A stretch of DNA of 64,000 bases from Spirochaeta lutea (GTDB taxonomy: Bacteria; Spirochaetota; Spirochaetia; DSM-27196; Salinispiraceae), in contig NZ_JNUP01000048.1 of assembly GCF_000758165.1 (NCBI RefSeq), positions 1 through 64,000 of the forward strand, given 5' to 3'. Below the pieces are notes generated by a model. The model searched no databases. It saw nothing but the letters and a program-made list of their open reading frames with translations, and was not told the DNA's origin. Every line of letters begins with the position of its first letter. The first letter of the stretch is position 1. Below are positions 1-64,000 of the stretch, in pieces. The position numbers were made by a program, and so were the translations under genes.

Positions 1-2
1 GA

Positions 3-1241
3 TTAAGCAACCTTTTTTCTGTAAATTTCTTTAAAAGCAGGGCGATCATTAGACTCGGGTAAGTACCGTTTTTCATTCTGCCATTGATCGTTCTGTTCGA
101 TCAGCATGGCCGCCGCAAGGCGAAGCAAACTATCGGCATTAGGGAATACGCCTACGACCTTTGTTCGCCTTTTTATTTCTTTCATTTGACGTTCAGCCAA
201 ATTTGAGGTTCGTAACTTCCTCCTGTGGTTTTCCGGGATATGAAATACGCTTAATCCCTCCCGGAGATTTTCATCAGCCCACTGGGCAAGACGGGGCTGG
301 GTCTTCTCATACTTTTCTACCAGGCTCTGCAAGTACCTTTCGGCGTTCTGTTCATCTGGGGCATTGAAAACCTTGCGGATTTCCGCCGCTACCGCCGGGA
401 CATCGTCTTTCCTTGTCACGTAACCACGAGCATTTTGCTGCAAGTGAAATTGACACCGTTGCCACAAGATTCCAGGAAACACAGCATCGATAGCTGCTCG
501 AAGACCCGCATGGTCATCACTGGTAATCATGGTCAGACCATGGAGCCCTCTACGAACCAGGCCTTCTAGAAACGATCGCCAATTTACCTCCGCTTCGCTA
601 TTGGCTACTTCTGTGCCCAAAATCTGACGTTTGCCTTCATAATCGACGCCTATGGCCATCAGTAGGGACTGTTTGACCACTTTCGAGCCTACACGCACTG
701 ATTCATATGTAGCGTCGAGCACGAGATACTGTATTTGTCCTACCGGCGAGGATCGCCAGGATGTTGCCTCTTCATCCAGCTCCTTCGCCAATCGACTTAC
801 CTGTGAGGAGCTCACCTCGGTGCCGCATAGGATTTCTACGATATCTGAAACCCGTCTAGTACTGACCCCTTTTACGTACATCTCGGCTATCGCAAGTTTT
901 AAGGCTCGTTCACTCCGAATACCCTTTTCGATACAGCTGGGATAGAATTCCAGTCCGCGGACTTGAGGTATCTTGAGTAATACCTTCCCGGTAGCCAAAG
1001 CCAAGGTTTTGTTCTTAAACCCGTTGGCGTAGCCCATTCGATCTTCGGTCCGCTCATAGGGTTCGGCCTGAAGGGTTTTGGCTCGCTCAAGTTTCATTGC
1101 TTCGTTCACTACCTTTTCTATCACCTTAGAAAATTTACTGTCTTCCTTGGTGGCTAACATTTGGATCACTTGCTCTAAAAGTGTATACTCTGATTGGTAG
1201 GCCATCGGGCTCTCCTTATGGTTTGTTTCGTCACTTACCAT
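3..1241 (-). CDS. IS256-family transposase
   Basis: DDE transposase of 412 residues, the usual length for the IS256/mutator family. The catalytic aspartates are visible in LVLDATYE (about residue 175) and TSDDHAG (about 243), and the glutamate in SNLAERQ (about 350); the C-terminal KRRTKVVGVFP block is also typical. The stop codon lies 3 bases from the window edge. The 12-bp word aatttacagaaa recurs in inverted orientation at 16-27 (inside the C-terminal codons) and 1273-1284, which fits the inner parts of the element's terminal repeats. The frame is intact, so the element may still be active. The two Met codons at residues 1 and 13 leave the exact start open. Confidence 0.93.
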   Translation of the reverse strand: MVSDETNHKESPMAYQSEYTLLEQVIQMLATKEDSKFSKVIEKVVNEAMKLERAKTLQAEPYERTEDRMGYANGFKNKTLALATGKVLLKIPQVRGLEFYPSCIEKGIRSERALKLAIAEMYVKGVSTRRVSDIVEILCGTEVSSSQVSRLAKELDEEATSWRSSPVGQIQYLVLDATYESVRVGSKVVKQSLLMAIGVDYEGKRQILGTEVANSEAEVNWRSFLEGLVRRGLHGLTMITSDDHAGLRAAIDAVFPGILWQRCQFHLQQNARGYVTRKDDVPAVAAEIRKVFNAPDEQNAERYLQSLVEKYEKTQPRLAQWADENLREGLSVFHIPENHRRKLRTSNLAERQMKEIKRRTKVVGVFPNADSLLRLAAAMLIEQNDQWQNEKRYLPESNDRPAFKEIYRKKVA

Positions 1242-1272
1242 TTGAGCCTGATCGGCCTGCTTTCTTCAACCT

Positions 1273-1297
1273 AATTTACAGAAAGAATTGTACACCA
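1273..1297. repeat. Right terminal repeat of the IS256-family element
   Basis: The stretch from aatttacagaaa (1273-1284) to gtacacc lies just upstream of the transposase start. Its first 12 bases are the exact reverse complement of 16-27 at the other end of the gene. The outer part of the left repeat would be outside the window, so the full repeat cannot be compared. Confidence 0.55.
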
Positions 1298-1549
1298 ACA
1301 CAGGAATGATGTCCGAGTATTCCAGGATTGAACAGACCTTCTCACCCTTGGCATTAACAGAAATAACCCGGTGGATAAAAGAAAATATCTGAGAGATTGC
1401 CTTTTAAAATGGGGGATTGTGAACGAGGGAGATTACGGCTCCATGATGATATCATCATCAAATTAGCCAGGATCCACAAGGTATCCACAGATATGATTCT
1501 CGGTTTTCAACCCACCTGACACCACCAGCGCAACCAGTGATGATTCAGT

Positions 1550-1661
1550 CGGACTACGAATTATTCGACGAGTCAAACGCATTGAACAGTTATCAGAATT
1601 CAAACAGAAAACTGTCCTGAGAATGATTGACGGATATGGTAAAGGCGAAACTGGAGAATAA
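1550..1661 (+). pseudogene. Decayed C-terminal end of a possible XRE-type regulator
   Basis: The 667-base gap between the transposase and brnA carries no intact gene. One frame ending at the TAA at 1659-1661 reads RRVKRIEQLSEFKQKTVLRM followed by IDGYGKGETGE. This resembles the tail of XRE-family helix-turn-helix regulators, which often end in a helix of the type (K/R)xLxxLPexxrkxvlxxID. No DNA-binding domain precedes it in frame. The call rests on pattern resemblance only. The rest of 1242-1908 is AT-rich and shows nothing I can name. Confidence 0.3.
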
Positions 1662-1908
1662 CTTCATTTATCCTGCTCCTAAAAAACACCAACAGGGTAT
1701 CGAAATTAGCTTTTCTCATTCCGCTCGAATGCACGCTGTTATAGCTTTTGATTCTTGAATTCTCGGGTGTATACGTATTAATTTATTACAATGTAAAGAC
1801 TTATGCTATAATAATGTATACGTTTTTTGCAGATGTATACGTATTAATTCTTTATGATGCGCGGTTTACTGCGTTTTACATACATTTACTTTATCTTGCC
1901 TTTCCAAT

Positions 1909-2205
1909 TTAGGCACCCTTGTTTATTTCTTCAAGCATTTCCTTCCGTAAAAGGTCGTTCATCAAGGTTTGATACCCCTTCCCGTGACTCTTGAGCCACA
2001 TCAACACGTCTACATCTATCCGCACAGTAATCTGCTGCTTCTTCGGTCGGTATACTTCCTGGAACTGTTTTGCTTCTGCGAAGTCCTCATCGCTCCATTC
2101 CTTGATTTCTGAGGTATCAATATCGCTATCAGGAAGCTTCGACAGCTTCTCAAGACGCTGTTTTTGTTCCTCTGTTAGTGGGCTAAACCCATGTATCGTT
2201 TTCAT
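1909..2205 (-). CDS. brnA: BrnA family antitoxin
   Basis: Antitoxin of 98 residues for the BrnT ribonuclease toxin encoded just upstream. The C-terminal half carries the BrnA ribbon-helix-helix-like signature, ITVRIDVDVLMWLK then GKGYQTLMNDLLR; the N-terminal half is acidic and would wrap the toxin. The start has an AGGAG ribosome site (about 2213-2217 in reverse). The gene follows brnT with a 13-base gap, the usual toxin-first order. In characterised systems BrnA represses the shared promoter, alone or with BrnT. The low GC compared with the rest of the window fits horizontal acquisition. Confidence 0.9.
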   Translation of the reverse strand: MKTIHGFSPLTEEQKQRLEKLSKLPDSDIDTSEIKEWSDEDFAEAKQFQEVYRPKKQQITVRIDVDVLMWLKSHGKGYQTLMNDLLRKEMLEEINKGA

Positions 2206-2218
2206 ACCGTCGTTTCTC

Positions 2219-2470
2219 CTACGATGTTGCTTTCCGTGCCGATATTATACGTATTACCTCTTCGCCATTGCGGTTTCTCATGGCATACACTGCCAACACC
2301 AAAAGCTCCGTTCCTATGTGTCCCATAATCTGCCAGCGCGGTTCTTCTTCGTTGTAATCCACCCTGGTCACGGCAAAGGGATCGGCAAATACATATCTCG
2401 CATCCTCGAATGAGATGTGGTGTCTCGATTTATTTATCTCGTTCTTCTTCTCATCCCACTCAAAGATCAT
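2219..2470 (-). CDS. brnT: BrnT family ribonuclease toxin
   Basis: Toxin of 83 residues with the BrnT pattern: N-terminal FEWDEKKNEINKSRHHISFE, then FADP and a closing RIISARKA strand. BrnT is a RelE-like ribonuclease that blocks translation when BrnA is degraded. A perfect TATAAT lies six bases before the ATG and there is no Shine-Dalgarno sequence, so the message is predicted to be leaderless. The pair stands alone between an IS256-type element and an Rhs fragment, an ordinary setting for plasmid-like or genomic-island toxin-antitoxin loci. The protein is full length with no frameshift. Confidence 0.9.
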   Translation of the reverse strand: MIFEWDEKKNEINKSRHHISFEDARYVFADPFAVTRVDYNEEEPRWQIMGHIGTELLVLAVYAMRNRNGEEVIRIISARKATS

Positions 2471-2475
2471 TCTAT

Positions 2476-2513
2476 AATTATACTTTTGTATTTACATTTA
2501 TGCAATTATACTT
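2476..2513 (-). promoter_or_regulatory. brnTA promoter with duplicated operator-like repeat
   Basis: Read on the minus strand: TTGCAT (2500-2505), a 17-base spacer, TATAAT (2477-2482), six bases, then the brnT ATG. The 10-mer aattatactt occurs exactly twice, at 2476-2485 and 2504-2513, 28 bases apart, so that the repeats cover the -10 and -35 regions. This is the arrangement expected of an autoregulated toxin-antitoxin promoter; that BrnA binds these repeats is inference. Confidence 0.65.
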
Positions 2514-2596
2514 CCAAACTACAGGAACCTTACTATTCCTCGGCAGAGAGTACTGCTTCCGCCTGAATTTGAGAAAAGGTAGGAAAGGTAATAGCC

Positions 2597-2867
2597 AGCC
2601 CCAGTCCGGCCTTCGGACATCCCTGTCCGCTGGCCTATACCGAAAACGCGTTACGCGCGAGTCCGGCCTCCTGCCGGCTGTTCGTTCGGGCCCTTTGGGC
2701 CCTCACCGCGTAACGGGTTTTCGGCCTACTGGGGGAGGCCAATTGATACACTACAGGAGCTGTGCATCCTTCTCCACCGGTTGTGGCAGATAGGGAAGGA
2801 TTAGGGGAATTGTGGTTCGAGCTCAAAGGAATTATTACAGCCGCTGGGATTCGCAAGAATCCCAAGG
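2597..2867. other. Hairpin-rich intergenic region, possible RNA or element remnant
   Basis: No convincing gene. The stretch holds several strong inverted repeats: ggccttcggacatccctgtc at about 2608, a long stem whose arms lie at 2640-2657 and 2707-2724 (17 of 18 pairs), nested ccggc/gccgg and gggccc hairpins in its loop, and gggattcGCAAgaatccc (about 2849-2866), which has a GNRA-type loop. One frame at 2800-2875 reads GELWFELKGIITAAGIRKNP before a stop and looks like a protein tail. The region could be a structured RNA ending at the following terminator, or the remnant of a mobile element. Confidence 0.35.
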
Positions 2868-2901
2868 CCCCGCCGTAGGCGGATTGGTGGTCTAAAACAG
2901 C

Positions 2902-2934
2902 ACCGGGAGCCCTGTTATAGGCTCCCGGTTTTTA
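2902..2934 (+). terminator. Rho-independent terminator
   Basis: A perfect 10-bp stem (accgggagcc at 2902-2911 with ggctcccggt at 2920-2929) and an 8-base loop are followed by five T residues. It reads rightward and would end any transcript of the structured region before it. The A-rich flank on the left gives weaker activity for the other strand. Confidence 0.8.
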
Positions 2935-3051
2935 GTTGCTTTTGGCAAGCCTAATGATCTCGCTTGAACTGCGCTCAGCTGTGAGCTGAGCGTCTGGTCA
3001 AAGCGCTTATTAGGCTTTGTAAATACTCACCTATGGGAGTATGCTAGATTC

Positions 3052-3576
3052 CTATGGGATGCTCGTGTCATACCTAAAAAAGGTTGATCTACCTGGTAGA
3101 ACTTTCCATTCAAAGGTGAGACGCGCGCCTTTATTCTGCGTACCATCAAAAAAAGGAAGAATCTTCAACTCTTCTGGATATCCTGTCGTGTTATTGATGA
3201 TCAACTCAAGTTGACATCCATAGAACTGCTTATATCCAAGTAGGTGTTCATTTCCATATTGGCTATTAAGGTCAAGAATTGTTAAAGGCCCAGAGATAGG
3301 TCTAGGATCTACTAATTTGCCGTCTTCCAAAACTAAGACAATCTCTGATGAGTCAGCTGCATCCAATTGCTCTATCTCTATTGAAAAACTATTTAATATC
3401 TCCAACCGTGGTTCTGCATATTCAATCTGGCTTATTTTTGTGTGTACTTGTTTCGTAGACTCAGTCGAAAAATTTTGAACTTCAACATTTTTGCTATCTG
3501 CCTCGCACCCTGATAAGAGGCTAACAAATAAAGCACATGACAAGACTGCTCTCCGATTAGCTCTTTTGATTTTCAA
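3052..3576 (-). CDS. Putative lipoprotein, candidate immunity protein to the Rhs tip
   Basis: A 174-residue predicted lipoprotein: basic start (MKIKRANRR), hydrophobic stretch and lipobox LLSGC at about residues 20-24. I recognise no family. It follows the Rhs-core gene by only five bases on the same strand, the position normally held by immunity genes of polymorphic toxins. Because the Rhs tip looks like a peptidoglycan hydrolase, an immunity protein anchored in the periplasm would make sense. Function is therefore inferred from position and localisation, not homology. AT-rich compared with the chromosome to the right. Confidence 0.6.
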   Translation of the reverse strand: MKIKRANRRAVLSCALFVSLLSGCEADSKNVEVQNFSTESTKQVHTKISQIEYAEPRLEILNSFSIEIEQLDAADSSEIVLVLEDGKLVDPRPISGPLTILDLNSQYGNEHLLGYKQFYGCQLELIINNTTGYPEELKILPFFDGTQNKGARLTFEWKVLPGRSTFFRYDTSIP

Positions 3577-3581
3577 TTTCT

Positions 3582-5030
3582 TTACTCTCCTAAAATGTAC
3601 CGCCAGTTAAAGACAATATTCTTAACACTACCGGCCAATTTATCTAGTGCACCTTGATTTCTTTGCGTTATCGTACCACTGACAGAAGAAGGATGTATCT
3701 CAATCGCTTCAGGAGCATTCATGGTAAGGTGATCTATTTTTCCATTCCCTATAAATTTTGGACCATCAATGCTATCAGACCAATCAATACCTGCCTTCCA
3801 ATCAAATGCGTTCATTGAGCCTATTTCTTCCTTACCCGGTAATACCAAATCTGGATCGTTCGCGATTTCATCTGCAGTACGATCCCTCAGACCAACACCG
3901 GATATTCTTTCAGCAGCGATTAATGGAGCCGAAGAACAATCTATCCCTTCACCCCCATCCATATCGGTACTTGGCTTTTCACCCCCGAGTGTATACACAC
4001 CTCCAACAAAACTATCCATTACCTCAGCTAATCTCTCGTTTAGGTATGTTGGACTTCTTAGATCCCCATCCGTATCACGAAATTCATCCCCATTTATTCG
4101 ATCGGCTTCTATATCAGCCAACCCAGTCGGATCCACAAACGTCAAAGGATTATTCCCCACAAAAGCAAACCAGTTCACTCCGTCTCTTGCCGGATCTTTT
4201 GACATAAACCTTCCGAGTTCCGGGCTGTACCACCTCGCATTCATGTACACAAGCGAAGTCAGCGGGTCATAATCCTTGCCCTGGTACTTAAGCTCCTCAG
4301 AATCAGCAAGCGCCCCGTCTTCAGAAACCTGGTCCCCGAAAGGTGTTGCTTCCCCGCTCCATACCACGGCGCCTGCTTCATCGGTCATCAACACCGTTGA
4401 TCCCACATGGTCGGTGGAGTAGAAATACGTGATGCCGTCACTGGTGCGCCGAGCCAGATGCCGCCCGTTCCGCCAGACGTAGTAATCCGATCCGGTGCTT
4501 GCGTGTTCTTCTATCCGGTTGCCGTCAAGATCAAAGACAAAGTGTGTAATCTCGCCAGCGGAGGTCTTGCGGTACACCCGCAGGTTGTTTACGTCATAAC
4601 CGTATTCAACCACGAGCTCAACAGCCGCGCTGTCGGCGTTATACTGGTACACCTTCGTAAGCCGGTTCAACAGATCATATTCGTACTTCCAGTACTCACC
4701 GGTTGCAGTAATACTTACCGTGTCCCCCGATTCAGTCCAGACATTCCCCTTCTCTAGTAGATTTCCGTTCTCATCATAATGGTAGGCCGTATTCCCTGCA
4801 ACTTTTATTAAGTCGCTATCCGAATAGTACCGGTAGAACGTGCTTTCCATGGTGACCGCTAAGATACTTACCTGAGTACGATTACCATCGGGGGTATAGT
4901 TGTAGAACTCATTCCGTCCGCCAGAAAGGGCTATGACAGTAATCGAGTCGGCAGTAACGGACAACAAGGTACTTCCCGCAACCGCGTTTCCGTCTGCATC
5001 AAGCTTGTGCACCGTAGAATGGAGCTTCAC
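3582..5030 (-). CDS. Rhs-core fragment with NlpC/P60-like C-terminal tip (5'-truncated)
   Basis: The 482-residue frame contains YD-repeat-like segments (YDLLNRLTKVY, FDLDGNRI) and the Rhs repeat-associated core (DHVGSTVLMTDEAG, YMNARWYSPELGRFMSKDP, NNPLTFVDPTGL, about residues 205-303). The remaining 180 residues are the variable tip. It carries GIDCSS (Cys about 362) and KIDH (His about 433) with a second His 12 residues later, the Cys-His-His spacing of NlpC/P60 endopeptidases, so the likely target is peptidoglycan. Full Rhs proteins exceed 1000 residues. This one has lost its N-terminus and begins at a chance start next to an IS3 remnant, so it is probably not secreted as it stands. Confidence 0.8.
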   Translation of the reverse strand: MKLHSTVHKLDADGNAVAGSTLLSVTADSITVIALSGGRNEFYNYTPDGNRTQVSILAVTMESTFYRYYSDSDLIKVAGNTAYHYDENGNLLEKGNVWTESGDTVSITATGEYWKYEYDLLNRLTKVYQYNADSAAVELVVEYGYDVNNLRVYRKTSAGEITHFVFDLDGNRIEEHASTGSDYYVWRNGRHLARRTSDGITYFYSTDHVGSTVLMTDEAGAVVWSGEATPFGDQVSEDGALADSEELKYQGKDYDPLTSLVYMNARWYSPELGRFMSKDPARDGVNWFAFVGNNPLTFVDPTGLADIEADRINGDEFRDTDGDLRSPTYLNERLAEVMDSFVGGVYTLGGEKPSTDMDGGEGIDCSSAPLIAAERISGVGLRDRTADEIANDPDLVLPGKEEIGSMNAFDWKAGIDWSDSIDGPKFIGNGKIDHLTMNAPEAIEIHPSSVSGTITQRNQGALDKLAGSVKNIVFNWRYILGE

Positions 5031-5035
5031 GAATC

Positions 5036-5205
5036 GCGCGAATATCTACCTCAGATCATATGAGGGAATACGGGATATGAAGCGGGGTATCGCCACATAT
5101 TTCAGGTTCTATAACAGCAAACGATTCCACCAATCGCTGGACTATGAAATACCAGATCTACGGTATGAATTGTTTCACATTCAAACGGCAGCAACGGCTG
5201 CATAG
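5036..5205 (+). pseudogene. C-terminal fragment of IS3-family transposase OrfB
   Basis: The frame reads IYLRSYEGIRDMKRGIATYF followed by RFYNSKRFHQSLDYEIP, the well-conserved end of IS3-group OrfB integrase-type transposases. Everything before it is missing, and the rhs reading frame on the other strand begins at the same point, so the IS fragment marks the break in the rhs gene. The remaining IS3 end probably runs to about 5260. Confidence 0.8.
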
Positions 5206-5347
5206 GAGCTGGATTCCACTTTATACTGAGCAGGAAACTGTTTGACAATTGGGCTCACTATATTGTGCCCATCCATCTGGTGTAGTTTTCCAGCGGTTAC
5301 ACGCCACGTGAAAGAAACTATTCTGTCCTTACCGGGTTACCCCCACC

Positions 5348-6091
5348 CTACCAGGCCCCGGGAGATTTCAGGTCGGAGTGTTGCCGGTTGTAGTACTCTA
5401 TTGCTTTGCCCAGCTGCTCCAGGCAGATATCGCCGTACCGGGGTTCGAGCATGTGGATGGTATCCCGGCGGAGGCTGTTGTCACGCTGGAGCAGCAGGGG
5501 GAAGATGCTGTGGGTAGAAATGACCAGCTGGTATTTTTTGCATAGCTGACTGATTATATCGTCCCAGAACACCGATTGGGCGGCCATACCGATATGGTTG
5601 TCCACCTCGTCCAAGAGCAGGGTCGGCCGGGCATCCCGGGGAAGCTTGTAGGTAAGAAACCGCTCATCCATAAAATTGATGAGCTCGTTCACCAGGCCGA
5701 TGCGCTGCTCCCCGGATGACCGCAGGTAGGCATGGCGCTCCAGGTAATCCTCGCTGATTAGGGACTTTCCGGTATCGGCGTAACAATCCTGGTAAAACAC
5801 CGGTCTGCCGTCCCAAAGTATCCGGGCTGAATAGGGAGGTTCTTCCAGGGTGATTTGACGGCTGGGGGCCTTCTGCCCCGCTAGGGCGTCCAAATGAACC
5901 TGGTCGTCGGTTCCCGACCAGCCCCCCTGGCTGCAGCCCGCAGCCCTGGCCAGGGCATGCAGTATGGTCGTTTTGCCCGCGCCGTTGGGACCGTAGAGGA
6001 CATTCAGCCGGGGATTTAGGGTAATGGTTTTCTTGCCGATTCCCCGGAGTTTAGTAGGATAGCCTCGGGTAAATGTAATAGACTCGATCAT
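5348..6091 (-). CDS. AAA/ABC-type ATPase
   Basis: Soluble ATPase of 247 residues with an ABC/SMC-like nucleotide-binding fold: Walker A GPNGAGKTT (about 34-42), a signature-like SSGEQR (about 130), Walker B TLLLDEVDNHIG (about 160) and a switch histidine in STHS. No membrane segment and no permease nearby, so it belongs with the predicted AAA_21-type ATPases rather than transporters. Its ATG overlaps the stop of the upstream hemerythrin-PAS gene (ATGA overlap), so the two are translationally coupled. Function unknown; the partner suggests a link with signalling or redox stress. Confidence 0.8.
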   Translation of the reverse strand: MIESITFTRGYPTKLRGIGKKTITLNPRLNVLYGPNGAGKTTILHALARAAGCSQGGWSGTDDQVHLDALAGQKAPSRQITLEEPPYSARILWDGRPVFYQDCYADTGKSLISEDYLERHAYLRSSGEQRIGLVNELINFMDERFLTYKLPRDARPTLLLDEVDNHIGMAAQSVFWDDIISQLCKKYQLVISTHSIFPLLLQRDNSLRRDTIHMLEPRYGDICLEQLGKAIEYYNRQHSDLKSPGAW

Positions 6092-7392
6092 ACCCCAGCC
6101 TCCGGGGGCTGCCCGGGGCGCCGGCTCCTGCCCTCCCCGGGGGACGAGGCTCCGTGGGACGGGGGAGCCTGGGGAGAATCATCTTCCTGTAAGTTTTCCC
6201 CTCCCGGGGGTTCCAGGCGCTTTTCTCCGGATAGGGCCTGGATGGGCCCGATGTTCTGGCTGCATTCCATGGTGCCCAGGTATCGCCCCTCCTCGTCCCG
6301 GAGGGCGTAGTATTCGATGAGGACCTTGGTACCCCCGGCATTCAGCCAGAACTGAACCTTGTCCTTCCTGCGGGATTTCAGGTCATCCACAATGCTCCGC
6401 ACCCGGTGCATACTCCGGGGCGGGTGGCAATCCTCTACCTTCCGGCCGATGATGCCTGGACTACGGGGAAAGACGCGGTCCGGGGTGTCGGAGAAATACT
6501 GCACCCGGTCCTCGGAGTCGATGACCGTGATATCCACGGGCAAGGTCTTGAAAATTGCCTGGAGCTGTTGGGCTGTGAGGCTGCCCGTGGGAGTCCGGAA
6601 CGGTCCGGGTGATTGCCCTCCGGTAGTTTCCCAACCGGCGGCGGTATGAGGCTCGGGGGTGGCGGGCCGGGTGGTTCCCGGAGACTGCCAGGTGAAGCCC
6701 GCCATCTGGTGGACCACGGGGAAGAGGATCCGCTCTTCCCGGTATATGAGAGACCGGGCATCCAGGATGAACCGGCCCAGGGTGGTATTTATGGCATGAA
6801 AATCACCCTGGTTTTTTAGTAAGCCCAGAACCTCGTTTCCCCAGCCAAGCACATCATCTTGGATGGTCCACATGAGCTGGACGCAGCGGTGGTGGTCCGG
6901 GGCGGTTTTCTCCAGGCGGGGAAAGACTTCGTTTTGCAGGGTTTGGTAGTGGTTTTTTAAGGGAGTCAGAGCGCTTTCCAGGGCCTGGATGAGCTCAGGG
7001 ATTCCTGCACGGGTTCCACGGTTGGTTGCCCAGTCTTTTATAGCGGCGGAAACCCGAGCAAGATGGCTTTGGAGAGTACGATGGTCCCGGGATAGGGTGG
7101 CCAAGGGGCTCTCCGGGGGGTAGGCGGGAATGCCGGATTGTTCCAGGCCGGTGCCGCAGGCCCGAATGAATCGGGCAACCAGGGTTTTTAGGCCGAGAAG
7201 ATCGGGCTCGGGTTTTGAAAGCTCCTGATCCACAATGCGGTGGATGACGGTATTGACTTCATAGGGGCCTGCCTGGGATAGATCATCCTGGAAGTCGTCA
7301 AAGTGGCTTCGGGTGTTCTTGCCCTGGCCCAGGCCCTGGGCGTAGGCTTCTAAGCGGCTGGTGAGGGTTTGGTTTTCCAGGTATTCGGCCAT
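6088..7392 (-). CDS. DUF438 / hemerythrin / PAS-domain protein
   Basis: About 434 residues. The N-terminal 75 residues match DUF438. A hemerythrin-like four-helix bundle follows, with metal-ligand-like histidines and acids in RDHRTLQSHL, HYQTLQNEVFP, HHRCVQ and YREERILFPVV. A PAS-like domain (LPVDITVIDSEDRVQYFSD to GTMECSQNIG) comes next, then a low-complexity proline/glycine-rich tail. Such proteins are thought to sense oxygen, nitric oxide or redox state. The ATG at 7392 is chosen because AAGGAG lies eight bases upstream; a TTG 18 bases earlier overlaps that site and is unlikely. Coupled by overlap to the downstream ATPase. Confidence 0.82.
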   Translation of the reverse strand: MAEYLENQTLTSRLEAYAQGLGQGKNTRSHFDDFQDDLSQAGPYEVNTVIHRIVDQELSKPEPDLLGLKTLVARFIRACGTGLEQSGIPAYPPESPLATLSRDHRTLQSHLARVSAAIKDWATNRGTRAGIPELIQALESALTPLKNHYQTLQNEVFPRLEKTAPDHHRCVQLMWTIQDDVLGWGNEVLGLLKNQGDFHAINTTLGRFILDARSLIYREERILFPVVHQMAGFTWQSPGTTRPATPEPHTAAGWETTGGQSPGPFRTPTGSLTAQQLQAIFKTLPVDITVIDSEDRVQYFSDTPDRVFPRSPGIIGRKVEDCHPPRSMHRVRSIVDDLKSRRKDKVQFWLNAGGTKVLIEYYALRDEEGRYLGTMECSQNIGPIQALSGEKRLEPPGGENLQEDDSPQAPPSHGASSPGEGRSRRPGQPPEAGV

Positions 7393-7458
7393 GTCGCTGC
7401 TCCTTTTCAATCACTAATGATAACACAGGAGCCGCACCCACGGCTCTCTCATTTGGGA

Positions 7459-8715
7459 TCACCCCTGGCGGCGGTATACCAAAAAGGCCGGGGCAATGGC
7501 AGCTACCATTATTACCCCAGATGCCAGCAGCAGGGGCCCGAAGCCAAGGCCCGCGTCCAGGAACCAGCCGAAGATCATGGGTCCCAGGGCGGTTCCGAAG
7601 ACCATGATAGCTGTAAAGACGGACCTGATGCCGCCAAGGTTTGCGGTGCCGTAGACCTCGGCGATGACCGCAGCCTTTATGGGGCCGCTGCTGCCCATGG
7701 AGACTCCGGCCAGAAAGAGGAAGCTCACGGCTGCCCAGGGTGCCTCACTGAGGGATAGGATGAGAAGTCCCAGGGTTATGGGGAGCAGGTGCAGGGGAAA
7801 GAGCCGCCGGGCGGTGAACCGGTCCACCAGGGGACCGCCCGCCAGACCGAAGACGAACCGGGAGACTGCGTAGCCGGTAAAGACCATGCTGTACCACTCC
7901 GGTGCCCAGCCACGGGCCTCGGCCAAGACCAATTGATAGAAAAAGACAGCGGTGATAATGAGGCTCTGCATCATGATGGAGGGGGCCATGGTCCAGAACC
8001 GGGCTTGGCCCAGGATGTGCCACTGGGCTCTGGAAGCGGATGAAGGAGCCGGGGCGGCGCTTGGGGTTTTCTGGGGTAATTCTACTGATGCAGGGACATT
8101 GGAATCACCCTGAACACTGAGACGGCTTGCATCCAGTTCCGCCATGGGTAAGAGGCGCAGGAGGGGAACCATGACGGCCAACATGACCAGGGCGTTGACG
8201 ACGAGGCTGATGCGCCAACCCACCAGGGGAATGAGCAGGGTTATGACCAGGGGAAAGATCATTTCACCCACGGAGTAACCCAGGGAGGAGAGACTCAGGG
8301 CCTTGCCGCGGTGGTCCGAGAAGTGCCGGCCCATAACGGTTTGGCTGATGTGGCTCATGAGGCCCTGGCCGCCAAAGCGTAGTCCGAGCAGGGCCAGGGG
8401 CAACAGCACAGGGTGGTACACTAAGCCAAGCAGCACCGCCGCCCCGGAGAGAAGACCCAGGGTTTTATAGACGTAGGGTGTCAGGGCTGCGTGATCGATC
8501 CGGCCGCCGAAGTTCATCAGCAGCAGAGACGAGCCGATGGTGGCCAGGGCGTAGAGGGTGCCGAATAATCCGTTGGAGATTCCCAGGGCCGCCAGGATAT
8601 GGGGCACGTAGAGGGACAGGAGGAAGGTCTGACCCAGGCTGGAAAAGAAGGTTAATAAGAAGCCGAATCCCACATGGAGGGGGTAGGCGCGTAAAAAGAG
8701 TATATATGCTGACAT
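7459..8715 (-). CDS. MFS transporter
   Basis: A 418-residue membrane protein with about 12 predicted transmembrane helices in two blocks of six, separated by a soluble loop (about residues 195-235) rich in Ser, Ala and Pro. NFGGRIDH after helix 2 and GGPLVDRFTARR after helix 8 are the loop 2-3 motifs of the major facilitator superfamily. Substrate cannot be told from sequence. No clear Shine-Dalgarno precedes the ATG. It runs in the same direction as the hemerythrin-PAS and ATPase genes but is separated by 66 bases. The central loop contains one copy of the CATNNGAATCACC word (8097-8114). Confidence 0.85.
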   Translation of the reverse strand: MSAYILFLRAYPLHVGFGFLLTFFSSLGQTFLLSLYVPHILAALGISNGLFGTLYALATIGSSLLLMNFGGRIDHAALTPYVYKTLGLLSGAAVLLGLVYHPVLLPLALLGLRFGGQGLMSHISQTVMGRHFSDHRGKALSLSSLGYSVGEMIFPLVITLLIPLVGWRISLVVNALVMLAVMVPLLRLLPMAELDASRLSVQGDSNVPASVELPQKTPSAAPAPSSASRAQWHILGQARFWTMAPSIMMQSLIITAVFFYQLVLAEARGWAPEWYSMVFTGYAVSRFVFGLAGGPLVDRFTARRLFPLHLLPITLGLLILSLSEAPWAAVSFLFLAGVSMGSSGPIKAAVIAEVYGTANLGGIRSVFTAIMVFGTALGPMIFGWFLDAGLGFGPLLLASGVIMVAAIAPAFLVYRRQG

Positions 8716-8877
8716 GGTATGGGGTCATGGTATCAGATTCCCCCGGGGGGTACAAGCCGGGGGGATAGCGGTGCTTTTTTGCGCAGCAGGGCACGCAGAT
8801 GCGGGTTCGGGTAGTCGGTGAGGCCTAGCTAGGGTATGTCCTGGCTCCAGGGGAGACAGACGCCCTTGGTTATCCTT

Positions 8878-8983
8878 TTCGTGTGCAACCCTTGTACAAG
8901 CCCCCGGATCCGGGGCATTCAAAGAGAACCGATCCCAGAAACAGTACCGTCGCCGGGGATGTTACAACCCTTTGCCCACTAGA
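8878..8983. repeat. MITE-like element, copy D (degenerate)
   Basis: The right end ttacaaccctttgcccacta (8962-8981) matches the family's 20-bp terminal repeat; the left end (8879-8897) is a diverged reverse complement. The spacing gives 103-106 bp, as in the other copies. TTATCCTT (8870-8877) and TTCACCTT (8984-8991) flank it, agreeing at 6 of 8 positions, as expected of an old target duplication. It lies in the 477-base gap between the MFS and rhodanese genes, which otherwise shows only the rhodanese promoter. Confidence 0.6.
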
Positions 8984-9116
8984 TTCACCTTTGGTTTCGC
9001 TTCAGGGCGTTGGTGAGTCGTTCCTGGATGAGGTACGCCCGGGAGGGCATACACTCGTTTCTACACCTTCGATTCAAGATTATGGGGTAATACTTAGGCA
9101 AATATACCTTCTACTA

Positions 9117-9145
9117 TTGACAAGTTTCTTTATTGAGATTATCAA
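9117..9145 (+). promoter_or_regulatory. Likely promoter of the rhodanese gene
   Basis: TTGACA (9117-9122), a 17-base spacer and TATCAA (9140-9145) lie about 48 bases before the start codon, which has its own taggagg ribosome site at 9181-9187. Sequence match only. Confidence 0.5.
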
Positions 9146-9192
9146 GTATAGGAATGATTCTTAACTAAGTAACGTTACATTAGGAGGTTTAC

Positions 9193-10104
9193 ATGAAACG
9201 GTTACTATTTCTGCTCGTTCTGCTGGCAGCCGAGAGCGGCGCCGGATTGTTTGCATCGGAATTTCTGGTGAGCACCGATTGGCTTGCCCAGAATCTCAAT
9301 AATCCCCGGGTCAAGATCGTGGAAGTCAGCGTGAATCCGGGGGTGTATGAGCAGGGTCATATTCCCGGGGCGGTGAATTTCCGTTGGCACAGCGATCTGG
9401 TGGATCCGGTGGTGCGGGATATCGCCCAGCCCGAGGACTTTGCCGACCTGCTTTCCCGGAGCGGGATTTCTCCGGATGATACGGTGGTCATCTATGGTGA
9501 TACTAACAACTGGTTTGCCGCCTGGGGAGCCTGGATCTTCGACATTTACGGCCACCGGGATTTCCGCCTTCTCGACGGCGGTCGGAATAAGTGGGAAGCC
9601 GAACGCAGGCCCCTGACCACCGCACCGGCACGACCGCGGCGCACAACCTACCGTATTTCCGGAACCAATAGTGAGCTGCGCGCCCGCCTTCAGGATGTTG
9701 TTGCTGCCGCCGAGGGACGGAGCCAGGCGAAGATCATCGACATCCGGAGCGCCGATGAGTACCAGGGCAAGGTGTTTGCTCCGGCAGGCGTACAGGAATT
9801 ATCCATCCGGGCCGGTCATGTTCCCGGGGCCGTGAACGTACCCTGGGGCCGGGCGGTAAATTCAGATGGTACCTTCAAGAGTCCCGGGGAGCTCGAACGG
9901 CTCTACCGTGGTGTGGGAGTTACCGGGGAAGATCCTGTGATTGTGTATTGCCGGATCGGAGAGCGCAGCAGTCATACCTGGTTTGCCCTCTCGAAAATTC
10001 TGGGATACGAGGTGAAGAACTACGATGGTTCCTGGACTGAATACGGCAACTCCGTGGGGGTTCCCATTACCAATGTTGCCGGAACGGTTTGGGGAGGGAA
10101 ATAA
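9193..10104 (+). CDS. Exported two-domain thiosulfate sulfurtransferase (rhodanese)
   Basis: 303 residues with an N-terminal signal peptide (MKRLLFLLVLLAAESGAGLF), so it acts in the periplasm or at the membrane. Two rhodanese domains follow. The first (about 25-145) lacks the catalytic cysteine. The second (about 165-290) carries the active loop YCRIGERSSHTW, the sequence typical of SseA/CysA-type thiosulfate sulfurtransferases. It moves sulfane sulfur from thiosulfate to an acceptor thiol. It starts the block with the YeeE/YedE-type transporter six bases downstream, so the pair probably handles thiosulfate at the cell envelope. Confidence 0.9.
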   Translation: MKRLLFLLVLLAAESGAGLFASEFLVSTDWLAQNLNNPRVKIVEVSVNPGVYEQGHIPGAVNFRWHSDLVDPVVRDIAQPEDFADLLSRSGISPDDTVVIYGDTNNWFAAWGAWIFDIYGHRDFRLLDGGRNKWEAERRPLTTAPARPRRTTYRISGTNSELRARLQDVVAAAEGRSQAKIIDIRSADEYQGKVFAPAGVQELSIRAGHVPGAVNVPWGRAVNSDGTFKSPGELERLYRGVGVTGEDPVIVYCRIGERSSHTWFALSKILGYEVKNYDGSWTEYGNSVGVPITNVAGTVWGGK

Positions 10105-10110
10105 GCGAGT

Positions 10111-10665
10111 ATGTCTTCTCTATCCCGTCCCATGGTAGGTGCCGTATTGCCCCGGCGGTCAAGGCGTTTGACCGTCCAGGGGGCAGCCGGTCTTGTGCTG
10201 TTGATTGTTCTGGGGGTGATTCTCACCTCCCTCTCCTACTCCGGCGATCTGGTGTATGAAGACCTGGCCCTGACCGGTCTCTTCGGTCTTGTGTTAGGGG
10301 CAGTCTTCTACCGGACCAGGTTCTGTATGTTCTGTATGGTGCGGGACGGGGTGGAGGGGCGTAATACCCGGCCCCTCCAGGGGCTGCTGCTTGCTGTTGC
10401 AGTCGGCTCGGCGGGGTATTTGCTGATCTTCGGGTCCTGGGTGCCGGATCCCCGGGCCGGGTGGCTGCCCCCCAACGCCTTCATCGGGCCGGTGGGCTGG
10501 AACCTGGTGGCGGGGGGGCTGCTCTTCGGTCTGGGTATGGCTGTATCCGGATCCTGTATTTCCAGTCATCTCTACCGGGGCGGGGCCGGGAACAGCGGCT
10601 CCTGGTTGGCCCTTCTTGGCAGTCTTGGAGGATTCGCCCTGGGCTATGCAACCTGGGATTTTTAG
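10111..10665 (+). CDS. YeeE/YedE thiosulfate-transporter family, N-terminal part (stopped by TAG)
   Basis: 184 residues with about five membrane helices. Cysteine motifs RTRFCMFCMVRDG and AVSGSCISSH match the first half of YeeE/YedE (Sulf_transp) proteins, which take up thiosulfate through cysteine-lined pores. The frame ends at a TAG (10663-10665) inside what should be an unbroken transporter, and the next codon continues the family in the same frame. A single G-to-A change from TGG (Trp) would explain the stop. The half is unlikely to work alone. It may be a recent pseudogene, a read-through product or a sequence error. Confidence 0.75.
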   Translation: MSSLSRPMVGAVLPRRSRRLTVQGAAGLVLLIVLGVILTSLSYSGDLVYEDLALTGLFGLVLGAVFYRTRFCMFCMVRDGVEGRNTRPLQGLLLAVAVGSAGYLLIFGSWVPDPRAGWLPPNAFIGPVGWNLVAGGLLFGLGMAVSGSCISSHLYRGGAGNSGSWLALLGSLGGFALGYATWDF

Positions 10666-10668
10666 TAT

Positions 10669-12282
10669 TTGCGGACCATTCAGGAAGCACCGGTAATCTG
10701 GCTGCCCCAGCACCTGGGCTATCCCGGGGCTATGGCGGTCCAGCTGGTGATCCTGGGTGTTCTTTCCCTGGTATTGTACCGGGCGGGAAGGAGGGTAAAA
10801 TCATCCCGGGTGATTCCCCCAGACACCGGAATCCTAGACCCCTTCCGCCGGGTTATCCGAGGCAGATGGAACCCCTGGTGGGGAGCCGGAATTATCGGGG
10901 TTATCGGGGCTGCAGCCTACCTGCGCCTTCGTCCCTTGGGGGTGACCAGTGAAATTTCCCGGGTTGGCCGGGGATTGGCCCAGGAGCTGGGATTCATCGG
11001 CCAAGGCATTGTCCGGGGGCTTGATGCGGTGGCGGGGTGTGTTCCCCAGGAGGCTGGAGAGTTCCTCAGCCAGAACGGGGTTCTTTTGCTAACCATTGCA
11101 GCCGGGAGCCTTATTGCCTGCCTTGGAGCCGGACAGTTCCGGCTGACAGGGGTTTCTGCGCGCCAGGGGCTCCGGCAGATATTCGGCGGGTTGTTATTGG
11201 GCTACGGCGCGATGATCAGCCTGGGGTGTTCTATTGGAACCTTTTTATCGGGAACCATGGCCCTGAGTCTGAGCGGCTGGGTCTTCGCCCTCTTTATGAC
11301 CCTGGGGATTATCGGGGGATTGGCATTCTTCCGGAATCGTAAGGATGCCGGGGGGTGCGATGTGCCTTCTCAGCCGGTGTTCCGGAGCCCCGGATCAAGC
11401 CGCCCTGCTGCCGGGGCCGGGCAGTCCGAGGTTCGGGGGTTTATCAGCCCCCGGGGTCTTCGGGCAGTGATGCCGGACCGAGGGGGTGTAGAAGCCCCGG
11501 CCCTGGTCTTGCACGTGGCTGGAAACAGGATCGGCTATGAGGCGGGACATATTCCCGGGGCCTACTGGTTCGATCGTTCCTGGGTCTATGGAGACTGGAA
11601 GGGCAAGTCTGCCGGGGGAATGTATCCCGAGGGATTGTCCGAGCTGTTTTCCCCCCGGCGCTTCGGGGGAGACAGACCGGCGGTGGTCTACGATTGGGGT
11701 GATGCCCAAGAGGCATGCCGGGCTGCCATCGCCCTGAGGTTGTCGGGGTGGACCCGAGTTTCGGTGTTACAGGGGGGACTTTCGGCATGGATTCAGGAGG
11801 GGTACAGCATCAGCGAGGGGCTTGGCTCGGATTTCGAGAGCTTGGAAACCCCGGCGGGCGAACAACCCCTGGACCGGCCCGCGGGGCTGAATATCCCGGC
11901 GGGGGTTGATCCACAATCCCGGCAAGACCCGCCGCCGGTCAGGATTAGCACCATGGAGGAGGTGCAGCAGGCCTTGATCCGTCAGGATACCCGGATTATC
12001 GATGTCCGAAGCGCCGAGGAATTCGAAGCCGGCAGTATTCCCGGGGCGGTACACCGGGAGTGGTCGGAGGCCCTGGATACCCAGGGTATTCTGCTGGCGC
12101 CGGAGCCGGTCCTTACGCGGGTCTGGGATCCCCTGGTGAAGGACTTCCCGAGGGTTATCCTCTACTGCCGGAGCGCCATGCGGGCCGCTCATAGTGCCTG
12201 GCTTCTCGCCCACCGGTACCCGGAACAGGAGATCCACCTCTACGATGGGTCCTGGCGGGAATGGTCGCGGCGGCAGGTCTAA
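10669..12282 (+). CDS. YeeE/YedE transporter C-terminal part fused to two rhodanese domains
   Basis: Continues the preceding frame after one sense codon beyond the TAG. Residues 1-225 complete the YeeE/YedE channel, with membrane helices and the third cysteine motif GAMISLGCSIGTFLSG. After a linker come two rhodanese domains: the first (about 275-385) has VVYDWGDAQEA where the catalytic Cys should be and is presumably inactive; the second (about 435-535) has the active loop YCRSAMRAAHS. The TTG at 10669 has no ribosome site, so independent translation is doubtful and the natural product is probably one chain of about 723 residues. The fusion links thiosulfate import directly to sulfur transfer. 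Confidence 0.75.
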   Translation: MRTIQEAPVIWLPQHLGYPGAMAVQLVILGVLSLVLYRAGRRVKSSRVIPPDTGILDPFRRVIRGRWNPWWGAGIIGVIGAAAYLRLRPLGVTSEISRVGRGLAQELGFIGQGIVRGLDAVAGCVPQEAGEFLSQNGVLLLTIAAGSLIACLGAGQFRLTGVSARQGLRQIFGGLLLGYGAMISLGCSIGTFLSGTMALSLSGWVFALFMTLGIIGGLAFFRNRKDAGGCDVPSQPVFRSPGSSRPAAGAGQSEVRGFISPRGLRAVMPDRGGVEAPALVLHVAGNRIGYEAGHIPGAYWFDRSWVYGDWKGKSAGGMYPEGLSELFSPRRFGGDRPAVVYDWGDAQEACRAAIALRLSGWTRVSVLQGGLSAWIQEGYSISEGLGSDFESLETPAGEQPLDRPAGLNIPAGVDPQSRQDPPPVRISTMEEVQQALIRQDTRIIDVRSAEEFEAGSIPGAVHREWSEALDTQGILLAPEPVLTRVWDPLVKDFPRVILYCRSAMRAAHSAWLLAHRYPEQEIHLYDGSWREWSRRQV

Positions 12283-12381
12283 CCGGGGCCGGGGGTGTGC
12301 CGGGGCTAAGGGGTCGGGTTTTGGGGTGATTTCAACGGGCCAGGGGCATGTGAATCACCCTAAAAAACCACAGACTATCGC

Positions 12382-14400
12382 TTAGGTCCGCTTGAGCCGG
12401 AGCAACCGGGCATTGATGGCGACGATGACCGTGGAGAGGGACATGAGGATGGCTCCGACCTCGGGGGAGAGCATGATGCCCAGGGGAAAGAGGACCCCGG
12501 CGGCCAGGGGAATGGCCAGGAGGTTGTACCCCGTGGCCCAGATGAGGTTTTGGATCATCTTTCGGTGGGTGGCCTTGCCGAAACGGATGAGGGTGGCTAC
12601 GTCCCGGGGATCGGACTGGACGAGTACGATATCAGCGCTGGCAGCCGCAACGTCGGTGCCTGAACCGATGGCAATGCCGACCTGGGCCTGGGCAAGGGCC
12701 GGGCTGTCGTTTACCCCGTCGCCCACCATGGCGACGTATTCTCCGGATTCCTGGAGGCTGCGGATTTTATCCTGTTTCTGATCCGGGAGCACCTGGGCAA
12801 AGTACCCGTCCATACCGAGCTGGTCCGATACCGCCCGGGCGGTGGCTTCGTTATCCCCGGTGAGCATCCAGCAGGCGATTCCCTGTTCTTGGAGGGACGT
12901 GATGGCGGATTTTGATTCGGGACGGATACGGTCTGAGAGGTCGATGGCCCCCAGGAGGGTATGCTCCTGGACAAGGTAGACCCGGGTCGTGCCGCCGTCG
13001 GGGGCCGGGAGGGTCTCCGGCAGGGGTATCCCCAGGGTTTCCAGGTGCCCGGGGCTGAAAACACCGGTGGTGTTACCGTCAATGGCGCCGGTAATCCCCT
13101 TTCCTTTGAGGATCTGGGTATCCTGGGCATCTTGAAGTCGGAGGTTACGTTTCCGGGCCTCCTGAAGGATACTGGCGCCGATGGGATGCTCGGAGTAGGT
13201 TTCGAGGCTGGCGGCAAGGGTTAGAATGTCTTCCTCGGTCTTGCCGGGGTCGGCGAGGCTGTGGATAGCCGAGACCTGGAAGACCCCCTGGGTGAGGGTT
13301 CCGGTTTTGTCGAAGACCAGGGTGGTGATTCTCCGGGCGTTTTCAAAGGCTGTCCGATTTTTAATGAGCAGGCCGTTTTTAGCGCTGGCGCTGGTGGAAA
13401 CCGATACCACCAGGGGAATGGCGAGCCCCAGGGCATGGGGGCAGGTGATGATCATGACGGTAGCCATCCGGGCGATGGAAAACTGCAGGTCCATGCCTGC
13501 TACCAGCCAGCTGACCATGGTAATGGTCCCCACGCTGAGGGCGAGGATGGTCAGCCAAAAGGCAGCCTTATCCGAGAGGGCCTGGGTTCGACTCTTGACC
13601 GCTTGGGCATCCCGCACCAGCCGGATAACCTGGGAGAGGTAGGAATCCTCCCCGGATCCCTGGACGGTCATCTCCAGGGACGAGTCGCCGTTCACCGATC
13701 CTCCGACAACCTTGTCTCCGGGCTCTTTCCCCACGGGACGGCTTTCACCGGTGAGCATGGATTCATCGAGGTAGGAGGATCCGGATTCCACTACCCCGTC
13801 GGCAGGGATCTTCTCCCCGGCCTTGATGAGAAGCCGGTCGCCGGGTTCGATTGATTCTATACTGACATCCGTCCATTCACCCTTCACGGATTTATGGGCG
13901 GTGGCGGGCATCAGTTGGGCGAGTTCTTCCAGGGCGCTGGATGCCCCTAGGACCGAGGCCATTTCAATCCAGTGTCCAGCCAGCATGATGGCAATGAGGG
14001 TGGCAAGCTCCCAGTAAAAGGGTGTTCCCTGTAGACCGAAACTTACAGCTGCGCTGTAAAAGTAGGCCACAGAAATAGCAACCCCGATGAGGGTCATCAT
14101 GCCCGGGGTTTTGGCGCGAACCTCGGTTACCAAGCCCTTGAGAAAGGGCCAGCCGCCATACACATATATAATAGAGGAGAGAGCGAAGACCAGCCACTGG
14201 GACCCGGGGAAACCGAGCTGGTAGCCCAGGGCGTTCTGGATTAGGGGTGCCAGGGCGAGTACCGGGACACTCAAAACCAGGGTGATGTAAAACCGCCGTT
14301 TAAAGTCCTGGATCATCATCCGGTGGTGGGCGTTATGATCGTGATGGCCATGTTGGTGTTGGTGTTGTTCATGGGGTGATCCATGGTGTTGGTGATTCAT
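12382..14400 (-). CDS. copB: Copper/silver-type P1B ATPase (CopB-like)
   Basis: 672 residues. The N-terminus is a histidine-rich metal tail (MNHQHHGSPHEQHQHQHGHH), and no CXXC domain is present. P-type landmarks in order: TGES about residue 218, the membrane metal motif TCPHALGLAIP about 322 (CPH, typical of the CopB/P1B-3 group), the phosphorylation site DKTGTLTQG about 360, SEHPIG and GDGVNDSPAL. It exports copper or silver ions across the inner membrane. The start has AGGAGG upstream. It is divergent from the NusG_II gene, and the space between them holds a CsoR-type palindrome, so metal- or sulfide-responsive control is likely. Confidence 0.9.
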   Translation of the reverse strand: MNHQHHGSPHEQHQHQHGHHDHNAHHRMMIQDFKRRFYITLVLSVPVLALAPLIQNALGYQLGFPGSQWLVFALSSIIYVYGGWPFLKGLVTEVRAKTPGMMTLIGVAISVAYFYSAAVSFGLQGTPFYWELATLIAIMLAGHWIEMASVLGASSALEELAQLMPATAHKSVKGEWTDVSIESIEPGDRLLIKAGEKIPADGVVESGSSYLDESMLTGESRPVGKEPGDKVVGGSVNGDSSLEMTVQGSGEDSYLSQVIRLVRDAQAVKSRTQALSDKAAFWLTILALSVGTITMVSWLVAGMDLQFSIARMATVMIITCPHALGLAIPLVVSVSTSASAKNGLLIKNRTAFENARRITTLVFDKTGTLTQGVFQVSAIHSLADPGKTEEDILTLAASLETYSEHPIGASILQEARKRNLRLQDAQDTQILKGKGITGAIDGNTTGVFSPGHLETLGIPLPETLPAPDGGTTRVYLVQEHTLLGAIDLSDRIRPESKSAITSLQEQGIACWMLTGDNEATARAVSDQLGMDGYFAQVLPDQKQDKIRSLQESGEYVAMVGDGVNDSPALAQAQVGIAIGSGTDVAAASADIVLVQSDPRDVATLIRFGKATHRKMIQNLIWATGYNLLAIPLAAGVLFPLGIMLSPEVGAILMSLSTVIVAINARLLRLKRT

Positions 14401-14502
14401 CTTCGTTCCTCCTTCTATAGAAATACGTCCCGGGCGCTTCCTCTTTTCTACATGGTTATTTTTCTAATGAGCAATAATAAGATTATTCATAGTATACTCT
14501 TG

Positions 14503-14528
14503 CATCTTATACCCCTATGGGGTATTAT
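14503..14528 (+). promoter_or_regulatory. CsoR/CstR-type operator inside a promoter
   Basis: ATACCCCTATGGGGTAT (14509-14525) is a perfect 7-3-7 palindrome of the type bound by CsoR/RcnR/CstR-family repressors. It sits between TTGCAT (14500-14505) and TATTAT (14523-14528), which are 17 bases apart and drive the rightward NusG_II gene. It also lies upstream of the leftward copB. No csoR or cstR gene is in the window, so the repressor must be encoded elsewhere. Confidence 0.75.
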
Positions 14529-14576
14529 ACTATCCCCATGGCGAAAGGGCAAGGAATATATGGTGATAAAAAGACT

Positions 14577-14945
14577 ATGTTAAAACCTGTTCTAACCAAA
14601 ACCGACACAACCGTTTTGTGTGTATGTATCCTTACGATAATCCTGATAAGCGGGGCTGTCTACGGATCCTCGGATCCAGGCTCATTGGTACGGATCGAAA
14701 CGCCGGAGGAGGTGCTGCTATTTCCTCTGGATGAACCCCGGACGATTCTGGCCCTGGAGGATCCACAATCATGCCTCATAGAGATTACCCAAAACCAGGT
14801 TCGGGTTATAGAATCCGGATGCCCAAATCAAATATGCATCTCCATGGGAAGTCTGCCGGCCCCGGGGAATTGGATCGCCTGCCTGCCCCACGGCGTGTTT
14901 ATTTCTCTGGAGGGAGACACGGACGATCTCCTGCTGGTGTACTAG
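14577..14945 (+). CDS. NusG domain II-containing exported or anchored protein
   Basis: About 122 residues from the ATG at 14577. The N-terminal hydrophobic segment (about residues 11-29) is a signal or membrane anchor. The C-terminal 75 residues follow the NusG_II pattern: NQVRVIESGCPNQICISMG, then PGNWIACLPHGVFISLEG, with two conserved cysteines in the CPNxIC block and one in ACLP. The function of the family is unknown; it often sits near respiratory or metal genes. ATGs at 14538 and 14517 are in frame, but 14517 lies inside the operator and before the predicted transcription start. A tiny frame, MVIKRLC, starting at 14560 overlaps the start. Confidence 0.75.
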   Translation: MLKPVLTKTDTTVLCVCILTIILISGAVYGSSDPGSLVRIETPEEVLLFPLDEPRTILALEDPQSCLIEITQNQVRVIESGCPNQICISMGSLPAPGNWIACLPHGVFISLEGDTDDLLLVY

Positions 14946-14959
14946 ATTCTCCAACACCT

Positions 14960-15068
14960 ACTTAGTGCGCAAAAGGTTGTAAACAGCACCAGATATAGCA
15001 GCTCCAACCCAGGGCCACACCTCAGATAGCGGCATCAGCATCGGAAGTTACAACCTTTTGCGCACTAT
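14960..15068. repeat. MITE-like element, copy A
   Basis: Perfect 20-bp terminal inverted repeats, TAGTGCGCAAAAGGTTGTAA at 14963-14982 and its complement at 15048-15067. The near 8-bp direct repeats CAACACCT (14952-14959) and CAACATCT (15069-15076) flank it, agreeing at 7 of 8. The interior does not code for protein. It lies between the NusG_II gene and the LDCC gene, so it could separate them transcriptionally. Interior sequence near one end is shared, in reverse, with copies B and C. Confidence 0.85.
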
Positions 15069-15080
15069 CAACATCTTGGG

Positions 15081-15109
15081 TTGTAATATACCCCTTGGGG
15101 GTATATTAT
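15081..15109 (+). promoter_or_regulatory. Second CsoR/CstR-type operator inside the LDCC-gene promoter
   Basis: TAATATACCCC, three bases, then GGGGTATATTA (15084-15108) form a perfect 11-3-11 palindrome. TTGTAA (15081-15086) and TATTAT (15104-15109) are 17 bases apart, so the operator fills the spacer exactly as at 14509-14525. This shared design suggests one repressor controls copB/NusG_II and the LDCC gene. Confidence 0.78.
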
Positions 15110-15128
15110 GATCTATAGGAGGTTCTCA

Positions 15129-15287
15129 ATGAAAAAACTCTTCACAACCCTTTCAACACGAATCAAGCTCAGGTTCCAACGGTATCTGGAAAAAATGGCC
15201 AAAGAAAATCAGAAACAGTTCGGATCCGGGCGCCTAGACTGCTGTGATGTCCAGCAAAAAACCAACGGTCCGGCAGAGGGCCGCTAA
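15129..15287 (+). CDS. Small LDCC-motif putative metal-binding protein
   Basis: 52 residues, below the size most gene finders report. It is supported by an ideal AGGAGG six bases before the ATG and by a strong operator-promoter. The sequence is lysine-rich (MKKLFTTLSTRIKL...), then has KENQKQFGSGRLDCCDVQQK, the pattern of the small 'LDCC motif' putative metal-binding proteins. The adjacent cysteines could bind copper or a persulfide. Control by a CsoR/CstR-type site next to a copper ATPase supports a metal or sulfur role. The stop overlaps the end of the convergent LysR gene by four bases. Confidence 0.75.
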   Translation: MKKLFTTLSTRIKLRFQRYLEKMAKENQKQFGSGRLDCCDVQQKTNGPAEGR

Positions 15288-16162
15288 TTCTGTCCCGCCA
15301 GATCGATGAATCCCCGAATATCTCGGCGGTCCGCATCCTCTTTGCGAATTCCCGCGGAGAGGACCTTATGCAGGCCCCGGGGACCCACCGGACGGCTCAC
15401 TATGCCGGGGTGATCGGGAATGAGCCAATCGGGCATGACGGTGATCCCCCTGCCCGCTTCCACCAACAGCAGCATCATTTCATGACTGTCTAGCTCCCGG
15501 CGCTGGGGAAGGTCTCCGCCGCCGGGGATGAGGAATCGGGTGTAGATGTCCAGCCGGGTAATCTCCACGGGATAGGTGAAGAGCACCTGCCCCGCCAGGT
15601 CTTCGGGCTTCAGGGGTTGCTTATGGGCCAGGGGATGGTCCGCAGGTAAAACAAGGCGCAGCTCGTAGGGTTTGAGGTCATAAAAGCTGAGGCTGGCAAG
15701 CTCGTAGGGGTCGGGGGTGATGAGCAGATCGATCTTGTGGTGAATCAGCGCCTCCATGGCGGCGAACTGGAAGTCCCGGACTATCCGGGTATCGGTTTTG
15801 GGAAACCGGTCGAGGAACCGCCGCAGGCTCCCGAGAAGCCATTGATGGCAGGGGTGGCACTCCACTCCGATGGTCAGGGTGGATGACAGCCCGGACCGCT
15901 GATTTTCCAGTTCCTCCTCCAGCTTGGAAAACCGCGGCAGGATCTGCTCTGCGGCCCGGAGGATGGTCCGGCCCGCCCTGGTCAGAACGATACCCCGGCC
16001 CTGTTTCTGCCAGACCTGCAGCCCCAGCTGCTCCTCCAGGCGGCGGATGCTGTGGGTCAGGGCGGGCTGGCTCAGGGCGAGGGCTTGGGCGGCCCGGGAC
16101 AGGGTTCCCTCCCGGGAGAGGGTGTGGAGAATCTCCAGGTGCTGTCGTTCCAGGTAGTTCAT
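15284..16162 (-). CDS. metR: LysR-family regulator, MetR-like
   Basis: 292 residues. The N-terminal winged helix-turn-helix (LSRAAQALALSQPALTHSIR, about residues 20-40) and the C-terminal type 2 periplasmic-binding-like effector domain are standard for LysR regulators. It is divergent from metE with an 84-base AT-rich intergenic region, the classical metR-metE arrangement. In enterobacteria MetR activates metE with homocysteine as co-activator; that role here is inferred from position and overall similarity. I could not pick out a clean TGAA-N5-TTCA box between the genes. Confidence 0.82.
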   Translation of the reverse strand: MNYLERQHLEILHTLSREGTLSRAAQALALSQPALTHSIRRLEEQLGLQVWQKQGRGIVLTRAGRTILRAAEQILPRFSKLEEELENQRSGLSSTLTIGVECHPCHQWLLGSLRRFLDRFPKTDTRIVRDFQFAAMEALIHHKIDLLITPDPYELASLSFYDLKPYELRLVLPADHPLAHKQPLKPEDLAGQVLFTYPVEITRLDIYTRFLIPGGGDLPQRRELDSHEMMLLLVEAGRGITVMPDWLIPDHPGIVSRPVGPRGLHKVLSAGIRKEDADRRDIRGFIDLAGQN

Positions 16163-16246
16163 ATAAGTATTTGTAATGGGTTAATAAAAATAAATCAATA
16201 TTCATTATCGTTTTACCTGGGTATTATGGGCACCAGGAGGAAAGAC

Positions 16247-18538
16247 ATGAGTATTACCCTGCATACCCTGGGGCTGCCGCGGATCGGCAAGGCCCGGGAA
16301 TTAAAGACCGCCCTGGAAGGCTACTGGAAGGGCGGATTGAGTGAGACAGACCTGGCTGCCACAGCCCGGGAGGTTCGCGGCGAAAACTGGAGGCTGCAGA
16401 ACCGCCAGGGTATGTCTATGGTCAATGTAGGCGACTTCAGCCTCTACGACCATGTCCTGGACACATCCTTCCTGGTGGGGCATATTGCTCCCCGCTTTGC
16501 CGCTGCCCGGGTCGACAGAGAGCTCGACCGCTACTTCGGGGCTGCCCGGGGTTTGGCGGATCAGCATATCGAGCCCGGAGCCATGACCAAATGGTTTGAT
16601 ACCAACTACCACTACATTGTGCCCGAGATCGGTCCGTCGACCCGTTTCGAAGCCCGGCCCGCGGCCCTGGTCGATCAGATCCGGGAGGCCCGAGAGGGGG
16701 GCTATACGCCGAAGGTGCAGCTTCTGGGTCCGGTAACCTACCTCTACCTGTCTCGCGGGATAGACGGCTTTCCAGTGCTCTCCGTACTGGAGGATTTGCT
16801 TTCAGCCTTTAGGGGGATTCTAACGTCCCTGGCCGAAGAAGGCATCCGGTGGGTCCAGATCGACGAGCCGATCCTGGTGCTGGATACCCTGAACCAAGAC
16901 TGGCGCCAGGCCCTCGCCCGGAGCTACGCCGTCCTGGGCCGGTCCAGGGCTATCCCCGGGACGGACGAGGCCGCCGGGTCTGACTCCCAAGATACGCCGA
17001 AGTTGCTGCTCACAACCTATTTCGAGGATGTGGAGGAAGAGCTGGAAACCCTTCTGGCCCTGCCGGTGGACGGCATTCACCTGGATTACCAGCGGAACAA
17101 GGGACTGCTGGACACCGTCCTCGAGGGCCTGGGCCCGGACCGGGTATTGAGTCTGGGGATGGTGGACGGCCGCAGTCCCTGGCGGGAGCATATCCCGGCC
17201 CTGGCGGAAGAACTGGCTCCCCTTTACCAAGACCTGGGAGACCGGCTCTGGCTGGCACCCAGCTGCAACCTGCTGCATCTGCCCTGGAGTATTGCCGGGG
17301 AGGATCTACCCAGGGAGCTTGAGGGGGTATTGGGCTTTGGGGTTGAAAAGCTTCAGGACCTGTCCGCCCTGGGAGCAGTCTTGGAGGGGCATTCGAATCA
17401 CCTTGATACCATCCAAAACCGGACTGCCCCCTGGGGTTCGGAAGAGCTGGAGGACTCGGCGGACGACCTGGTTGATCGCCAGGATTCTAGTACCCGGGAG
17501 GCGCTCCAGGCTGAGGCCCTCGGTTTGCCCCGGCTGCCCACCACCACCATCGGCTCCTTTCCCCAGACCCGGGAAATCCGGGCCCTGCGCCGGGCATGGA
17601 CCCGGGGAGAGCTGGGAGCAGCGGACTACCAGGCGGCGATCCGGGATGTAATCCGGGAGAACATACGGATCCAGGAGGAGATCGGCCTGGATGTCTTGGT
17701 CCACGGCGAGCCTGAGCGCAGCGATATGGTGAGTTTTTTCGCAGAGCGGTTGGATGGAGTGTGGGCGAGCCGGGGGGGCTGGGTTCAGTCCTACGGAAGC
17801 CGCTGTGTGAAGCCTCCGGTCATCTTCAAGCCGGTGTCCCGGAAACCGGATCTGGGTTGGGAGTGGGTGACCTTCGCCCAGAGCCTGACCAAAAAACCGG
17901 TGAAGGGCATGCTGACAGGACCGGTTACCATTTTGAAGTGGTCCTTCGCCCCCCCGAATGTGGCGCCCCAGGTTATCGCCAACAACATTGCCCGGGCCCT
18001 CCGGGAAGAGGTTTTGGAACTGGAAACCCAGGGTATCGCCATTATTCAGATTGACGAGCCCGCCTTCCGGGAGGTGCTGCCCCTGAAGCGCAGCAGGTGG
18101 TCCCAGGCCCTTGACTGGGCGGCCAGGGCCTTCCGTCTGAGCCACAGCGGGGTAAAGAGCGAAACCCAGATCCACAGCCACATGTGTTATTCGGATTTTA
18201 ACAGCATCTTCCAGGGGATTAAGGCCATGGATGCCGATGTGATCAGCATCGAAACCAGCCGCTCCAAGGGCGAGCTGTTTGCCGAGCTTGCCGAGAAGGG
18301 CTATACCCAGGGGCTCGGCCCGGGGGTGTACGACATCCACAGCCCCCTGATTCCCCGAACCGAAGAGATCCGGGAGCGCCTGGAGCGGGCCTTGGCTCAC
18401 CTTGATCCGGCCAGGCTCTGGGTGAACCCCGACTGCGGTCTGAAAACCCGGACCTGGCAGGAGACCCGGCCGGCCCTGGAGGCCCTGGTTGCCGCCGCCC
18501 GGCAGCTCCGGGAGGCCAGGAAACCCCGGCAGGCCTGA
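16247..18538 (+). CDS. metE: Cobalamin-independent methionine synthase
   Basis: 5-methyltetrahydropteroyltriglutamate-homocysteine methyltransferase of 763 residues, the normal MetE length. The N-terminal barrel begins ITLHTLGLPRIGKARELK. The C-terminal catalytic barrel starts LPTTTIGSFPQTREIRALRR and has the zinc ligands in IHSHMCYSDF and NPDCGLKTR, plus IIQIDEPAF. The ATG at 16247 is chosen for its AGGAGG (16235-16240); the frame is open further upstream into the metR promoter but without a start signal. The linker between the two barrels carries one CATNNGAATCACC word (17390-17407). It makes methionine from homocysteine in the cytoplasm. Confidence 0.96.
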   Translation: MSITLHTLGLPRIGKARELKTALEGYWKGGLSETDLAATAREVRGENWRLQNRQGMSMVNVGDFSLYDHVLDTSFLVGHIAPRFAAARVDRELDRYFGAARGLADQHIEPGAMTKWFDTNYHYIVPEIGPSTRFEARPAALVDQIREAREGGYTPKVQLLGPVTYLYLSRGIDGFPVLSVLEDLLSAFRGILTSLAEEGIRWVQIDEPILVLDTLNQDWRQALARSYAVLGRSRAIPGTDEAAGSDSQDTPKLLLTTYFEDVEEELETLLALPVDGIHLDYQRNKGLLDTVLEGLGPDRVLSLGMVDGRSPWREHIPALAEELAPLYQDLGDRLWLAPSCNLLHLPWSIAGEDLPRELEGVLGFGVEKLQDLSALGAVLEGHSNHLDTIQNRTAPWGSEELEDSADDLVDRQDSSTREALQAEALGLPRLPTTTIGSFPQTREIRALRRAWTRGELGAADYQAAIRDVIRENIRIQEEIGLDVLVHGEPERSDMVSFFAERLDGVWASRGGWVQSYGSRCVKPPVIFKPVSRKPDLGWEWVTFAQSLTKKPVKGMLTGPVTILKWSFAPPNVAPQVIANNIARALREEVLELETQGIAIIQIDEPAFREVLPLKRSRWSQALDWAARAFRLSHSGVKSETQIHSHMCYSDFNSIFQGIKAMDADVISIETSRSKGELFAELAEKGYTQGLGPGVYDIHSPLIPRTEEIRERLERALAHLDPARLWVNPDCGLKTRTWQETRPALEALVAAARQLREARKPRQA

Positions 18539-18636
18539 TTGTAATACCTGGGATCGGGGCTCCTTTGGGGTGCTTGGCTCGGCCCCGGGGTCCCGGGACT
18601 AACTATCCGGGAGTGATAGCTCGGGCCCATGGTCCC

Positions 18637-18764
18637 GGGCCGAGAGGGGCCACCCTGGAAGATTGGGGCCGTGGGGGGCGGCGGGCGGATTTGCCTAACT
18701 GGGCCGAGAGGGGCCACCCTGGAAGATCGGGGCCTTGGGGTGCGGCGGGCGGATTCGCAAGACC
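18637..18764. repeat. Two tandem copies of a 64-bp unit
   Basis: The 64-base unit beginning gggccgagaggggccaccct at 18637 repeats at 18701 with few differences, and a degenerate third start follows near 18765. It lies in the 432-base gap downstream of metE. Reading frames across it are an effect of GC-rich composition. No function can be assigned. Confidence 0.7.
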
Positions 18765-18814
18765 GGGCCCGTGGGGCACCCGGGAGCCTGGAGCGGCACC
18801 CCTCATTTCGAATA

Positions 18815-18924
18815 TCTAGTGGGCAAAGGGTTGTACCATTGCACACCGGCGACACCACCCTTGGGTGGAGTTACCGGCTGCTCCACTATAGGTGGTGTGG
18901 TTTACAACCCTTTGCGCACTAGGG
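18815..18924. repeat. MITE-like element, copy B
   Basis: Ends tagtgggcaaagggttgtac (18817-18836) and ttacaaccctttgcgcacta (18902-18921) are inverted repeats agreeing at 18 of 20. TTCGAATA (18807-18814) and TTCTAATA (18925-18932) flank it, agreeing at 7 of 8. The interior contains a caccaccc/gggtgg hairpin. About 75 bases of it are also present, in reverse, in the truncated copy near 30.15 kb. Confidence 0.82.
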
Positions 18925-18935
18925 TTCTAATACCG

Positions 18936-18967
18936 CACCACCCTGCTGACGGCCGGGGTGGTGTTTT
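18936..18967 (+). terminator. Probable terminator
   Basis: CACCACCC (18936-18943) pairs with GGGTGGTG (18956-18963), followed by TTTT. It points rightward and may end the metE transcript beyond the repeats. Confidence 0.5.
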
Positions 18968-18970
18968 GGG

Positions 18971-19774
18971 CTAGAGGTCGGCGATGTAGGGTTCACTGCG
19001 CATCCAGGGGGTTTCTACGTCCTGGAGGAAGTAGTTCGGCCAATCATGAGGGCCCTGGGTTGCGGTATTCATGGCCTCTATTCCCCGGCAGAGGGCTTCC
19101 AGATCCTCGGGGCGGCGGTGTTCCACCAGGGTATGGATGAGGTCCAGGAGGTTCTCGGGTTTTTCCGGGGCGGACTGGACCTCGGCGAGCATCCACTTAT
19201 GGTAGGGGTAGAGCAACCTGTTGTGGTTCAGAACGATACGACAGGCGTAGAGCACGACATTCTGTACCGCCGTTGCAATGAGGTAGGGGTTTTGGTGTTT
19301 GTTCCCCTCATAGAAGTACCAGCGCCAGGCCTGGAGCTGGGCGTAGAAGCGTTCTGCCAGGGCTGACTGTTGTTCATCGGGAAAGCAGGCGGCCCGGAAA
19401 ACCAGGGATTCTAGGGCAGAGTCCCGGATTATCAGGGGGAAGCAGTCCTTGAAGGCGTAGCGGCTTGGCTGGTTTCCCTGGCGGGCTACCGTGTCCAAAT
19501 ACACCGGGGTGATGAACTTTCCGTCCACATAGCCGCCCTGGTAGGTGCTCAGGTCGGCGCTGAAAAAAAGCAGGTTGCCGGCCTGCTTTCTGATCTGGTA
19601 GTCCTGTTCTGAAATGATGAGGATGATGTCTACGTCTGAGTCGGCTTTGGCGTAGCCGTGGGCCAGAGAACCGCCGACGTAGAGGGCGAGGATTTCCGGA
19701 TCGTCCTGGAAGCGAGTACGGACATTCGCCAGGGTGGTGCGGTGATGGTCGTATTCTAGGTGGTCGAGGGTCAT
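18971..19774 (-). CDS. Nucleotidyltransferase-domain protein
   Basis: 267 residues. The N-terminal domain has the polymerase-beta-like nucleotidyltransferase signature GGSLAHGYAKADSDVDIIL (about residues 32-50), with the GS and paired metal-binding aspartates. The rest is a helical domain of the kind found in DUF4037-like and aminoglycoside-adenylyltransferase relatives. It could transfer a nucleotide to a small molecule or protein; the substrate is unknown. The ATG at 19774 has AGGAGC in front; the open frame extends further without a ribosome site. It is a single gene between metE and the glycan locus. Confidence 0.78.
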   Translation of the reverse strand: MTLDHLEYDHHRTTLANVRTRFQDDPEILALYVGGSLAHGYAKADSDVDIILIISEQDYQIRKQAGNLLFFSADLSTYQGGYVDGKFITPVYLDTVARQGNQPSRYAFKDCFPLIIRDSALESLVFRAACFPDEQQSALAERFYAQLQAWRWYFYEGNKHQNPYLIATAVQNVVLYACRIVLNHNRLLYPYHKWMLAEVQSAPEKPENLLDLIHTLVEHRRPEDLEALCRGIEAMNTATQGPHDWPNYFLQDVETPWMRSEPYIADL

Positions 19775-19839
19775 GGGAGCTCCTGAAAGTGGTATGAATA
19801 GAGTGTAGCATGGGTGTTGGCCGGGCATGGGAATCACCA

Positions 19840-19876
19840 TAAAAAAAACCGGTCCGGAGTGAACTTCCGGACCGGC
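19840..19876 (-). terminator. Terminator of the GH17/Ig-like lipoprotein transcript
   Basis: On the minus strand, a perfect 10-bp stem (ccggtccgga 19849-19858 with tccggaccgg 19866-19875) is followed by eight T residues. It lies about 45 bases after the stop of the GH17-like gene. A CATNNGAATCACC word overlaps its T-run side. Confidence 0.85.
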
Positions 19877-19919
19877 GGAGAGATAAGAACAGCTCAAGGG
19901 TCACAGGCACCCTGGGTGA

Positions 19920-21674
19920 TCATTTTTCCCAACGGATGTTGTCCAGGCTGATGCTGTTGGTTGCGCCGGCGCTGTTGCCCGTGGTGGCGTAGCGGTCGGC
20001 GATGACGAAGGTAGCGAATACCTGCTCCATGTTGATGGTTGCCGAGGCGTCCTGTCCGTAGGCCGGGGCGGCGCTGGGTACGATGTCGCTGATGGGGATG
20101 GATACGGCGTGCCAGACGTTGTCGTTGGCGTAGCCGTAGCTGTTGGATGCGGGATCGATGGTCAGGTACACATCAACGCCCATCTGGTCGGAGGTGTTGC
20201 CCGTGAAGAATCCTACCTCGATCTTCCCGGGATAGTCGGTTTTCACGCTGAAGTTCAGGGTTCCCGCCGCTTCAAAATCGCTCAGGTCCACGGGGTCGGT
20301 AACACTCAGGGTCATGCCCCAGCCCCAGACCTTGGGTGTAGGGGTGATGATGGCGAAGGTGGCGCCTTCCGGGGGATTCGTTTCGCCGGTGGCCACCGAT
20401 GCGGTGGTGCCGTTCTCCCAGGCGTTCCAGGTGTTGCTTGAGGCTACCTCGCCATCGGCGGCTTCGGCGTCCCGGTGGAGGATGAAGGTGTCGGCGGTGA
20501 TTTTAGCTGCATCGGCGGGAGGGTTGTAGTAGACCGCGTCGGCATCGGTGTAGCCGCTGCCGGAGAGGACGTACTTTTCTTCCCGGCTGACATTCCAAAG
20601 ACCCCAGTTATCGTCGGCCTGCTTCCAGGGTTCGTCAAAGGCTTCGAAGTAGAACATTCCCTTGGGCCGGGTGAATCCGTCTCCCGGGGATGATCCTGCA
20701 GCGCCGTAGGCCCAGGCCATCATGTCGGTGAAGTACCGGGCATGGTTAACCGGGTGGGCGGTGTACTGGGCCGAACCTACGGTGGCGCTGGGGACGCTCT
20801 GCCATCCGGTTTCGCCGATGACTATGGGGATGTCAATGCCTGCGTCATCCAGGGCGCTGCGGACGGCGGTAAAGTTTGCCTTGGCGTAGGCCAGGGCGGC
20901 GTCCATCATGGCGTCTGCCCGCTCGGCTTCGGCGACGGTTTCCTGGCGCCATTGCCAGAGGTTGTAGCCTGCGTCCCAGTAGGCGTAGGTATGGATGGCG
21001 GCAAAGTCGACTTCCCGCCAAACCTGGGCGGTATCGTAGCCGCTGCCCATGGCGTAGGGCGCATAGTTGTCGTTCACCGTTACCGGCTGGGTAATTCTTC
21101 CCCGGACGTCCCGGATGTAGGCAACCATATCCTTGGGCGGTACGGCCACAAAGGACCAGTCTACCAGGACCTCGTTCCCTACGCTCACCGCCACAACAAT
21201 ATCCTTATTCTCATTGGCCAGGCGTACCGCCTCGTCTATCTGCGCCTGGTTTTGGGACCCGTAGGTGGCATCGGCTCCATAGAGGTAGGCGCCTAACATG
21301 ACCTTGAGGTCCAGGCTGTTGTCCTTGATGACCTTGATGGTCCTCTGGCCGTGGGTGGAGGTGTCGTAGAGGCGGATGAGTCCGAAGCCCTCGGAAACGA
21401 GGAGATTGAGGTCTTCCAGGATCTGGGCCTCGGAGGGGTAGATTTTTTCTCCCGGGCTCTGGCCGGTGCGGTATCCCGAGTAGGCGATGGCCTTCCGGGC
21501 CCAGATGGCGTCATCCAGGGGCCTGAGGGTGAAATCCGGATCTGGATTGGGTTGGGGATCGGGATCTTCGTCGACAAAGTTACAGCTTCCGAGGATGAGT
21601 AGTAGGCTAATCATCAGCACCCCCGCAATCAGGCCCGAGGCCCGTTTTTTTGTTGTTTTTTTTAATGGGTTCAT
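19920..21674 (-). CDS. GH17-like glycoside hydrolase lipoprotein
   Basis: 584 residues. A lysine-rich start and hydrophobic stretch end in lipobox ILGSC, followed by a short Pro/Asp/Asn linker (about residues 28-42), so it is probably surface-anchored. The barrel domain (about 50-365) has GH17-type features: RLYDTSTHGQ, VSVGNEVLVDW with the acid catalyst Glu, and VIGETGWQS with the nucleophile Glu. The last 190 residues form a beta-rich domain like carbohydrate-binding modules. GH17 enzymes act on beta-1,3-glucans; other beta-glucans are possible. The ATG at 21674 has an AGGAG ten bases upstream. It lies downstream of an Ig-like lipoprotein gene across two strong hairpins. Confidence 0.78.
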   Translation of the reverse strand: MNPLKKTTKKRASGLIAGVLMISLLLILGSCNFVDEDPDPQPNPDPDFTLRPLDDAIWARKAIAYSGYRTGQSPGEKIYPSEAQILEDLNLLVSEGFGLIRLYDTSTHGQRTIKVIKDNSLDLKVMLGAYLYGADATYGSQNQAQIDEAVRLANENKDIVVAVSVGNEVLVDWSFVAVPPKDMVAYIRDVRGRITQPVTVNDNYAPYAMGSGYDTAQVWREVDFAAIHTYAYWDAGYNLWQWRQETVAEAERADAMMDAALAYAKANFTAVRSALDDAGIDIPIVIGETGWQSVPSATVGSAQYTAHPVNHARYFTDMMAWAYGAAGSSPGDGFTRPKGMFYFEAFDEPWKQADDNWGLWNVSREEKYVLSGSGYTDADAVYYNPPADAAKITADTFILHRDAEAADGEVASSNTWNAWENGTTASVATGETNPPEGATFAIITPTPKVWGWGMTLSVTDPVDLSDFEAAGTLNFSVKTDYPGKIEVGFFTGNTSDQMGVDVYLTIDPASNSYGYANDNVWHAVSIPISDIVPSAAPAYGQDASATINMEQVFATFVIADRYATTGNSAGATNSISLDNIRWEK

Positions 21675-21692
21675 GGTTTTCTCCTGCAAGAA

Positions 21693-21756
21693 CAGGCTGG
21701 GTACCGGGTACCCAGCCTGAACGCCAGTGTTCGTATTGACAGGGTGATCCTGTCAA
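21693..21756. other. Two hairpins between lipoprotein genes
   Basis: caggctgggtacc, one base, then its exact complement (21693-21719) form a 13-1-13 palindrome, and TTGACAG/CTGTCAA lie at 21736-21742 and 21750-21756. Neither has a T-run on the coding strand. They could stabilise or process the message between the Ig-like lipoprotein and GH17-like genes, changing their relative amounts. Confidence 0.55.
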
Positions 21757-21762
21757 ACACTC

Positions 21763-23562
21763 TTACTGTGCGACATCAAAATATACATCGGTGATGTATA
21801 TGGCCGTTTCCGTGAGACCTGCCTGGAAGCGAAGGATTCCCACCTCTGTATTGCTGCCCAGATCGCCGTATCCGGATAGGGGTACGGTTATTTCCGTCCA
21901 GCCGTTGCCGAGATCTACCCCGTAGTCCGCAATGGCGTAGGAGATTTCTTCGGTGGTGGCTCCGGGGAATTTAACCGCTACATCGGTCAGCTCGGTACTC
22001 TTGAGTTTGAACTTCAGGTTGTCATAGCCGACGGCCGCACCGGTGGAGTACTGGGTAAAGGCGAGGGCGAATCCCGGGGTTCCTGATCCCCAGAGGTTAG
22101 AACTGGTGGTTACCTCAATGACGGGGTTGTAGGTGGGATCGTCTGCATAACTTGCATTGAAGGCAGATCCGGAGTCCCAGTGCGCCAGGGTATTGGTAAC
22201 GTCTACCGTTTCAGTGGTTCCGTAGAGATAGGCATCCTCGGTCGGAGCGGCCACGGTCAGGGTTGCCGGTACATCGGTATCCGCGCTCACCTGAGTAACC
22301 GAGCTGAAGCCCACATAGCCGGACATGGACACGCTTACCGGGTATTGCCGGGGCTCAACCGTGAAGGTTGCTACACCTGAGGCGTCAGTGGTGGCCTCCA
22401 TGTTGGTGTTCAGCTTAACCGTTGCGCCCTCAATGGGGTCGGTGCCGTCATCTACGGTAACAGACAGGCTGTAGGTAGTCAGGGCGGATTCCTGGGGTTT
22501 TAGGCTGATGTTGTCCAGATATACCGTAGCAGCCTGACTATTTGAGGATACATTTCCTAACCCGATATTCAGTTTCAGGGTCGGGGTTGCGCCTAAACCA
22601 GAGAGATTTACCGTGGCTTCATAGGTGGTCATTTCCGTGCCGAGCAGGAAGTCGAGGTTTGTGGGACTGGCTGCAACCTCGGTCGGCGCAATTTCAATCC
22701 TCATATCCCGGGCTACCGATGCACGGGCATCGAAGGACAGGGTGTAGTCACCAGCCTCAGGTACTGAGATACCTTCCTGCCAGAACTGAACACCCCACCA
22801 GGCATTCCCTGTAGCAGGTATGATAATTTCCGCCTCGCCGTCAACCACCGACGCGGTGGTATTCCCGGCCTCTGACCAGAGTTCCCAGGAATCGGTTAAG
22901 CCTTGGGTGAAGCTTCCGTTGGGGATGATCCCCGTATCAACGGCGGCCACAACCGTTACCGCTGTCGTAGCGGTCTTACCATCGTAGGTGGCGGTGATGG
23001 TGGCGGTTCCTTCGGCAACACCGGTAACAACCCCGGCTGCAACGGTAGCGGTGCCCTCGGCGCTGCTGGACCAGGTGACATCGGCAGCGGCTAGGGCTTC
23101 CGTCGTTTCGTCATCATAGCTGGCCGTTACGGCAATGGCTGCGCTGTCCTGGCCTACCTCGATGGTGATGGTAGCGGGATCGGCTGCGATGGACTCCAGG
23201 GTGGCTTGGGTGTCTGCCGCAGTCACGGTTACCGCCACGGTGGCAGTTTTTTCCTGGTAGGTGGCGGTGATGGTTGCGGAGCCCGGGGCTACTGCGGTTA
23301 CCACACCCTTGCTAACCGTGGCTATGGCGGAAGCGCTGGTGGACCAGGTTACGTCAGTGGCGGCAACATCCGCAGTGGATGTGTCAGCAAAGGTGGCTTC
23401 CACGGCCAGGGCAGGGCTGGTATCGCCTGCTGTCAGTGACAGGGTGGCCGGGGTGACGGCGATGGACTCCAGGGCGGCTGGTAGAATATTGTCGGAACAG
23501 CCGCTGAGTATGAGTACCAGCACCAAGATCATTCCATACAGAGCATTTCTGTAAGCCTTCAT
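21763..23562 (-). CDS. Ig-like (BIG2) and carbohydrate-binding lipoprotein
   Basis: 599 residues with signal and lipobox LILSGC. Two Ig-like BIG2 repeats follow (about 32-115 and 116-200), each with the ATVSKGVVTAVAPGSATITA type motif. Then comes a CBM4/9-like jelly-roll domain (about 205-355, starting IIPNGSFTQGLTDSWELW), a carboxypeptidase-regulatory-like fold (about 365-435) and a C-terminal beta domain resembling the tail of the GH17-like neighbour. No catalytic residues are visible, so it is probably a surface glycan-binding protein. It is followed by the GH17-like gene and lies downstream of the glycosidase-barrel gene. Confidence 0.75.
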   Translation of the reverse strand: MKAYRNALYGMILVLVLILSGCSDNILPAALESIAVTPATLSLTAGDTSPALAVEATFADTSTADVAATDVTWSTSASAIATVSKGVVTAVAPGSATITATYQEKTATVAVTVTAADTQATLESIAADPATITIEVGQDSAAIAVTASYDDETTEALAAADVTWSSSAEGTATVAAGVVTGVAEGTATITATYDGKTATTAVTVVAAVDTGIIPNGSFTQGLTDSWELWSEAGNTTASVVDGEAEIIIPATGNAWWGVQFWQEGISVPEAGDYTLSFDARASVARDMRIEIAPTEVAASPTNLDFLLGTEMTTYEATVNLSGLGATPTLKLNIGLGNVSSNSQAATVYLDNISLKPQESALTTYSLSVTVDDGTDPIEGATVKLNTNMEATTDASGVATFTVEPRQYPVSVSMSGYVGFSSVTQVSADTDVPATLTVAAPTEDAYLYGTTETVDVTNTLAHWDSGSAFNASYADDPTYNPVIEVTTSSNLWGSGTPGFALAFTQYSTGAAVGYDNLKFKLKSTELTDVAVKFPGATTEEISYAIADYGVDLGNGWTEITVPLSGYGDLGSNTEVGILRFQAGLTETAIYITDVYFDVAQ

Positions 23563-23735
23563 AAAAACCTCCTCGTACCGGTCTGTTGTTCCTCAGGTCC
23601 GGTACACTCTTCTGTTCTCCGCCTGTCGGCGGGCTGCTAATCCGAGGCTGTCCCCGGGGATTGCTTTGCTAATAGCGGGCCGGATCCGGGGCGTCAGGAT
23701 TGACGCCGGGAGCCGGGCGCTTGTATTCCCATTCG

Positions 23736-26700
23736 TTAGTAGGTCAAATCCACGTAGAGGGTGAACTTGTTCAGACTGCCCTCTCCGGGTTCATCATCCG
23801 CCGAGTAGGTGCCGAAGCTCCGTCCTGAAGCTGCAAGGCCTATCCGGGTCTCGGTGGTCATCATGCTGGGGGTATCGAAGCCGTAGGCGATTTCACCGTG
23901 CCACTGGAGGGGATAGGTAATGTTGAACTGACGATGCCATACCTCGGGGCCCCAGGCGCTGAAATCCGCCCCGCCGCCGATGAAGAGGTTGCGGTACCGC
24001 ATATCCAGGCCGAGGCCGATGAAGTTGACCAGACGTTCGCTTTCCCCGGTACTCTGCTGGGTGCCGATGCGACCGTCGAAGTTGATCTTCAGGCCGGGTA
24101 AGGGGTTGCTGTATACCTTTCCAGCCAGGGTCCAGAGACCCGAGGCCTCAGGTAATCCCGAGGGGAAGGCAAACCAGGCGCCGTCGGCGGCCTTGAATAC
24201 CCCGGCATCGGTGGGACCGGCGTAAAAGGTGTAGAGGAAGGAAAGGGAGGCGGCGATTTTCGCGTTTTCCCGGTCCTGGACGTTCCAGTCGTGGAAGTAG
24301 GTGGCGCCTTCGGGGTCGAAGGTGGCGACTACCTCGGCTTCGATGGTTTCGCGGTTCCAGTACACCGCGAAGGGATCGGTGAGATTCGACCGGAGGGTGT
24401 AGCTGCCCACGGCGGTCATGGGGTCCACCAGGGGTTTACGCCACCTGAAAATGCCCTCGGCGGTAAAATCACCGTAGATGAATCGGGCGCCGGCGTTGAT
24501 TTCCCGGCGGTTTCCCGCCCCGGAATCAGCGACCTGGAATCCGGACCGGGGGATCATCGGATTGCCTGCGGCGACCAGCCCGGCTTGAAGGTACTGGGCC
24601 CAGATCCTGGTATATCGGATGATGTCCGTACCCAGGCGGACCTTGAAGGCCAGGGTGTCCAGATAATCGATGGTATCTTCGGTTACGGCTATATCCGAAC
24701 CGTTCACACCACCCCCGGGCTCGTCGGCCGGTCCGGATTGGTAGAAGGTTTCTCCCACGGATTCGGAACCGGAAAACAGCACCCCGGCTTCAGCAAAAAG
24801 GTAGGGACCGATGCCTAGACTTCCCGAGAGGCTTGCCCGGCGACCGGGGATCTCCCCGGGGTATGCGTTTTCCCGGGCGGCGAACTCTTCAAGATACATC
24901 AGCCCGAAGGAACCGGTGACCCCGTCCCCGGTAAACTCCCGGTAGTAATTTGCTGCTACCAGGGGCAGGGCTCCCCAGTACACCTCGGGTCCGATAGCCA
25001 GGCGCAGTCCCTGGAGGGCTTGCTTGCCGTCGAGCTGCAGGCCCAGGGGTGCATCCGAACCGTCCTTATCCATACCCAGGCGATCCCAGGCCTCGGGCAT
25101 GAGATTGAAGGCATCACCGTGGAGCATCCAGTCCGGTCGTCCCGACCGGTAGTACCCCGTCAGATCGAAGAGATCGTTAGAATAGGTGAATTCTCCTGCA
25201 TAGAGGTTTATGTGGCCGTCGGTTTCGCCGGTCGTATCGTCGTATCCGAGGTACTTCGGCGCCTCACCCCAGGCAGGGAGGATGGGATTCGCCCAGACCT
25301 TGAGGGTGGTGAATCCAGTGAGGTTATCCAGGGGTTGCAGCCCCAGGGTCAGGGTTAACTCCTGGCCGTTGGTGAAGGCCGCATCGGTCATCCAATCTGC
25401 GGCGATGGTCTGATCATCCGCAGCGATCCGTCCTTCAACCCGGGCGGTGAAGCCCTGAAGACTGATGGGATTCCATGCCTCTTCTTCCTTAATGCCATTT
25501 GCCTCGCCCCGGGCGAGCACCGAACTGCTGGCTGCCGCGGCAAAGTGGTCGGCTACATCGGTGCTGCTGGAATCGTAGAGGGGCAGTTTCCAGAGTTCCT
25601 GGAGCAGGTAGTAGGCGGCCCGGGGGATCCGCCGGTGGATGCCGTCGTCCTTGCGCGGGCTCTGAGCGACTATGCCGAACCATTCCTCCTGCATATTGTT
25701 AACCCCGGGAACGGCATCATGGGCATAGGCGCCGTTGCTCCAGGTACCCTCGGTGTCATGAACATCCAGGTTCTCGGTCTGGAGGTGTTTCCACCACTCG
25801 TCCATCCACTCGAAGACGAATCCTCCGATTACATTCTGGCTCTTACCCTTGCCGTAAGACTGCTGATAGATTTCCCGCCACTGTTCGAAGATGTACCGGG
25901 CCTGATTGAACTGGTCTTCTTGCTGGGTAGCAGCGTTCCATGCCTCGGCACCGAGCTCGGTGTAGACGATGGGAACCCCCAGGGATTCGACGCTCTGGTA
26001 GAACAGGTCCTGGGCGGCCCCTCCCCGGTAGGTATTGACCCCGAGTACATCCAGGCTGGGTACCAGCTCCTCTATTAAATTCAGGTACTGGATATCCCCG
26101 TTGACGATGCCGTAGGGATGGGCGGTGCTGATCTGTTTTGCTTCGGCAATGGCTTCCTCAAACAGGCTGTACAGGTAACCGGCCCGGACCTCGGAGCGCT
26201 GGCCTACGGGAAGATCCTGTATTACACCGGAATCCCATTCCAGGCCGTAGTTGTTTTCATTCCCGAAGAGGAACATGAGAACCCCCGGAACGTCCTTGTA
26301 AGTTTCTACTACCTCCAGGGTGTCCCGCTTTATAACCTCCCGGCTGTATTTATCCGAGTAGTCTGTCAGGGGGTACCAGATGCCCCGGGCGCTCACCCCG
26401 TAACGGCCGAAAAGGGGGTTTACGATGGTGTAGATTCCGTATTGCCGGTAGAAATAGGTTATCCACTTGGGAGGGACATCGGAAAACACCCGGATGGCGT
26501 TTACTCCCATGTCCTTCATGAGCCGGGCGTCCCGGTCAATCATTTTTTTGATGATGTCCTCGGGCTGATCCCAGAGGTTGTAGGTGTAGTTTTCCCCGAT
26601 GGGAATGTAGGACCATACGACCCCCTTGACCTCGAAGGGTTCGCCTTTCACGAACAGCCGTAGACCGCCCTCATCCCGGCGGATCTCGCTTACTACTCCG

Positions 26701-26792
26701 GCGGAAGAGCCGGCAGCGGGGCTGTCAGCCTGGGCCCAGAGACCGGAACCGAGCAGGAATATACTGATTAGAATTACTATGAGCCGTTTCAT
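23736..26792 (-). CDS. Glycosidase (clan GH-A-like) fused to an outer-membrane beta-barrel
   Basis: 1018 residues with signal peptide MKRLIVILISIFLLGSGLWA. Residues 40-400 resemble a GH2/GH5-type (alpha/beta)8 hydrolase: KGVVWSY, GVNAIRVFSD, FLFGNENNYGLEW (Glu about 177, acid/base) and IVYTELGAEAW (Glu about 279, nucleophile), about 100 residues apart as in clan GH-A. From about residue 540 to the end the sequence consists of alternating amphipathic strands with aromatic girdles (INLYAGEFTYSNDLFDLTGY) and ends in TLYVDLTY, an outer-membrane barrel signature. The start has AGGAGG and overlaps the stop of the upstream CBM9-like gene (ATGA). This architecture would fix the enzyme in the outer membrane. 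Substrate unknown. Confidence 0.72.
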   Translation of the reverse strand: MKRLIVILISIFLLGSGLWAQADSPAAGSSAGVVSEIRRDEGGLRLFVKGEPFEVKGVVWSYIPIGENYTYNLWDQPEDIIKKMIDRDARLMKDMGVNAIRVFSDVPPKWITYFYRQYGIYTIVNPLFGRYGVSARGIWYPLTDYSDKYSREVIKRDTLEVVETYKDVPGVLMFLFGNENNYGLEWDSGVIQDLPVGQRSEVRAGYLYSLFEEAIAEAKQISTAHPYGIVNGDIQYLNLIEELVPSLDVLGVNTYRGGAAQDLFYQSVESLGVPIVYTELGAEAWNAATQQEDQFNQARYIFEQWREIYQQSYGKGKSQNVIGGFVFEWMDEWWKHLQTENLDVHDTEGTWSNGAYAHDAVPGVNNMQEEWFGIVAQSPRKDDGIHRRIPRAAYYLLQELWKLPLYDSSSTDVADHFAAAASSSVLARGEANGIKEEEAWNPISLQGFTARVEGRIAADDQTIAADWMTDAAFTNGQELTLTLGLQPLDNLTGFTTLKVWANPILPAWGEAPKYLGYDDTTGETDGHINLYAGEFTYSNDLFDLTGYYRSGRPDWMLHGDAFNLMPEAWDRLGMDKDGSDAPLGLQLDGKQALQGLRLAIGPEVYWGALPLVAANYYREFTGDGVTGSFGLMYLEEFAARENAYPGEIPGRRASLSGSLGIGPYLFAEAGVLFSGSESVGETFYQSGPADEPGGGVNGSDIAVTEDTIDYLDTLAFKVRLGTDIIRYTRIWAQYLQAGLVAAGNPMIPRSGFQVADSGAGNRREINAGARFIYGDFTAEGIFRWRKPLVDPMTAVGSYTLRSNLTDPFAVYWNRETIEAEVVATFDPEGATYFHDWNVQDRENAKIAASLSFLYTFYAGPTDAGVFKAADGAWFAFPSGLPEASGLWTLAGKVYSNPLPGLKINFDGRIGTQQSTGESERLVNFIGLGLDMRYRNLFIGGGADFSAWGPEVWHRQFNITYPLQWHGEIAYGFDTPSMMTTETRIGLAASGRSFGTYSADDEPGEGSLNKFTLYVDLTY

Positions 26793-27613
26793 TGGGCAGC
26801 CTCCTGGGGAAGTACAATCTCGGCATCGCCCCACACCGATGCATCAAAATAGGGGTCGTCCTTTTCGCTCATCCAGTGGATGAGCCGATCGCGTTCACTG
26901 GAATCTCCGTCGTTAATCTGGAACTCAACCCGGAGCTTTTGGCCCAGCCTGAGGTCCGAGATGCCTAGCAACGCCAGAGGAATGGCAGCCTCAATGCGGT
27001 ATCCGTTCTCCCGGAACCGGACCCTGGCATCGGTTTCTTTGGTGAAGTCCACATCGTTGATTGAGAGGGAGTAGACCGCGGGATCGGTCTTGCTGGCCGG
27101 TACAACCCGGATATGGTTGTCTGTGGGGGTAAAATCCCGGTGGGGTGTGGTATCGGTACCGATGAAGAATTCCACCGAGTCGTTTCGCCATGCTCCGGCG
27201 GGGGGCAGCTTATTTTCGTTGGGTACATCGTCGGTAATGTCCGCATAGAGAAATAGGTTTGCGCCGTCGGTAGCCATGGTAAAGTCTCCCGAGGCATCGG
27301 CGGGGATGAATCCGCTGCCGTACACCACCACGTAGGGCTGGGCCGAAACAAGTCCACGCCACTCGGTGAACACGCCGTCTATGGCCACGCCGTCCTCAAG
27401 CCAAAAAACCGGAGCGACCTGCCCTACCGGGGGCTCACGGTCTTCCATCTGGCCGCTGACATCGGGCATCCACGGCGGCTCAATGGCCACCTTCGCAGTG
27501 GTTGTCCAGCATCCCATGAGCACCAGGGGTAGGACGGCCAGGAGGATTAGGCCTTGGAGAAGTCTGATCCGGCCGTTCCGGGTCCCCGGGGGAATATTTT
27601 TGATTGGTATCAT
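26789..27613 (-). CDS. CBM9-like carbohydrate-binding lipoprotein
   Basis: 274 residues. The signal ends in lipobox LVLMGC (about residue 35). The remaining 200 residues follow the family 9 carbohydrate-binding/DOMON-like pattern: DGVFTEWRGL, LFLYADITDDVP, WRNDSVEFFIGTD, YRIEAAIPL and LRVEFQINDGD. It probably binds glycan at the cell surface and is the first gene of the transcript that continues into the glycosidase-barrel gene by a four-base overlap. GGGAG precedes its ATG, and the promoter lies about 115 bases upstream with a candidate ROK operator on the -35 box. Confidence 0.78.
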   Translation of the reverse strand: MIPIKNIPPGTRNGRIRLLQGLILLAVLPLVLMGCWTTTAKVAIEPPWMPDVSGQMEDREPPVGQVAPVFWLEDGVAIDGVFTEWRGLVSAQPYVVVYGSGFIPADASGDFTMATDGANLFLYADITDDVPNENKLPPAGAWRNDSVEFFIGTDTTPHRDFTPTDNHIRVVPASKTDPAVYSLSINDVDFTKETDARVRFRENGYRIEAAIPLALLGISDLRLGQKLRVEFQINDGDSSERDRLIHWMSEKDDPYFDASVWGDAEIVLPQEAAQ

Positions 27614-27737
27614 AGTGATCTCCCATGTATCTGAACCCGGCGGGAACTGTTTCGCCTCCCCCGGGCTTCTGATCCCGGAAATACGGTGTTCCGGGGGAGG
27701 ACGAATGATTTTAGTTGGTTTCCGCCCTCAACTAACA

Positions 27738-27773
27738 TCATAAATCCGTATTGTTTATGTCGTCAACAAACAA
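27738..27773 (-). promoter_or_regulatory. Promoter of the CBM9/glycosidase transcript with candidate operator
   Basis: Minus strand: TTGACG (27761-27766), a 17-base spacer and TTATGA (27738-27743). The inverted repeat TTGTTT-n11-AAACAA (27751-27773) covers the -35 box, a plausible site for the divergently placed ROK-type repressor. A second palindrome, ATGAAAGTTCTTTCAT, lies at 27800-27815. The binding protein is inferred from proximity. Confidence 0.5.
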
Positions 27774-27933
27774 TTTTCTTTTTTTCAGGGAAACCGGAAA
27801 TGAAAGTTCTTTCATCTGTACATCAGCTCCCGGCAGCCCAGGGATTAGTCCTCCCAGGGGCTGATACTGGTTCGTAGGTAGAAGAACAGCCGAAGGATTA
27901 ATAATGCCCCCGGGGGGGATGGGCCAAAAAGCC

Positions 27934-27994
27934 GGGACTGGGTGTGGTTCGGGACTGGGTGTGGTTCGGGACTGGGTGTGGTTCGGGACTGGGG
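27934..27994. repeat. 17-bp tandem repeat, 3.5 copies
   Basis: gggactgggtgtggttc starts at 27934, 27951 and 27968 without change, followed by a partial unit at 27985. It lies in the 540-base gap between the ROK regulator and the CBM9-like gene. The rest of that gap holds the promoter above and GC-rich sequence with no gene. Confidence 0.9.
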
Positions 27995-28153
27995 CGGGGG
28001 CGTTACGGGGGCGGCGAGCCCCCGTAGAGGGGGCAGCGCAGGCCGGGTACCGGCCGGAGCGAGGGGGAGACTTCCCCCCTTGGAAACAGGGTATGGAGGA
28101 ATCCCGGGGTGGTCCGGGTCAGCAGGGGGGCGCTGAGGTTGGGGGAGCCGGGG

Positions 28154-29314
28154 TTATTCCAGGACGGTTTTTAACAGGTCGAATCCACAGGCGTAGGCTT
28201 GCTGGGTGTTGCTGATGGTGGGGACGCTGAAGAGTCGTTCGATGAACATGCAAGCGGCGCCGAAGGCTACGGTTTCCCGGCCGAGGTCGGTGAAGCGGAC
28301 TTCGCAGGCTGCGGGGGTATCGTAGGACCAGTTTTCTTGGATTTTGTCCTGAAGGATTTTGGAGAGGTTTTCCCGGTGGGGGGAGAGGTCGCCCAGGATG
28401 ATGACCTGGCTGAGGTTAAAGGTGTTCACCAGGAGGGACAGGTTGATGGCCAGCTCCTCGAAGGTTTTGACCAGTACCGCCTCGTCGGAGACCATCTTTG
28501 CGGCTTCTTCGTCGGAGATGGAGAACTGGGTGGAATGGAAGGTCTTGCAGAAGACACTCTGAAATTCCCCGGCGGAGAAGTTTTTTCCATAGTGGACGTG
28601 TTTATTGAGTACGATTCCCAAGCCTACCCCGATGCCCTGGAGGGGCGCGCCGCTTATCCGGGTGCGCCGCAACTCCACCAGAACAGACAGGAAATTCTCC
28701 GCAGCCTCCAGCTTATCCTTGAACAGCTCGCCCCAGCAGCAGGAGTTGGCGTCGTTCTCCACCAGAACCGGGACGTCAAAATACCGGGTAATGATGGGTT
28801 TAAGGTCCAAGGTTTCGTCTATATTAAGGGGATTCGAACGCAGGATGATTCCCTGGAAGGGATCGATAATTCCCGGCAGGGTGACTACAACTCCCATGGG
28901 TTTCATGGGCAGCTCCGCGCACCGAGCGGTCAGGCGCTGCATGGCCTGCTCGATAACCTGCTGAAGGCTGGTATTCTCCTCGGTAAGGGTTTCCGAGAGG
29001 GTAAAGAGGATGGATCCGTCGATGGTAACCCCCACGGCGAACCAGCGGTCGGTTTGTACCTCCATGCCGATGACAAAGCCAATCTTGTTGTTCAGCTGAA
29101 GAAAATCCGGCCGGCGCCCGCCCCGGGGGGTGGAGACTCCCTTATCGGCGGGTTCAACGATATTATAATCGTCCAGGGTGTACATGATTTTAGAGACCGT
29201 GGAGCGGTCCAGGCCGATCTGCCGGGATATCTCGATCCGGCTGATGGGCTGCTGGTGGTAGAGGCAGTTGAGAACCCGGGAAATGTTGAAGCTGGAAACT
29301 TTATCGATGGTCAT
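28154..29314 (-). CDS. ROK-family transcriptional regulator
   Basis: 386 residues: an N-terminal winged helix-turn-helix (QPISRIEISRQIGLDRSTVS, about residues 23-42) and a ROK fold. The usual sugar-kinase phosphate motif (DxGxT) is replaced by IGMEVQTDRW, and the CXCGXXGC zinc motif is absent, so it is a regulator without kinase activity, like NagC/XylR-type proteins. The ATG at 29314 is preferred over upstream codons because TTGACA (29351-29356), 17 bases and AATAAT (29328-29333) put the transcription start just before it. It probably controls the glycan locus downstream in response to a sugar. Confidence 0.8.
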   Translation of the reverse strand: MTIDKVSSFNISRVLNCLYHQQPISRIEISRQIGLDRSTVSKIMYTLDDYNIVEPADKGVSTPRGGRRPDFLQLNNKIGFVIGMEVQTDRWFAVGVTIDGSILFTLSETLTEENTSLQQVIEQAMQRLTARCAELPMKPMGVVVTLPGIIDPFQGIILRSNPLNIDETLDLKPIITRYFDVPVLVENDANSCCWGELFKDKLEAAENFLSVLVELRRTRISGAPLQGIGVGLGIVLNKHVHYGKNFSAGEFQSVFCKTFHSTQFSISDEEAAKMVSDEAVLVKTFEELAINLSLLVNTFNLSQVIILGDLSPHRENLSKILQDKIQENWSYDTPAACEVRFTDLGRETVAFGAACMFIERLFSVPTISNTQQAYACGFDLLKTVLE

Positions 29315-29603
29315 AGTTCTTGCATGCATTATTGGTGGCATCGCCAGTGTTGTCAATGAAGAAAGCCCCTTCCCGCCCAGTTATGTCCCCGGCGGATCAA
29401 TAAAGCATCGGGCGCACGGGGTTGTCCGCTATGCCTGGTAGTAGGAGCCCCGTCTAGAACCCAGCCCAGGGATGGCGTCGCCGGCATGAACGGTTCCACC
29501 CGTTAGGGCACGAAAAAGTGTGAAAAAAAGTGATCCGTTTAAGGTTGGTTTAAGGTTCTCCAGCGGATAATCACCCTAAGAAACCAACCCAAAGGAGATT
29601 AGG

Positions 29604-29987
29604 ATGAAAAAAACACTAGGGGTTATTGCAGTATTACTGCTGCTTGTGGGCCTGCTTGCAGGCTGTGACGGTATGGTTATCATCGGAAACGATCTGGCTG
29701 GTCATACCTGGGAAGGAAGAGTGGATGTGTTAGGGCTTGCCGGTGCTGACTACGAACTTCGGTTCTTGACCGCATCTACCGGTGAGTACTGGGAGCAGGT
29801 TGACGTACTGGGCGGACTCGGTGTTGCGCAGGCAGAAACCACCGATTTTACCTACGAGTTTGATCCCATTGAAATGACCGGTTCCATCGATTTTTCTGAT
29901 GGTGATTACTGGACCTTCAAAATCGAAACCAACAACGACTTGACATGGACCGACAGCGGTTACAACTACACCGCAACCTATAAGTAA
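29604..29987 (+). CDS. Small lipoprotein of unknown function
   Basis: 127 residues with a classical signal and lipobox GLLAGC (about residues 16-21). The mature part is acidic and beta-rich (EYWEQVDVLGGLG, TGSIDFSDGDYWTFKIETNN), like small beta-sandwich periplasmic proteins. I recognise no family. AAGGAG lies about eight bases before the ATG. It has its own terminator and stands alone between the ROK regulator and the pectin island, so its context says little about function. Confidence 0.72.
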   Translation: MKKTLGVIAVLLLLVGLLAGCDGMVIIGNDLAGHTWEGRVDVLGLAGADYELRFLTASTGEYWEQVDVLGGLGVAQAETTDFTYEFDPIEMTGSIDFSDGDYWTFKIETNNDLTWTDSGYNYTATYK

Positions 29988-30073
29988 TAGGTACCGGGGT
30001 TCTGTAACCACAGGTTTACAGGCCGAACCGAGCCAATTGTAAATGAATGTGGCGATTGGTTTTGAATTTCGAA

Positions 30074-30106
30074 GGGGGTGTGCTCCAGAAGCGCACCCCT
30101 TTTTTA
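30074..30106 (+). terminator. Terminator of the small lipoprotein gene
   Basis: ggggtgtgc pairs with gcgcacccc (G-U pairs allowed) around a ctccagaa loop, followed by six T residues, about 85 bases after the stop codon. Confidence 0.75.
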
Positions 30107-30112
30107 TAGGGA

Positions 30113-30188
30113 AGGGCCACGGAGCATTCTATAAGTCCACCCATGGGTGGTGTCGCCGGGGTGCAATGGTACAACCTTTTGCGCACTA
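30113..30188. repeat. MITE-like element, truncated copy E
   Basis: The right end gtacaaccttttgcgcacta (30169-30188) is the family terminal repeat. The 53 bases before it are, in reverse complement, nearly identical to the first half of copy B (18817-18869), with weaker similarity for another 20-25 bases. The other end is missing, close to the preceding terminator. The following 160 bases hold nothing recognisable. Confidence 0.75.
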
Positions 30189-30350
30189 TATACTGTTCAG
30201 ACGTAGACTCCTCGCATAGATGGCGTTTTACATGACCTACAAGATACCGATAGGGTGCCTGGAGCTACTGACCTGGTGTAAATACCCGTACAGAACTGAT
30301 GAGAATTGCCGGTCTTGGTGTGTATCGGTGGAAGGCTCTTTTCTACTCAC

Positions 30351-30385
30351 AAAAAAACCCACCCGGCACCGTGGTACCGGATGGG
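30351..30385 (-). terminator. Terminator of the Ig-like/PL9 transcript
   Basis: On the minus strand the stem CCCAtCCGG...CCGGgTGGG is followed directly by seven T residues, about 65 bases after the stop of the 30449-32626 gene. Confidence 0.8.
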
Positions 30386-30448
30386 CAGGGAATGTAGACC
30401 CCGGCTGTAGAGAAGCCGGGGCAGTAGAATTACCCTGTAATCCGCCGC

Positions 30449-32626
30449 TTAGTCATTCACGTATTCGATGGAGATGGCGGTAATGGTGATGGAGGTTTTG
30501 CTGTCCGCCCGGAGCTGGATGAAGGCGTTGGCCAGGGACTCGCTGTTCTGCTCGAAGTAGACAGGATCGATGAGGTATTCGACGGTTCCCCCGGCCTCGC
30601 TCAGGGCTGCGTCGGGACTTAGGATGGGGGAGATTTTGTCGACCGGGGGATCGGCTAACTCGTCTGCCGCCCGGTAGAGCACCGATTTAGATTCGCTGGT
30701 GGTATTGTTGTTCAGGTAGAACCGGAATCCGTCGGTTTTTCCGTCCGTGTTGGAGTAGGCCGAGTAGGTAAGGACGATTTTCGCCGTACTGGTGAAATTA
30801 AACTCCCCGTCATCTACATTGACATCCGCGGCGGTAGCCAGGGTGGTGTCCAGGGTGGCGCTTCCGATGTTAAACCGGCCGTCGCTGAGGATGAAGCTGC
30901 CGTCGACTTCCGGGGTTTTTGAGCCGCCCCGGCTGACCATGGTCTTTCCGTCGAAGGTTACCGCACCGCTGGTCATATCGAAGTGGGGGCCTGCGGAATT
31001 CCAGTTCCAGATGAGGGTCTCTGATTCGGTAACGGTTACGGTTACGCTCTGGGAGGCGCCGCCGGCGTCGGTGGCTGTAGCGGTGATGGAGGCGGTTCCC
31101 AGGGATATACCGGTGACAACCCCGGTTTCGGCATCCACACTGGCGATGGTGGGTGCGTCGGATGACCAGGTGACGCTTTGGTCGGTGGCGTTATCCGGGC
31201 TTGCAGTGGCGGTCAGGGTTGTGGTCAGCCCCTTCATGACCGAGGTTTCACCCGAGATCGTCAGGGAGTCCACCAGGATTGTCTCTGCAGAGATGTTCAG
31301 ATCGTAGGTGTCGATAAATCCCTTGTCCACGGTGGTTACGGTAATGACCGCGGTTCCCGCACCCTGGACGGTCACCAGGCCGGTCCCGGAAACCGTGGCA
31401 ACAGCTTCATCGCTGGAGGACCAGGTTACCCCGGTGTTGTCGGCGTGCTCCGGAGAGACCGCGGCGGTCAGCTGGATGGTATCTGCCTGAGCGGCCTCCA
31501 GGGAGTTTTGGTAGTCATAGGTGTCGTTGGCGTTGACCGCGGGGCCGTCTATGGCAACCCCGGATACAGCCACAGGGCTGGAGGCAATTTCCTGGGTTTC
31601 GAACTCCAGGGTCTGGTTTTCTCCGCTGCCGGTGTAGATTTTAATGTTCGAAAACGTAACATCGGCGCCGTTGGCGGTGAGTCCCAGGTAGACGGGGGCC
31701 GTGCCGGTGAGTTTATCCGAGAGCTCAGCGGCGCTGAGGCTGCCCGCGGCGACCTCCGAGGCGTCCTTACTGGCCAAAATGCGGAAGCTGTAGCCGTCGG
31801 CGGTCCGGGAGACCTCCAGGATCCGTTCCACCTGCCAGGCATCGTCGGTCTGGGCAAGGTTGGGGCTTCCGGCGCTGTTGGTACCCAGGGATCCGGTGTA
31901 ATAGGGCCGCACATCCCCCCGGGTCCGGTAGAACATGGCAGCCAGGGCGGTGGCATCTCCGAATTCGCCTGAGGCGGTTTCAGCGTAGGCGCCAAGGGTG
32001 ACGCCCCGGTTGGAGGAAATGGGTCCGAAGGGCTCGTTGATGTGCACCCGGGCCTGAATGGTGAACTCACCGGTTACCGGGGTTTTAAAGAGGATGAAGC
32101 TGTTCTTGGTGAGGGTATCCTTGACCATGCCGTCCTCGGAGGTGTTCACCAGGGTCAGGGCATAGTTCAGCAGACCCGGCAGTTCTGGGGTGGTTCCCTC
32201 CCCTACCGAGGCCTGGTTGTATAGGAAAAAGTCATCGGCGATGCTTTGGACTCCCCCGGCGGCAACAACCTGGACGGTTGCCTGGGCCTTAATACTGGGA
32301 TCCTTGGTGGAAGCCAGGGTAATGGTTGCCGTTCCCTCTTTTTTAGGGGTTACTAATCCCGTTTCGTTCACCGTGGCAACGGTCTGGTCGGAGCTCGTCC
32401 AGGTTATGCCCGAGGTAGCGTCTTCGGGGGTAACCGTGTAGGTTAATTGCAGGGTTTTTCCCATCTCCAGGGTAAGGGTTCCGCTGGCGGTGATGGATAC
32501 CGCCGTCACGTCCTTTACAAGGTCGCCGGGATCGTCCCCCCCGGGATCCGGGCCGACCCCCGGGCAGGCGGTGAGCAGAGCAGCGACTGCCAATACGAGC
32601 ACTGCAAAACGTCCGTTCTTCTTCAT
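30449..32626 (-). CDS. Multi-domain Ig-like (BIG2) lipoprotein
   Basis: 725 residues with lipobox ALLTAC and a Gly/Asp/Pro linker. Three BIG2 repeats are visible (about 40-120, 320-400 and 405-485), each with a TWSSxxxxVATV...GTAxIT pattern. Between the first and second lies a lectin-like beta-sandwich (about 128-305) that reads like DUF1349/concanavalin-type modules found with pectate lyases. A second beta-sandwich follows at the C-terminus (about 490-725). No catalytic motif is seen, so it is probably surface carbohydrate binding. The ATG at 32626 has AAGGAG and follows the PL9 gene by 37 bases in the same operon. Confidence 0.75.
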   Translation of the reverse strand: MKKNGRFAVLVLAVAALLTACPGVGPDPGGDDPGDLVKDVTAVSITASGTLTLEMGKTLQLTYTVTPEDATSGITWTSSDQTVATVNETGLVTPKKEGTATITLASTKDPSIKAQATVQVVAAGGVQSIADDFFLYNQASVGEGTTPELPGLLNYALTLVNTSEDGMVKDTLTKNSFILFKTPVTGEFTIQARVHINEPFGPISSNRGVTLGAYAETASGEFGDATALAAMFYRTRGDVRPYYTGSLGTNSAGSPNLAQTDDAWQVERILEVSRTADGYSFRILASKDASEVAAGSLSAAELSDKLTGTAPVYLGLTANGADVTFSNIKIYTGSGENQTLEFETQEIASSPVAVSGVAIDGPAVNANDTYDYQNSLEAAQADTIQLTAAVSPEHADNTGVTWSSSDEAVATVSGTGLVTVQGAGTAVITVTTVDKGFIDTYDLNISAETILVDSLTISGETSVMKGLTTTLTATASPDNATDQSVTWSSDAPTIASVDAETGVVTGISLGTASITATATDAGGASQSVTVTVTESETLIWNWNSAGPHFDMTSGAVTFDGKTMVSRGGSKTPEVDGSFILSDGRFNIGSATLDTTLATAADVNVDDGEFNFTSTAKIVLTYSAYSNTDGKTDGFRFYLNNNTTSESKSVLYRAADELADPPVDKISPILSPDAALSEAGGTVEYLIDPVYFEQNSESLANAFIQLRADSKTSITITAISIEYVND

Positions 32627-32663
32627 TGTATTCTCCTTTCTTCCGCCAGGCCGGGCCCGGCGG

Positions 32664-35288
32664 CTATTCGTATAGTTCGTACGCACCCACCGGGGTGGCG
32701 ACCGCACCGGTTCTCAGCCGGAGGAACTCCCCCAGATCGAAGGTGCCGTCGCTGTTCCGGCGGATGAAGCCCTGCTGACCGGCGGCCGCCCGTTGGGAGC
32801 GGTCTTCGGTCCAGAGAGGGACCTGGGTATCCAGGACGTCGGAGACCGTCAGGGTGGTGCCGTTGATGTTCTGGGTGGCGGTGCCCCGGGTGGAGCCCGT
32901 CCCCTCGCCGTACCAGGCGAAGCCGTCGACGGGGTACCGCAGATACACCTTGTCCTCCCTGCGGTTGGTGCCGTCCTCCTCGGTAGGATCGCTGTAGAGG
33001 GAGAGCAGCCCCTCTATGGTGGCGGCCAATCCCCGGACGTTGTTTGAACCGTCGTAGATGGTAAAATTCCGGCTGTCAGCTCCTACCTTGATGCTGAACT
33101 CCCCGCCGTTGTCGAAGGAGGTGACATGGTCCAGTTGGATGGCGGGATTCGAATTGCTGGTGAATCCGTGGGCCCCGTTCTGGAAGGCCAGGGAATGGGA
33201 TACCTGGTGGGGGACTGCCAGGCCCTCGCCTCCGAGCTTGAAACCGTTGCGCCCTGCCTGGGTTTTGGTTCCGTCCATGAGGATGCCGTTGCGGTAGGCA
33301 ATGCAGTACTGGATGACAACAGGCTGAATGGCTCCAGTTTCTTTCTTGGTAAACAGGTCCCAGCCGTCATCACCGTTGTTGTGGGCGATGCACCATTCAA
33401 AGCGGTTTCCCTCCCCCACGGTGAGCTTGGCGGCGAACCCGTCGGCATCGGTCTGGGCCGCATCTTTGTTGTTATAGGATTCGCTGTAGCGGATGGTATT
33501 GTTCCGGGGCCACATGCTCTTGGGTTCCGCACTGCGGCCGCTGATTTGAAGGCCGGTATCGCCGTGGTTGTAGGTTTGGACCCACTCCACCAGGTTGTTG
33601 CTGCCCATGACAACGAATCCTTTAACCTTGTCCGGGGTGTTGCGGATATGAATACCCGAGATTTCCCAGTAGTTGCCCCCAAGAACAGCCCCGGTAGCCT
33701 GAATATTCTTCTGAAAGTCGACGAACACCCTGTCCCGGGTCTCAGCCTCAATTCGTTTGGGGCTGCCGTACCGGCCGTTGTTGTACCGGGGTATTTCCAG
33801 GGACCGCAGGTTGTAGGTTCCCTCGGTCATGATGATGGTCTGGCCGGGCAGCACAAAACTAATGGCGGTTTGGATATCCAGAGGGCTTGCCTGGGTACCG
33901 TGGTTGTACCGGCTCCCCCCGGGAGAAACGTAGATGGGGGTTGAGACGGAGCCATAACTTCGGCGTTCCACCGTTAGGGTTTTGCTGATGGGCTGGACAT
34001 CCGACAGGGCGTAATCCTGCTCAACCTCGGGGTAGAACATGACCTGAAAGGTGGTGTCTCCGGGTTCAAGCTGGTATACCGGCACCTCAAAGAGCATGAA
34101 GGGCTCCACGGCCGCGCTGGTGGGTTCGGTCATCCAGGTTCCCGGGGCGTACTCGGCGCCCTCGACCATGATTCCGTTCTGGCGCAGGCTGATGTAGCCC
34201 CGTACATTGGACCGGGCATAGAGGGTGTACTGACCGTCCGAATTGGTCCGGGGGGAGAGGACGGAGAATTCCGGGGTAAAGATTTCCGGTTCGGGCTGCT
34301 CCCGGGGTGCATCCTGGGATGCCAGGGATTCCGAATAGGAGATGTTGGAAACCAGGATGTCCGCCGATCGGGCCGCAAAGAGGCCGACATAGAAGTAATC
34401 CTCCTGAATGACCGAGAGCACATCCGGTTCGGGGATGAAGTATTCCTGGAAGCTCCCCTTACCCGGGGGCGGATGGATGGTCGAGATGAAACCGTTGTTG
34501 TTCTTCTCCAGAGTGAGGCGGTACACCAGGCCCTTGCTGGGGAAGTCGGGCCGGTCTTCCAGGGTCGGATAGGGGGAATAATCGGTGAGCTCCTCGGGCC
34601 ACCACTGAATCCGGGACTGGGAGGCGTCGCTGAGGGTCTGGGGATCGGTAATAACATCCCTACCCCCGGTGACGCCGCTTCGAACCGCCGCCCGGACTCC
34701 CCGCTTTATCCCCCCGAGCATGACCATGTTCCCCGAGCCCCCGGTGGATCCGGCCCGGTACTCCGCCGCGCCCTGCAGGTCCGCCATGGTCGCCCCGGGG
34801 TACTGGGGCACGTAATCCCGGGCCATGAGGCCGAAGCCCTCCTGGCCGTTGGAGGTGGTTTCCCCGGAGGTCCCTACCCCGCCGAAATGGAGGATTTCCA
34901 CATCCGCGGAAAGCTTGAAGTTCTTGTCCGTGCCGACCTCCCGGAAGAGAAAGGTGATTCCATCCTCGCTGCCGGCAATTTTTCCGGCATTGTTGTTGTC
35001 GTTCCGGGCGTAGAGCCGGACGGTCTCATCGTCGTTTACGGTGACGAAGTTCTCGGTTATGTCCCCGGTGCTTGTACCGAAGACCAGCCGGTGGGCATCC
35101 TCGAGGAAATCAATCTCCTGGCTGGAGGAGGGATTGTACTCACTGTATATTTCGCAGCCCGGGGCTAGCAGGATGCTTCCCAACAGGAGTAGAACCGCGA
35201 GAACCCGCCGGCTTTCAGCCCGCCGGGATTTGAGCACCCCGGCATGAGAATCCCCTGGACTAGTCGTTAAAACCTGCCTGCGCTTCAT
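32664..35288 (-). CDS. PL9-family pectate lyase lipoprotein
   Basis: 874 residues. The N-terminus has a lipobox (LLAPGC, about 40-45), then a 400-residue beta-sandwich region and a right-handed beta-helix (about 430-770). The helix begins YVSPGGSRYNHGTQASPLDI and contains ADGFAAKLTVGEGNRFEWC (about 612-630) then NNGDDGWDLF, the core of PL9 lyases; the Lys in AAKLT corresponds to the catalytic lysine of Pel9A-type enzymes, and the aspartates bind calcium. It cleaves polygalacturonate by beta-elimination, giving unsaturated oligomers for GH105, KduI and KduD. GGAGG precedes the ATG at 35288. Confidence 0.88.
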   Translation of the reverse strand: MKRRQVLTTSPGDSHAGVLKSRRAESRRVLAVLLLLGSILLAPGCEIYSEYNPSSSQEIDFLEDAHRLVFGTSTGDITENFVTVNDDETVRLYARNDNNNAGKIAGSEDGITFLFREVGTDKNFKLSADVEILHFGGVGTSGETTSNGQEGFGLMARDYVPQYPGATMADLQGAAEYRAGSTGGSGNMVMLGGIKRGVRAAVRSGVTGGRDVITDPQTLSDASQSRIQWWPEELTDYSPYPTLEDRPDFPSKGLVYRLTLEKNNNGFISTIHPPPGKGSFQEYFIPEPDVLSVIQEDYFYVGLFAARSADILVSNISYSESLASQDAPREQPEPEIFTPEFSVLSPRTNSDGQYTLYARSNVRGYISLRQNGIMVEGAEYAPGTWMTEPTSAAVEPFMLFEVPVYQLEPGDTTFQVMFYPEVEQDYALSDVQPISKTLTVERRSYGSVSTPIYVSPGGSRYNHGTQASPLDIQTAISFVLPGQTIIMTEGTYNLRSLEIPRYNNGRYGSPKRIEAETRDRVFVDFQKNIQATGAVLGGNYWEISGIHIRNTPDKVKGFVVMGSNNLVEWVQTYNHGDTGLQISGRSAEPKSMWPRNNTIRYSESYNNKDAAQTDADGFAAKLTVGEGNRFEWCIAHNNGDDGWDLFTKKETGAIQPVVIQYCIAYRNGILMDGTKTQAGRNGFKLGGEGLAVPHQVSHSLAFQNGAHGFTSNSNPAIQLDHVTSFDNGGEFSIKVGADSRNFTIYDGSNNVRGLAATIEGLLSLYSDPTEEDGTNRREDKVYLRYPVDGFAWYGEGTGSTRGTATQNINGTTLTVSDVLDTQVPLWTEDRSQRAAAGQQGFIRRNSDGTFDLGEFLRLRTGAVATPVGAYELYE

Positions 35289-35306
35289 AGCTACCTCCAT
35301 GGCGGA

Positions 35307-36776
35307 TTAGAGCCGGACCGAGGTCAGAGCGTAGACCCCAAAGGTCTGCAGCAGCCCCTCGGATTCTTCGGTGCCGGGTTGACGGTATTTCACCAGCCCC
35401 TCCTGAAGCCCCTCCAGGCCGTAGTTCATGGAAAGGCCCCTGTTCTGGCTGATTCCCAGGGTAAAGCGGGCGCTGCCGGAGACCTGGAACCCCGCATAGG
35501 CCTCCCAACCCAGGTTCTGCAGGGTGGTAAAGCCATGGCTATAGCTGTCCAGGGCGGTGGACACATCCTCCCGGGTGCTCCACACGGCCTCACCCAGAAC
35601 CGGGAGAATGAGCCCCGCCCCGAGGAAAAATTTCCGGGCCAGCATGAAGCGCCCATCCACCGACAGGCCCCACATACTCAGATCATCCCGGTAGATGTGG
35701 CCGATATGGGAATAGGCCCCCGCCACGGTCAGTTCGGCATCGATTCGGGGGGGAGGATTCAGATCGGTGAAGGCGGGTATGGGCGAGGCATACTGAACCC
35801 CGAGGGCCACACCCAGGCGCAGGGCCTGACGCAGATCCGTGGTGGCATTCAGGGCGCCGGTCCCCGTGGTCCGGGCAAGAACATCGATGTTCTTCTCCGA
35901 AAATCCCGCATGTACCGCCAGGGGCAGAAACCAGACATTCTTTTTGAGGAATGCATCAAACCGGACCGAGCCGCCCAGGGAATGGCCGGAGTAGATCCCC
36001 GCCCCGTTATAGGCGTAGCTGATATCCCCGGAAAGCAGCCCTACAGGAAGCACATAGCGGTTCAGGGACAGGGAGGCAAAGAACTGGGGAGCATATTCTC
36101 CCAGAACGGGTTTGCCGTGGTTGGACAGGCCGCCGTCGGTATCGTAGAGCCGGGGTACAGCCTCATCTAGGAGACCGGCGGTCCCCGCCTCGAAGAGCAG
36201 GCTGGAACTGGTACCCAAATAGAACTGATCTATTCCCAAGAATACCTTCTCGATCTGCAGGGCTATGGCCGGACTGGATGAGGTTTTTACCATCCCCGAT
36301 GCCCCCTCCAGGCCGTAGCGGGAAACCGTGAGGTTATCTGCACCCTGGGAAAACTTCCCGGCCTGGATGTAGATCTCCAGGGGAGGGCTGATAACCCCCA
36401 ACCCGTTGAGAACATGAAGCCTGGCATAGGCTGTATCCAGGCCAAGGGACAGCTCAGAGGCCGAGGTCTCAGGAAGCTGGAGGGCCAGATAGGGCGATCC
36501 GGTACGGGTGTTCGCGCTGACCCGCAGAAATAGATCCAGGGTGTACTCGATACTGGCCTTTACATCGAAGCTGCCCTTGACCAGGTAGCCGTTTTTCCTT
36601 TCGGCGAAGGTGCCCGGCAGCTCGCTGGTGAGCATCTGCTCCTCCCCGGCGATGCCGAGGCTGTACATCCCCGTAACCTCCTGGCTCACCGAGGCCTGGG
36701 CCGTCAGCCGCCCCGCCCCCGTCAGCATCAGTAGCGCTGTCATGACACCTGTTAAAATCCTCTGTTTCCCCTTCAT
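35307..36776 (-). CDS. Outer-membrane beta-barrel protein
   Basis: 489 residues with signal peptide MKGKQRILTGVMTALLMLTG and AQA cleavage. The mature chain is a series of amphipathic beta-strands with aromatic residues and ends in VYALTSVRL, typical of a Gram-negative porin or barrel. It is the first gene of the PL9 operon, 18 bases before the lyase, so it may be a channel for pectin oligomers; other surface roles are possible. The ATG at 36776 is chosen for its GAGAGGA site rather than the long upstream frame, which has no signal peptide. Confidence 0.72.
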   Translation of the reverse strand: MKGKQRILTGVMTALLMLTGAGRLTAQASVSQEVTGMYSLGIAGEEQMLTSELPGTFAERKNGYLVKGSFDVKASIEYTLDLFLRVSANTRTGSPYLALQLPETSASELSLGLDTAYARLHVLNGLGVISPPLEIYIQAGKFSQGADNLTVSRYGLEGASGMVKTSSSPAIALQIEKVFLGIDQFYLGTSSSLLFEAGTAGLLDEAVPRLYDTDGGLSNHGKPVLGEYAPQFFASLSLNRYVLPVGLLSGDISYAYNGAGIYSGHSLGGSVRFDAFLKKNVWFLPLAVHAGFSEKNIDVLARTTGTGALNATTDLRQALRLGVALGVQYASPIPAFTDLNPPPRIDAELTVAGAYSHIGHIYRDDLSMWGLSVDGRFMLARKFFLGAGLILPVLGEAVWSTREDVSTALDSYSHGFTTLQNLGWEAYAGFQVSGSARFTLGISQNRGLSMNYGLEGLQEGLVKYRQPGTEESEGLLQTFGVYALTSVRL

Positions 36777-37141
36777 AACCGTCCTCTCGTAGTGCTCCCG
36801 GGGCCGTGGCCTGCCGGGCTGGTATGGTGGGGCGTATGGTATTTTCCAGGGTGATTCGAATGCCCCGGATAGTCCCATGCCCGATGGAAAATTATGGAAC
36901 GGTATTTCAAAAATTTTCTGATCTGAATTTAGACAGTTCTGTTCTGGGGGTGGACCCAGGCTGTTTTTGCTCCTCCCCCTCCCGGCGGGTCCGATTCGCT
37001 CCTCGGAGGCTTACGGCGGGACACGGTACGGGTTGCGCCGTGATATCCAGGCTGGGTACGGCGGCGGTGATCTCCGGGGCGATGGGTGATAGCCGGTGGC
37101 AGGTGGTGTTCAAGGGGCTGGGGTACCCTGGGGGGTAAAAA

Positions 37142-37276
37142 ATGCACCGCCTCCGGGGATGGGGGTCGGCGGAGGCGGTGCGGGAGGCCGTGATTTTTTT
37201 ACATGGTGGAGCCAATTGGAAAAGACGGTTGTGGTTGGCTCCGTGCTTTTACGGGGTTCCCCGGCCCGGCCCGTCT
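37142..37276 (-). terminator. Hairpins after the ABC transporter operon
   Basis: The 549-base gap 36777-37325 contains no gene. It holds three strong inverted repeats: gcaccgcctccg/cggaggcggtgc (12 bp, about 37143-37180), ggagccaa/ttggctcc (about 37207-37240) and cccggccc/gggccggg (about 37264-37296). On the minus strand they follow the binding-protein gene; the 37207-37240 stem is followed by a T-poor stretch, so rho-independent action is uncertain. A CATNNGAATCACC word lies at 36844-36862. Confidence 0.4.
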
Positions 37277-37325
37277 CATGGACTGGGCCGGGCGCCGGGG
37301 ACTCCCCCTGCCCTCTTCGAGGTCT

Positions 37326-38780
37326 TTAGGAGTTTAACTCTGCCAGAATAGTGGAGATCTGAAGGGCATTTGCCCGGCGCTGGTACTCAGCCAGGCCCTG
37401 ATCGATGGTGATTTCACCGGTTACGATCTGAGCGAAGAGTTCCTGTTTAGCGGTGTTCAGGTCGCCGATGTTCTTGGTGTACACGTCGCCGCCCTGAACC
37501 AGCCGGAGGGATACCGAATCTTCGTTATGAATCTCGATGGAGAGGCGTTCCTTGGGCTGTTGGGGAATCATAGGCTCAAAGTCATTCAGGGGCAGGTAGG
37601 GGTCGATGTAGGTCTTGTTGAAGGGCCGCTCGGGGTTGGAGGGCTGGGGAAGCATGTAGGGATTACCGGCATCGTCCAAGTCCCAGTGAAGCCCCTGAAT
37701 TCCGTAGGTCCAGAGAACCTGTCCATCCCCCTTGTCCCACATGTGACCAATGATGTTATCAAACACAGCCTTGGGGTTCTGGGCAGCGGTGGAGATCGCC
37801 AAGAGCGGTCCGACCCGGTTGATGTAGTGGGCCTCGTCGATGGCATTGACAGCAGAGATGTCGGCTGCGGGGTTGATGTTCTTGGCACTCTGATCCAAGC
37901 GGGTTGCCCAGGTTCCGGTCCAATAGTCGAAGGCGCCGGCCTGACCTTCCATGAGTTTGCTCCGGGCACGGGAGGTGTTGTTTGTGAAGAATTCCCGGTC
38001 GATAACCCCCGCTGCATAGAGGTCTATCCAGCGTCTGAGGGCTTGCCGCATGGCAGGCTGAGAGAATCCGTCTACCCACTGACCGTTCACGTACTGGAAG
38101 CCGAAATAGGCATCCTGCATGATGGGTCGGTTATAGTAGTCGAACTCCGAGGCCGGTACCTGGAAGGGCAGGGTTAAACCGATGGTATTATCCTGGCCGT
38201 CGCCGTCGGGATCATCAAAGGTAAAGGCCCGCAGCATGGCCACATACTCGTTCCAGGTCTCAGGTACATCCATTCCCAGGTTGTCCAGCCAATCCTGGCG
38301 TACGTAGGTTACACAACCGCCGCCCTTGTAGGTGGGGAAGCCGTAGATCTTCCCGTCCTTGGCCCGGTAAACCTCGTAGTAGTCCTTGGTAACACTGGCC
38401 ATGTTGGGATTCGCTGCGATGAACTCATCCAGGGGCACCAGCAGGTTAGAATCCACATAGGCGGTGTACTGGGTATCCCAGAGCTCCATGATGTCCGGAA
38501 GATCCCCTGCCATGACGGCAGCGCCCAGGACCTCGGCGTACTGGTTGTGAGGGGGCTTGATGACCTCCAGGGTAATGCCGGTCTGGTCCTTATAGGCTGC
38601 CAGGAACTGGGCGAGGCCGTCGTCTTCAATGAGAATCCGGTCCAGGTAACTGGTGATCTTGGAAATGGCAGGACCTGCCTCTCCGGTTGAACCGCTTTCG
38701 CCCTCCCCGCCTGCAAATACGCCTGCGGAAACCATCAGAAGCGCTGCTGCGAGCAGCACCGTTGAAATCTTGCGTACCAT
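37326..38780 (-). CDS. ABC transporter sugar-binding protein
   Basis: 484 residues with signal peptide (TVLLAAALLMVSAGVFA) and a family 1 extracellular solute-binding fold: WDTQYTAYVDSNLLVPLDEF, RQDWLDNLGMDVPETWNEYV, TFDDPDGDGQDNTIG. The Ca-site-like DPDGDGQDN segment is typical of the LplA/YtcQ-type proteins that bind (rhamno)galacturonan oligosaccharides. It follows the two permease genes. Its closest relative here is the binding protein at 43425-44999, with shared blocks throughout. Captures oligosaccharides in the periplasm for the permease pair. Confidence 0.9.
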   Translation of the reverse strand: MVRKISTVLLAAALLMVSAGVFAGGEGESGSTGEAGPAISKITSYLDRILIEDDGLAQFLAAYKDQTGITLEVIKPPHNQYAEVLGAAVMAGDLPDIMELWDTQYTAYVDSNLLVPLDEFIAANPNMASVTKDYYEVYRAKDGKIYGFPTYKGGGCVTYVRQDWLDNLGMDVPETWNEYVAMLRAFTFDDPDGDGQDNTIGLTLPFQVPASEFDYYNRPIMQDAYFGFQYVNGQWVDGFSQPAMRQALRRWIDLYAAGVIDREFFTNNTSRARSKLMEGQAGAFDYWTGTWATRLDQSAKNINPAADISAVNAIDEAHYINRVGPLLAISTAAQNPKAVFDNIIGHMWDKGDGQVLWTYGIQGLHWDLDDAGNPYMLPQPSNPERPFNKTYIDPYLPLNDFEPMIPQQPKERLSIEIHNEDSVSLRLVQGGDVYTKNIGDLNTAKQELFAQIVTGEITIDQGLAEYQRRANALQISTILAELNS

Positions 38781-38843
38781 ATCTACCTCCTTACGGTACT
38801 CGGTATTATTAAGCCCGTGGGCTTTACCACATGGTTAATGCGC

Positions 38844-39713
38844 CTATCCTTTTACGGCGCCGAGATTTATACCCTTCACAAAATGCCGCTGCACCAGGGG
38901 GTATACGATCATTACAGGAATTATGGAAACAATGACCGAAGCGTTTTTCAGGCTCTGGGTTGCTATGGCGAAGCCCTCGAATCCCTGGCCCTCGGCCTCA
39001 ATGACAAGACTCCGCAGGAACACCTGGAAGTTATGCAGTTTGGGAAAGCGCTGGATGTACAGCACGTATTCAAACCACTGGTTCCAGTAATAGACCATGT
39101 AGAAGAGTCCGATAGCCGCCAGCCCCGGTTTGGAAAGGGGAAGCACGATCTGCCAGAACACCCGGAAGGGTGAACAGCCGTCAATCTTCGCGGCGTCTAG
39201 GACGCTGCTGGGAATGGTCTTAAAGAAGTTCATGAGTAGAAACAGGTAGTAGGCATCTACCAGGTGCACCAGGAGCACCGCCGCCTGGGTATTCATGAGC
39301 CCCAGGTTGCGTACCACCAGGAAGACGGGAATCATTCCCGCCCGGAATACCATGGTCAGAAGGGCCATCCCCAGAAAGAGGGGCTTACCCGGCAGGTTCG
39401 GCTGGGCCAGGGCGTAGGCAAACAGGGCGGTAACCACCATGGACAGAACGGTTCCCATGGCTGTCATGTAGAGACTAACCATGAAGGGGTCCCTGAGGGT
39501 CGGACGGCTGATGATGTTCCGGTAGGCATCCACGGTAAACTGGCCGGGAACCAGCTTAAAGGTGGTTTCCGAGGCGGTACCGTCGAAGGAGTCCACCACC
39601 ACCTTGGCAATGGGGATGGCGATGATCAGCACCAAAATCAACATGAGGGCGGTGTTAAAAACAGTAAAGGGAGACACGCCCCTAAGTCCCTTTTTCACAT
39701 CCAGTCGTACCAT
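38844..39713 (-). CDS. Carbohydrate ABC transporter permease (YtcP/LplC-like)
   Basis: 289 residues, six predicted transmembrane helices. The cytoplasmic EAA-type loop is DAAKIDGCSPFRVFWQIVLP, about residues 180-200, which contacts the ATPase. It pairs with the permease encoded three bases upstream. No ATP-binding subunit is encoded in the operon, as in MsmX-dependent systems where one ATPase serves several sugar importers. The context of PL9, GH105 and GH28 points to pectin-derived oligosaccharides. Confidence 0.9.
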   Translation of the reverse strand: MVRLDVKKGLRGVSPFTVFNTALMLILVLIIAIPIAKVVVDSFDGTASETTFKLVPGQFTVDAYRNIISRPTLRDPFMVSLYMTAMGTVLSMVVTALFAYALAQPNLPGKPLFLGMALLTMVFRAGMIPVFLVVRNLGLMNTQAAVLLVHLVDAYYLFLLMNFFKTIPSSVLDAAKIDGCSPFRVFWQIVLPLSKPGLAAIGLFYMVYYWNQWFEYVLYIQRFPKLHNFQVFLRSLVIEAEGQGFEGFAIATQSLKNASVIVSIIPVMIVYPLVQRHFVKGINLGAVKG

Positions 39714-39716
39714 GGC

Positions 39717-40667
39717 TTATACCTCTTTCAGTTTTTTCGTTAACCGGTTGGCGGATACCACCAGTACAAAGGCGATTACCGATCGGAACAGCCCGATGGC
39801 TGTGGCGTAGGCGAAGCGGAACTCCCGGATACCCGTACGGTATACGTAGGTTTGCAGGACATCGCTGACGTCGTAGACCAGGGAGTTGTAGAGAACCATG
39901 ACGGACTCGAAGAGATTGAAGATCTTCGCCAGGTTCATAATCAGGACGATGGCGATGGTGGGGAACAGGTGGGGCAGGGTCACGTAGACCATCTGCTGGA
40001 GGCGGCTGGCTCCGTCTATCTTGGCGGCCTCATAGAGCTGAGGGTCGATACCGGCCAGAGAGGCTAAAAATATGACCGTTCCCCAACCGACCTCCCGCCA
40101 GGCCAGGATGGCCAGATACACCGGACGCCACCAGGATTTATCACCCAGGAAGTACACCGGGTCGCCCCCCAAGGACTTGATGATGGCATTCACCAATCCG
40201 CCCTGGGATAAGAGCAGGGTAAACAGGGATGCCACGACCACCCAGGATAGGAAGTGGGGCAGGTAGATGGCGGTCTGCACGAACTTCTTAAAACCCTGAT
40301 GCATGATCTCATTCAATAACAGGGATATGACAATGGTCAGGGTCATCTGAATGACGATGTTCATGGAACTCAGGATCAGGGTGTTCCAGAAGGCCCGGGA
40401 GAAGCCCGGACTGTCCAGGGCTACCCGGAAATGTTCCAGGCCGACGAATTCACCCACGCCCCCGAGCCCGTATTCAAAGAATGACAGGCGGAGTTCCCAC
40501 ATGGGAACGTAGTGAAACAAAATAAAATAGATGGTACCGGGAAGCAGAAACAGGTAAAACATGCGGTGACCCGCTATGTCCTGTCGGAGCTTCTGCCATC
40601 GTGCAGTCTTTACCCGAACCGCGACCTCGGGTCTTACCTGCATGGTAATCTCTTGGTTTCTGGCCAT
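39717..40667 (-). CDS. Carbohydrate ABC transporter permease (LplB-like)
   Basis: 316 residues with a 30-residue cytoplasmic N-terminus and six predicted helices. Its EAA loop, EAAKIDGASRLQQMVYVTLP, is at about residues 215-234. First gene of the permease-permease-binding-protein operon; AGGAGG precedes the ATG. It is divergent from the GH105 gene, and two inverted ATTTGTACAAT sites lie in the shared 303-base upstream region. Partner of the YtcP-like permease. Confidence 0.9.
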   Translation of the reverse strand: MARNQEITMQVRPEVAVRVKTARWQKLRQDIAGHRMFYLFLLPGTIYFILFHYVPMWELRLSFFEYGLGGVGEFVGLEHFRVALDSPGFSRAFWNTLILSSMNIVIQMTLTIVISLLLNEIMHQGFKKFVQTAIYLPHFLSWVVVASLFTLLLSQGGLVNAIIKSLGGDPVYFLGDKSWWRPVYLAILAWREVGWGTVIFLASLAGIDPQLYEAAKIDGASRLQQMVYVTLPHLFPTIAIVLIMNLAKIFNLFESVMVLYNSLVYDVSDVLQTYVYRTGIREFRFAYATAIGLFRSVIAFVLVVSANRLTKKLKEV

Positions 40668-40810
40668 TCGGCGTCCTCCTCGCTAACGACAATTGAATGA
40701 TTTATTGTCCGGCCGGGCGGAAGCAGCCGTAAAGGTTCAGTTTTTGGGGTGGGGTGCGGAATTTTTGGATTTTCGGGGTACAGTTTTTTAGCTGCCGCCC
40801 AGATTTTTAG

Positions 40811-40884
40811 ATTTGTACAATTCCAAGCTTCCCGAAGCCCCGGTATGAAAATCATCCTGAAAAAAAGTACGGCATTGTACAAAT
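40811..40884. promoter_or_regulatory. Paired inverted TTGTACAA sites between permease and GH105 genes
   Basis: ATTTGTACAAT at 40811-40821 and its exact complement ATTGTACAAAT at 40874-40884 lie 63 bases apart, about six helical turns, each centred on the palindrome TTGTACAA. Between the divergent transporter and GH105 genes this looks like a pair of regulator sites that could support looping or co-activation, for instance by one of the two AraC-type regulators nearby. Confidence 0.55.
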
Positions 40885-40970
40885 TGCCCGCGGAACTTTC
40901 CCCGGAAAGGGGGGTATGATGCCCAAGAGGACTGGCATCCCGGTTCGATTACCAAGAACATGGAGTAAAC

Positions 40971-42086
40971 ATGGAACAGACGATTCAATCCCTGAGATCA
41001 GCCCAGGCACTGGCCGCTTCGGTCATGAAGCGCTACAGCCCCGAGAAGGCGCTATGGCATTACGAACACGGGGTCCTTATGCAGAGCCTTTTGGCTCTGG
41101 GACTGGAGGTGGAGGATCAGTCCTATGAGGATTTTGTGGTCCTTCGGATGCAGACCCTGGTAACCGAGGGGGGGGAGATTCCGACCTACCGCTTGGAGGA
41201 TTATAATCTGGACCAGATAAATCCCGGAAAGGTTCTCCTGGAGCTCTATGCCCGGCGGGGGGAGGAGCGGTACAAGAAGGCCGCCCAGACCCTGCGGTAC
41301 CAGCTGCAATACCATCCCCGGACCAGCGAGGGGGGATTCTGGCATAAAAAAATCTACCCCCACCAGATATGGCTGGACGGCCAGTACATGCAGGGGCCCT
41401 TTTATGCCCGGTATGCCAGGGATTTTAACGAGCCCGCGGTGTTTGACGATGTTACCAGCCAGCTCCTGTTGACCGAGGCGAGGACCCGGAATCCCTCCAA
41501 CGGGCTGCTGTACCATGCCTGGGATGAGAGCCGGAAACAACTCTGGGCTAACCTGCGCACGGGCTGCAGTCCCCATTTCTGGGGCAGGGCCATGGGCTGG
41601 TTTGCCATGGCCCTGGTGGATGTCCTGGATATGCTCCCCGCCGGCCATTCCAAGTGGGAGGAGATTATCCAGGCGGTCCGCCGGTTGGCCGGGGCTGTGC
41701 TGGATGTCCAGGACCGGGAGGTGGGACTCTGGTACCAGGTTCTTGATCAGGGGGAGCGGGAGAAGAACTATATTGAGACCTCGGCCTCTTCGATGTTCAC
41801 CTATTTCCTGGCCAAGGCTGCCCGTCTTGGATATCTCGAGGAAGATGTATCTGTCAGAGCCAGGAGGGGTGCCCAAAGGGCCCTCCAGGCTCTGATTGAC
41901 GACTACCTGATTGCCGACCGGGAGGGAGACCTGCATCTTCACGGAATTTGTTCCGTGGCCGGCTTGGGCGGCACCCCGTACCGTGACGGCAGCTATGATT
42001 ATTACGTGAAGGAGCCTGTAGCGGCGGATGATTTTAAGGGTGTGGGTCCCTTTATTATGGCGTGTATTGAAGTAAACAGGCTCTAA
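40971..42086 (+). CDS. GH105 unsaturated rhamnogalacturonyl/galacturonyl hydrolase
   Basis: 371 residues without signal peptide, so cytoplasmic. The sequence follows the YteR/YesR (GH105/GH88) (alpha/alpha)6 fold: IWLDGQYMQGPFYARYARDF with the catalytic Asp, GCSPHFWGRAMGWFAMALVD, YIETSASSMFTYFLAKAA and KEPVAADDFKGVGPFIMA. It removes the unsaturated uronic acid from the non-reducing end of imported oligomers made by pectate or rhamnogalacturonan lyases. GGAG precedes the ATG. First of three tightly packed genes with MATE and a binding protein. Confidence 0.9.
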   Translation: MEQTIQSLRSAQALAASVMKRYSPEKALWHYEHGVLMQSLLALGLEVEDQSYEDFVVLRMQTLVTEGGEIPTYRLEDYNLDQINPGKVLLELYARRGEERYKKAAQTLRYQLQYHPRTSEGGFWHKKIYPHQIWLDGQYMQGPFYARYARDFNEPAVFDDVTSQLLLTEARTRNPSNGLLYHAWDESRKQLWANLRTGCSPHFWGRAMGWFAMALVDVLDMLPAGHSKWEEIIQAVRRLAGAVLDVQDREVGLWYQVLDQGEREKNYIETSASSMFTYFLAKAARLGYLEEDVSVRARRGAQRALQALIDDYLIADREGDLHLHGICSVAGLGGTPYRDGSYDYYVKEPVAADDFKGVGPFIMACIEVNRL

Positions 42087-42090
42087 GCCC

Positions 42091-43422
42091 ATGCGGCCCT
42101 CCCTGACCCGGGAAAGTTTGGCGTTTTCCCTGCCCATTGTGGGGGAGCTCTTGCTCATGTCATTGCTTTCCATGGTCACCCTCTCCCTGGTGGGTCACCT
42201 GGGGGCACGGGAGCTTAGCAGCGTAGGCCTGAGCGCTCAGCCCGTGGCTATTAGTCTTGCGTTCTTTCAGAGCATTTCCATCGGCGCAACGGCGTTGATT
42301 GCCCGGTCTGTAGGGGCCGGGCGCCTGGACCAGGCCCGGCAGGTGGTGGTTCAGGCCCTGTACCTGGCAGTGGCCATGGGGCTGATCCTGGGGGTTCCGG
42401 CATGGATCTTCGCACGGCCCCTGGTGGGTGCCCTGGGGGCCCAGGCGGATACCCTGGATTCGGCGGCTATGTATATGCGGTACATGGCCTTGGGGATGGT
42501 ATTCCAGGCCTTGCCCACCGCCGTAACCTCTATTCTCCGGGGGGCCGGGGACTCCCGCACACCCATGGTCTATAACATTATCACCAACGGGGTGAATCTG
42601 GTGTTGAGTCTAGTGCTGATCCACGGGTTTTTCGGCCTTCCCCGGCTGGGTCTGATGGGGGCCGCCCTGGGTACCACCCTGGCAAAGATGGTAAACACCC
42701 TCCTGGCAATCCGGGCCCTGTTCAGCGGAAAGAATCCCATCGCCATCAAACTTTCTGAGATCCGGGGGCTGAACCGTGGTATCATTCACCGGATACTCCG
42801 GGTGGGCGTCTCCTCCGCTGCCGAGGCCCTGGCTATGCGGGTGGGTTTCTTGTTTTACAGCCGGATTATTGCGGATCTTGGGACCCTTTCCTTTGCTGCC
42901 CACCAGATTATTCTGAGCACCACGAGTTTCGGTTCCAATCTGGTTCAGGGGCTTTCCGCCGGGGCGGCAAGTCTGACCGGACGGTCCCTGGGTGCGGAGA
43001 ATCCCGGTTTAGCCCGGGGGTACACTCGGAGCCTTGCCCGGGTGGGGCTCGGGGCCAGCCTCGCCATGGGCCTGGTCTTTTTTTTCTGGGGCGGAGAGGT
43101 GGCCCGGTTGTTCACCGAGGATCCCGGGGTTATTTCCCTGACCGGGCGGGTGTTGCGGATTGCAGCCCTGATCACCCTTCCCCAGAATTTCCTGGCGGTA
43201 TTGTCGGGGGCACTCCGGGGAGCCGGGGATACCCGCTGGCCCCTGGTCGCGGCCTTAACCGGCATGATCAGCGCCAGAATCGGCTTGTCCTTTGTGTTTG
43301 TATTGGTTTTTCGGTGGGGATTAGAAGGCGCCTGGCTCGCGGCCCTGGCGGATCAGTCCATCCGCGCGTTAGTTATCCTGGGCCGGTACCGAGGGGGTCG
43401 CTGGCAGAGTATGGAGGTGTGA
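42091..43422 (+). CDS. MATE-family efflux transporter
   Basis: 443 residues, about 12 membrane helices in two related halves. Blocks such as IVGELLLMSLLSMVTLSLVG, SILRGAGDSRTPM and SGALRGAGDTRWPL (the repeated RGAGD motif of each half) identify the multidrug and toxic compound extrusion family. It starts four bases after GH105 and its stop is two bases before the next start, so the three genes are co-transcribed. Export of a pectin-related by-product or sugar acid is possible but unproven. Confidence 0.9.
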   Translation: MRPSLTRESLAFSLPIVGELLLMSLLSMVTLSLVGHLGARELSSVGLSAQPVAISLAFFQSISIGATALIARSVGAGRLDQARQVVVQALYLAVAMGLILGVPAWIFARPLVGALGAQADTLDSAAMYMRYMALGMVFQALPTAVTSILRGAGDSRTPMVYNIITNGVNLVLSLVLIHGFFGLPRLGLMGAALGTTLAKMVNTLLAIRALFSGKNPIAIKLSEIRGLNRGIIHRILRVGVSSAAEALAMRVGFLFYSRIIADLGTLSFAAHQIILSTTSFGSNLVQGLSAGAASLTGRSLGAENPGLARGYTRSLARVGLGASLAMGLVFFFWGGEVARLFTEDPGVISLTGRVLRIAALITLPQNFLAVLSGALRGAGDTRWPLVAALTGMISARIGLSFVFVLVFRWGLEGAWLAALADQSIRALVILGRYRGGRWQSMEV

Positions 43423-43424
43423 AG

Positions 43425-44999
43425 ATGCACAGAGGCGGTGGGCGTACCCGGAGGACGGGCGGATTGAGTATCGGGATGGTGGTGCTTGTAACCGGCCTGC
43501 TTCTGGGCTGCGGTTCCGATGATCACCGGGGCGGCAGCCGGGACGGGATTGTATCCGGAGCACGAGAAGCAGCCGGCGGGGGTACGGCCATGGGCTCGGC
43601 CGCTCCCGGGCGAGGTACTAACAACGGCCAGTCTGCCCGGGTCATCCACGCCTTCCTGAACAACATCCTCCAGGATTGGGAGGGTCAGGGGGTGTTCGCC
43701 CAGCGCTTTGAGGAGCTCACCGGCGTTGAACTCACCATAACTCAACCACCCCACCAGAGCTATTCCGAGCGGGTTTTCCTGCAGTTAGCCTCGGAGAATG
43801 TGCCCGATGTCATCGAAATTCTTCCCGAACACCTGCCCCGGCTGCTAGGATCGGGGTTGATCATTCCGTTGAACGATCTCCAGGCGGGCGGCCGATACTC
43901 AGGCAGCATAGAAGAGCGGTTTTTGGAGAGTGTGCGCCACCCCTCGGGAGCCCTCTACGGGATTCCCAGCCGAAACGGCGGCGGCTGTGTGACCTACATC
44001 CGCCGGGATTGGCTGGACAACCTTGGCTTGCCGGTTCCCCGCACCTGGGACGAACTCCAGGAGGTGCTTCTTGCCTTTACCTTCGGTGATCCTAACGGCT
44101 CCGGCCGGGATGATACCTATGGGTACACCGATGTGGCAGCGGGGAGTGCCGACTGGTATAACCGGCTGATCATGGGGGCGGGCCGCATTGAGATTTACTA
44201 CGATTATCAGCGCCAGGAGTGGGTGGACGGCTTCACCAGCCCGGAAACCCGGGAGGCTCTGATCCGGTACAAGGCTCTTTACGACCTCGGAGTGATTGAT
44301 CCCGGGGTTCCTACCAATACCACCTACACCGCCCGGACCAAGTTTATCAACGGCCAGGTGGGGATGTTCACCTACTGGGCCAACCACTGGGCCCGGAATC
44401 TTCAGGACCGGACCCGGGCCGCCTCCTCGCCCCAGGCGCAGATTGCTCCCATGCCCGCCCTGGAAGATGGACGGTACATTATCCGCATAGCTCCGCTACT
44501 GGTCATTACTACCGAGGCTGAGGATTCCCGGTGGGTCTACGATACCTTCATCGACAGCCAATTTGATAAGGGTCCCATGCAGGAGCTGTTCACCTACGGG
44601 GTGGAGGGTTACCATTGGCAGATGAACGACCAAGACGAGCTGGTCTTCCTGGAAAACCCCCAGGATCCCTACGGGGCCCGGTTCACCAAATCCTACGTGC
44701 CCCCCAGCGGGGTTATTAACGGGTGGCAGCTTCCGGCCCCCCTGGATCCCCTGGTGGCTGAGGCGGGAAGGGTTTTGGAGGAAAACCCCTATTACGAGCG
44801 TCAGAAATGGGGGGGCGAATACTACAGCCAGTACTTCGTCGAGATCGAACAGCATCTCAAGGCTGAGCTCTTAACAGCCTATTTAACCGGAAGCCTGAGT
44901 CTCGAACAGACCATGGAGCAGTACCGCCGGCAAAGCAGGGCCTACTACATCGACCGTATACTCGCTGAGCTCAACGGACCGGGACTGGACCGGAACTAG
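43425..44999 (+). CDS. Orphan ABC sugar-binding lipoprotein
   Basis: 524 residues with lipobox LLLGC and a Gly/Ala/Ser-rich linker. The fold is that of a family 1 solute-binding protein; RRDWLDNLGLPVPRTWDELQ and FGDPNGSGRDDTYG parallel the binding protein at 37326-38780, so the two are paralogues. The start at 43425 has GGAGGTG; the upstream open frame overlaps the MATE gene. No permease genes follow. It may feed the divergent permease pair with a second ligand or act as a sugar sensor partner for the membrane AraC regulator. Confidence 0.88.
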   Translation: MHRGGGRTRRTGGLSIGMVVLVTGLLLGCGSDDHRGGSRDGIVSGAREAAGGGTAMGSAAPGRGTNNGQSARVIHAFLNNILQDWEGQGVFAQRFEELTGVELTITQPPHQSYSERVFLQLASENVPDVIEILPEHLPRLLGSGLIIPLNDLQAGGRYSGSIEERFLESVRHPSGALYGIPSRNGGGCVTYIRRDWLDNLGLPVPRTWDELQEVLLAFTFGDPNGSGRDDTYGYTDVAAGSADWYNRLIMGAGRIEIYYDYQRQEWVDGFTSPETREALIRYKALYDLGVIDPGVPTNTTYTARTKFINGQVGMFTYWANHWARNLQDRTRAASSPQAQIAPMPALEDGRYIIRIAPLLVITTEAEDSRWVYDTFIDSQFDKGPMQELFTYGVEGYHWQMNDQDELVFLENPQDPYGARFTKSYVPPSGVINGWQLPAPLDPLVAEAGRVLEENPYYERQKWGGEYYSQYFVEIEQHLKAELLTAYLTGSLSLEQTMEQYRRQSRAYYIDRILAELNGPGLDRN

Positions 45000-45011
45000 T
45001 AAAGAAACCCT

Positions 45012-45485
45012 TCACCGAATACTCCTCCCCCGGAACTCAAGAAGGGATAGCAGAATCATGAGCCCTGCCAGGGGTGGGATGATGTAGTTTCCCAGAGAGC
45101 CCGGGGCGGTTCCTGCCAGAAGGCTCGGATCTAGGGGCTTAAGAACCTGGGCAATGAACAACCGCATGAGATATTCAAAGAGAACGAATACCCACATCAG
45201 GGGGATGAGGTTTCGATAGCGAAACAACACCAGGGTGTAAACCAGCCCCATGGCAAGCTGGGCGAGGCCCCAGAGGGCAAAGAGGTGGTAAATAATTTCA
45301 TCCGGATCCGGCTGGCCAGAGAAGGTAATAAAGGTTGCTATGGAGTTGGCACCACCATCGGGCAACAGGATATGTGCCAAACTCCGCCCAAGGGTCATGA
45401 GGGAGATCATCCCAAAGATAAAGACCATTGGCTTGGCTGGGCTGGGGCTGTTACCAGCCTGCCTGGGGAAGAAAAGTTGAAACAT
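45012..45485 (-). CDS. Small integral membrane protein, unknown
   Basis: 157 residues with four predicted transmembrane helices (about 17-35, 63-85, 95-112 and 130-148). No family recognised. AAGGAG lies before the ATG. It is convergent with the orphan binding-protein gene (12 bases between stops) and follows the AraC-sensor gene by 62 bases on the same strand. The proline-rich cytoplasmic start and short loops give no clue to function. Confidence 0.65.
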   Translation of the reverse strand: MFQLFFPRQAGNSPSPAKPMVFIFGMISLMTLGRSLAHILLPDGGANSIATFITFSGQPDPDEIIYHLFALWGLAQLAMGLVYTLVLFRYRNLIPLMWVFVLFEYLMRLFIAQVLKPLDPSLLAGTAPGSLGNYIIPPLAGLMILLSLLEFRGRSIR

Positions 45486-45547
45486 CGTACTGCTCCTTGC
45501 ATCATTTGCTGGAGAGAAACCCGGCGCCGGGCACCTCCAGAGCCGTG

Positions 45548-47896
45548 TTATACCATCCGGCGCTGACTGTACTCCTGGCGGAATTCGCTGGGACTGAGTC
45601 CCTTAAGTTTCTTAAACACCCTGCGGAAGGTCTTATCGTTGTTGTAGCCCACCATCTGGGCGATGCCGTGGATGCCCGCATCGGTGGTTTTGAGCAGCTG
45701 AACTGCCTGGTCGATTCTCAGGGACTCAATGTAGTTGCTGAAGTTTTCCCCGGTTTGTTCCTTGAAAAAGAAGGACAGGTACGATTCGGTAATGGAGAAC
45801 CGGGAGGCAACCATGGACAGCCCCAGCCCCGGGTCGGTGTACCGGTCCCGGAGGTAGCCGGTGATGCCCTGGATGAGCTCCTTGTTATGGCTGCGTTTTG
45901 CCCCGGAGAGCTGCCGGGTAATGGTCCGGAACTGCTGGAAGAGGGTCTCCAGGGATTCGGGTTCGCCGGAGATCTCGGCCTCCGGGGGAATGGCGGCAGA
46001 TGCCCCAGCCAGATCCCCGGAGAGGGAATCCCGGAGTTTACGGTAGGTACCGTAGACCTCGTGGTAGAGGTAGCGGCACCGGGTGTGGGATATTTTTCGG
46101 CGCTCGAAGTTCTCATGACAGAGGGTCGCAAGGCCCTGCTCCAGGGCCTGTTCGTCCCCGGCACGGACGGCATTACTCAGGCGGATTTCCAGCTCGATGG
46201 GGTAGTAGTATTCCTCGGGGTTCACCAGATCCTGGGTAAAATAGATCTGGTCCCGGGACGTGCCGGGTTTCCAGCTCTGCAGGGCCTGTTTGGCTTCTTC
46301 GAAGGACGCGGCGATCTCCAGAATCTCGGCCTTGGGGGTGCCGATGCCGATAACCAGGCGTCCGTGGTAGATTTCTTCAAAATCACGCTGAATCCCCTCC
46401 AACTGATCGTCCAAGCCGCTCCAGTAACAGCCGCCCCGCTCCTGTTCGGCCATGAGAATCAGGGCGATCTGTTCCTCCTGGTTCTCGCTCAGAAATACCC
46501 TGCCGGGGAAGGTATTGTGGATCAGGGCCTTGAGAACTACCTTGGTGCGGTTCATTTCGTCAATCATGCTCACCGTATCCAGGGTCCGAAAGCCCTGCAG
46601 GCTCATGACCATGGCGACGAAACAGTTTTCGGTTATGGTGATTTTCAGGTATTCCAGGAAGGATTGCATCTCGTTTTTGCTCCGGAAACTGCCGTGGAGC
46701 AGACGGTTGACCAGGAGCCCCTGGTTTACCGCTTCCTGGCGTTCCAGCTGTAGCTGGAGATGCCGGCTCTGGCTGATGAGCTGCTGGACTCCCGTTCCCA
46801 GGGCCTGGATGCCCGAGGATTTTCCCGGTGAGGAGGAATCCAGGACGTCTCCGATTTCCCGGAGGAGCTGCTGGAGGGGCCGGGCGCGGCGGTAGGATAT
46901 GATAGAGGCTACAGCCATGCTGATGAGCATGGATCCCATGAGGGTGAGCAGGGAAATTTGCTGGAGACGGTACACGGGCTGTAAAACAGGCTCGGCCGGC
47001 AGATAGGCGGCATACTTCCATCCGTACTCAGAGGTGGTATAGATGAGGAAATAGTCAGTTCCCTCCAGGCTGAGGGACAGCAGGCCCTCTCTGCCCTGAA
47101 ATACCGGCAGAGACCGTCCCCCCTGCTCCGAGAGAGGGCTCTCCCCCTCCTGGGTGAGGATCTGGTTCTGGGCATCGGCGATGAAGGCCCAGCCTCCCGG
47201 GGGCAGGTTCAGGTTACCCAGGAGGCTCCTAAACTCATCCTCCCCCAAGAGATACACGATGGCACCGGTTATCTCCGTTCCTTGGGAAATGGGCGCCACG
47301 GGCAGGCTCTGCACGTAGGGAATCATGGGTTTGCTGGTAAAATCCTCGATGGTTACCCGGCGGACGGGATAGAATTCCCGCCGGTGGTACCGGGAAAATA
47401 TCCTGTCATGCCAGTCCTCGATACTGATTCCGTCCATAAGGAAATAGGTCTTATCCTCGGTAAAGTCCTCGTGGCGGTACACCGAATAGGGGGTCAAAAT
47501 GAGGGGCGGCTCCTGAAGGTAGAGGTAGAAGGTGCTCTTCAGATTGCTGGAGTAGAGGGTGTAGGTATTGAGACTAGCCACCAATTCCCGGGTGAGCAGG
47601 GAGTCCTGAACACCCGTGGTGCGGTATTCGGTGATGAGCCGGCTAAGCCGGGGGCTGCCGGCGATCTGAAACATCCGCCACTCAAGATCATCGATGGTGC
47701 CTTCGATAACATCCCGGGTCTGACGAAGAACCGCCAGCTTGTTCTCCTCCAGACTCGCCTGAAACTGCTGCACCAGGGCGCTGTTTACCCCGATGCCCAA
47801 GACCAGGGGAATGAGTAACAGTCCGACGTAGGTCAGGAAGAATTGAATAAAGAGATTGTGTTGAAAGATCTGGGTGATGGCGAATCTCCGTTTCAT
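45548..47896 (-). CDS. Membrane-bound AraC-family regulator with extracytoplasmic sensor
   Basis: 782 residues. One membrane helix near residues 15-35 and another near 305-325 bracket a large extracytoplasmic Cache-like sensor domain. A cytoplasmic middle region follows, and two AraC helix-turn-helices lie at the C-terminus (LSMVASRFSITESYLSFFFK, then GIHGIAQMVGYNNDKTFRRV). Such one-component membrane regulators are common in pectin and xylan loci of Paenibacillus-like bacteria and spirochaetes. Its ATG overlaps the stop of the 1179-residue regulator (ATGA), so the two are made together. Likely controls the transporter and GH105 operons. Confidence 0.85.
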   Translation of the reverse strand: MKRRFAITQIFQHNLFIQFFLTYVGLLLIPLVLGIGVNSALVQQFQASLEENKLAVLRQTRDVIEGTIDDLEWRMFQIAGSPRLSRLITEYRTTGVQDSLLTRELVASLNTYTLYSSNLKSTFYLYLQEPPLILTPYSVYRHEDFTEDKTYFLMDGISIEDWHDRIFSRYHRREFYPVRRVTIEDFTSKPMIPYVQSLPVAPISQGTEITGAIVYLLGEDEFRSLLGNLNLPPGGWAFIADAQNQILTQEGESPLSEQGGRSLPVFQGREGLLSLSLEGTDYFLIYTTSEYGWKYAAYLPAEPVLQPVYRLQQISLLTLMGSMLISMAVASIISYRRARPLQQLLREIGDVLDSSSPGKSSGIQALGTGVQQLISQSRHLQLQLERQEAVNQGLLVNRLLHGSFRSKNEMQSFLEYLKITITENCFVAMVMSLQGFRTLDTVSMIDEMNRTKVVLKALIHNTFPGRVFLSENQEEQIALILMAEQERGGCYWSGLDDQLEGIQRDFEEIYHGRLVIGIGTPKAEILEIAASFEEAKQALQSWKPGTSRDQIYFTQDLVNPEEYYYPIELEIRLSNAVRAGDEQALEQGLATLCHENFERRKISHTRCRYLYHEVYGTYRKLRDSLSGDLAGASAAIPPEAEISGEPESLETLFQQFRTITRQLSGAKRSHNKELIQGITGYLRDRYTDPGLGLSMVASRFSITESYLSFFFKEQTGENFSNYIESLRIDQAVQLLKTTDAGIHGIAQMVGYNNDKTFRRVFKKLKGLSPSEFRQEYSQRRMV

Positions 47897-50800
47897 ATAC
47901 CCTTTCTCACCTCATTCCGGTATTTGGTGGGGGACAGACCGGTTCGTTTTCGGAAGACCCTGCAAAAATAAGCCTGATCGGTGAAGCCGATTTCCTGGGA
48001 GATTTCCAGCACCGAGGCGCCGGTGGCGGCCAGAAGCCGGGCTCCCTTGGCGATGCGCAGCCGGGTAAGGTAGTCCCAGGGGGAGAGCCCGGTTTCCTTA
48101 TGGAAGATCCGGGTAAGGTAGTCCTCGCTAACATGGACCTGCTCCGCCAGCATCCACCGAGAAATAGACTGAGAGAAATGGCGATCGAAGTAGGCGATGG
48201 CCTTTTTCACCAACACCGCCGTCTGGGCCGGGAGCAGTTCCTCCTCCCCGGCCAGGCGTTCCACCCATCCGGCGAGCTCATCGGGGGCGTACACCCCTTG
48301 GTGCAGCAGACAGACCCGGGGGAGGATGCTCAGGCGAGGATCCTGGGAAATCCGTGGGAATCCTGGGGCAAGAATCCCCAGGGGAACCGACTCATACCGG
48401 GGATCCTGGCGGATTTCCCACACAAAATCCGGATTATCTTCGGCCAAGATAATGGCCCGGGGGTTGCGGGGAAGATCGGGAAGGTAGAGATCCCGGCTGC
48501 CCCGGAGGATAACACCGTCCTTCAGCGAACCGATCCCTGCATGGGGGTCCGGGGGCTGTTCCCCCAGGAAAATTAGAACGGGTCCCGGGCTGCCCCCGGT
48601 CCTATGATGCACCATGGCCATGCCCAGCCTCCAGGGAGCCTGACCGGTATGACCGCGGCCCTCGGATGCCGGGGACTGGGGGGGCCCTCCCTGGCCCTGG
48701 AGCAGAAGCTGCCGGGCAGATTGGCTCCTGCACACCACCCCCAAGGGAATGTCCGCCAGGCCCTGTAATCCCCCGAGCTGGGCAGCCAGCACCTCCAGAC
48801 CCGAGGACTGCCCCCCCAGATCGATGACGAGAAACTCCACCCGGTCCTGGTACCTGGTCAGCTCCTCGGGGGTAATCTCCCGGATTACCTCCATGGCTCC
48901 CGGGGCCCACAGATCCTGCCACCCGGATTGCGGGGCATCCGGACCGGCGCCGCAGCGGACCAGGGTTACCCCCATGGCCCGGCTATCCGATACAGGGGTT
49001 TTTGCACTGAATCCTCCCCTGGGCAGAGGCGGACGGCCGCTCATGGTCGGATAGGGGAACACCACCTCCCCCTGGCCGGTCTGCCGGTTCCAGCTCACGC
49101 TTCCCCCGTGGAGGATCATGATCTGCTGGTAGAGCTGCCAGGAAATACCCGGCAGGGCGGCAGCGGCCGGCGGGGTCTCCAGGCTGCTTCGGAGGCTCAG
49201 TACGATCCCCCGGGCCTCAAGGCGCCAGTCAGCCCGTATATTCCGGCGGATCTTGGCGCTGCCTGGGACCCCGGAGATCTCGGGCCCTGGGATTGAGGGA
49301 CGGGACTCTCCCCGGGGTGAAACCAGGTCGGCCAGGCCAAGGAGCACCTTGCTCACCCGAGGCAGGTCCAAATCGGTCAGGGGAACCAGACCGCGGATTT
49401 CCTCGGGAGTCTCCCAGGTCACCGGAATTTGGGAATCCACATAGTCGGGGAGATACACAGCCTCCAGGGTTAGAACAAGGTCGTTGCCCTGGGCCCGGGA
49501 AACATCCTCCAGGTCCCGGGCGAGGGTTAGGAGATCCTGGATCTCCGGGGTGATTCCAGGCAGGCGGGATAGACGCAGCAGGGGAGCCACCAGTTCATTA
49601 CTGGCGTTTCGAAGGAACCGGTTTTTAGTTTCCTCGGCTTGCCGGGCGGCGTCCCGGGCGGCCCGGAGGTCCTCCAGCAGACGGATGGTCTTCATGGCCT
49701 TGGTGAGGCTCAGCCGCAGCTGTTCGTAGGCCAGACTCCGGGAGATATCCATGGATACCAGGGCGTATCCGTAGAATCCTGATTCGTCGCTCAGGGGAAA
49801 TACCCCGTACGCCCCGGCTTGCAGCCAGGCTAGGCAGCTCTCAGGTACAATGCGCCCCGGGCCGGCAGCCTGGCCAGGAGGTACTTCTTCAATCCGGCCC
49901 TCCCGGTCGATCCGGTAGCCTCCCGCCGTCACAAACGCCTCCCGGGAGTCCGGGCCGCCGGCCCCGGGATAGGAACCATGAGGGCCGGACGGTAGGACCC
50001 CGTGGCCGGTGCTGGGTACCGGATCTTCCGACCCGGGGAGGGTGCCGCCCCTGCGGAGCATGACGATCCCCAGGGAGATTCCCAGGTCTCCCAGCCCCCG
50101 AGCTAATACCCCGGACAGGCCCTCCACACTGTGCAGCCCCAGAAGCTGCTGCTCAAAACCCTGCATCCGCCGGAAAAACTCCCCGGATTCCCATGCACTG
50201 GTTACCGCCTGACGCTCCATGGCATCGCTGATCAACAACCGGCCGCGCTCAATCATCAGGTCCAGGGCCGGACGCCGGGACTCTTCGACCCCAAGGCGGC
50301 ACCGCACATGGGCCGCGCTCAGGGCATCCTGCCAGACGTAGAGGGACAACCCGAGGTTCAGCACCCGGGACAGGATATTCTCCAGGGTGGTAAAAAAGGC
50401 CGACTCATCCCGGCCCGACAGGGTCTGGATCATGGCCTGGACCAGGGGCACGATCCACGCCTGCAGCTCCTCCTCCCCGCCCTGGATCTGGGTCGCCATA
50501 TCCCGGCTGGTCAGTTGGATGAACCGCGGATCTTCCAGAGCCAGGGCCTCAACCACCGGCTGGGGCCGCAGATCCTTGGGATGGGAAAAACAGCCGCAGG
50601 AGCGCCGGATGACCAACCGGGGTGTCAGGGAGATGTTCCCGGTTTTCTGACCTGCGGCACGGAGGAAGGCCTCTTCTCCGGCCTGGGCAAAGGGCATGCG
50701 AACCGTGGTAAATCCGGGGCTGATGAGCCGGCTCTCGGGGCTGTCGTTGAATCCACCGGCAATGAAGTCCCGGGGAGCCTGATACCCTCTATCGGCCAGG

Positions 50801-51432
50801 GTATTCAGGGTGTCCAGAAGCTGGAGATCGCTGGATGCCAGGAGAGCATCAAAATCCCTGCCCGGAACCAGGTGCTGGATATCGGTGATGATTGCCGCCG
50901 CCTCCCCTCCCTGGGCCCATCCCAGACAAGGAGAGATCCACTGGGCTTCTTCAGCCAGGCGGCGGCTCCGGAGGAAATCGGTGAACGCCCGGAACCGGTC
51001 CTGGGCGGATTGGTGCTCTTCCGGCCCGCGGATGAAGGCGAATCGCCGGGCTCCATGACGGGTGTAGAAATGCTCCAGCAGGGTCGCCATTCCCCGGTAG
51101 GCATCCAGGGTGATGGCGGCCGCTCCAGCCAGGGGATCGCCCAGGGCAACCAGGGGCAGTCCGGTGAACCGGGCATGAAACATCCCCACGGCTTCGGGAC
51201 TGATGATTCCCCCCAGGGCGCTCGTCCAGGTAATCAGACTGGTAAGCCCCGAGTCCTGCACCACCTCGTATATCCGGTTCCGGTGCTGCTCCGCCGCTTC
51301 ACTCCGGCCGAGACGGCCCCCGGGATAGAGAAAGAGGCGGTGTCCCTGCTTTTTCGCCAGGTCTGCCATAACCGGCCAGATGAGCCGGGCGGAACCGCTA
51401 TGAATGTTGGGTGTAATAAATCCTATATCCAT
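47893..51432 (-). CDS. Hybrid LacI-type sensor / kinase-like / AraC regulator
   Basis: 1179 residues, no signal or membrane helix. Residues 1-295 form a LacI/Peripla_BP_3-type ligand domain (MDIGFITPNIHSGSARLIW, GGFNDSPESRLISPGFTTVR, ending RRSCGCF). Then come a helical/GAF-like region, a segment like a histidine-kinase dimerisation helix (TKNRFLRNASNELVAPLLRL, with Asn in place of the phospho-His) and a poorly conserved ATPase-like part. Two divergent receiver-like stretches follow, and an AraC double helix-turn-helix at 1080-1179 (WMLAEQVHVSEDYLTRIFHK). All phosphorelay residues seem lost, so it probably works as a one-component sugar sensor. A KdgR-like box lies just before its ATG; no ribosome site is evident. 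Confidence 0.8.
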   Translation of the reverse strand: MDIGFITPNIHSGSARLIWPVMADLAKKQGHRLFLYPGGRLGRSEAAEQHRNRIYEVVQDSGLTSLITWTSALGGIISPEAVGMFHARFTGLPLVALGDPLAGAAAITLDAYRGMATLLEHFYTRHGARRFAFIRGPEEHQSAQDRFRAFTDFLRSRRLAEEAQWISPCLGWAQGGEAAAIITDIQHLVPGRDFDALLASSDLQLLDTLNTLADRGYQAPRDFIAGGFNDSPESRLISPGFTTVRMPFAQAGEEAFLRAAGQKTGNISLTPRLVIRRSCGCFSHPKDLRPQPVVEALALEDPRFIQLTSRDMATQIQGGEEELQAWIVPLVQAMIQTLSGRDESAFFTTLENILSRVLNLGLSLYVWQDALSAAHVRCRLGVEESRRPALDLMIERGRLLISDAMERQAVTSAWESGEFFRRMQGFEQQLLGLHSVEGLSGVLARGLGDLGISLGIVMLRRGGTLPGSEDPVPSTGHGVLPSGPHGSYPGAGGPDSREAFVTAGGYRIDREGRIEEVPPGQAAGPGRIVPESCLAWLQAGAYGVFPLSDESGFYGYALVSMDISRSLAYEQLRLSLTKAMKTIRLLEDLRAARDAARQAEETKNRFLRNASNELVAPLLRLSRLPGITPEIQDLLTLARDLEDVSRAQGNDLVLTLEAVYLPDYVDSQIPVTWETPEEIRGLVPLTDLDLPRVSKVLLGLADLVSPRGESRPSIPGPEISGVPGSAKIRRNIRADWRLEARGIVLSLRSSLETPPAAAALPGISWQLYQQIMILHGGSVSWNRQTGQGEVVFPYPTMSGRPPLPRGGFSAKTPVSDSRAMGVTLVRCGAGPDAPQSGWQDLWAPGAMEVIREITPEELTRYQDRVEFLVIDLGGQSSGLEVLAAQLGGLQGLADIPLGVVCRSQSARQLLLQGQGGPPQSPASEGRGHTGQAPWRLGMAMVHHRTGGSPGPVLIFLGEQPPDPHAGIGSLKDGVILRGSRDLYLPDLPRNPRAIILAEDNPDFVWEIRQDPRYESVPLGILAPGFPRISQDPRLSILPRVCLLHQGVYAPDELAGWVERLAGEEELLPAQTAVLVKKAIAYFDRHFSQSISRWMLAEQVHVSEDYLTRIFHKETGLSPWDYLTRLRIAKGARLLAATGASVLEISQEIGFTDQAYFCRVFRKRTGLSPTKYRNEVRKGI

Positions 51433-51434
51433 TT

Positions 51435-51449
51435 TGAAACGTTGTTTTA
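51435..51449 (-). promoter_or_regulatory. KdgR-like box at the hybrid-regulator start
   Basis: TAAAACAACGTTTCA on the minus strand agrees with TGAAACANTGTTTCA at 12 of 14 fixed positions and ends two bases before the start codon. The IclR protein encoded at 56215-57063 is the obvious candidate to bind it. Confidence 0.5.
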
Positions 51450-51465
51450 TTCTTTCGGGTTATTG

Positions 51466-51482
51466 TACACCTGGATGGTGTA
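51466..51482. promoter_or_regulatory. Inverted repeat TACACC-n5-GGTGTA
   Basis: TACACCTGGATGGTGTA is a perfect 6-5-6 palindrome in the 321-base region between the divergent hybrid regulator and uxaBA genes. It may be an operator; the binding protein is unknown. Confidence 0.4.
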
Positions 51483-51624
51483 TCTGGCGAGGTTTTTCTT
51501 ATTCCGAACTTACTGCATTAAAATCACCATAATACCTGACAAGGCAGTTCGGGAAAGTGCAAATACCCCGCGCCAGGGTTCATGGACTGGGAACGCCCGG
51601 GGCCCTACTATCGAGGTAAGAATA

Positions 51625-51735
51625 GCTTAGTGCGCAAAAGCTTGTAAGGTTCCCCATTCGCAGCGCTATCCCTGGGGCCTGAACCCGGGCAACCCCGCTA
51701 TATCCAGTGTAGTTTACAAGCTTTTGCGCACTATC
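51625..51735. repeat. MITE-like element, copy C
   Basis: Perfect 20-bp terminal inverted repeats TAGTGCGCAAAAGCTTGTAA (51628-51647) and complement (51714-51733). Compared with copy A, base 15 is C instead of G in the left arm and is changed to match in the right arm. TAAGAATA flanks it exactly on both sides (51617-51624 and 51736-51743). It lies between the promoter region and the ribosome site of uxaBA, so a uxaBA message starting upstream would carry it as a long hairpin in the leader. Confidence 0.88.
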
Positions 51736-51753
51736 TAAGAATATGGAGGACCT

Positions 51754-54700
51754 ATGAAATCCGATTTACCCGCAATACAAGAAACCCTCAAGGACCGGCC
51801 GCAGGTAAAAGAAACCATCCTGCAGTTCGGGGAAGGCAATTTTCTACGCGCCTTTGTAGACTGGATGATCGATATACTGAACCAGGAGGGCCATTACCGC
51901 GGCTCAGTCGTGATGGTGCAGCCCATTGCCCAGGGCATGGGCGAGGCCATAAACCGCCAAAAAGGCCTGTACACTACCTATCTTCGGGGTCTGCGGAAGG
52001 GCAAAGCGCTGGAGGAATCCCGGCTCATTACCGCAGTCAGCCGTTGCATAAATCCCTACGCGGATCACCAGGCCTACATCGATGCGGGCAATAATCCCGA
52101 TCTCCGGTTCATAATCTCCAACACTACCGAGGCGGGAATCAGCTTCCATCCCGGTGACCGACTGGAGGACCAACCCCAGCAATCCTACCCGGGCAAGCTG
52201 ACGGCCCTCCTGTACCGACGCTTCACCCGCTTCAGCGGCGACCCGGATAAGGGGCTTGTTATCATCCCCTGTGAACTCATCGACCGCAACGGAGACCGTC
52301 TCCGGGACTACGTCAGGCAGTATGCCGAACAGTGGAATCTCGGGGCAGACTTCCTAACCTGGCTGGATTCCCACTGTGATTTTCTCAACAGCCTGGTGGA
52401 CCGCATCGTGACCGGCTACCCCGGAGAGGAGGCCCCGGCGCTCTGGGAAACACTGGGCTACCGGGACGATCTATTGGTTACCGGGGAACTCTTCCACCTC
52501 TGGGTGATTGAGGGAAGCCGGCGCTACGCCATGGAGCTGCCCTTCCAGCGGGCCGGCTTGGATGTCATTTGGACCGAGGATATGACCCCCTACCGCACCC
52601 GGAAGGTGCGGATCCTCAACGGGGTTCACACCATGACCGCCCTTACCTCCTTCCTCTACGGTCTGGATACCGTCGGGCAGTGGGGTTCTACCCCGGATAT
52701 CAGCCGTTTCGTGGACCATGCGATCTTCAAGGAAATCATTCCCGCCTGTCCCGGGGTACCCGGAGAGCTGGAAGACTTCGCCCGGGAGGTAATTCAGCGC
52801 TTCGCCAATCCCTACATCGTCCACCAGGTCCTGAGCATCAGCCTCAATTCGGTATCCAAGTTTACAACCCGGGTGCTTCCCAGCCTTCTGGACTACCATC
52901 GGAGCACCGGCAGCCTCCCCCAGGCCATACCCTTCTCCTTGGCAGGACTCCTGGCCTTTTATCAGGTTGATTCTGATGCCCCGGGCAGCTGGCAGGGCAT
53001 GAGGGGGGACCAACCCTACCCGGTAAAGGATGATCCGGCGATTCTGGAAGCCTTCGCCGACCTCTACGCCCCGTGGACACCCCAGCCTGATGCCACCGAG
53101 ACCCTGGTCCGCCTGGCCCTGAGCCGCAGCCAGTGGTGGGGTACCGACCTTTCCGCCGTCCCGGGCCTGGTAACCGCCGTCTCCGGGCATCTTCATCGGA
53201 TTCTAACCCAGGGCATGAAGACGGCCCTCGGCCGGCTGCTTTCTAAAATCGATTCCCAGAGCCGTGAAATCGCTCCCCGCATCCGCCGCATCCATCCCGG
53301 CGATACCGTGGTGGTCGCCGTGGATCCCGTACCCCGGGGCACGGTAATCGAGGTTCCCGAAGGAAGCATTGAGGCCGGGGCGGACATTCCCCAGGGCCAT
53401 AAAATCGCCATCCGCGCCATGGCACCGGGGGATCCGGTGGTCAAATACGGCTTTCCCATGGGCAGGGCCTCAACAGCCATCAGCCCCGGGGATCATGTCC
53501 ACACCCACAATGTGAAGACGGGGCTGGAGGGGACCCTGGAGTACCGCTACCGCCCCGGCGCCGCCGACCCTGCCCCGGGAAGCACTCCGGCGCCCCATAC
53601 CCAACGAAGCTTCCAGGGCTACGTCCGGGAGGACGGCTCGGTGGGAATCCGCAATGAGATATGGATCATTCCCACGGTAGGCTGCGTGAACCGCCCGGCG
53701 GAACTCATGGCCCAACGAGCCATCCGCGCCCTGGGCAGCAAGATCGGACCCAATATCGACGCCATTGTTACCCATCCCCATCCCTACGGCTGCTCCCAAC
53801 TGGGAGACGACCACCTGATGACCCAAAAAATTCTGGCCGACCTGGTTCACCATCCCAACGCCGGAGGGGTTCTGGTCTTCGGTCTGGGCTGCGAGAACAA
53901 CTACATCGAGGAATTTAAGAAGGTTCTAGGCCCCCATAACGAGAAGCGGGTCAAGTTCCTCTCCGCCCAGGATACCTCCGACGAAATCGATGCGGGTATG
54001 CAGCTCCTGGAAGAGCTGGTAGACCAGGCAAACCAGGACGTCCGTCAGTCGGTACCCTTGGAAAAACTGATCGTCGGCCTGAAATGCGGGGGCTCCGACG
54101 GGTTTTCAGGATTGAGCGCCAATCCCCTCCTGGGCCAGCTCTCGGACGCCCTCATCGACCAGGGCGGCACGACCATCCTTACCGAGGTGCCCGAGATGTT
54201 CGGGGCCGAGACCATTCTCATGGACCGGGCGGAGAGCCGGGAGGTCTTCGAGGATGTGGTGGGACTGATCAATGGGTTCAAAGAATACTATCTCCGGTAC
54301 AACCAGGTGGTGTACGAAAACCCCTCCCCGGGCAACAAGGAGGGGGGCATTACCACCCTGGAGGAAAAGAGCCTGGGCTGCGTCCAGAAGGGGGGCCGAA
54401 GCCCCGTCCGGGGGGTTCTGAAGTACGGTCAGCGCATCACCACCCACGGTTTGAACCTCCTGGAAGGGCCGGGAAACGACATCGTCAGCGTCACCGCCCT
54501 GGCGGCGGCTGGGGCCCACCTGGTTCTCTTCACCACCGGCCGGGGCACCCCCCTGGGCGGCCCTGTTCCCACCGTAAAGGTCTCCAGCAACACAGCTCTG
54601 GCGGAAAAAAAGCCCGGCTGGATCGATTTTAACGCCGGCCCCATCCTGGACGGGAGGGAGCTGACCGAGGAATTCCTGGATTTCGTTGTGGACATTGCCT

Positions 54701-54774
54701 CGGGAACACAAACCCGGAACGAGCTGAACGGCTACCGGGAGATCGCCATCTTCAAGGACGGAGTTACCCTATGA
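51754..54774 (+). CDS. uxaBA: Tagaturonate reductase-altronate dehydratase fusion (UxaB-UxaA)
   Basis: 1006 residues joining two consecutive enzymes of galacturonate breakdown. Residues 1-490 are UxaB, a mannitol-dehydrogenase-family NADH enzyme (ETILQFGEGNFLRAFVDW, then KVRILNGVHT with its catalytic Lys/Asn-His), reducing tagaturonate to altronate. Residues 510-585 are the SAF domain (HPGDTVVVAVDPVPRG, MGRASTAISPGDHVHTHN) and 600-1006 the catalytic part of UxaA (PTVGCVNRPAELMAQRA, THPHPYGCSQLGDDH, FGLGCENNYIEEFK), which dehydrates altronate to 2-keto-3-deoxygluconate. Both halves are full length (normally about 480 and 495). GGAGG precedes the ATG. The next gene, uxaC, overlaps by four bases. 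Confidence 0.92.
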   Translation: MKSDLPAIQETLKDRPQVKETILQFGEGNFLRAFVDWMIDILNQEGHYRGSVVMVQPIAQGMGEAINRQKGLYTTYLRGLRKGKALEESRLITAVSRCINPYADHQAYIDAGNNPDLRFIISNTTEAGISFHPGDRLEDQPQQSYPGKLTALLYRRFTRFSGDPDKGLVIIPCELIDRNGDRLRDYVRQYAEQWNLGADFLTWLDSHCDFLNSLVDRIVTGYPGEEAPALWETLGYRDDLLVTGELFHLWVIEGSRRYAMELPFQRAGLDVIWTEDMTPYRTRKVRILNGVHTMTALTSFLYGLDTVGQWGSTPDISRFVDHAIFKEIIPACPGVPGELEDFAREVIQRFANPYIVHQVLSISLNSVSKFTTRVLPSLLDYHRSTGSLPQAIPFSLAGLLAFYQVDSDAPGSWQGMRGDQPYPVKDDPAILEAFADLYAPWTPQPDATETLVRLALSRSQWWGTDLSAVPGLVTAVSGHLHRILTQGMKTALGRLLSKIDSQSREIAPRIRRIHPGDTVVVAVDPVPRGTVIEVPEGSIEAGADIPQGHKIAIRAMAPGDPVVKYGFPMGRASTAISPGDHVHTHNVKTGLEGTLEYRYRPGAADPAPGSTPAPHTQRSFQGYVREDGSVGIRNEIWIIPTVGCVNRPAELMAQRAIRALGSKIGPNIDAIVTHPHPYGCSQLGDDHLMTQKILADLVHHPNAGGVLVFGLGCENNYIEEFKKVLGPHNEKRVKFLSAQDTSDEIDAGMQLLEELVDQANQDVRQSVPLEKLIVGLKCGGSDGFSGLSANPLLGQLSDALIDQGGTTILTEVPEMFGAETILMDRAESREVFEDVVGLINGFKEYYLRYNQVVYENPSPGNKEGGITTLEEKSLGCVQKGGRSPVRGVLKYGQRITTHGLNLLEGPGNDIVSVTALAAAGAHLVLFTTGRGTPLGGPVPTVKVSSNTALAEKKPGWIDFNAGPILDGRELTEEFLDFVVDIASGTQTRNELNGYREIAIFKDGVTL

Positions 54775-56195
54775 GTTTCATGGACCGGGATTTTCTACTG
54801 ACTACCAAGACCGCCCGCAGGCTGTACCACCAATACGCCGCGGACATGCCCATCTTTGATTACCACTGCCACCTCATCCCCCGGCAGATAGCCGAGGACA
54901 CGAACTTCTCGGACATTGCCCAGGTCTGGCTGGGGGGGGATCACTACAAGTGGCGGGCTATGCGCTCCAACGGGGTGGATGAACACCTTATAACCGGGGA
55001 TGCAGAGCCCAGGGAGAAATTCCAGGCCTGGGCTCAGACCCTGCCCTACCTTCTGGGAAATCCCCTGTACCACTGGACCCACCTGGAGCTTCAGCGATTC
55101 TTCGGCATCACCGAGGTGCTGGACGGCGATTCTGCCGAGGAAATCTGGCAGGAATGCAACCGCATATTGACCCAGGAGGGGCTTTCAGCCCGGCGGATGA
55201 TCACCCAGTCCAAGGTGTACACCATCGGCACCACCGACGACCCCGCAGACTCCCTGGAATGGCACCGGCAGATCCGGCAGATTCCCACCCGGGAATTCTC
55301 CACCCGGGTCATTCCCTCCTTCCGCCCCGACCCCTACCTGGCCATAGAGAGCGCCGCCTTTCCCCAGAGGGTAGCGGACCTGGCCCGGAGGGCGGACCGG
55401 CCCATCCACACCCTGGATGACCTGGTTCAGGTGCTCTCGGACCGGATCGATTTCTTTGATTCCCTGGGGTGCCGGGCATCGGACCATGCCCTGGAGACGG
55501 TGGGGTTCACTCCTCCCCGGCAGGAAGCAGCCCGAGAGGTATTTCTTCGGGCCATGGAAGCCCGGGATTCCGGGACAGCCGAAAGCCCGAACCTTCCCCC
55601 GGAAGACCGGAAACTCTACCAGAGCTACCTCCTGGTAGAACTGGCCCGGCGCTACAGTCAAAAGGGCTGGGCCATGCAGCTGCATATCGCCGCCCGGCGC
55701 AATAACAATAGCCGGTTCATGGATCGCCTCGGGCCGGATACGGGCTTCGACTCCGTCCAGGATCTCTCCCTGGCCGACGGGTTGGCCGGGCTTCTGAATC
55801 ACCTTGAATCCCAGAACTGCCTGCCCAAAACGGTCCTCTATTCCCTGAATCCCAAGGATTATTACACCATCGGAACCCTGATGGGCTGCTACCAAGGGGG
55901 AGGCATTCCCGGGAAGATCCAATTCGGATCGGCCTGGTGGTTCAACGATCACCGGGACGGGATGGAGGAACAGATGAGGATTCTCGGAAACCTGGGACTG
56001 CTGCCCCGGTTCATCGGCATGCTCACCGATAGCCGGAGCTTCCTGTCCTACACCCGCCATGAGTACTTCCGGCGGATTCTCTGCAATCTTCTGGGAGGCT
56101 GGGCCGAGGCGGGAGAGATTCCCCGGGATGAGGGGCTGTTGGGCAAGACGGTACAGAATATCAGCTTTACCAACGCCCTTGAATATTTCGGGTAA
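54771..56195 (+). CDS. uxaC: Glucuronate/galacturonate isomerase
   Basis: 474 residues, the usual UxaC length. It begins with the conserved metal-site segment MPIFDYHCHLIPRQIAED (about residues 24-41), followed by WLGGDHYKWRAMRSNGV and, at the C-terminus, GMLTDSRSFLSYTRHEYFRR. It isomerises D-galacturonate to D-tagaturonate (and D-glucuronate to fructuronate) as the first cytoplasmic step of the saturated branch. Translationally coupled to uxaBA through an ATGA overlap; the IclR gene follows after 19 bases. Confidence 0.95.
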   Translation: MSFMDRDFLLTTKTARRLYHQYAADMPIFDYHCHLIPRQIAEDTNFSDIAQVWLGGDHYKWRAMRSNGVDEHLITGDAEPREKFQAWAQTLPYLLGNPLYHWTHLELQRFFGITEVLDGDSAEEIWQECNRILTQEGLSARRMITQSKVYTIGTTDDPADSLEWHRQIRQIPTREFSTRVIPSFRPDPYLAIESAAFPQRVADLARRADRPIHTLDDLVQVLSDRIDFFDSLGCRASDHALETVGFTPPRQEAAREVFLRAMEARDSGTAESPNLPPEDRKLYQSYLLVELARRYSQKGWAMQLHIAARRNNNSRFMDRLGPDTGFDSVQDLSLADGLAGLLNHLESQNCLPKTVLYSLNPKDYYTIGTLMGCYQGGGIPGKIQFGSAWWFNDHRDGMEEQMRILGNLGLLPRFIGMLTDSRSFLSYTRHEYFRRILCNLLGGWAEAGEIPRDEGLLGKTVQNISFTNALEYFG

Positions 56196-56214
56196 ATCTT
56201 CCTTAATTACAGGC

Positions 56215-57063
56215 ATGGCTAAACGAAACACCAAAACCGGCGACGGCAGCTCCGGGAACCCCAACCCCGGAGCCGGATCCCAGAATCAGGAGGGTTCCTC
56301 CGGAACCGGCGGGGGATTGATCAGCGCGGTGGTCCGGGTATTTTCCATCCTGGAAACCCTTTCCACTAAGAAAAGCATTAACCTGGAGCATCTTTCCCAA
56401 GAAACCGGTCTGGCCAAACCCACGGTCTACCGGTTTCTTAATACCCTCCGGGAACTCGGCTACGTGCACCGAGATGAGAACGATCAGTACTTTCCCACCC
56501 TAAAGATGTTCAGCATCGGCTCCCGGATACTAGACCACATGGACCTGCCCAGTATAACCCGGCCCATCGCCCAGGGGCTCTCGGACCGCTTGGGTGAAAC
56601 CGTGCATCTGGGGGTCCGGGAGGGTGACGAGGCCATCTATCTAGTGAAGATCGAATCAAAATACACCCTGCGGATGTACTCCCAGGTGGGCAAGAAGATT
56701 CCCCTCTACTGTACCGCCATCGGAAAGTCCCTCTTGGCCGGCCAGGCGTCCGGTGAGGTGGACGCCTACCTGGAGAGAACCAGGCTCATTCCCTTTACCC
56801 CCCATACCATCACCGATGCCCGGGCCTTCCACCAAGAACTTGACCGGGTGCGGGATCAACACTCATCCCAGGACCGGGAGGAGCACGAGGAGGGCATCCG
56901 GTGTATTGCCAGCCCGATTCTCGATCACCGGGGCAGTACCGTGGCGGCCATGAGTGTTTCCTGGCCGGTATTCCGCTTTGACAATGCCCGGGAAGCCGAA
57001 TATGTTGGCCTGGTACGGGACGCGGCCAAGGAGATTTCCAGGATCCTGGGCGCCCAGATTTAG
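56215..57063 (+). CDS. kdgR: IclR-family regulator, KdgR-like
   Basis: 282 residues. After a low-complexity Gly/Ser/Asn N-terminus (1-30) comes an IclR winged helix-turn-helix (INLEHLSQETGLAKPTVYRF, about 56-75) and the IclR effector domain (GETVHLGVREGDEAIYLVKI, YCTAIGKSLLAGQ, GIRCIASPILDHRG). It closes the uxaBA-uxaC operon. A palindrome nearly identical to the enterobacterial KdgR box is in the kdgK/eda promoter, so this protein most likely senses 2-keto-3-deoxygluconate and represses the pathway. The ATG at 56215 has only a weak ribosome site; the frame is open upstream through uxaC. Confidence 0.82.
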   Translation: MAKRNTKTGDGSSGNPNPGAGSQNQEGSSGTGGGLISAVVRVFSILETLSTKKSINLEHLSQETGLAKPTVYRFLNTLRELGYVHRDENDQYFPTLKMFSIGSRILDHMDLPSITRPIAQGLSDRLGETVHLGVREGDEAIYLVKIESKYTLRMYSQVGKKIPLYCTAIGKSLLAGQASGEVDAYLERTRLIPFTPHTITDARAFHQELDRVRDQHSSQDREEHEEGIRCIASPILDHRGSTVAAMSVSWPVFRFDNAREAEYVGLVRDAAKEISRILGAQI

Positions 57064-57186
57064 GGGGTGCCCCGGCCTGCCGGGGATGCTCAGATCTGTG
57101 AGCGATGGGGGAACGGTCACCCCAGGGTTCACCCGGCCTGCCAGGGATGCCTGAGGCATTCGAATCACCCTGAAACCCAGGAAGAC

Positions 57187-57240
57187 ATAAAAAACCCCCA
57201 AGAATCCGGCAGAAGAACCACCACCCGAATCCTTGGGGGA
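57187..57240 (-). terminator. Terminator of the kduD transcript
   Basis: Between convergent kdgR and kduD. cccccaag pairs with cttggggg with further pairing inward, and on the minus strand the stem is followed by TTTTTT. On the plus strand the T-run is missing, so it acts mainly for kduD. A CATNNGAATCACC word lies immediately before it (57157-57174). Confidence 0.75.
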
Positions 57241-57263
57241 AACCCAATCGTAAGATTGCCGGT

Positions 57264-58034
57264 CTAGCGGGCTAACCAGCCCCCGTCCACCGCAATCGTA
57301 TACCCGTTGATGTAATCCGAGGCCGCCGAGGCAAGAAACACCACCGCACCCGCCAGATCCGAGGGTTTGCCCCATCTGCCTGCAGGAATCCGGTCCAGAA
57401 TCTCGGTGCTGCGCTTTTCATCCGCCCGGAGCTGGGCGGTGTTGTCCGTGGCCATGTACCCCGGGGCAATGGCGTTCACATTGATATTCTGGGAGGCCCA
57501 TTCGTTGGCCATGAGCATGGTAATTCCCTTAACACCGCTCTTGCTGGCGGTGTAGGAGGGAACCCGGATTCCACCCTGGAAGCTCAGCATGGAAGCCACA
57601 TTGATGATTTTTCCTCCCGTGCCCTGGGCGATGAACTGCCGGGCCGCGGCTTGGCAGAGGAAGAACACCGTCTTTATATTAATGTTCATCACATCGTCCC
57701 ACTCGGCCTCGGTAAAGTTCACGGAATCGTTGCGCTTGATGATGCCGGCGTTGTTCACCAGAATATCAATCCGTCCGTAGGCCTTCTTGGCGGCTTCGAT
57801 GATCCCGGGAATCGGCTCGATGCTCAAGAGGTCGGCCTGGACGTGAACATACCGCCGTCCCAGGGCCTCCACCTTTGCTGCCGTGTCGGCTGCCTCTGGG
57901 GTGTAGCTCACCCCCAGGATATCCGCTCCTGCCTCGGCAAGCCCCAGGGCCATACCCTGCCCCAGGCCACGCTCCGATCCGGTAACCAGGGCCACCTTGC
58001 CCTCCAATGAAAACTGATCCAATATTGTTGCCAT
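57264..58034 (-). CDS. kduD: 2-dehydro-3-deoxy-D-gluconate 5-dehydrogenase
   Basis: 256-residue short-chain dehydrogenase with a TGSERGLGQG nucleotide loop (about 18-27), NNAG, catalytic Ser in VASMLS, YTASKSG (Tyr and Lys) and C-terminal INGYTIAVDGGWLAR. The overall sequence is KduD-like. It reduces 2,5-diketo-3-deoxygluconate, the product of KduI, to 2-keto-3-deoxygluconate. It runs toward kdgR and lies downstream of kduI across 340 bases. GAAAGGAG precedes the ATG. Confidence 0.93.
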   Translation of the reverse strand: MATILDQFSLEGKVALVTGSERGLGQGMALGLAEAGADILGVSYTPEAADTAAKVEALGRRYVHVQADLLSIEPIPGIIEAAKKAYGRIDILVNNAGIIKRNDSVNFTEAEWDDVMNINIKTVFFLCQAAARQFIAQGTGGKIINVASMLSFQGGIRVPSYTASKSGVKGITMLMANEWASQNINVNAIAPGYMATDNTAQLRADEKRSTEILDRIPAGRWGKPSDLAGAVVFLASAASDYINGYTIAVDGGWLAR

Positions 58035-58148
58035 TCCCGTTTCTCCTTTCCTGTTTTTTCCTGGTTATGCTGCCCCCGGGCCGGTGCCGTCTGTTCTGGT
58101 TTTCCCGGCCGATCATTGTGGGGCGCAGGGATACCCCGGCACCCCGGG

Positions 58149-58228
58149 CCGGTGCATCCTCTTTTCTCGGCACCCCGGGCTGTCTGTAGTCTCGACACCC
58201 CGGCCGGTGCATTCACTTTTCTCGGCAC
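58149..58228. repeat. Direct repeats between kduI and kduD
   Basis: ccggtgcatcctcttttctc and the following ggcac at 58149-58173 recur with two changes at 58204-58228, 55 bases apart, embedded in several cggcaccccgg words. The 340-base gap contains no gene. Confidence 0.7.
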
Positions 58229-58374
58229 GGAACTACCCCCAGCCGTTTTACAGTGCAACCTACTAAGACACCGGCAGGCTCGTGCACCCTCGGGCTTGGG
58301 TTCCCAACCACGGCCGCATCAGCTCACAAACCGAACCTGGGACCAAAACACCCCATTGCCCCAAGGAACCGTGC

Positions 58375-59211
58375 TTACCGCAGGTCCGCCATATCCACAT
58401 GATCCATGTCGTCAAAGGTCTGGTTTTCCCCAGCCATTCCCCATATAAAGGTGTATTTTCCGGTTCCGACCCCGGAGTGAATGGACCAGGACGGCGAGAT
58501 CACCGCCTGCTGGTTAGCCATAACGATGTGCCGGGTCTCCCGGGGCTGGCCGTGGAGATGGAACACCCGGGTCTGGGCATCCATGTCAAAGTAGAAGTAA
58601 ACCTCCATGCGGCGCTCGTGGGTGTGGCAGGGCATGGTATTCCACACACTGCCCTCTTCCAGAACCGTCATGCCCATGGAAAGCTGACAGCTCTTACACA
58701 CCGCGGGATGGACATACTGGTAGATTGTGCGGACATTCAAACTCTCCCGGGATCCCAGGGTGCGGGGATTCGCCTGGTCCTTGGTAATGCGGACCGTGGG
58801 GTAGCTCTGGTGGGCGGGGCTGCTCATCAGGTAGAAGAGGGGCGCCTGGCTGCCTGAAACCGCCTTAAAGCTCACCGACTGGGTCCCCATGCCGATGTAC
58901 ATCCCGTCCCCCTTGGACAGCTCGTACTCCTTCCCCTGGGCCGTCACCACACCCCGGCCGGCGATACAAATTACCCCCAACTCCCGGCGTTCCAGAAACA
59001 CATCCGTACCAAAATCCTTCCCGCCCCTCAGGGCAAGCTCCGCTTCCACCGGCGCCGCCCCCCCGAAGACAACCCGGTCTACGTGGCTATAGGTCAGGGA
59101 AATCTCATCAGGCACAAACACGTGGTCCACCAGAAAATGATCCCGAAGCTGCTGGGTATCGTACCCCCTGGCATCCTCGGGATGATTGGCATATCGAATA
59201 TCAAGGCTCAT
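58375..59211 (-). CDS. kduI: 5-keto-4-deoxyuronate isomerase
   Basis: 278 residues, the standard KduI length. Cupin-type zinc ligands are seen in CHTHERRMEVYFYF (His, His, Glu about 197-204), and a further His is in DDMDHVDMADLR near the end. It converts 5-keto-4-deoxyuronate, released from unsaturated oligogalacturonides by GH105, to 2,5-diketo-3-deoxygluconate for KduD. Same strand as kduD and kdgK but with separate intergenic regions. A CATNNGAATCACC word (59240-59257) lies between kduI and kdgK. Confidence 0.95.
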   Translation of the reverse strand: MSLDIRYANHPEDARGYDTQQLRDHFLVDHVFVPDEISLTYSHVDRVVFGGAAPVEAELALRGGKDFGTDVFLERRELGVICIAGRGVVTAQGKEYELSKGDGMYIGMGTQSVSFKAVSGSQAPLFYLMSSPAHQSYPTVRITKDQANPRTLGSRESLNVRTIYQYVHPAVCKSCQLSMGMTVLEEGSVWNTMPCHTHERRMEVYFYFDMDAQTRVFHLHGQPRETRHIVMANQQAVISPSWSIHSGVGTGKYTFIWGMAGENQTFDDMDHVDMADLR

Positions 59212-59318
59212 ACACTTCTCCTTTTTATTGTTATCAGGGTCTAGGGTGATTCACATGCCCGGCCCTCATCCGGCGGATTTTAAAACCCCGGCCGGACCGT
59301 TTTTCCATCTCCCGCCTG

Positions 59319-60365
59319 CTACCGCTGAACCCGGCCGGATCCGTCGCCACCGGCTAAGGTCTCTACCTCCTGGCGCTGTGCCAGATTAAAATCCCCGGGT
59401 ATGGAGTGCTTCAGGGCAGAAGCCGCCACGGCGAAATTAATTACCCGCTCCTGATCCCCGGGGAACTCCAGCAAGCCGAAGATCAAACCGGCGCTGAAGC
59501 TGTCTCCCCCCCCTACCCGGTCGATAATGTCATCAATGGCGTACTTACGGCTCACGGTAAAACCCTCCGGCCCGGCCAGGGCAGCGGACCATCCGTTTTT
59601 ATCCGCTGAAATACTCTGGCGCATGGTAATAGCCACGGTCTTGACTCCCGGGTAGGCTTGCTTCACCCGGCCGGCCAGATCCTCATACACCGCCGCATCC
59701 AAATGTCCCTGGGTCACATCAAGGCCCTGGGCGGATATTCCCAGACAGAGCTGGATATCCTCCTCATTAGCAATGACCACATCGGCATACTGGGTAATAC
59801 CCGCCATAACCTCCGGGGCAGACTTTCCGTAGTTCCAGAGCTTTTTCCGGAAGTTAAGGTCTATGGAAACCGGAACACCCCGCTGACTAGCCTGCTGCAC
59901 CGCCTCCAGGGCGGTATCTGCAGCACTCTGGCTCAGGGCCGGGGTAATCCCGGTAATGTGGAACCACCGGGCATCCCTGAATATATCCTCCCACTCAAAG
60001 TCCCCGGGGCGGACCCGGGAGATCCCGGTTTCTTCGCGGTCGTAAATAACCTTGCTGGGCCGTTGATTCGCCCCGGTCTCTAAAAAATAGATCCCCAATC
60101 GGCCCGGGCCCCGGCGGACGAAGGAGACATCCACCCCAAAACGCTGTAGTTCTCCCAGGGCTGCAGTCCCGATATCATGATCAGGCACCACCGATACAAA
60201 CCGAGAGGGGATCCCCAAAATACTCAAGGACACCGCCACATTCGATTCCCCGCCGCCGAAGCTTGCCTCCAGGGCCGGGGACTGAAAAAACCGCTCATGG
60301 CCCGGCGATTTGAGCCGAAGCATTATTTCTCCAAGGGTTACAACCCGTTTTTCTTTGGTATTCAT
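59319..60365 (-). CDS. kdgK: 2-keto-3-deoxygluconate kinase
   Basis: 348-residue PfkB-family sugar kinase: N-terminal GEIMLRLKSPGHERFFQSPA and GGGESNVAVSLSILG, C-terminal RVGGGDSFSAGLIFG, with the catalytic Asp in GGGDSF. It phosphorylates 2-keto-3-deoxygluconate from both branches to KDPG. The promoter TTGACG-16-TATAAT ends six bases before the ATG, so the message is predicted to be leaderless. A KdgR box lies just upstream of the -35. Divergent from eda, which uses its product. Confidence 0.93.
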   Translation of the reverse strand: MNTKEKRVVTLGEIMLRLKSPGHERFFQSPALEASFGGGESNVAVSLSILGIPSRFVSVVPDHDIGTAALGELQRFGVDVSFVRRGPGRLGIYFLETGANQRPSKVIYDREETGISRVRPGDFEWEDIFRDARWFHITGITPALSQSAADTALEAVQQASQRGVPVSIDLNFRKKLWNYGKSAPEVMAGITQYADVVIANEEDIQLCLGISAQGLDVTQGHLDAAVYEDLAGRVKQAYPGVKTVAITMRQSISADKNGWSAALAGPEGFTVSRKYAIDDIIDRVGGGDSFSAGLIFGLLEFPGDQERVINFAVAASALKHSIPGDFNLAQRQEVETLAGGDGSGRVQR

Positions 60366-60371
60366 ACCCTC

Positions 60372-60444
60372 ATTATACCCCTCTTTCCCGGTTCGTCAAG
60401 TTTTTTGAAACATTGTTTCATTTTTTACCAATCTGCGCTACAAT
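60372..60444. promoter_or_regulatory. Divergent kdgK/eda promoter with KdgR box
   Basis: The palindrome TGAAACATTGTTTCA (60406-60420) equals the KdgR consensus known from enterobacteria. Leftward: TTGACG (60394-60399), 16 bases, TATAAT (60372-60377) for kdgK. Rightward: TTTCAT (60416-60421), 17 bases, TACAAT (60439-60444) for eda, with the box overlapping its -35. One bound repressor would block both genes. Confidence 0.82.
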
Positions 60445-60476
60445 GGTTCCATAAACGAATCCATGGAGGAACACAC

Positions 60477-61451
60477 ATGAACACCATCACCGATTTGACA
60501 GATATGGAACAGCAGCTTTTCACCACCGGTCTTGTGCCGGTGGTTACCATCCAGGACGCCGGAGATGCCAAGGGCCTGGGAACCGCCCTGGTCCGGGGCG
60601 GCATTCCCGTGGCCGAGATCACCTTTCGGACCCCTGCAGCCGCGGATGGCATCCGGACCATGGCCCAGGAGGTCCCGGAGGTCCTGGTAGGTGCAGGCAC
60701 AGTAATCAACCGCGACCTCGCCAAGCAGGCAATCCAAGCCGGAGCCCGGTTCATCGTGAGCCCGGGATTCAACCCCCGGGTGGTGGATTATTGCCGGGAA
60801 CAGAACGTCCCGGTAATTCCGGGCATCAACAACCCCGGAGGCATTGAGGCTGCCCTGGAAGCCGGCCTGACCACCCTCAAGTTCTTTCCCGCCGAGGCAT
60901 CAGGGGGCGCGGCCATGATTAAGGCCCTGGCAGCCCCCTTCCCCCAGGTCCGGTTCATGCCCACCGGGGGGATCTCCCCCAAAAATCTGGGTGATTATGC
61001 AAAAATCCCCAGCATCCTCGCAATAGGAGGCAGCTGGATGGTCCCCGGGAAGGCCGTTGAATCCCGGTCCTGGGATGAGATCGCCGGGCTCTGCCGGGAG
61101 GCCCGCACCAGCCTTCAGGGCTTCTCCTTCGCTCATCTGGGCATAAACAGCGACGGCGAGCAGCATAGCAGCTCCATTGCCCGGTTCTTCTCAAGCCTCG
61201 GCTTTCCGGTAAGCCAAGGCGCCACCTCCTACTTCGCCTCTGAGTTCCTGGAAATCATGAAGGCACCCTACCGGGGCAGTCATGGCCACCTAGCCATCCG
61301 TACCCACAACATCCCCCGGGCGGCGGCCTTTCTCCATGCCCTGGGCTTCACCACCCAGGACGAAACCGCCAAGTACAAGGACGGACGGCTCATTGCCCTC
61401 TACCTCGAGCCCGAGGTCGCCGGCTTCGCCATCCACCTGCTCCAGGCCTAA
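60477..61451 (+). CDS. eda: KDPG/KHG aldolase with C-terminal VOC domain
   Basis: 324 residues. Residues 1-210 are a complete Eda class I aldolase: GLVPVVTIQDAG, AEITFRTPAA with the catalytic Glu, SPGFNPRVVDYC, TTLKFFPAEASGG with the Schiff-base Lys, and PTGGISPKNLGDY. Residues 215-324 form a VOC/glyoxalase-like domain (FAHLGINSDGEQHSSS, GHLAIRTHNIPRAAAFLHAL). It splits KDPG into pyruvate and glyceraldehyde-3-phosphate. The role of the VOC part is unknown; it may stabilise or regulate. GGAGG precedes the ATG at 60477; the longer upstream frame crosses kdgK and is not credible. Confidence 0.92.
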   Translation: MNTITDLTDMEQQLFTTGLVPVVTIQDAGDAKGLGTALVRGGIPVAEITFRTPAAADGIRTMAQEVPEVLVGAGTVINRDLAKQAIQAGARFIVSPGFNPRVVDYCREQNVPVIPGINNPGGIEAALEAGLTTLKFFPAEASGGAAMIKALAAPFPQVRFMPTGGISPKNLGDYAKIPSILAIGGSWMVPGKAVESRSWDEIAGLCREARTSLQGFSFAHLGINSDGEQHSSSIARFFSSLGFPVSQGATSYFASEFLEIMKAPYRGSHGHLAIRTHNIPRAAAFLHALGFTTQDETAKYKDGRLIALYLEPEVAGFAIHLLQA

Positions 61452-61614
61452 CACGCCGAATCTCCCGGTGCCCCGGGCTCGTGGCCGGATGATCCCCTGG
61501 GCACCCGGGGTCAGGCGGTCTCAGGCAGGAGAACGGCCGGCCAGATCCCGTCCCAAAACCCCAAGCCCCCAAGACCCCGGACCATGGCCTCCAGCCCCAG
61601 CAACCCGGCCCGGA

Positions 61615-62928
61615 CTAGTCACCCAGTCCGGGCTCTTCCACAAAAAACTTGGCAAGCTCCCGGTTCGTCAGGACCGGTAGCCCGGCGGTCATTGCAGCCA
61701 GCCCCGGCTCAACCTGTCCATCCCCGGCACTCAGGGATACCCGGTAATCCCGAATATCCAGGCCGGTAACCGGTGATTCGGGCAGCCCGGCGATGAACCC
61801 CAGGGTTGCCCGGCAGTTCCGTGCCGATAGCCCCTCCACCCGGATATCACGGATCACCGGGGTCGCAGGGGTCCGATCCTGGGGATCAAGGGAAAACAAC
61901 CGCGGATCCGACTCGTCCGCACCGCAGCGGTAGTAGGCATTTATCACGAAGGGGCATAAACAACCATCTATTGAAATGTTCCGAAACCGAAGCCCCTGAA
62001 TTTTCCCGCCCCTGCCCCGCCGGGTTTTGATCCGGATCCCCCGGTCGGTATCCACCATGGTGCAATCCCGGACCTCAACCCGCTCAATCCCTCCGGCGGT
62101 TTCACTGCCGATGACGATACCTCCATGGCCTGCGTACATGGTGCAGTCCCGGATCCTGATGTCCCGGCAGGGCCGGTTGACCCTGAGACCGTCCTCCCCC
62201 GCTCCGGACTTCAGGGCCAGACAGTCATCCCCCACCCGGAAGGTACAGGCCTCCACCAGGACATCCTCGCAAGAATCGAGGTCCAGCCCGTCGGTGTTGG
62301 GTGCATCGGCGGGATTGCTGAAGGTAACACCGCGAAAGGTGAGGCCACGGCAGTACACCGGATGGGTATTCCAAAAAGGGGAGTTCTCCAGGGTAATACC
62401 CTCCACCAGGACATTCCGGCACTCATAAAACTGGAGCAGGGCGGGCCGCAAGAACTGGGTTTCCCTGCCTCCACCCCCCGAGGGGTGGTTCAGATATCCT
62501 GGATTTTTCGCCGCCAGTTCAATCTCTATGGGATGCTGGGGCTGTCTCCGTCCCGAAGCCCGGATGGACCGCAGATGCTGCCACCAGAGCGCACCGGACC
62601 CGTCGATCCGCCCCTCGCCTCGAAGGGTAATATCCGCCTTGTTCCGGGCAAATATCAGGGGATTCATGGCGAAACACTCCACCCCCTCCCACCGGGTCCA
62701 GACCGGGGTGTACCGGGAAAACTCGGGAATAAACTGTATGACTGCTTCCTTTTCCAGGGTGATTGTACAGCCCCCCGGTAGCTCCCATGGCCCGGTAAGG
62801 TACAACCCCCGGGGAATAACCAGCTCGCCGCCCTGCCTGCCCTTGAGTTCGGAAAAGGCCTTGGCAAAGACCGCCGAGTTATCCGTCTTCCCGTCTCCTT
62901 TTCCCCCGATCTCCCATAGATTCAACAT
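61615..62928 (-). CDS. GH28 polygalacturonase
   Basis: 437 residues, right-handed beta-helix. All four GH28 motifs are present in order: PNTDGLDLDSC, GDDCLALKSG, GHGGIVIGSE and GIRIKTRRG, with catalytic Asp residues in the first two. It hydrolyses alpha-1,4-galacturonan or oligogalacturonides. No signal peptide is seen (MLNLWEIGGKGDGKTDN), so it probably acts in the cytoplasm as an exo-type enzyme on imported oligomers, releasing galacturonate for UxaC. A partial KdgR-like box (62929-62943) touches the start codon and overlaps the ribosome site. Divergent from the isomerase-like gene. Confidence 0.9.
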   Translation of the reverse strand: MLNLWEIGGKGDGKTDNSAVFAKAFSELKGRQGGELVIPRGLYLTGPWELPGGCTITLEKEAVIQFIPEFSRYTPVWTRWEGVECFAMNPLIFARNKADITLRGEGRIDGSGALWWQHLRSIRASGRRQPQHPIEIELAAKNPGYLNHPSGGGGRETQFLRPALLQFYECRNVLVEGITLENSPFWNTHPVYCRGLTFRGVTFSNPADAPNTDGLDLDSCEDVLVEACTFRVGDDCLALKSGAGEDGLRVNRPCRDIRIRDCTMYAGHGGIVIGSETAGGIERVEVRDCTMVDTDRGIRIKTRRGRGGKIQGLRFRNISIDGCLCPFVINAYYRCGADESDPRLFSLDPQDRTPATPVIRDIRVEGLSARNCRATLGFIAGLPESPVTGLDIRDYRVSLSAGDGQVEPGLAAMTAGLPVLTNRELAKFFVEEPGLGD

Positions 62929-62943
62929 TGAAACATCCTTCCA
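62929..62943 (-). promoter_or_regulatory. Partial KdgR-like box at the GH28 start
   Basis: TGAAACATCCTTCCA (plus strand) matches the kdgK/eda box at 12 of 15 positions and directly adjoins the GH28 start codon. It also contains the AAGGA ribosome site, so part of the match may be coincidence. Confidence 0.35.
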
Positions 62944-62962
62944 TTTTTTATAGTCTTAAGCC

Positions 62963-63799
62963 ATGATTACCATCGGTATGCGGGCCCACGACCTGGGCAC
63001 CATGAACCTTGCCCAGCTGAGTTCCGCCCTTCACGCCTCCGGGGTGGGTTGTATCCAATTAGCCCTCAGTAAGGCGCTTGCGGACTTTCCCTACAGACCC
63101 GGAACCCTCAGTCCGGGGTTCGCCCAGACGGTCCGGTCCGCCCTCGCCGCCCGGGGGGTCTCCATCGCCGTCCTGGGGTCCTACGTGAACCTCATTCACC
63201 CCGATCCAGAAACCAGGAACCAGCATCTCCAACGGTTTGCCGAGCATCTCCAATTTTCCCGGGACTTCGGGTGTTCCATCGTCGGCACAGAAACGGGGCA
63301 TAAAAGCAGCGACGGAAGCCCTCACCCGGCCACCCAAAGCGCCGAATCCTTTGCAGAATTGCTTTCATCGGCAGAATTTCTTGCCGCCCGGGCTGCCCAG
63401 GCCGGCGTTTTTGCAGCCCTGGAGCCCGTGGCAGATAAACACCCCCTCTCCACCATTGAGAGAACGGCCAAACTCCTAACAACCCTGGATCACCCGAACC
63501 TGAAAATAATATTCGACCCGGTAAACCTCATTCCCTCCCAGGGAATCGGCGACCAGACGGATTTTCTCACCTCCGCCTTTCAGGCCTTCGGAGAGCAGAT
63601 GGTCTGTATCCACGCCAAGGACTTCCGGATCCACCGGGGTCAAAAAATCGGGACCCTCCCGGCCGGTACAGGAGAACTGGATTATCCCCTGCTCATGAAG
63701 CTCATCAAGACCCATAAACCGGGCATCCATGTGCTCCTGGAGAACACCAGCCCCGAGTCTCTGCCCCAAGCAAAGGCATTCCTAGAGTCATTCTCATAG
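62963..63799 (+). CDS. Sugar phosphate isomerase/epimerase-like TIM-barrel protein
   Basis: 278 residues, AP-endonuclease-2/xylose-isomerase-like barrel. Candidate metal ligands follow the family order: Glu in ALEPVAD (about 156), Asp in IIFDPVNL (about 189), His in CIHAKDF (about 216) and Glu in VLLENTS (about 260). It probably isomerises or epimerises a sugar acid or its derivative; the exact reaction cannot be read from sequence. It is divergent from GH28 with a 34-base gap, so the two may share control by pectin products. Confidence 0.8.
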   Translation: MITIGMRAHDLGTMNLAQLSSALHASGVGCIQLALSKALADFPYRPGTLSPGFAQTVRSALAARGVSIAVLGSYVNLIHPDPETRNQHLQRFAEHLQFSRDFGCSIVGTETGHKSSDGSPHPATQSAESFAELLSSAEFLAARAAQAGVFAALEPVADKHPLSTIERTAKLLTTLDHPNLKIIFDPVNLIPSQGIGDQTDFLTSAFQAFGEQMVCIHAKDFRIHRGQKIGTLPAGTGELDYPLLMKLIKTHKPGIHVLLENTSPESLPQAKAFLESFS

Positions 63800-63805
63800 C
63801 CTTTA

Positions 63806-63838
63806 CCGCCCCGTACCATGGGCGGGAATGCCGGATTT
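63806..63838 (+). terminator. Probable terminator after the TIM-barrel gene
   Basis: ccgccc and gggcgg pair around a short loop just past the stop codon at 63799, followed at a short distance by a T-rich stretch. It separates the gene from the convergent chemoreceptor end. Confidence 0.45.
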
Positions 63839-63843
63839 TTGGA

Positions 63844-64000
63844 TTATTCCGTTGCCCCAATACGGAAGAACTCCACACTCCGGTAAAGCCGGGTTCCCAG
63901 CTCACCCATGGTCTTGGAAACCTGTTCGGATTCCCGGAAGACCTGGACCATCCCGGCCAGGCCGGTACTAATCTCATCCACACTGGAATGAACCTCGCTG
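63844..64000 (-). CDS. Methyl-accepting chemotaxis protein, C-terminal end (partial)
   Basis: The last 51 residues of a gene that continues beyond the window. The reading frame gives VDEISTGLAGMVQVFRESEQ then LGTRLYRSVEFFRIGATE and TAA at 63844-63846. Alternating heptads and the terminal FFRI segment are typical of the end of chemoreceptor signalling domains, where VEFFRI-type tails are common. If right, it may sense sugars for movement toward plant material; the ligand domain is outside the window. Confidence 0.65.
   Translation of the reverse strand, partial: SEVHSSVDEISTGLAGMVQVFRESEQVSKTMGELGTRLYRSVEFFRIGATE

Follow-up and report, generated by a model that had tools for sequence, protein, structure and literature searches.

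The fusion gene and its operon

We analyzed a 64,000-nucleotide stretch of Spirochaeta lutea DNA (contig NZ_JNUP01000048.1, positions 1 to 64,000; hereafter the window), and we describe the domain architecture, conservation, catalytic residues, and gene neighborhood of one of its genes from sequence and prediction. This gene, on the minus strand at 23736..26792 (stop codon included), encodes a 1018-aa protein comprising a signal peptide, a GH158-like TIM barrel, a linker, and a predicted outer-membrane β-barrel. The start at 26792 gives MKRLIVILISIFLLGSGLWA, which by inspection is a typical signal peptide (residues 1-20; 26733..26792, minus strand); because the whole 1018-aa protein is without cysteine, the signal peptide is not of the lipoprotein type. 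On the same strand, the GH158-like clan GH-A catalytic domain covers residues 35-405 (25578..26690) and the predicted barrel covers residues 443-1018 (23739..25466), with a helical linker of low to moderate model confidence between them (residues 406-442; 25467..25577). The open reading frame is real, and the protein is single-copy in its own genome. An artefact of frame or assembly is ruled out by the ~30 loci that carry the fusion; since many other spirochaetes have it, the fusion is not an accident of assembly.

Four genes follow one another on the minus strand: a CBM9 lipoprotein (26789..27613; lipobox LMGC), the fusion, a putative lipoprotein in which Pfam identifies Big_2 repeats and a CBM4_9 domain (21763..23562), and a GH17-like protein that scores just above the Pfam threshold and matches CBM30 weakly (19920..21689). 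The ATG of the fusion gene overlaps the TGA of the CBM9 gene (ATGA). A promoter-like site, TTGACG-18-TATGAT, lies upstream of the CBM9 gene (27737..27766, minus strand) and a terminator-like hairpin of 11 bp followed by T7 lies after the GH17-like gene (19848..19876, minus strand), with the frequency of either kind of site in the region not above chance. Beyond the promoter-like site, a gene for a NagC-like ROK-family regulator (28154..29356, minus strand) has a homologue at the orthologous operon of a related genome (L104), which has the same four operon genes and the ROK regulator; control of the fusion operon by this regulator is possible. Between the regulator gene and the promoter-like site, the 17-base unit CCCAGTCCCGAACCACA is repeated ~3.5 times in tandem (27932-27992).

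No ABC importer is present in the fusion operon of the window, and the nearest one belongs to a pectin cluster 10 kb away. This pectin/galacturonate-type cluster (30449-56195), with AraC-type regulators and uronate enzymes, includes a PelX-like lyase (32664-35300), a substrate-binding protein (SBP) with two ABC permeases (37326-40667), and GH88 (40971-42086). It also holds a 1006-aa open reading frame (51754-54774, plus strand) whose single chain combines a mannitol-dehydrogenase-type (UxaB-like) reductase with a UxaA-like altronate/galactarate dehydratase, and the gene for glucuronate isomerase UxaC (54771-56195) comes next, the ends overlapping. Just past the right end of the window, the same contig has GH16 and GH3 genes (G000:C45:66062-66646 and 77824-78795).

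Among related loci, a CBM9 gene is directly upstream of the fusion in 14 of 15, as well as in L104 and the window, and its product has a lipobox at most of these loci. Twelve of the 15 loci carry GH16 genes. By raw counts, the 98 neighbors across these loci include 15 GH16 proteins (the commonest family) and ~20 ABC permeases and binding proteins; no glycosyltransferase appears in the 25 commonest neighbor families. Together, the CBM9, GH16, and ABC sugar importer neighbors and the GH17-like gene of the window suggest β-1,3-glucan catabolism and import.

Enzyme half

The first-pass annotation had pointed to two catalytic-type glutamates in the N-terminal half, and both are where it placed them: FGNENN (E179; codon 26256-26258, minus strand) and YTELG (E279; codon 25956-25958, minus strand) are separated by 100 residues, and neither Glu varies among 18 diverse relatives. 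In the predicted structure, E179 follows β4 (171-176) and E279 ends β7 (275-280), the pattern of clan GH-A; E179 is the predicted acid/base and E279 the predicted nucleophile. R101, N178, E179, Y255, E279, and W329, which we take to be expected clan GH-A active-site positions, do not vary among the aligned relatives. N178, E179, and E279 correspond to N136, E137, and E220 of the endo-laminarinase BuGH158, mutation of which abolishes activity (PMC7157763).

Pfam gave a sub-threshold GH72 match as its only result for this half, and GH72 and GH2_C matches in relatives. Searching the PDB with a profile of 18 relatives identified GH158(Pro) at 8.6e-9; with a profile of 18 catalytic domains that included distant Omnitrophota rows, the best two matches were both GH158 (9oro, 5.3e-19; 6pal, 2.6e-18), followed by GH2 at 2.6e-13. 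Foldseek analysis of the predicted enzyme structure likewise returned GH158(Pro) as the best match (9e-12). VIA-align superposed GH158(Pro) with Z 25.3 and an rmsd of 2.8 over 277 residues, in a tie with GH5, GH2, and GH157 (within Z 2). The TIM domain has ~20-22% identity to solved GH158 enzymes, with partial coverage in the profile matches, and its model shows structural features expected of that family: a clan GH-A TIM barrel, a predicted NE acid/base after β4, and a predicted nucleophile Glu at β7. On these profiles and models, the enzyme half appears closest to GH158 endo-β-1,3-glucanases, in the sense of closeness and not of proven membership, and it is likely a β-1,3-glucan-cutting enzyme, predicted to be a retaining endo-glucanase.

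Barrel half

The full-length model has a mean pLDDT of ~72 and a pTM of 0.52, and confidence in it is moderate; all structure models were built on shallow alignments. Because full-length structural alignment shows mostly the TIM domain, residues 420-1018 were folded separately with 19 sequences. This model (pLDDT 71.6, pTM 0.73) contains 26 strands of at least seven residues, or ~24-26 antiparallel strands by an approximate count. The barrel starts near residue 443 in the model, not at residue 540 as originally proposed. Outer-membrane barrels account for 50 of the 50 Foldseek matches listed for this half. In VIA-align, the matches were MOMP (Z 15.0), OccK2 (14.8), PapC (14.7), and AlgE (14.5), and mitochondrial VDAC ranked further down; PapC aligned across the whole barrel-half model, and ushers aligned over positions 16-599 of that model with an rmsd of 4.5-5.5. 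A C-terminus of soluble β-sandwiches, the outcome that would have spoken against the first-pass annotation, is not supported, as every fold match listed for this half on its own is a membrane barrel.

The C-terminal strands had also been described as amphipathic, and they are: compared with shuffled strands, their Stouffer z is 4.8, whereas N-terminal strands give -0.8. Predicted structure, turns, moments, and fold matches show the properties of outer-membrane barrels, namely an even number of antiparallel amphipathic strands with short periplasmic turns; by inspection, a Sec signal peptide and a hydrophobic C-terminal β-signal are present as well. The aromatic last residue noted earlier is correct for this protein (Y), but across relatives the ending is conserved as hydrophobic, not aromatic: among 26 distinct full-length C-termini, counted from whole open reading frames, the last residue is L in 18, F in 3, Y in 2, W in 2, and K in 1 (L/F/Y/W in 25 of 26).

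The barrel half matched no Pfam family, and a search of the PDB gave no relative by sequence. DUF5916, which represents CBM9-linked barrels, gave no Pfam match to 19 barrel members at up to E 0.5; a distant relation is conceivable. TonB-dependent transporters of the SusC kind combine a 22-strand barrel with a TonB box and an N-terminal plug domain. The fold here resembles that of TonB receptors; however, no Pfam plug-domain match was found, and the N-terminus is the glycosidase. These results support the C-terminal half as a predicted outer-membrane β-barrel of a family without a Pfam entry. Structure prediction of the two halves gave a clan GH-A TIM barrel and an outer-membrane barrel, and the central proposal of the first-pass annotation, a glycosidase with its own outer-membrane barrel in one chain, is supported by profile and fold matches for the enzyme half and by fold matches for the barrel half.

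Distribution and origin

The same fusion, sought in other spirochaetes as had been suggested, is found in many Spirochaetota, including Treponema bryantii. The architecture is rare in a relative sense, with 17 carriers among the 393 genomes sampled from the phylum. In a species-level collection, all 15 full-length fusion loci were from spirochaetes, T. bryantii among them. We found no precedent for a glycosidase-barrel fusion among the titles and abstracts that searches of open-licence papers listed.

A tree built from 72 catalytic domains groups the fused rows in a single clade supported at 100/97; of its 33 members, 30 are fused and 3 are not. L046 and L048, two of those three, appear as free enzymes but are truncated by contig ends and do not count as evidence for unfused genes. 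A label test on this tree gave 3-4 changes, with some long branches meeting. The simplest reading of the tree is that the fusion probably had a single origin with little loss.

In more distant genomes, the two halves are separate genes, either adjacent or one gene apart. The order is enzyme then barrel in L073; enzyme, one gene, and barrel in L098 and L099; and barrel, one small gene, and enzyme in L061. By hhalign, the separately encoded barrels are homologues of the fused one (98.9% and 97.7%). The intervening gene, at 2704-3720 in L098 and 871-1887 in L099, encodes a protein of 339 aa that matches FadL/TodX weakly and has an aromatic C-terminus. Omnitrophota loci (e.g., L051:1598-4003) encode ~800-aa proteins in which the same catalytic domain follows a largely unassigned N-terminal half of 400 residues; these genes adjoin ABC sugar permeases, and a second, short copy is sometimes nearby.

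Orientation and proposed function

The barrel model has seven turns of 2-3 residues, all after even-numbered strands. Since short turns follow even strands and the strands are even in number, both ends of the barrel, and hence the enzyme, are probably in the periplasm. Two standalone barrel relatives fit periplasmic barrel ends: L061 has a coiled-coil-like N-terminus, and L073 (10660-13308) has a C-terminal extension that is OmpA-like by eye. Turn parity fixes only the barrel ends, and the enzyme domain itself could cross by way of the pore; with both ends facing the periplasm, the enzyme would most simply be periplasmic, at the mouth of the pore.

From these features we infer a substrate, a pore activity, a side for the enzyme, and a coupling of cutting to uptake. 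The reading that we favor, by a modest degree, is that the fusion is a β-1,3-glucan hydrolase-porin whose enzyme, on the periplasmic side, cuts glucan as it emerges from the barrel. The C-terminal half would span the outer membrane, forming a wide barrel of ~24-26 strands, with the GH158-like retaining endo-glucanase at its periplasmic mouth. The CBM9 and CBM4_9 lipoproteins would hold glucan, which would enter via the barrel and be cut while leaving it, and the oligosaccharides would pass to other β-glucanases and an ABC importer. The earlier suggestion that hydrolysis is coupled to uptake is plausible on this gene content. Weighing against the hydrolase-porin reading are the moderate model confidence and approximate strand number, the low identity of the TIM domain to solved GH158, the lack of a plug domain that would gate such a wide pore, and the absence of an ABC importer from the operon in the window. 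More speculatively, import through a very wide channel formed by this one chain could be TonB-independent, with hydrolysis at the periplasmic mouth drawing or ratcheting the polymer in and the CBM9 lipoprotein as a counterpart of SusD; we regard this as conceivable, if doubtful.

In surface display, the linker helices (410-438) could instead thread the pore in the manner of type V autotransporters, placing the glucanase outside and leaving the barrel for display rather than uptake; the ~30-residue helical linker is long enough to span the membrane. Classical autotransporter barrels have 12 strands, whereas ~24-26 are predicted here; in addition, transporters, porins, and ushers make up the listed fold matches, and barrel relatives that stand alone lack an enzyme passenger. 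We consider surface display unlikely on balance, although the Bacteroides endo-glucanases homologous to the enzyme half are believed to work on the cell surface (PMC7157763). If transport ran the other way, the fusion would trim a β-glucan made by the cell and export it, much as PgaB/PgaA and AlgL/AlgE handle other polymers; AlgE is among the best fold matches. Exopolysaccharide secretion typically pairs a hydrolase with a barrel; nevertheless, the commonest neighbor families lack a glycosyltransferase yet include GH16, ABC sugar permeases, and binding proteins, and a ROK regulator adjoins the operon, which makes export very improbable.

The chemistry could also differ, with the enzyme belonging to clan GH-A outside GH158 (a GH72-like transglycosylase, or GH2-, GH5-, or GH157-like) and acting on another β-glycan. 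The Pfam GH72 and GH2_C matches in relatives and the GH5, GH2, and GH157 fold matches within Z 2 of GH158 are consistent with this option; however, the two solved GH158 enzymes lead the profile matches, and the GH16 and GH17 neighbors indicate β-1,3-glucan, so we judge it quite unlikely.

How large glycans pass through the outer membrane is poorly understood in diderms without recognized SusC/SusD. If the hydrolase-porin reading holds, one molecule may let some spirochaetes both cut and take up glucans. The conserved fusion, which is present in rumen treponemes, offers a single gene for testing the coupling of hydrolysis to outer-membrane passage. The barrel family, not in Pfam, exists in both fused and split forms.

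Comparison with known systems

Among outer-membrane proteins, the AlgE, OprD/Occ, LamB, chitoporin, TonB-receptor, and usher barrels share the antiparallel barrel fold; in contrast to them, the fusion is larger than porins and has an N-terminal enzyme, and no sequence relation to them was found in Pfam or the PDB. Type V autotransporters also combine an N-terminal enzyme and a C-terminal barrel in one chain; membership in this group was rejected, as the fusion has ~24-26 predicted strands rather than ~12 and no autotransporter Pfam match. In PgaA/PgaB and AlgL/AlgE, a hydrolase likewise works with an outer-membrane barrel, but as separate chains and for export, whereas the fusion locus looks catabolic.

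The GH158 enzymes (BuGH158, PDB 6pal; GH158(Pro), PDB 9oro/9p26) resemble the enzyme half in their clan GH-A TIM barrel, NE after β4, and Glu at β7, and in the β-glucan context of their loci; BuGH158 differs in having an Ig-like domain where the fusion has a membrane barrel. No SusC/SusD was seen at the fusion loci. Bacteroides SusC/SusD-type β(1,3)-glucan loci similarly encode endo-glucanases, glycan-binding lipoproteins, and outer-membrane transport together (PMC7157763); in the spirochaetes, however, the predicted barrel and glucanase are one chain, with ABC importers nearby.
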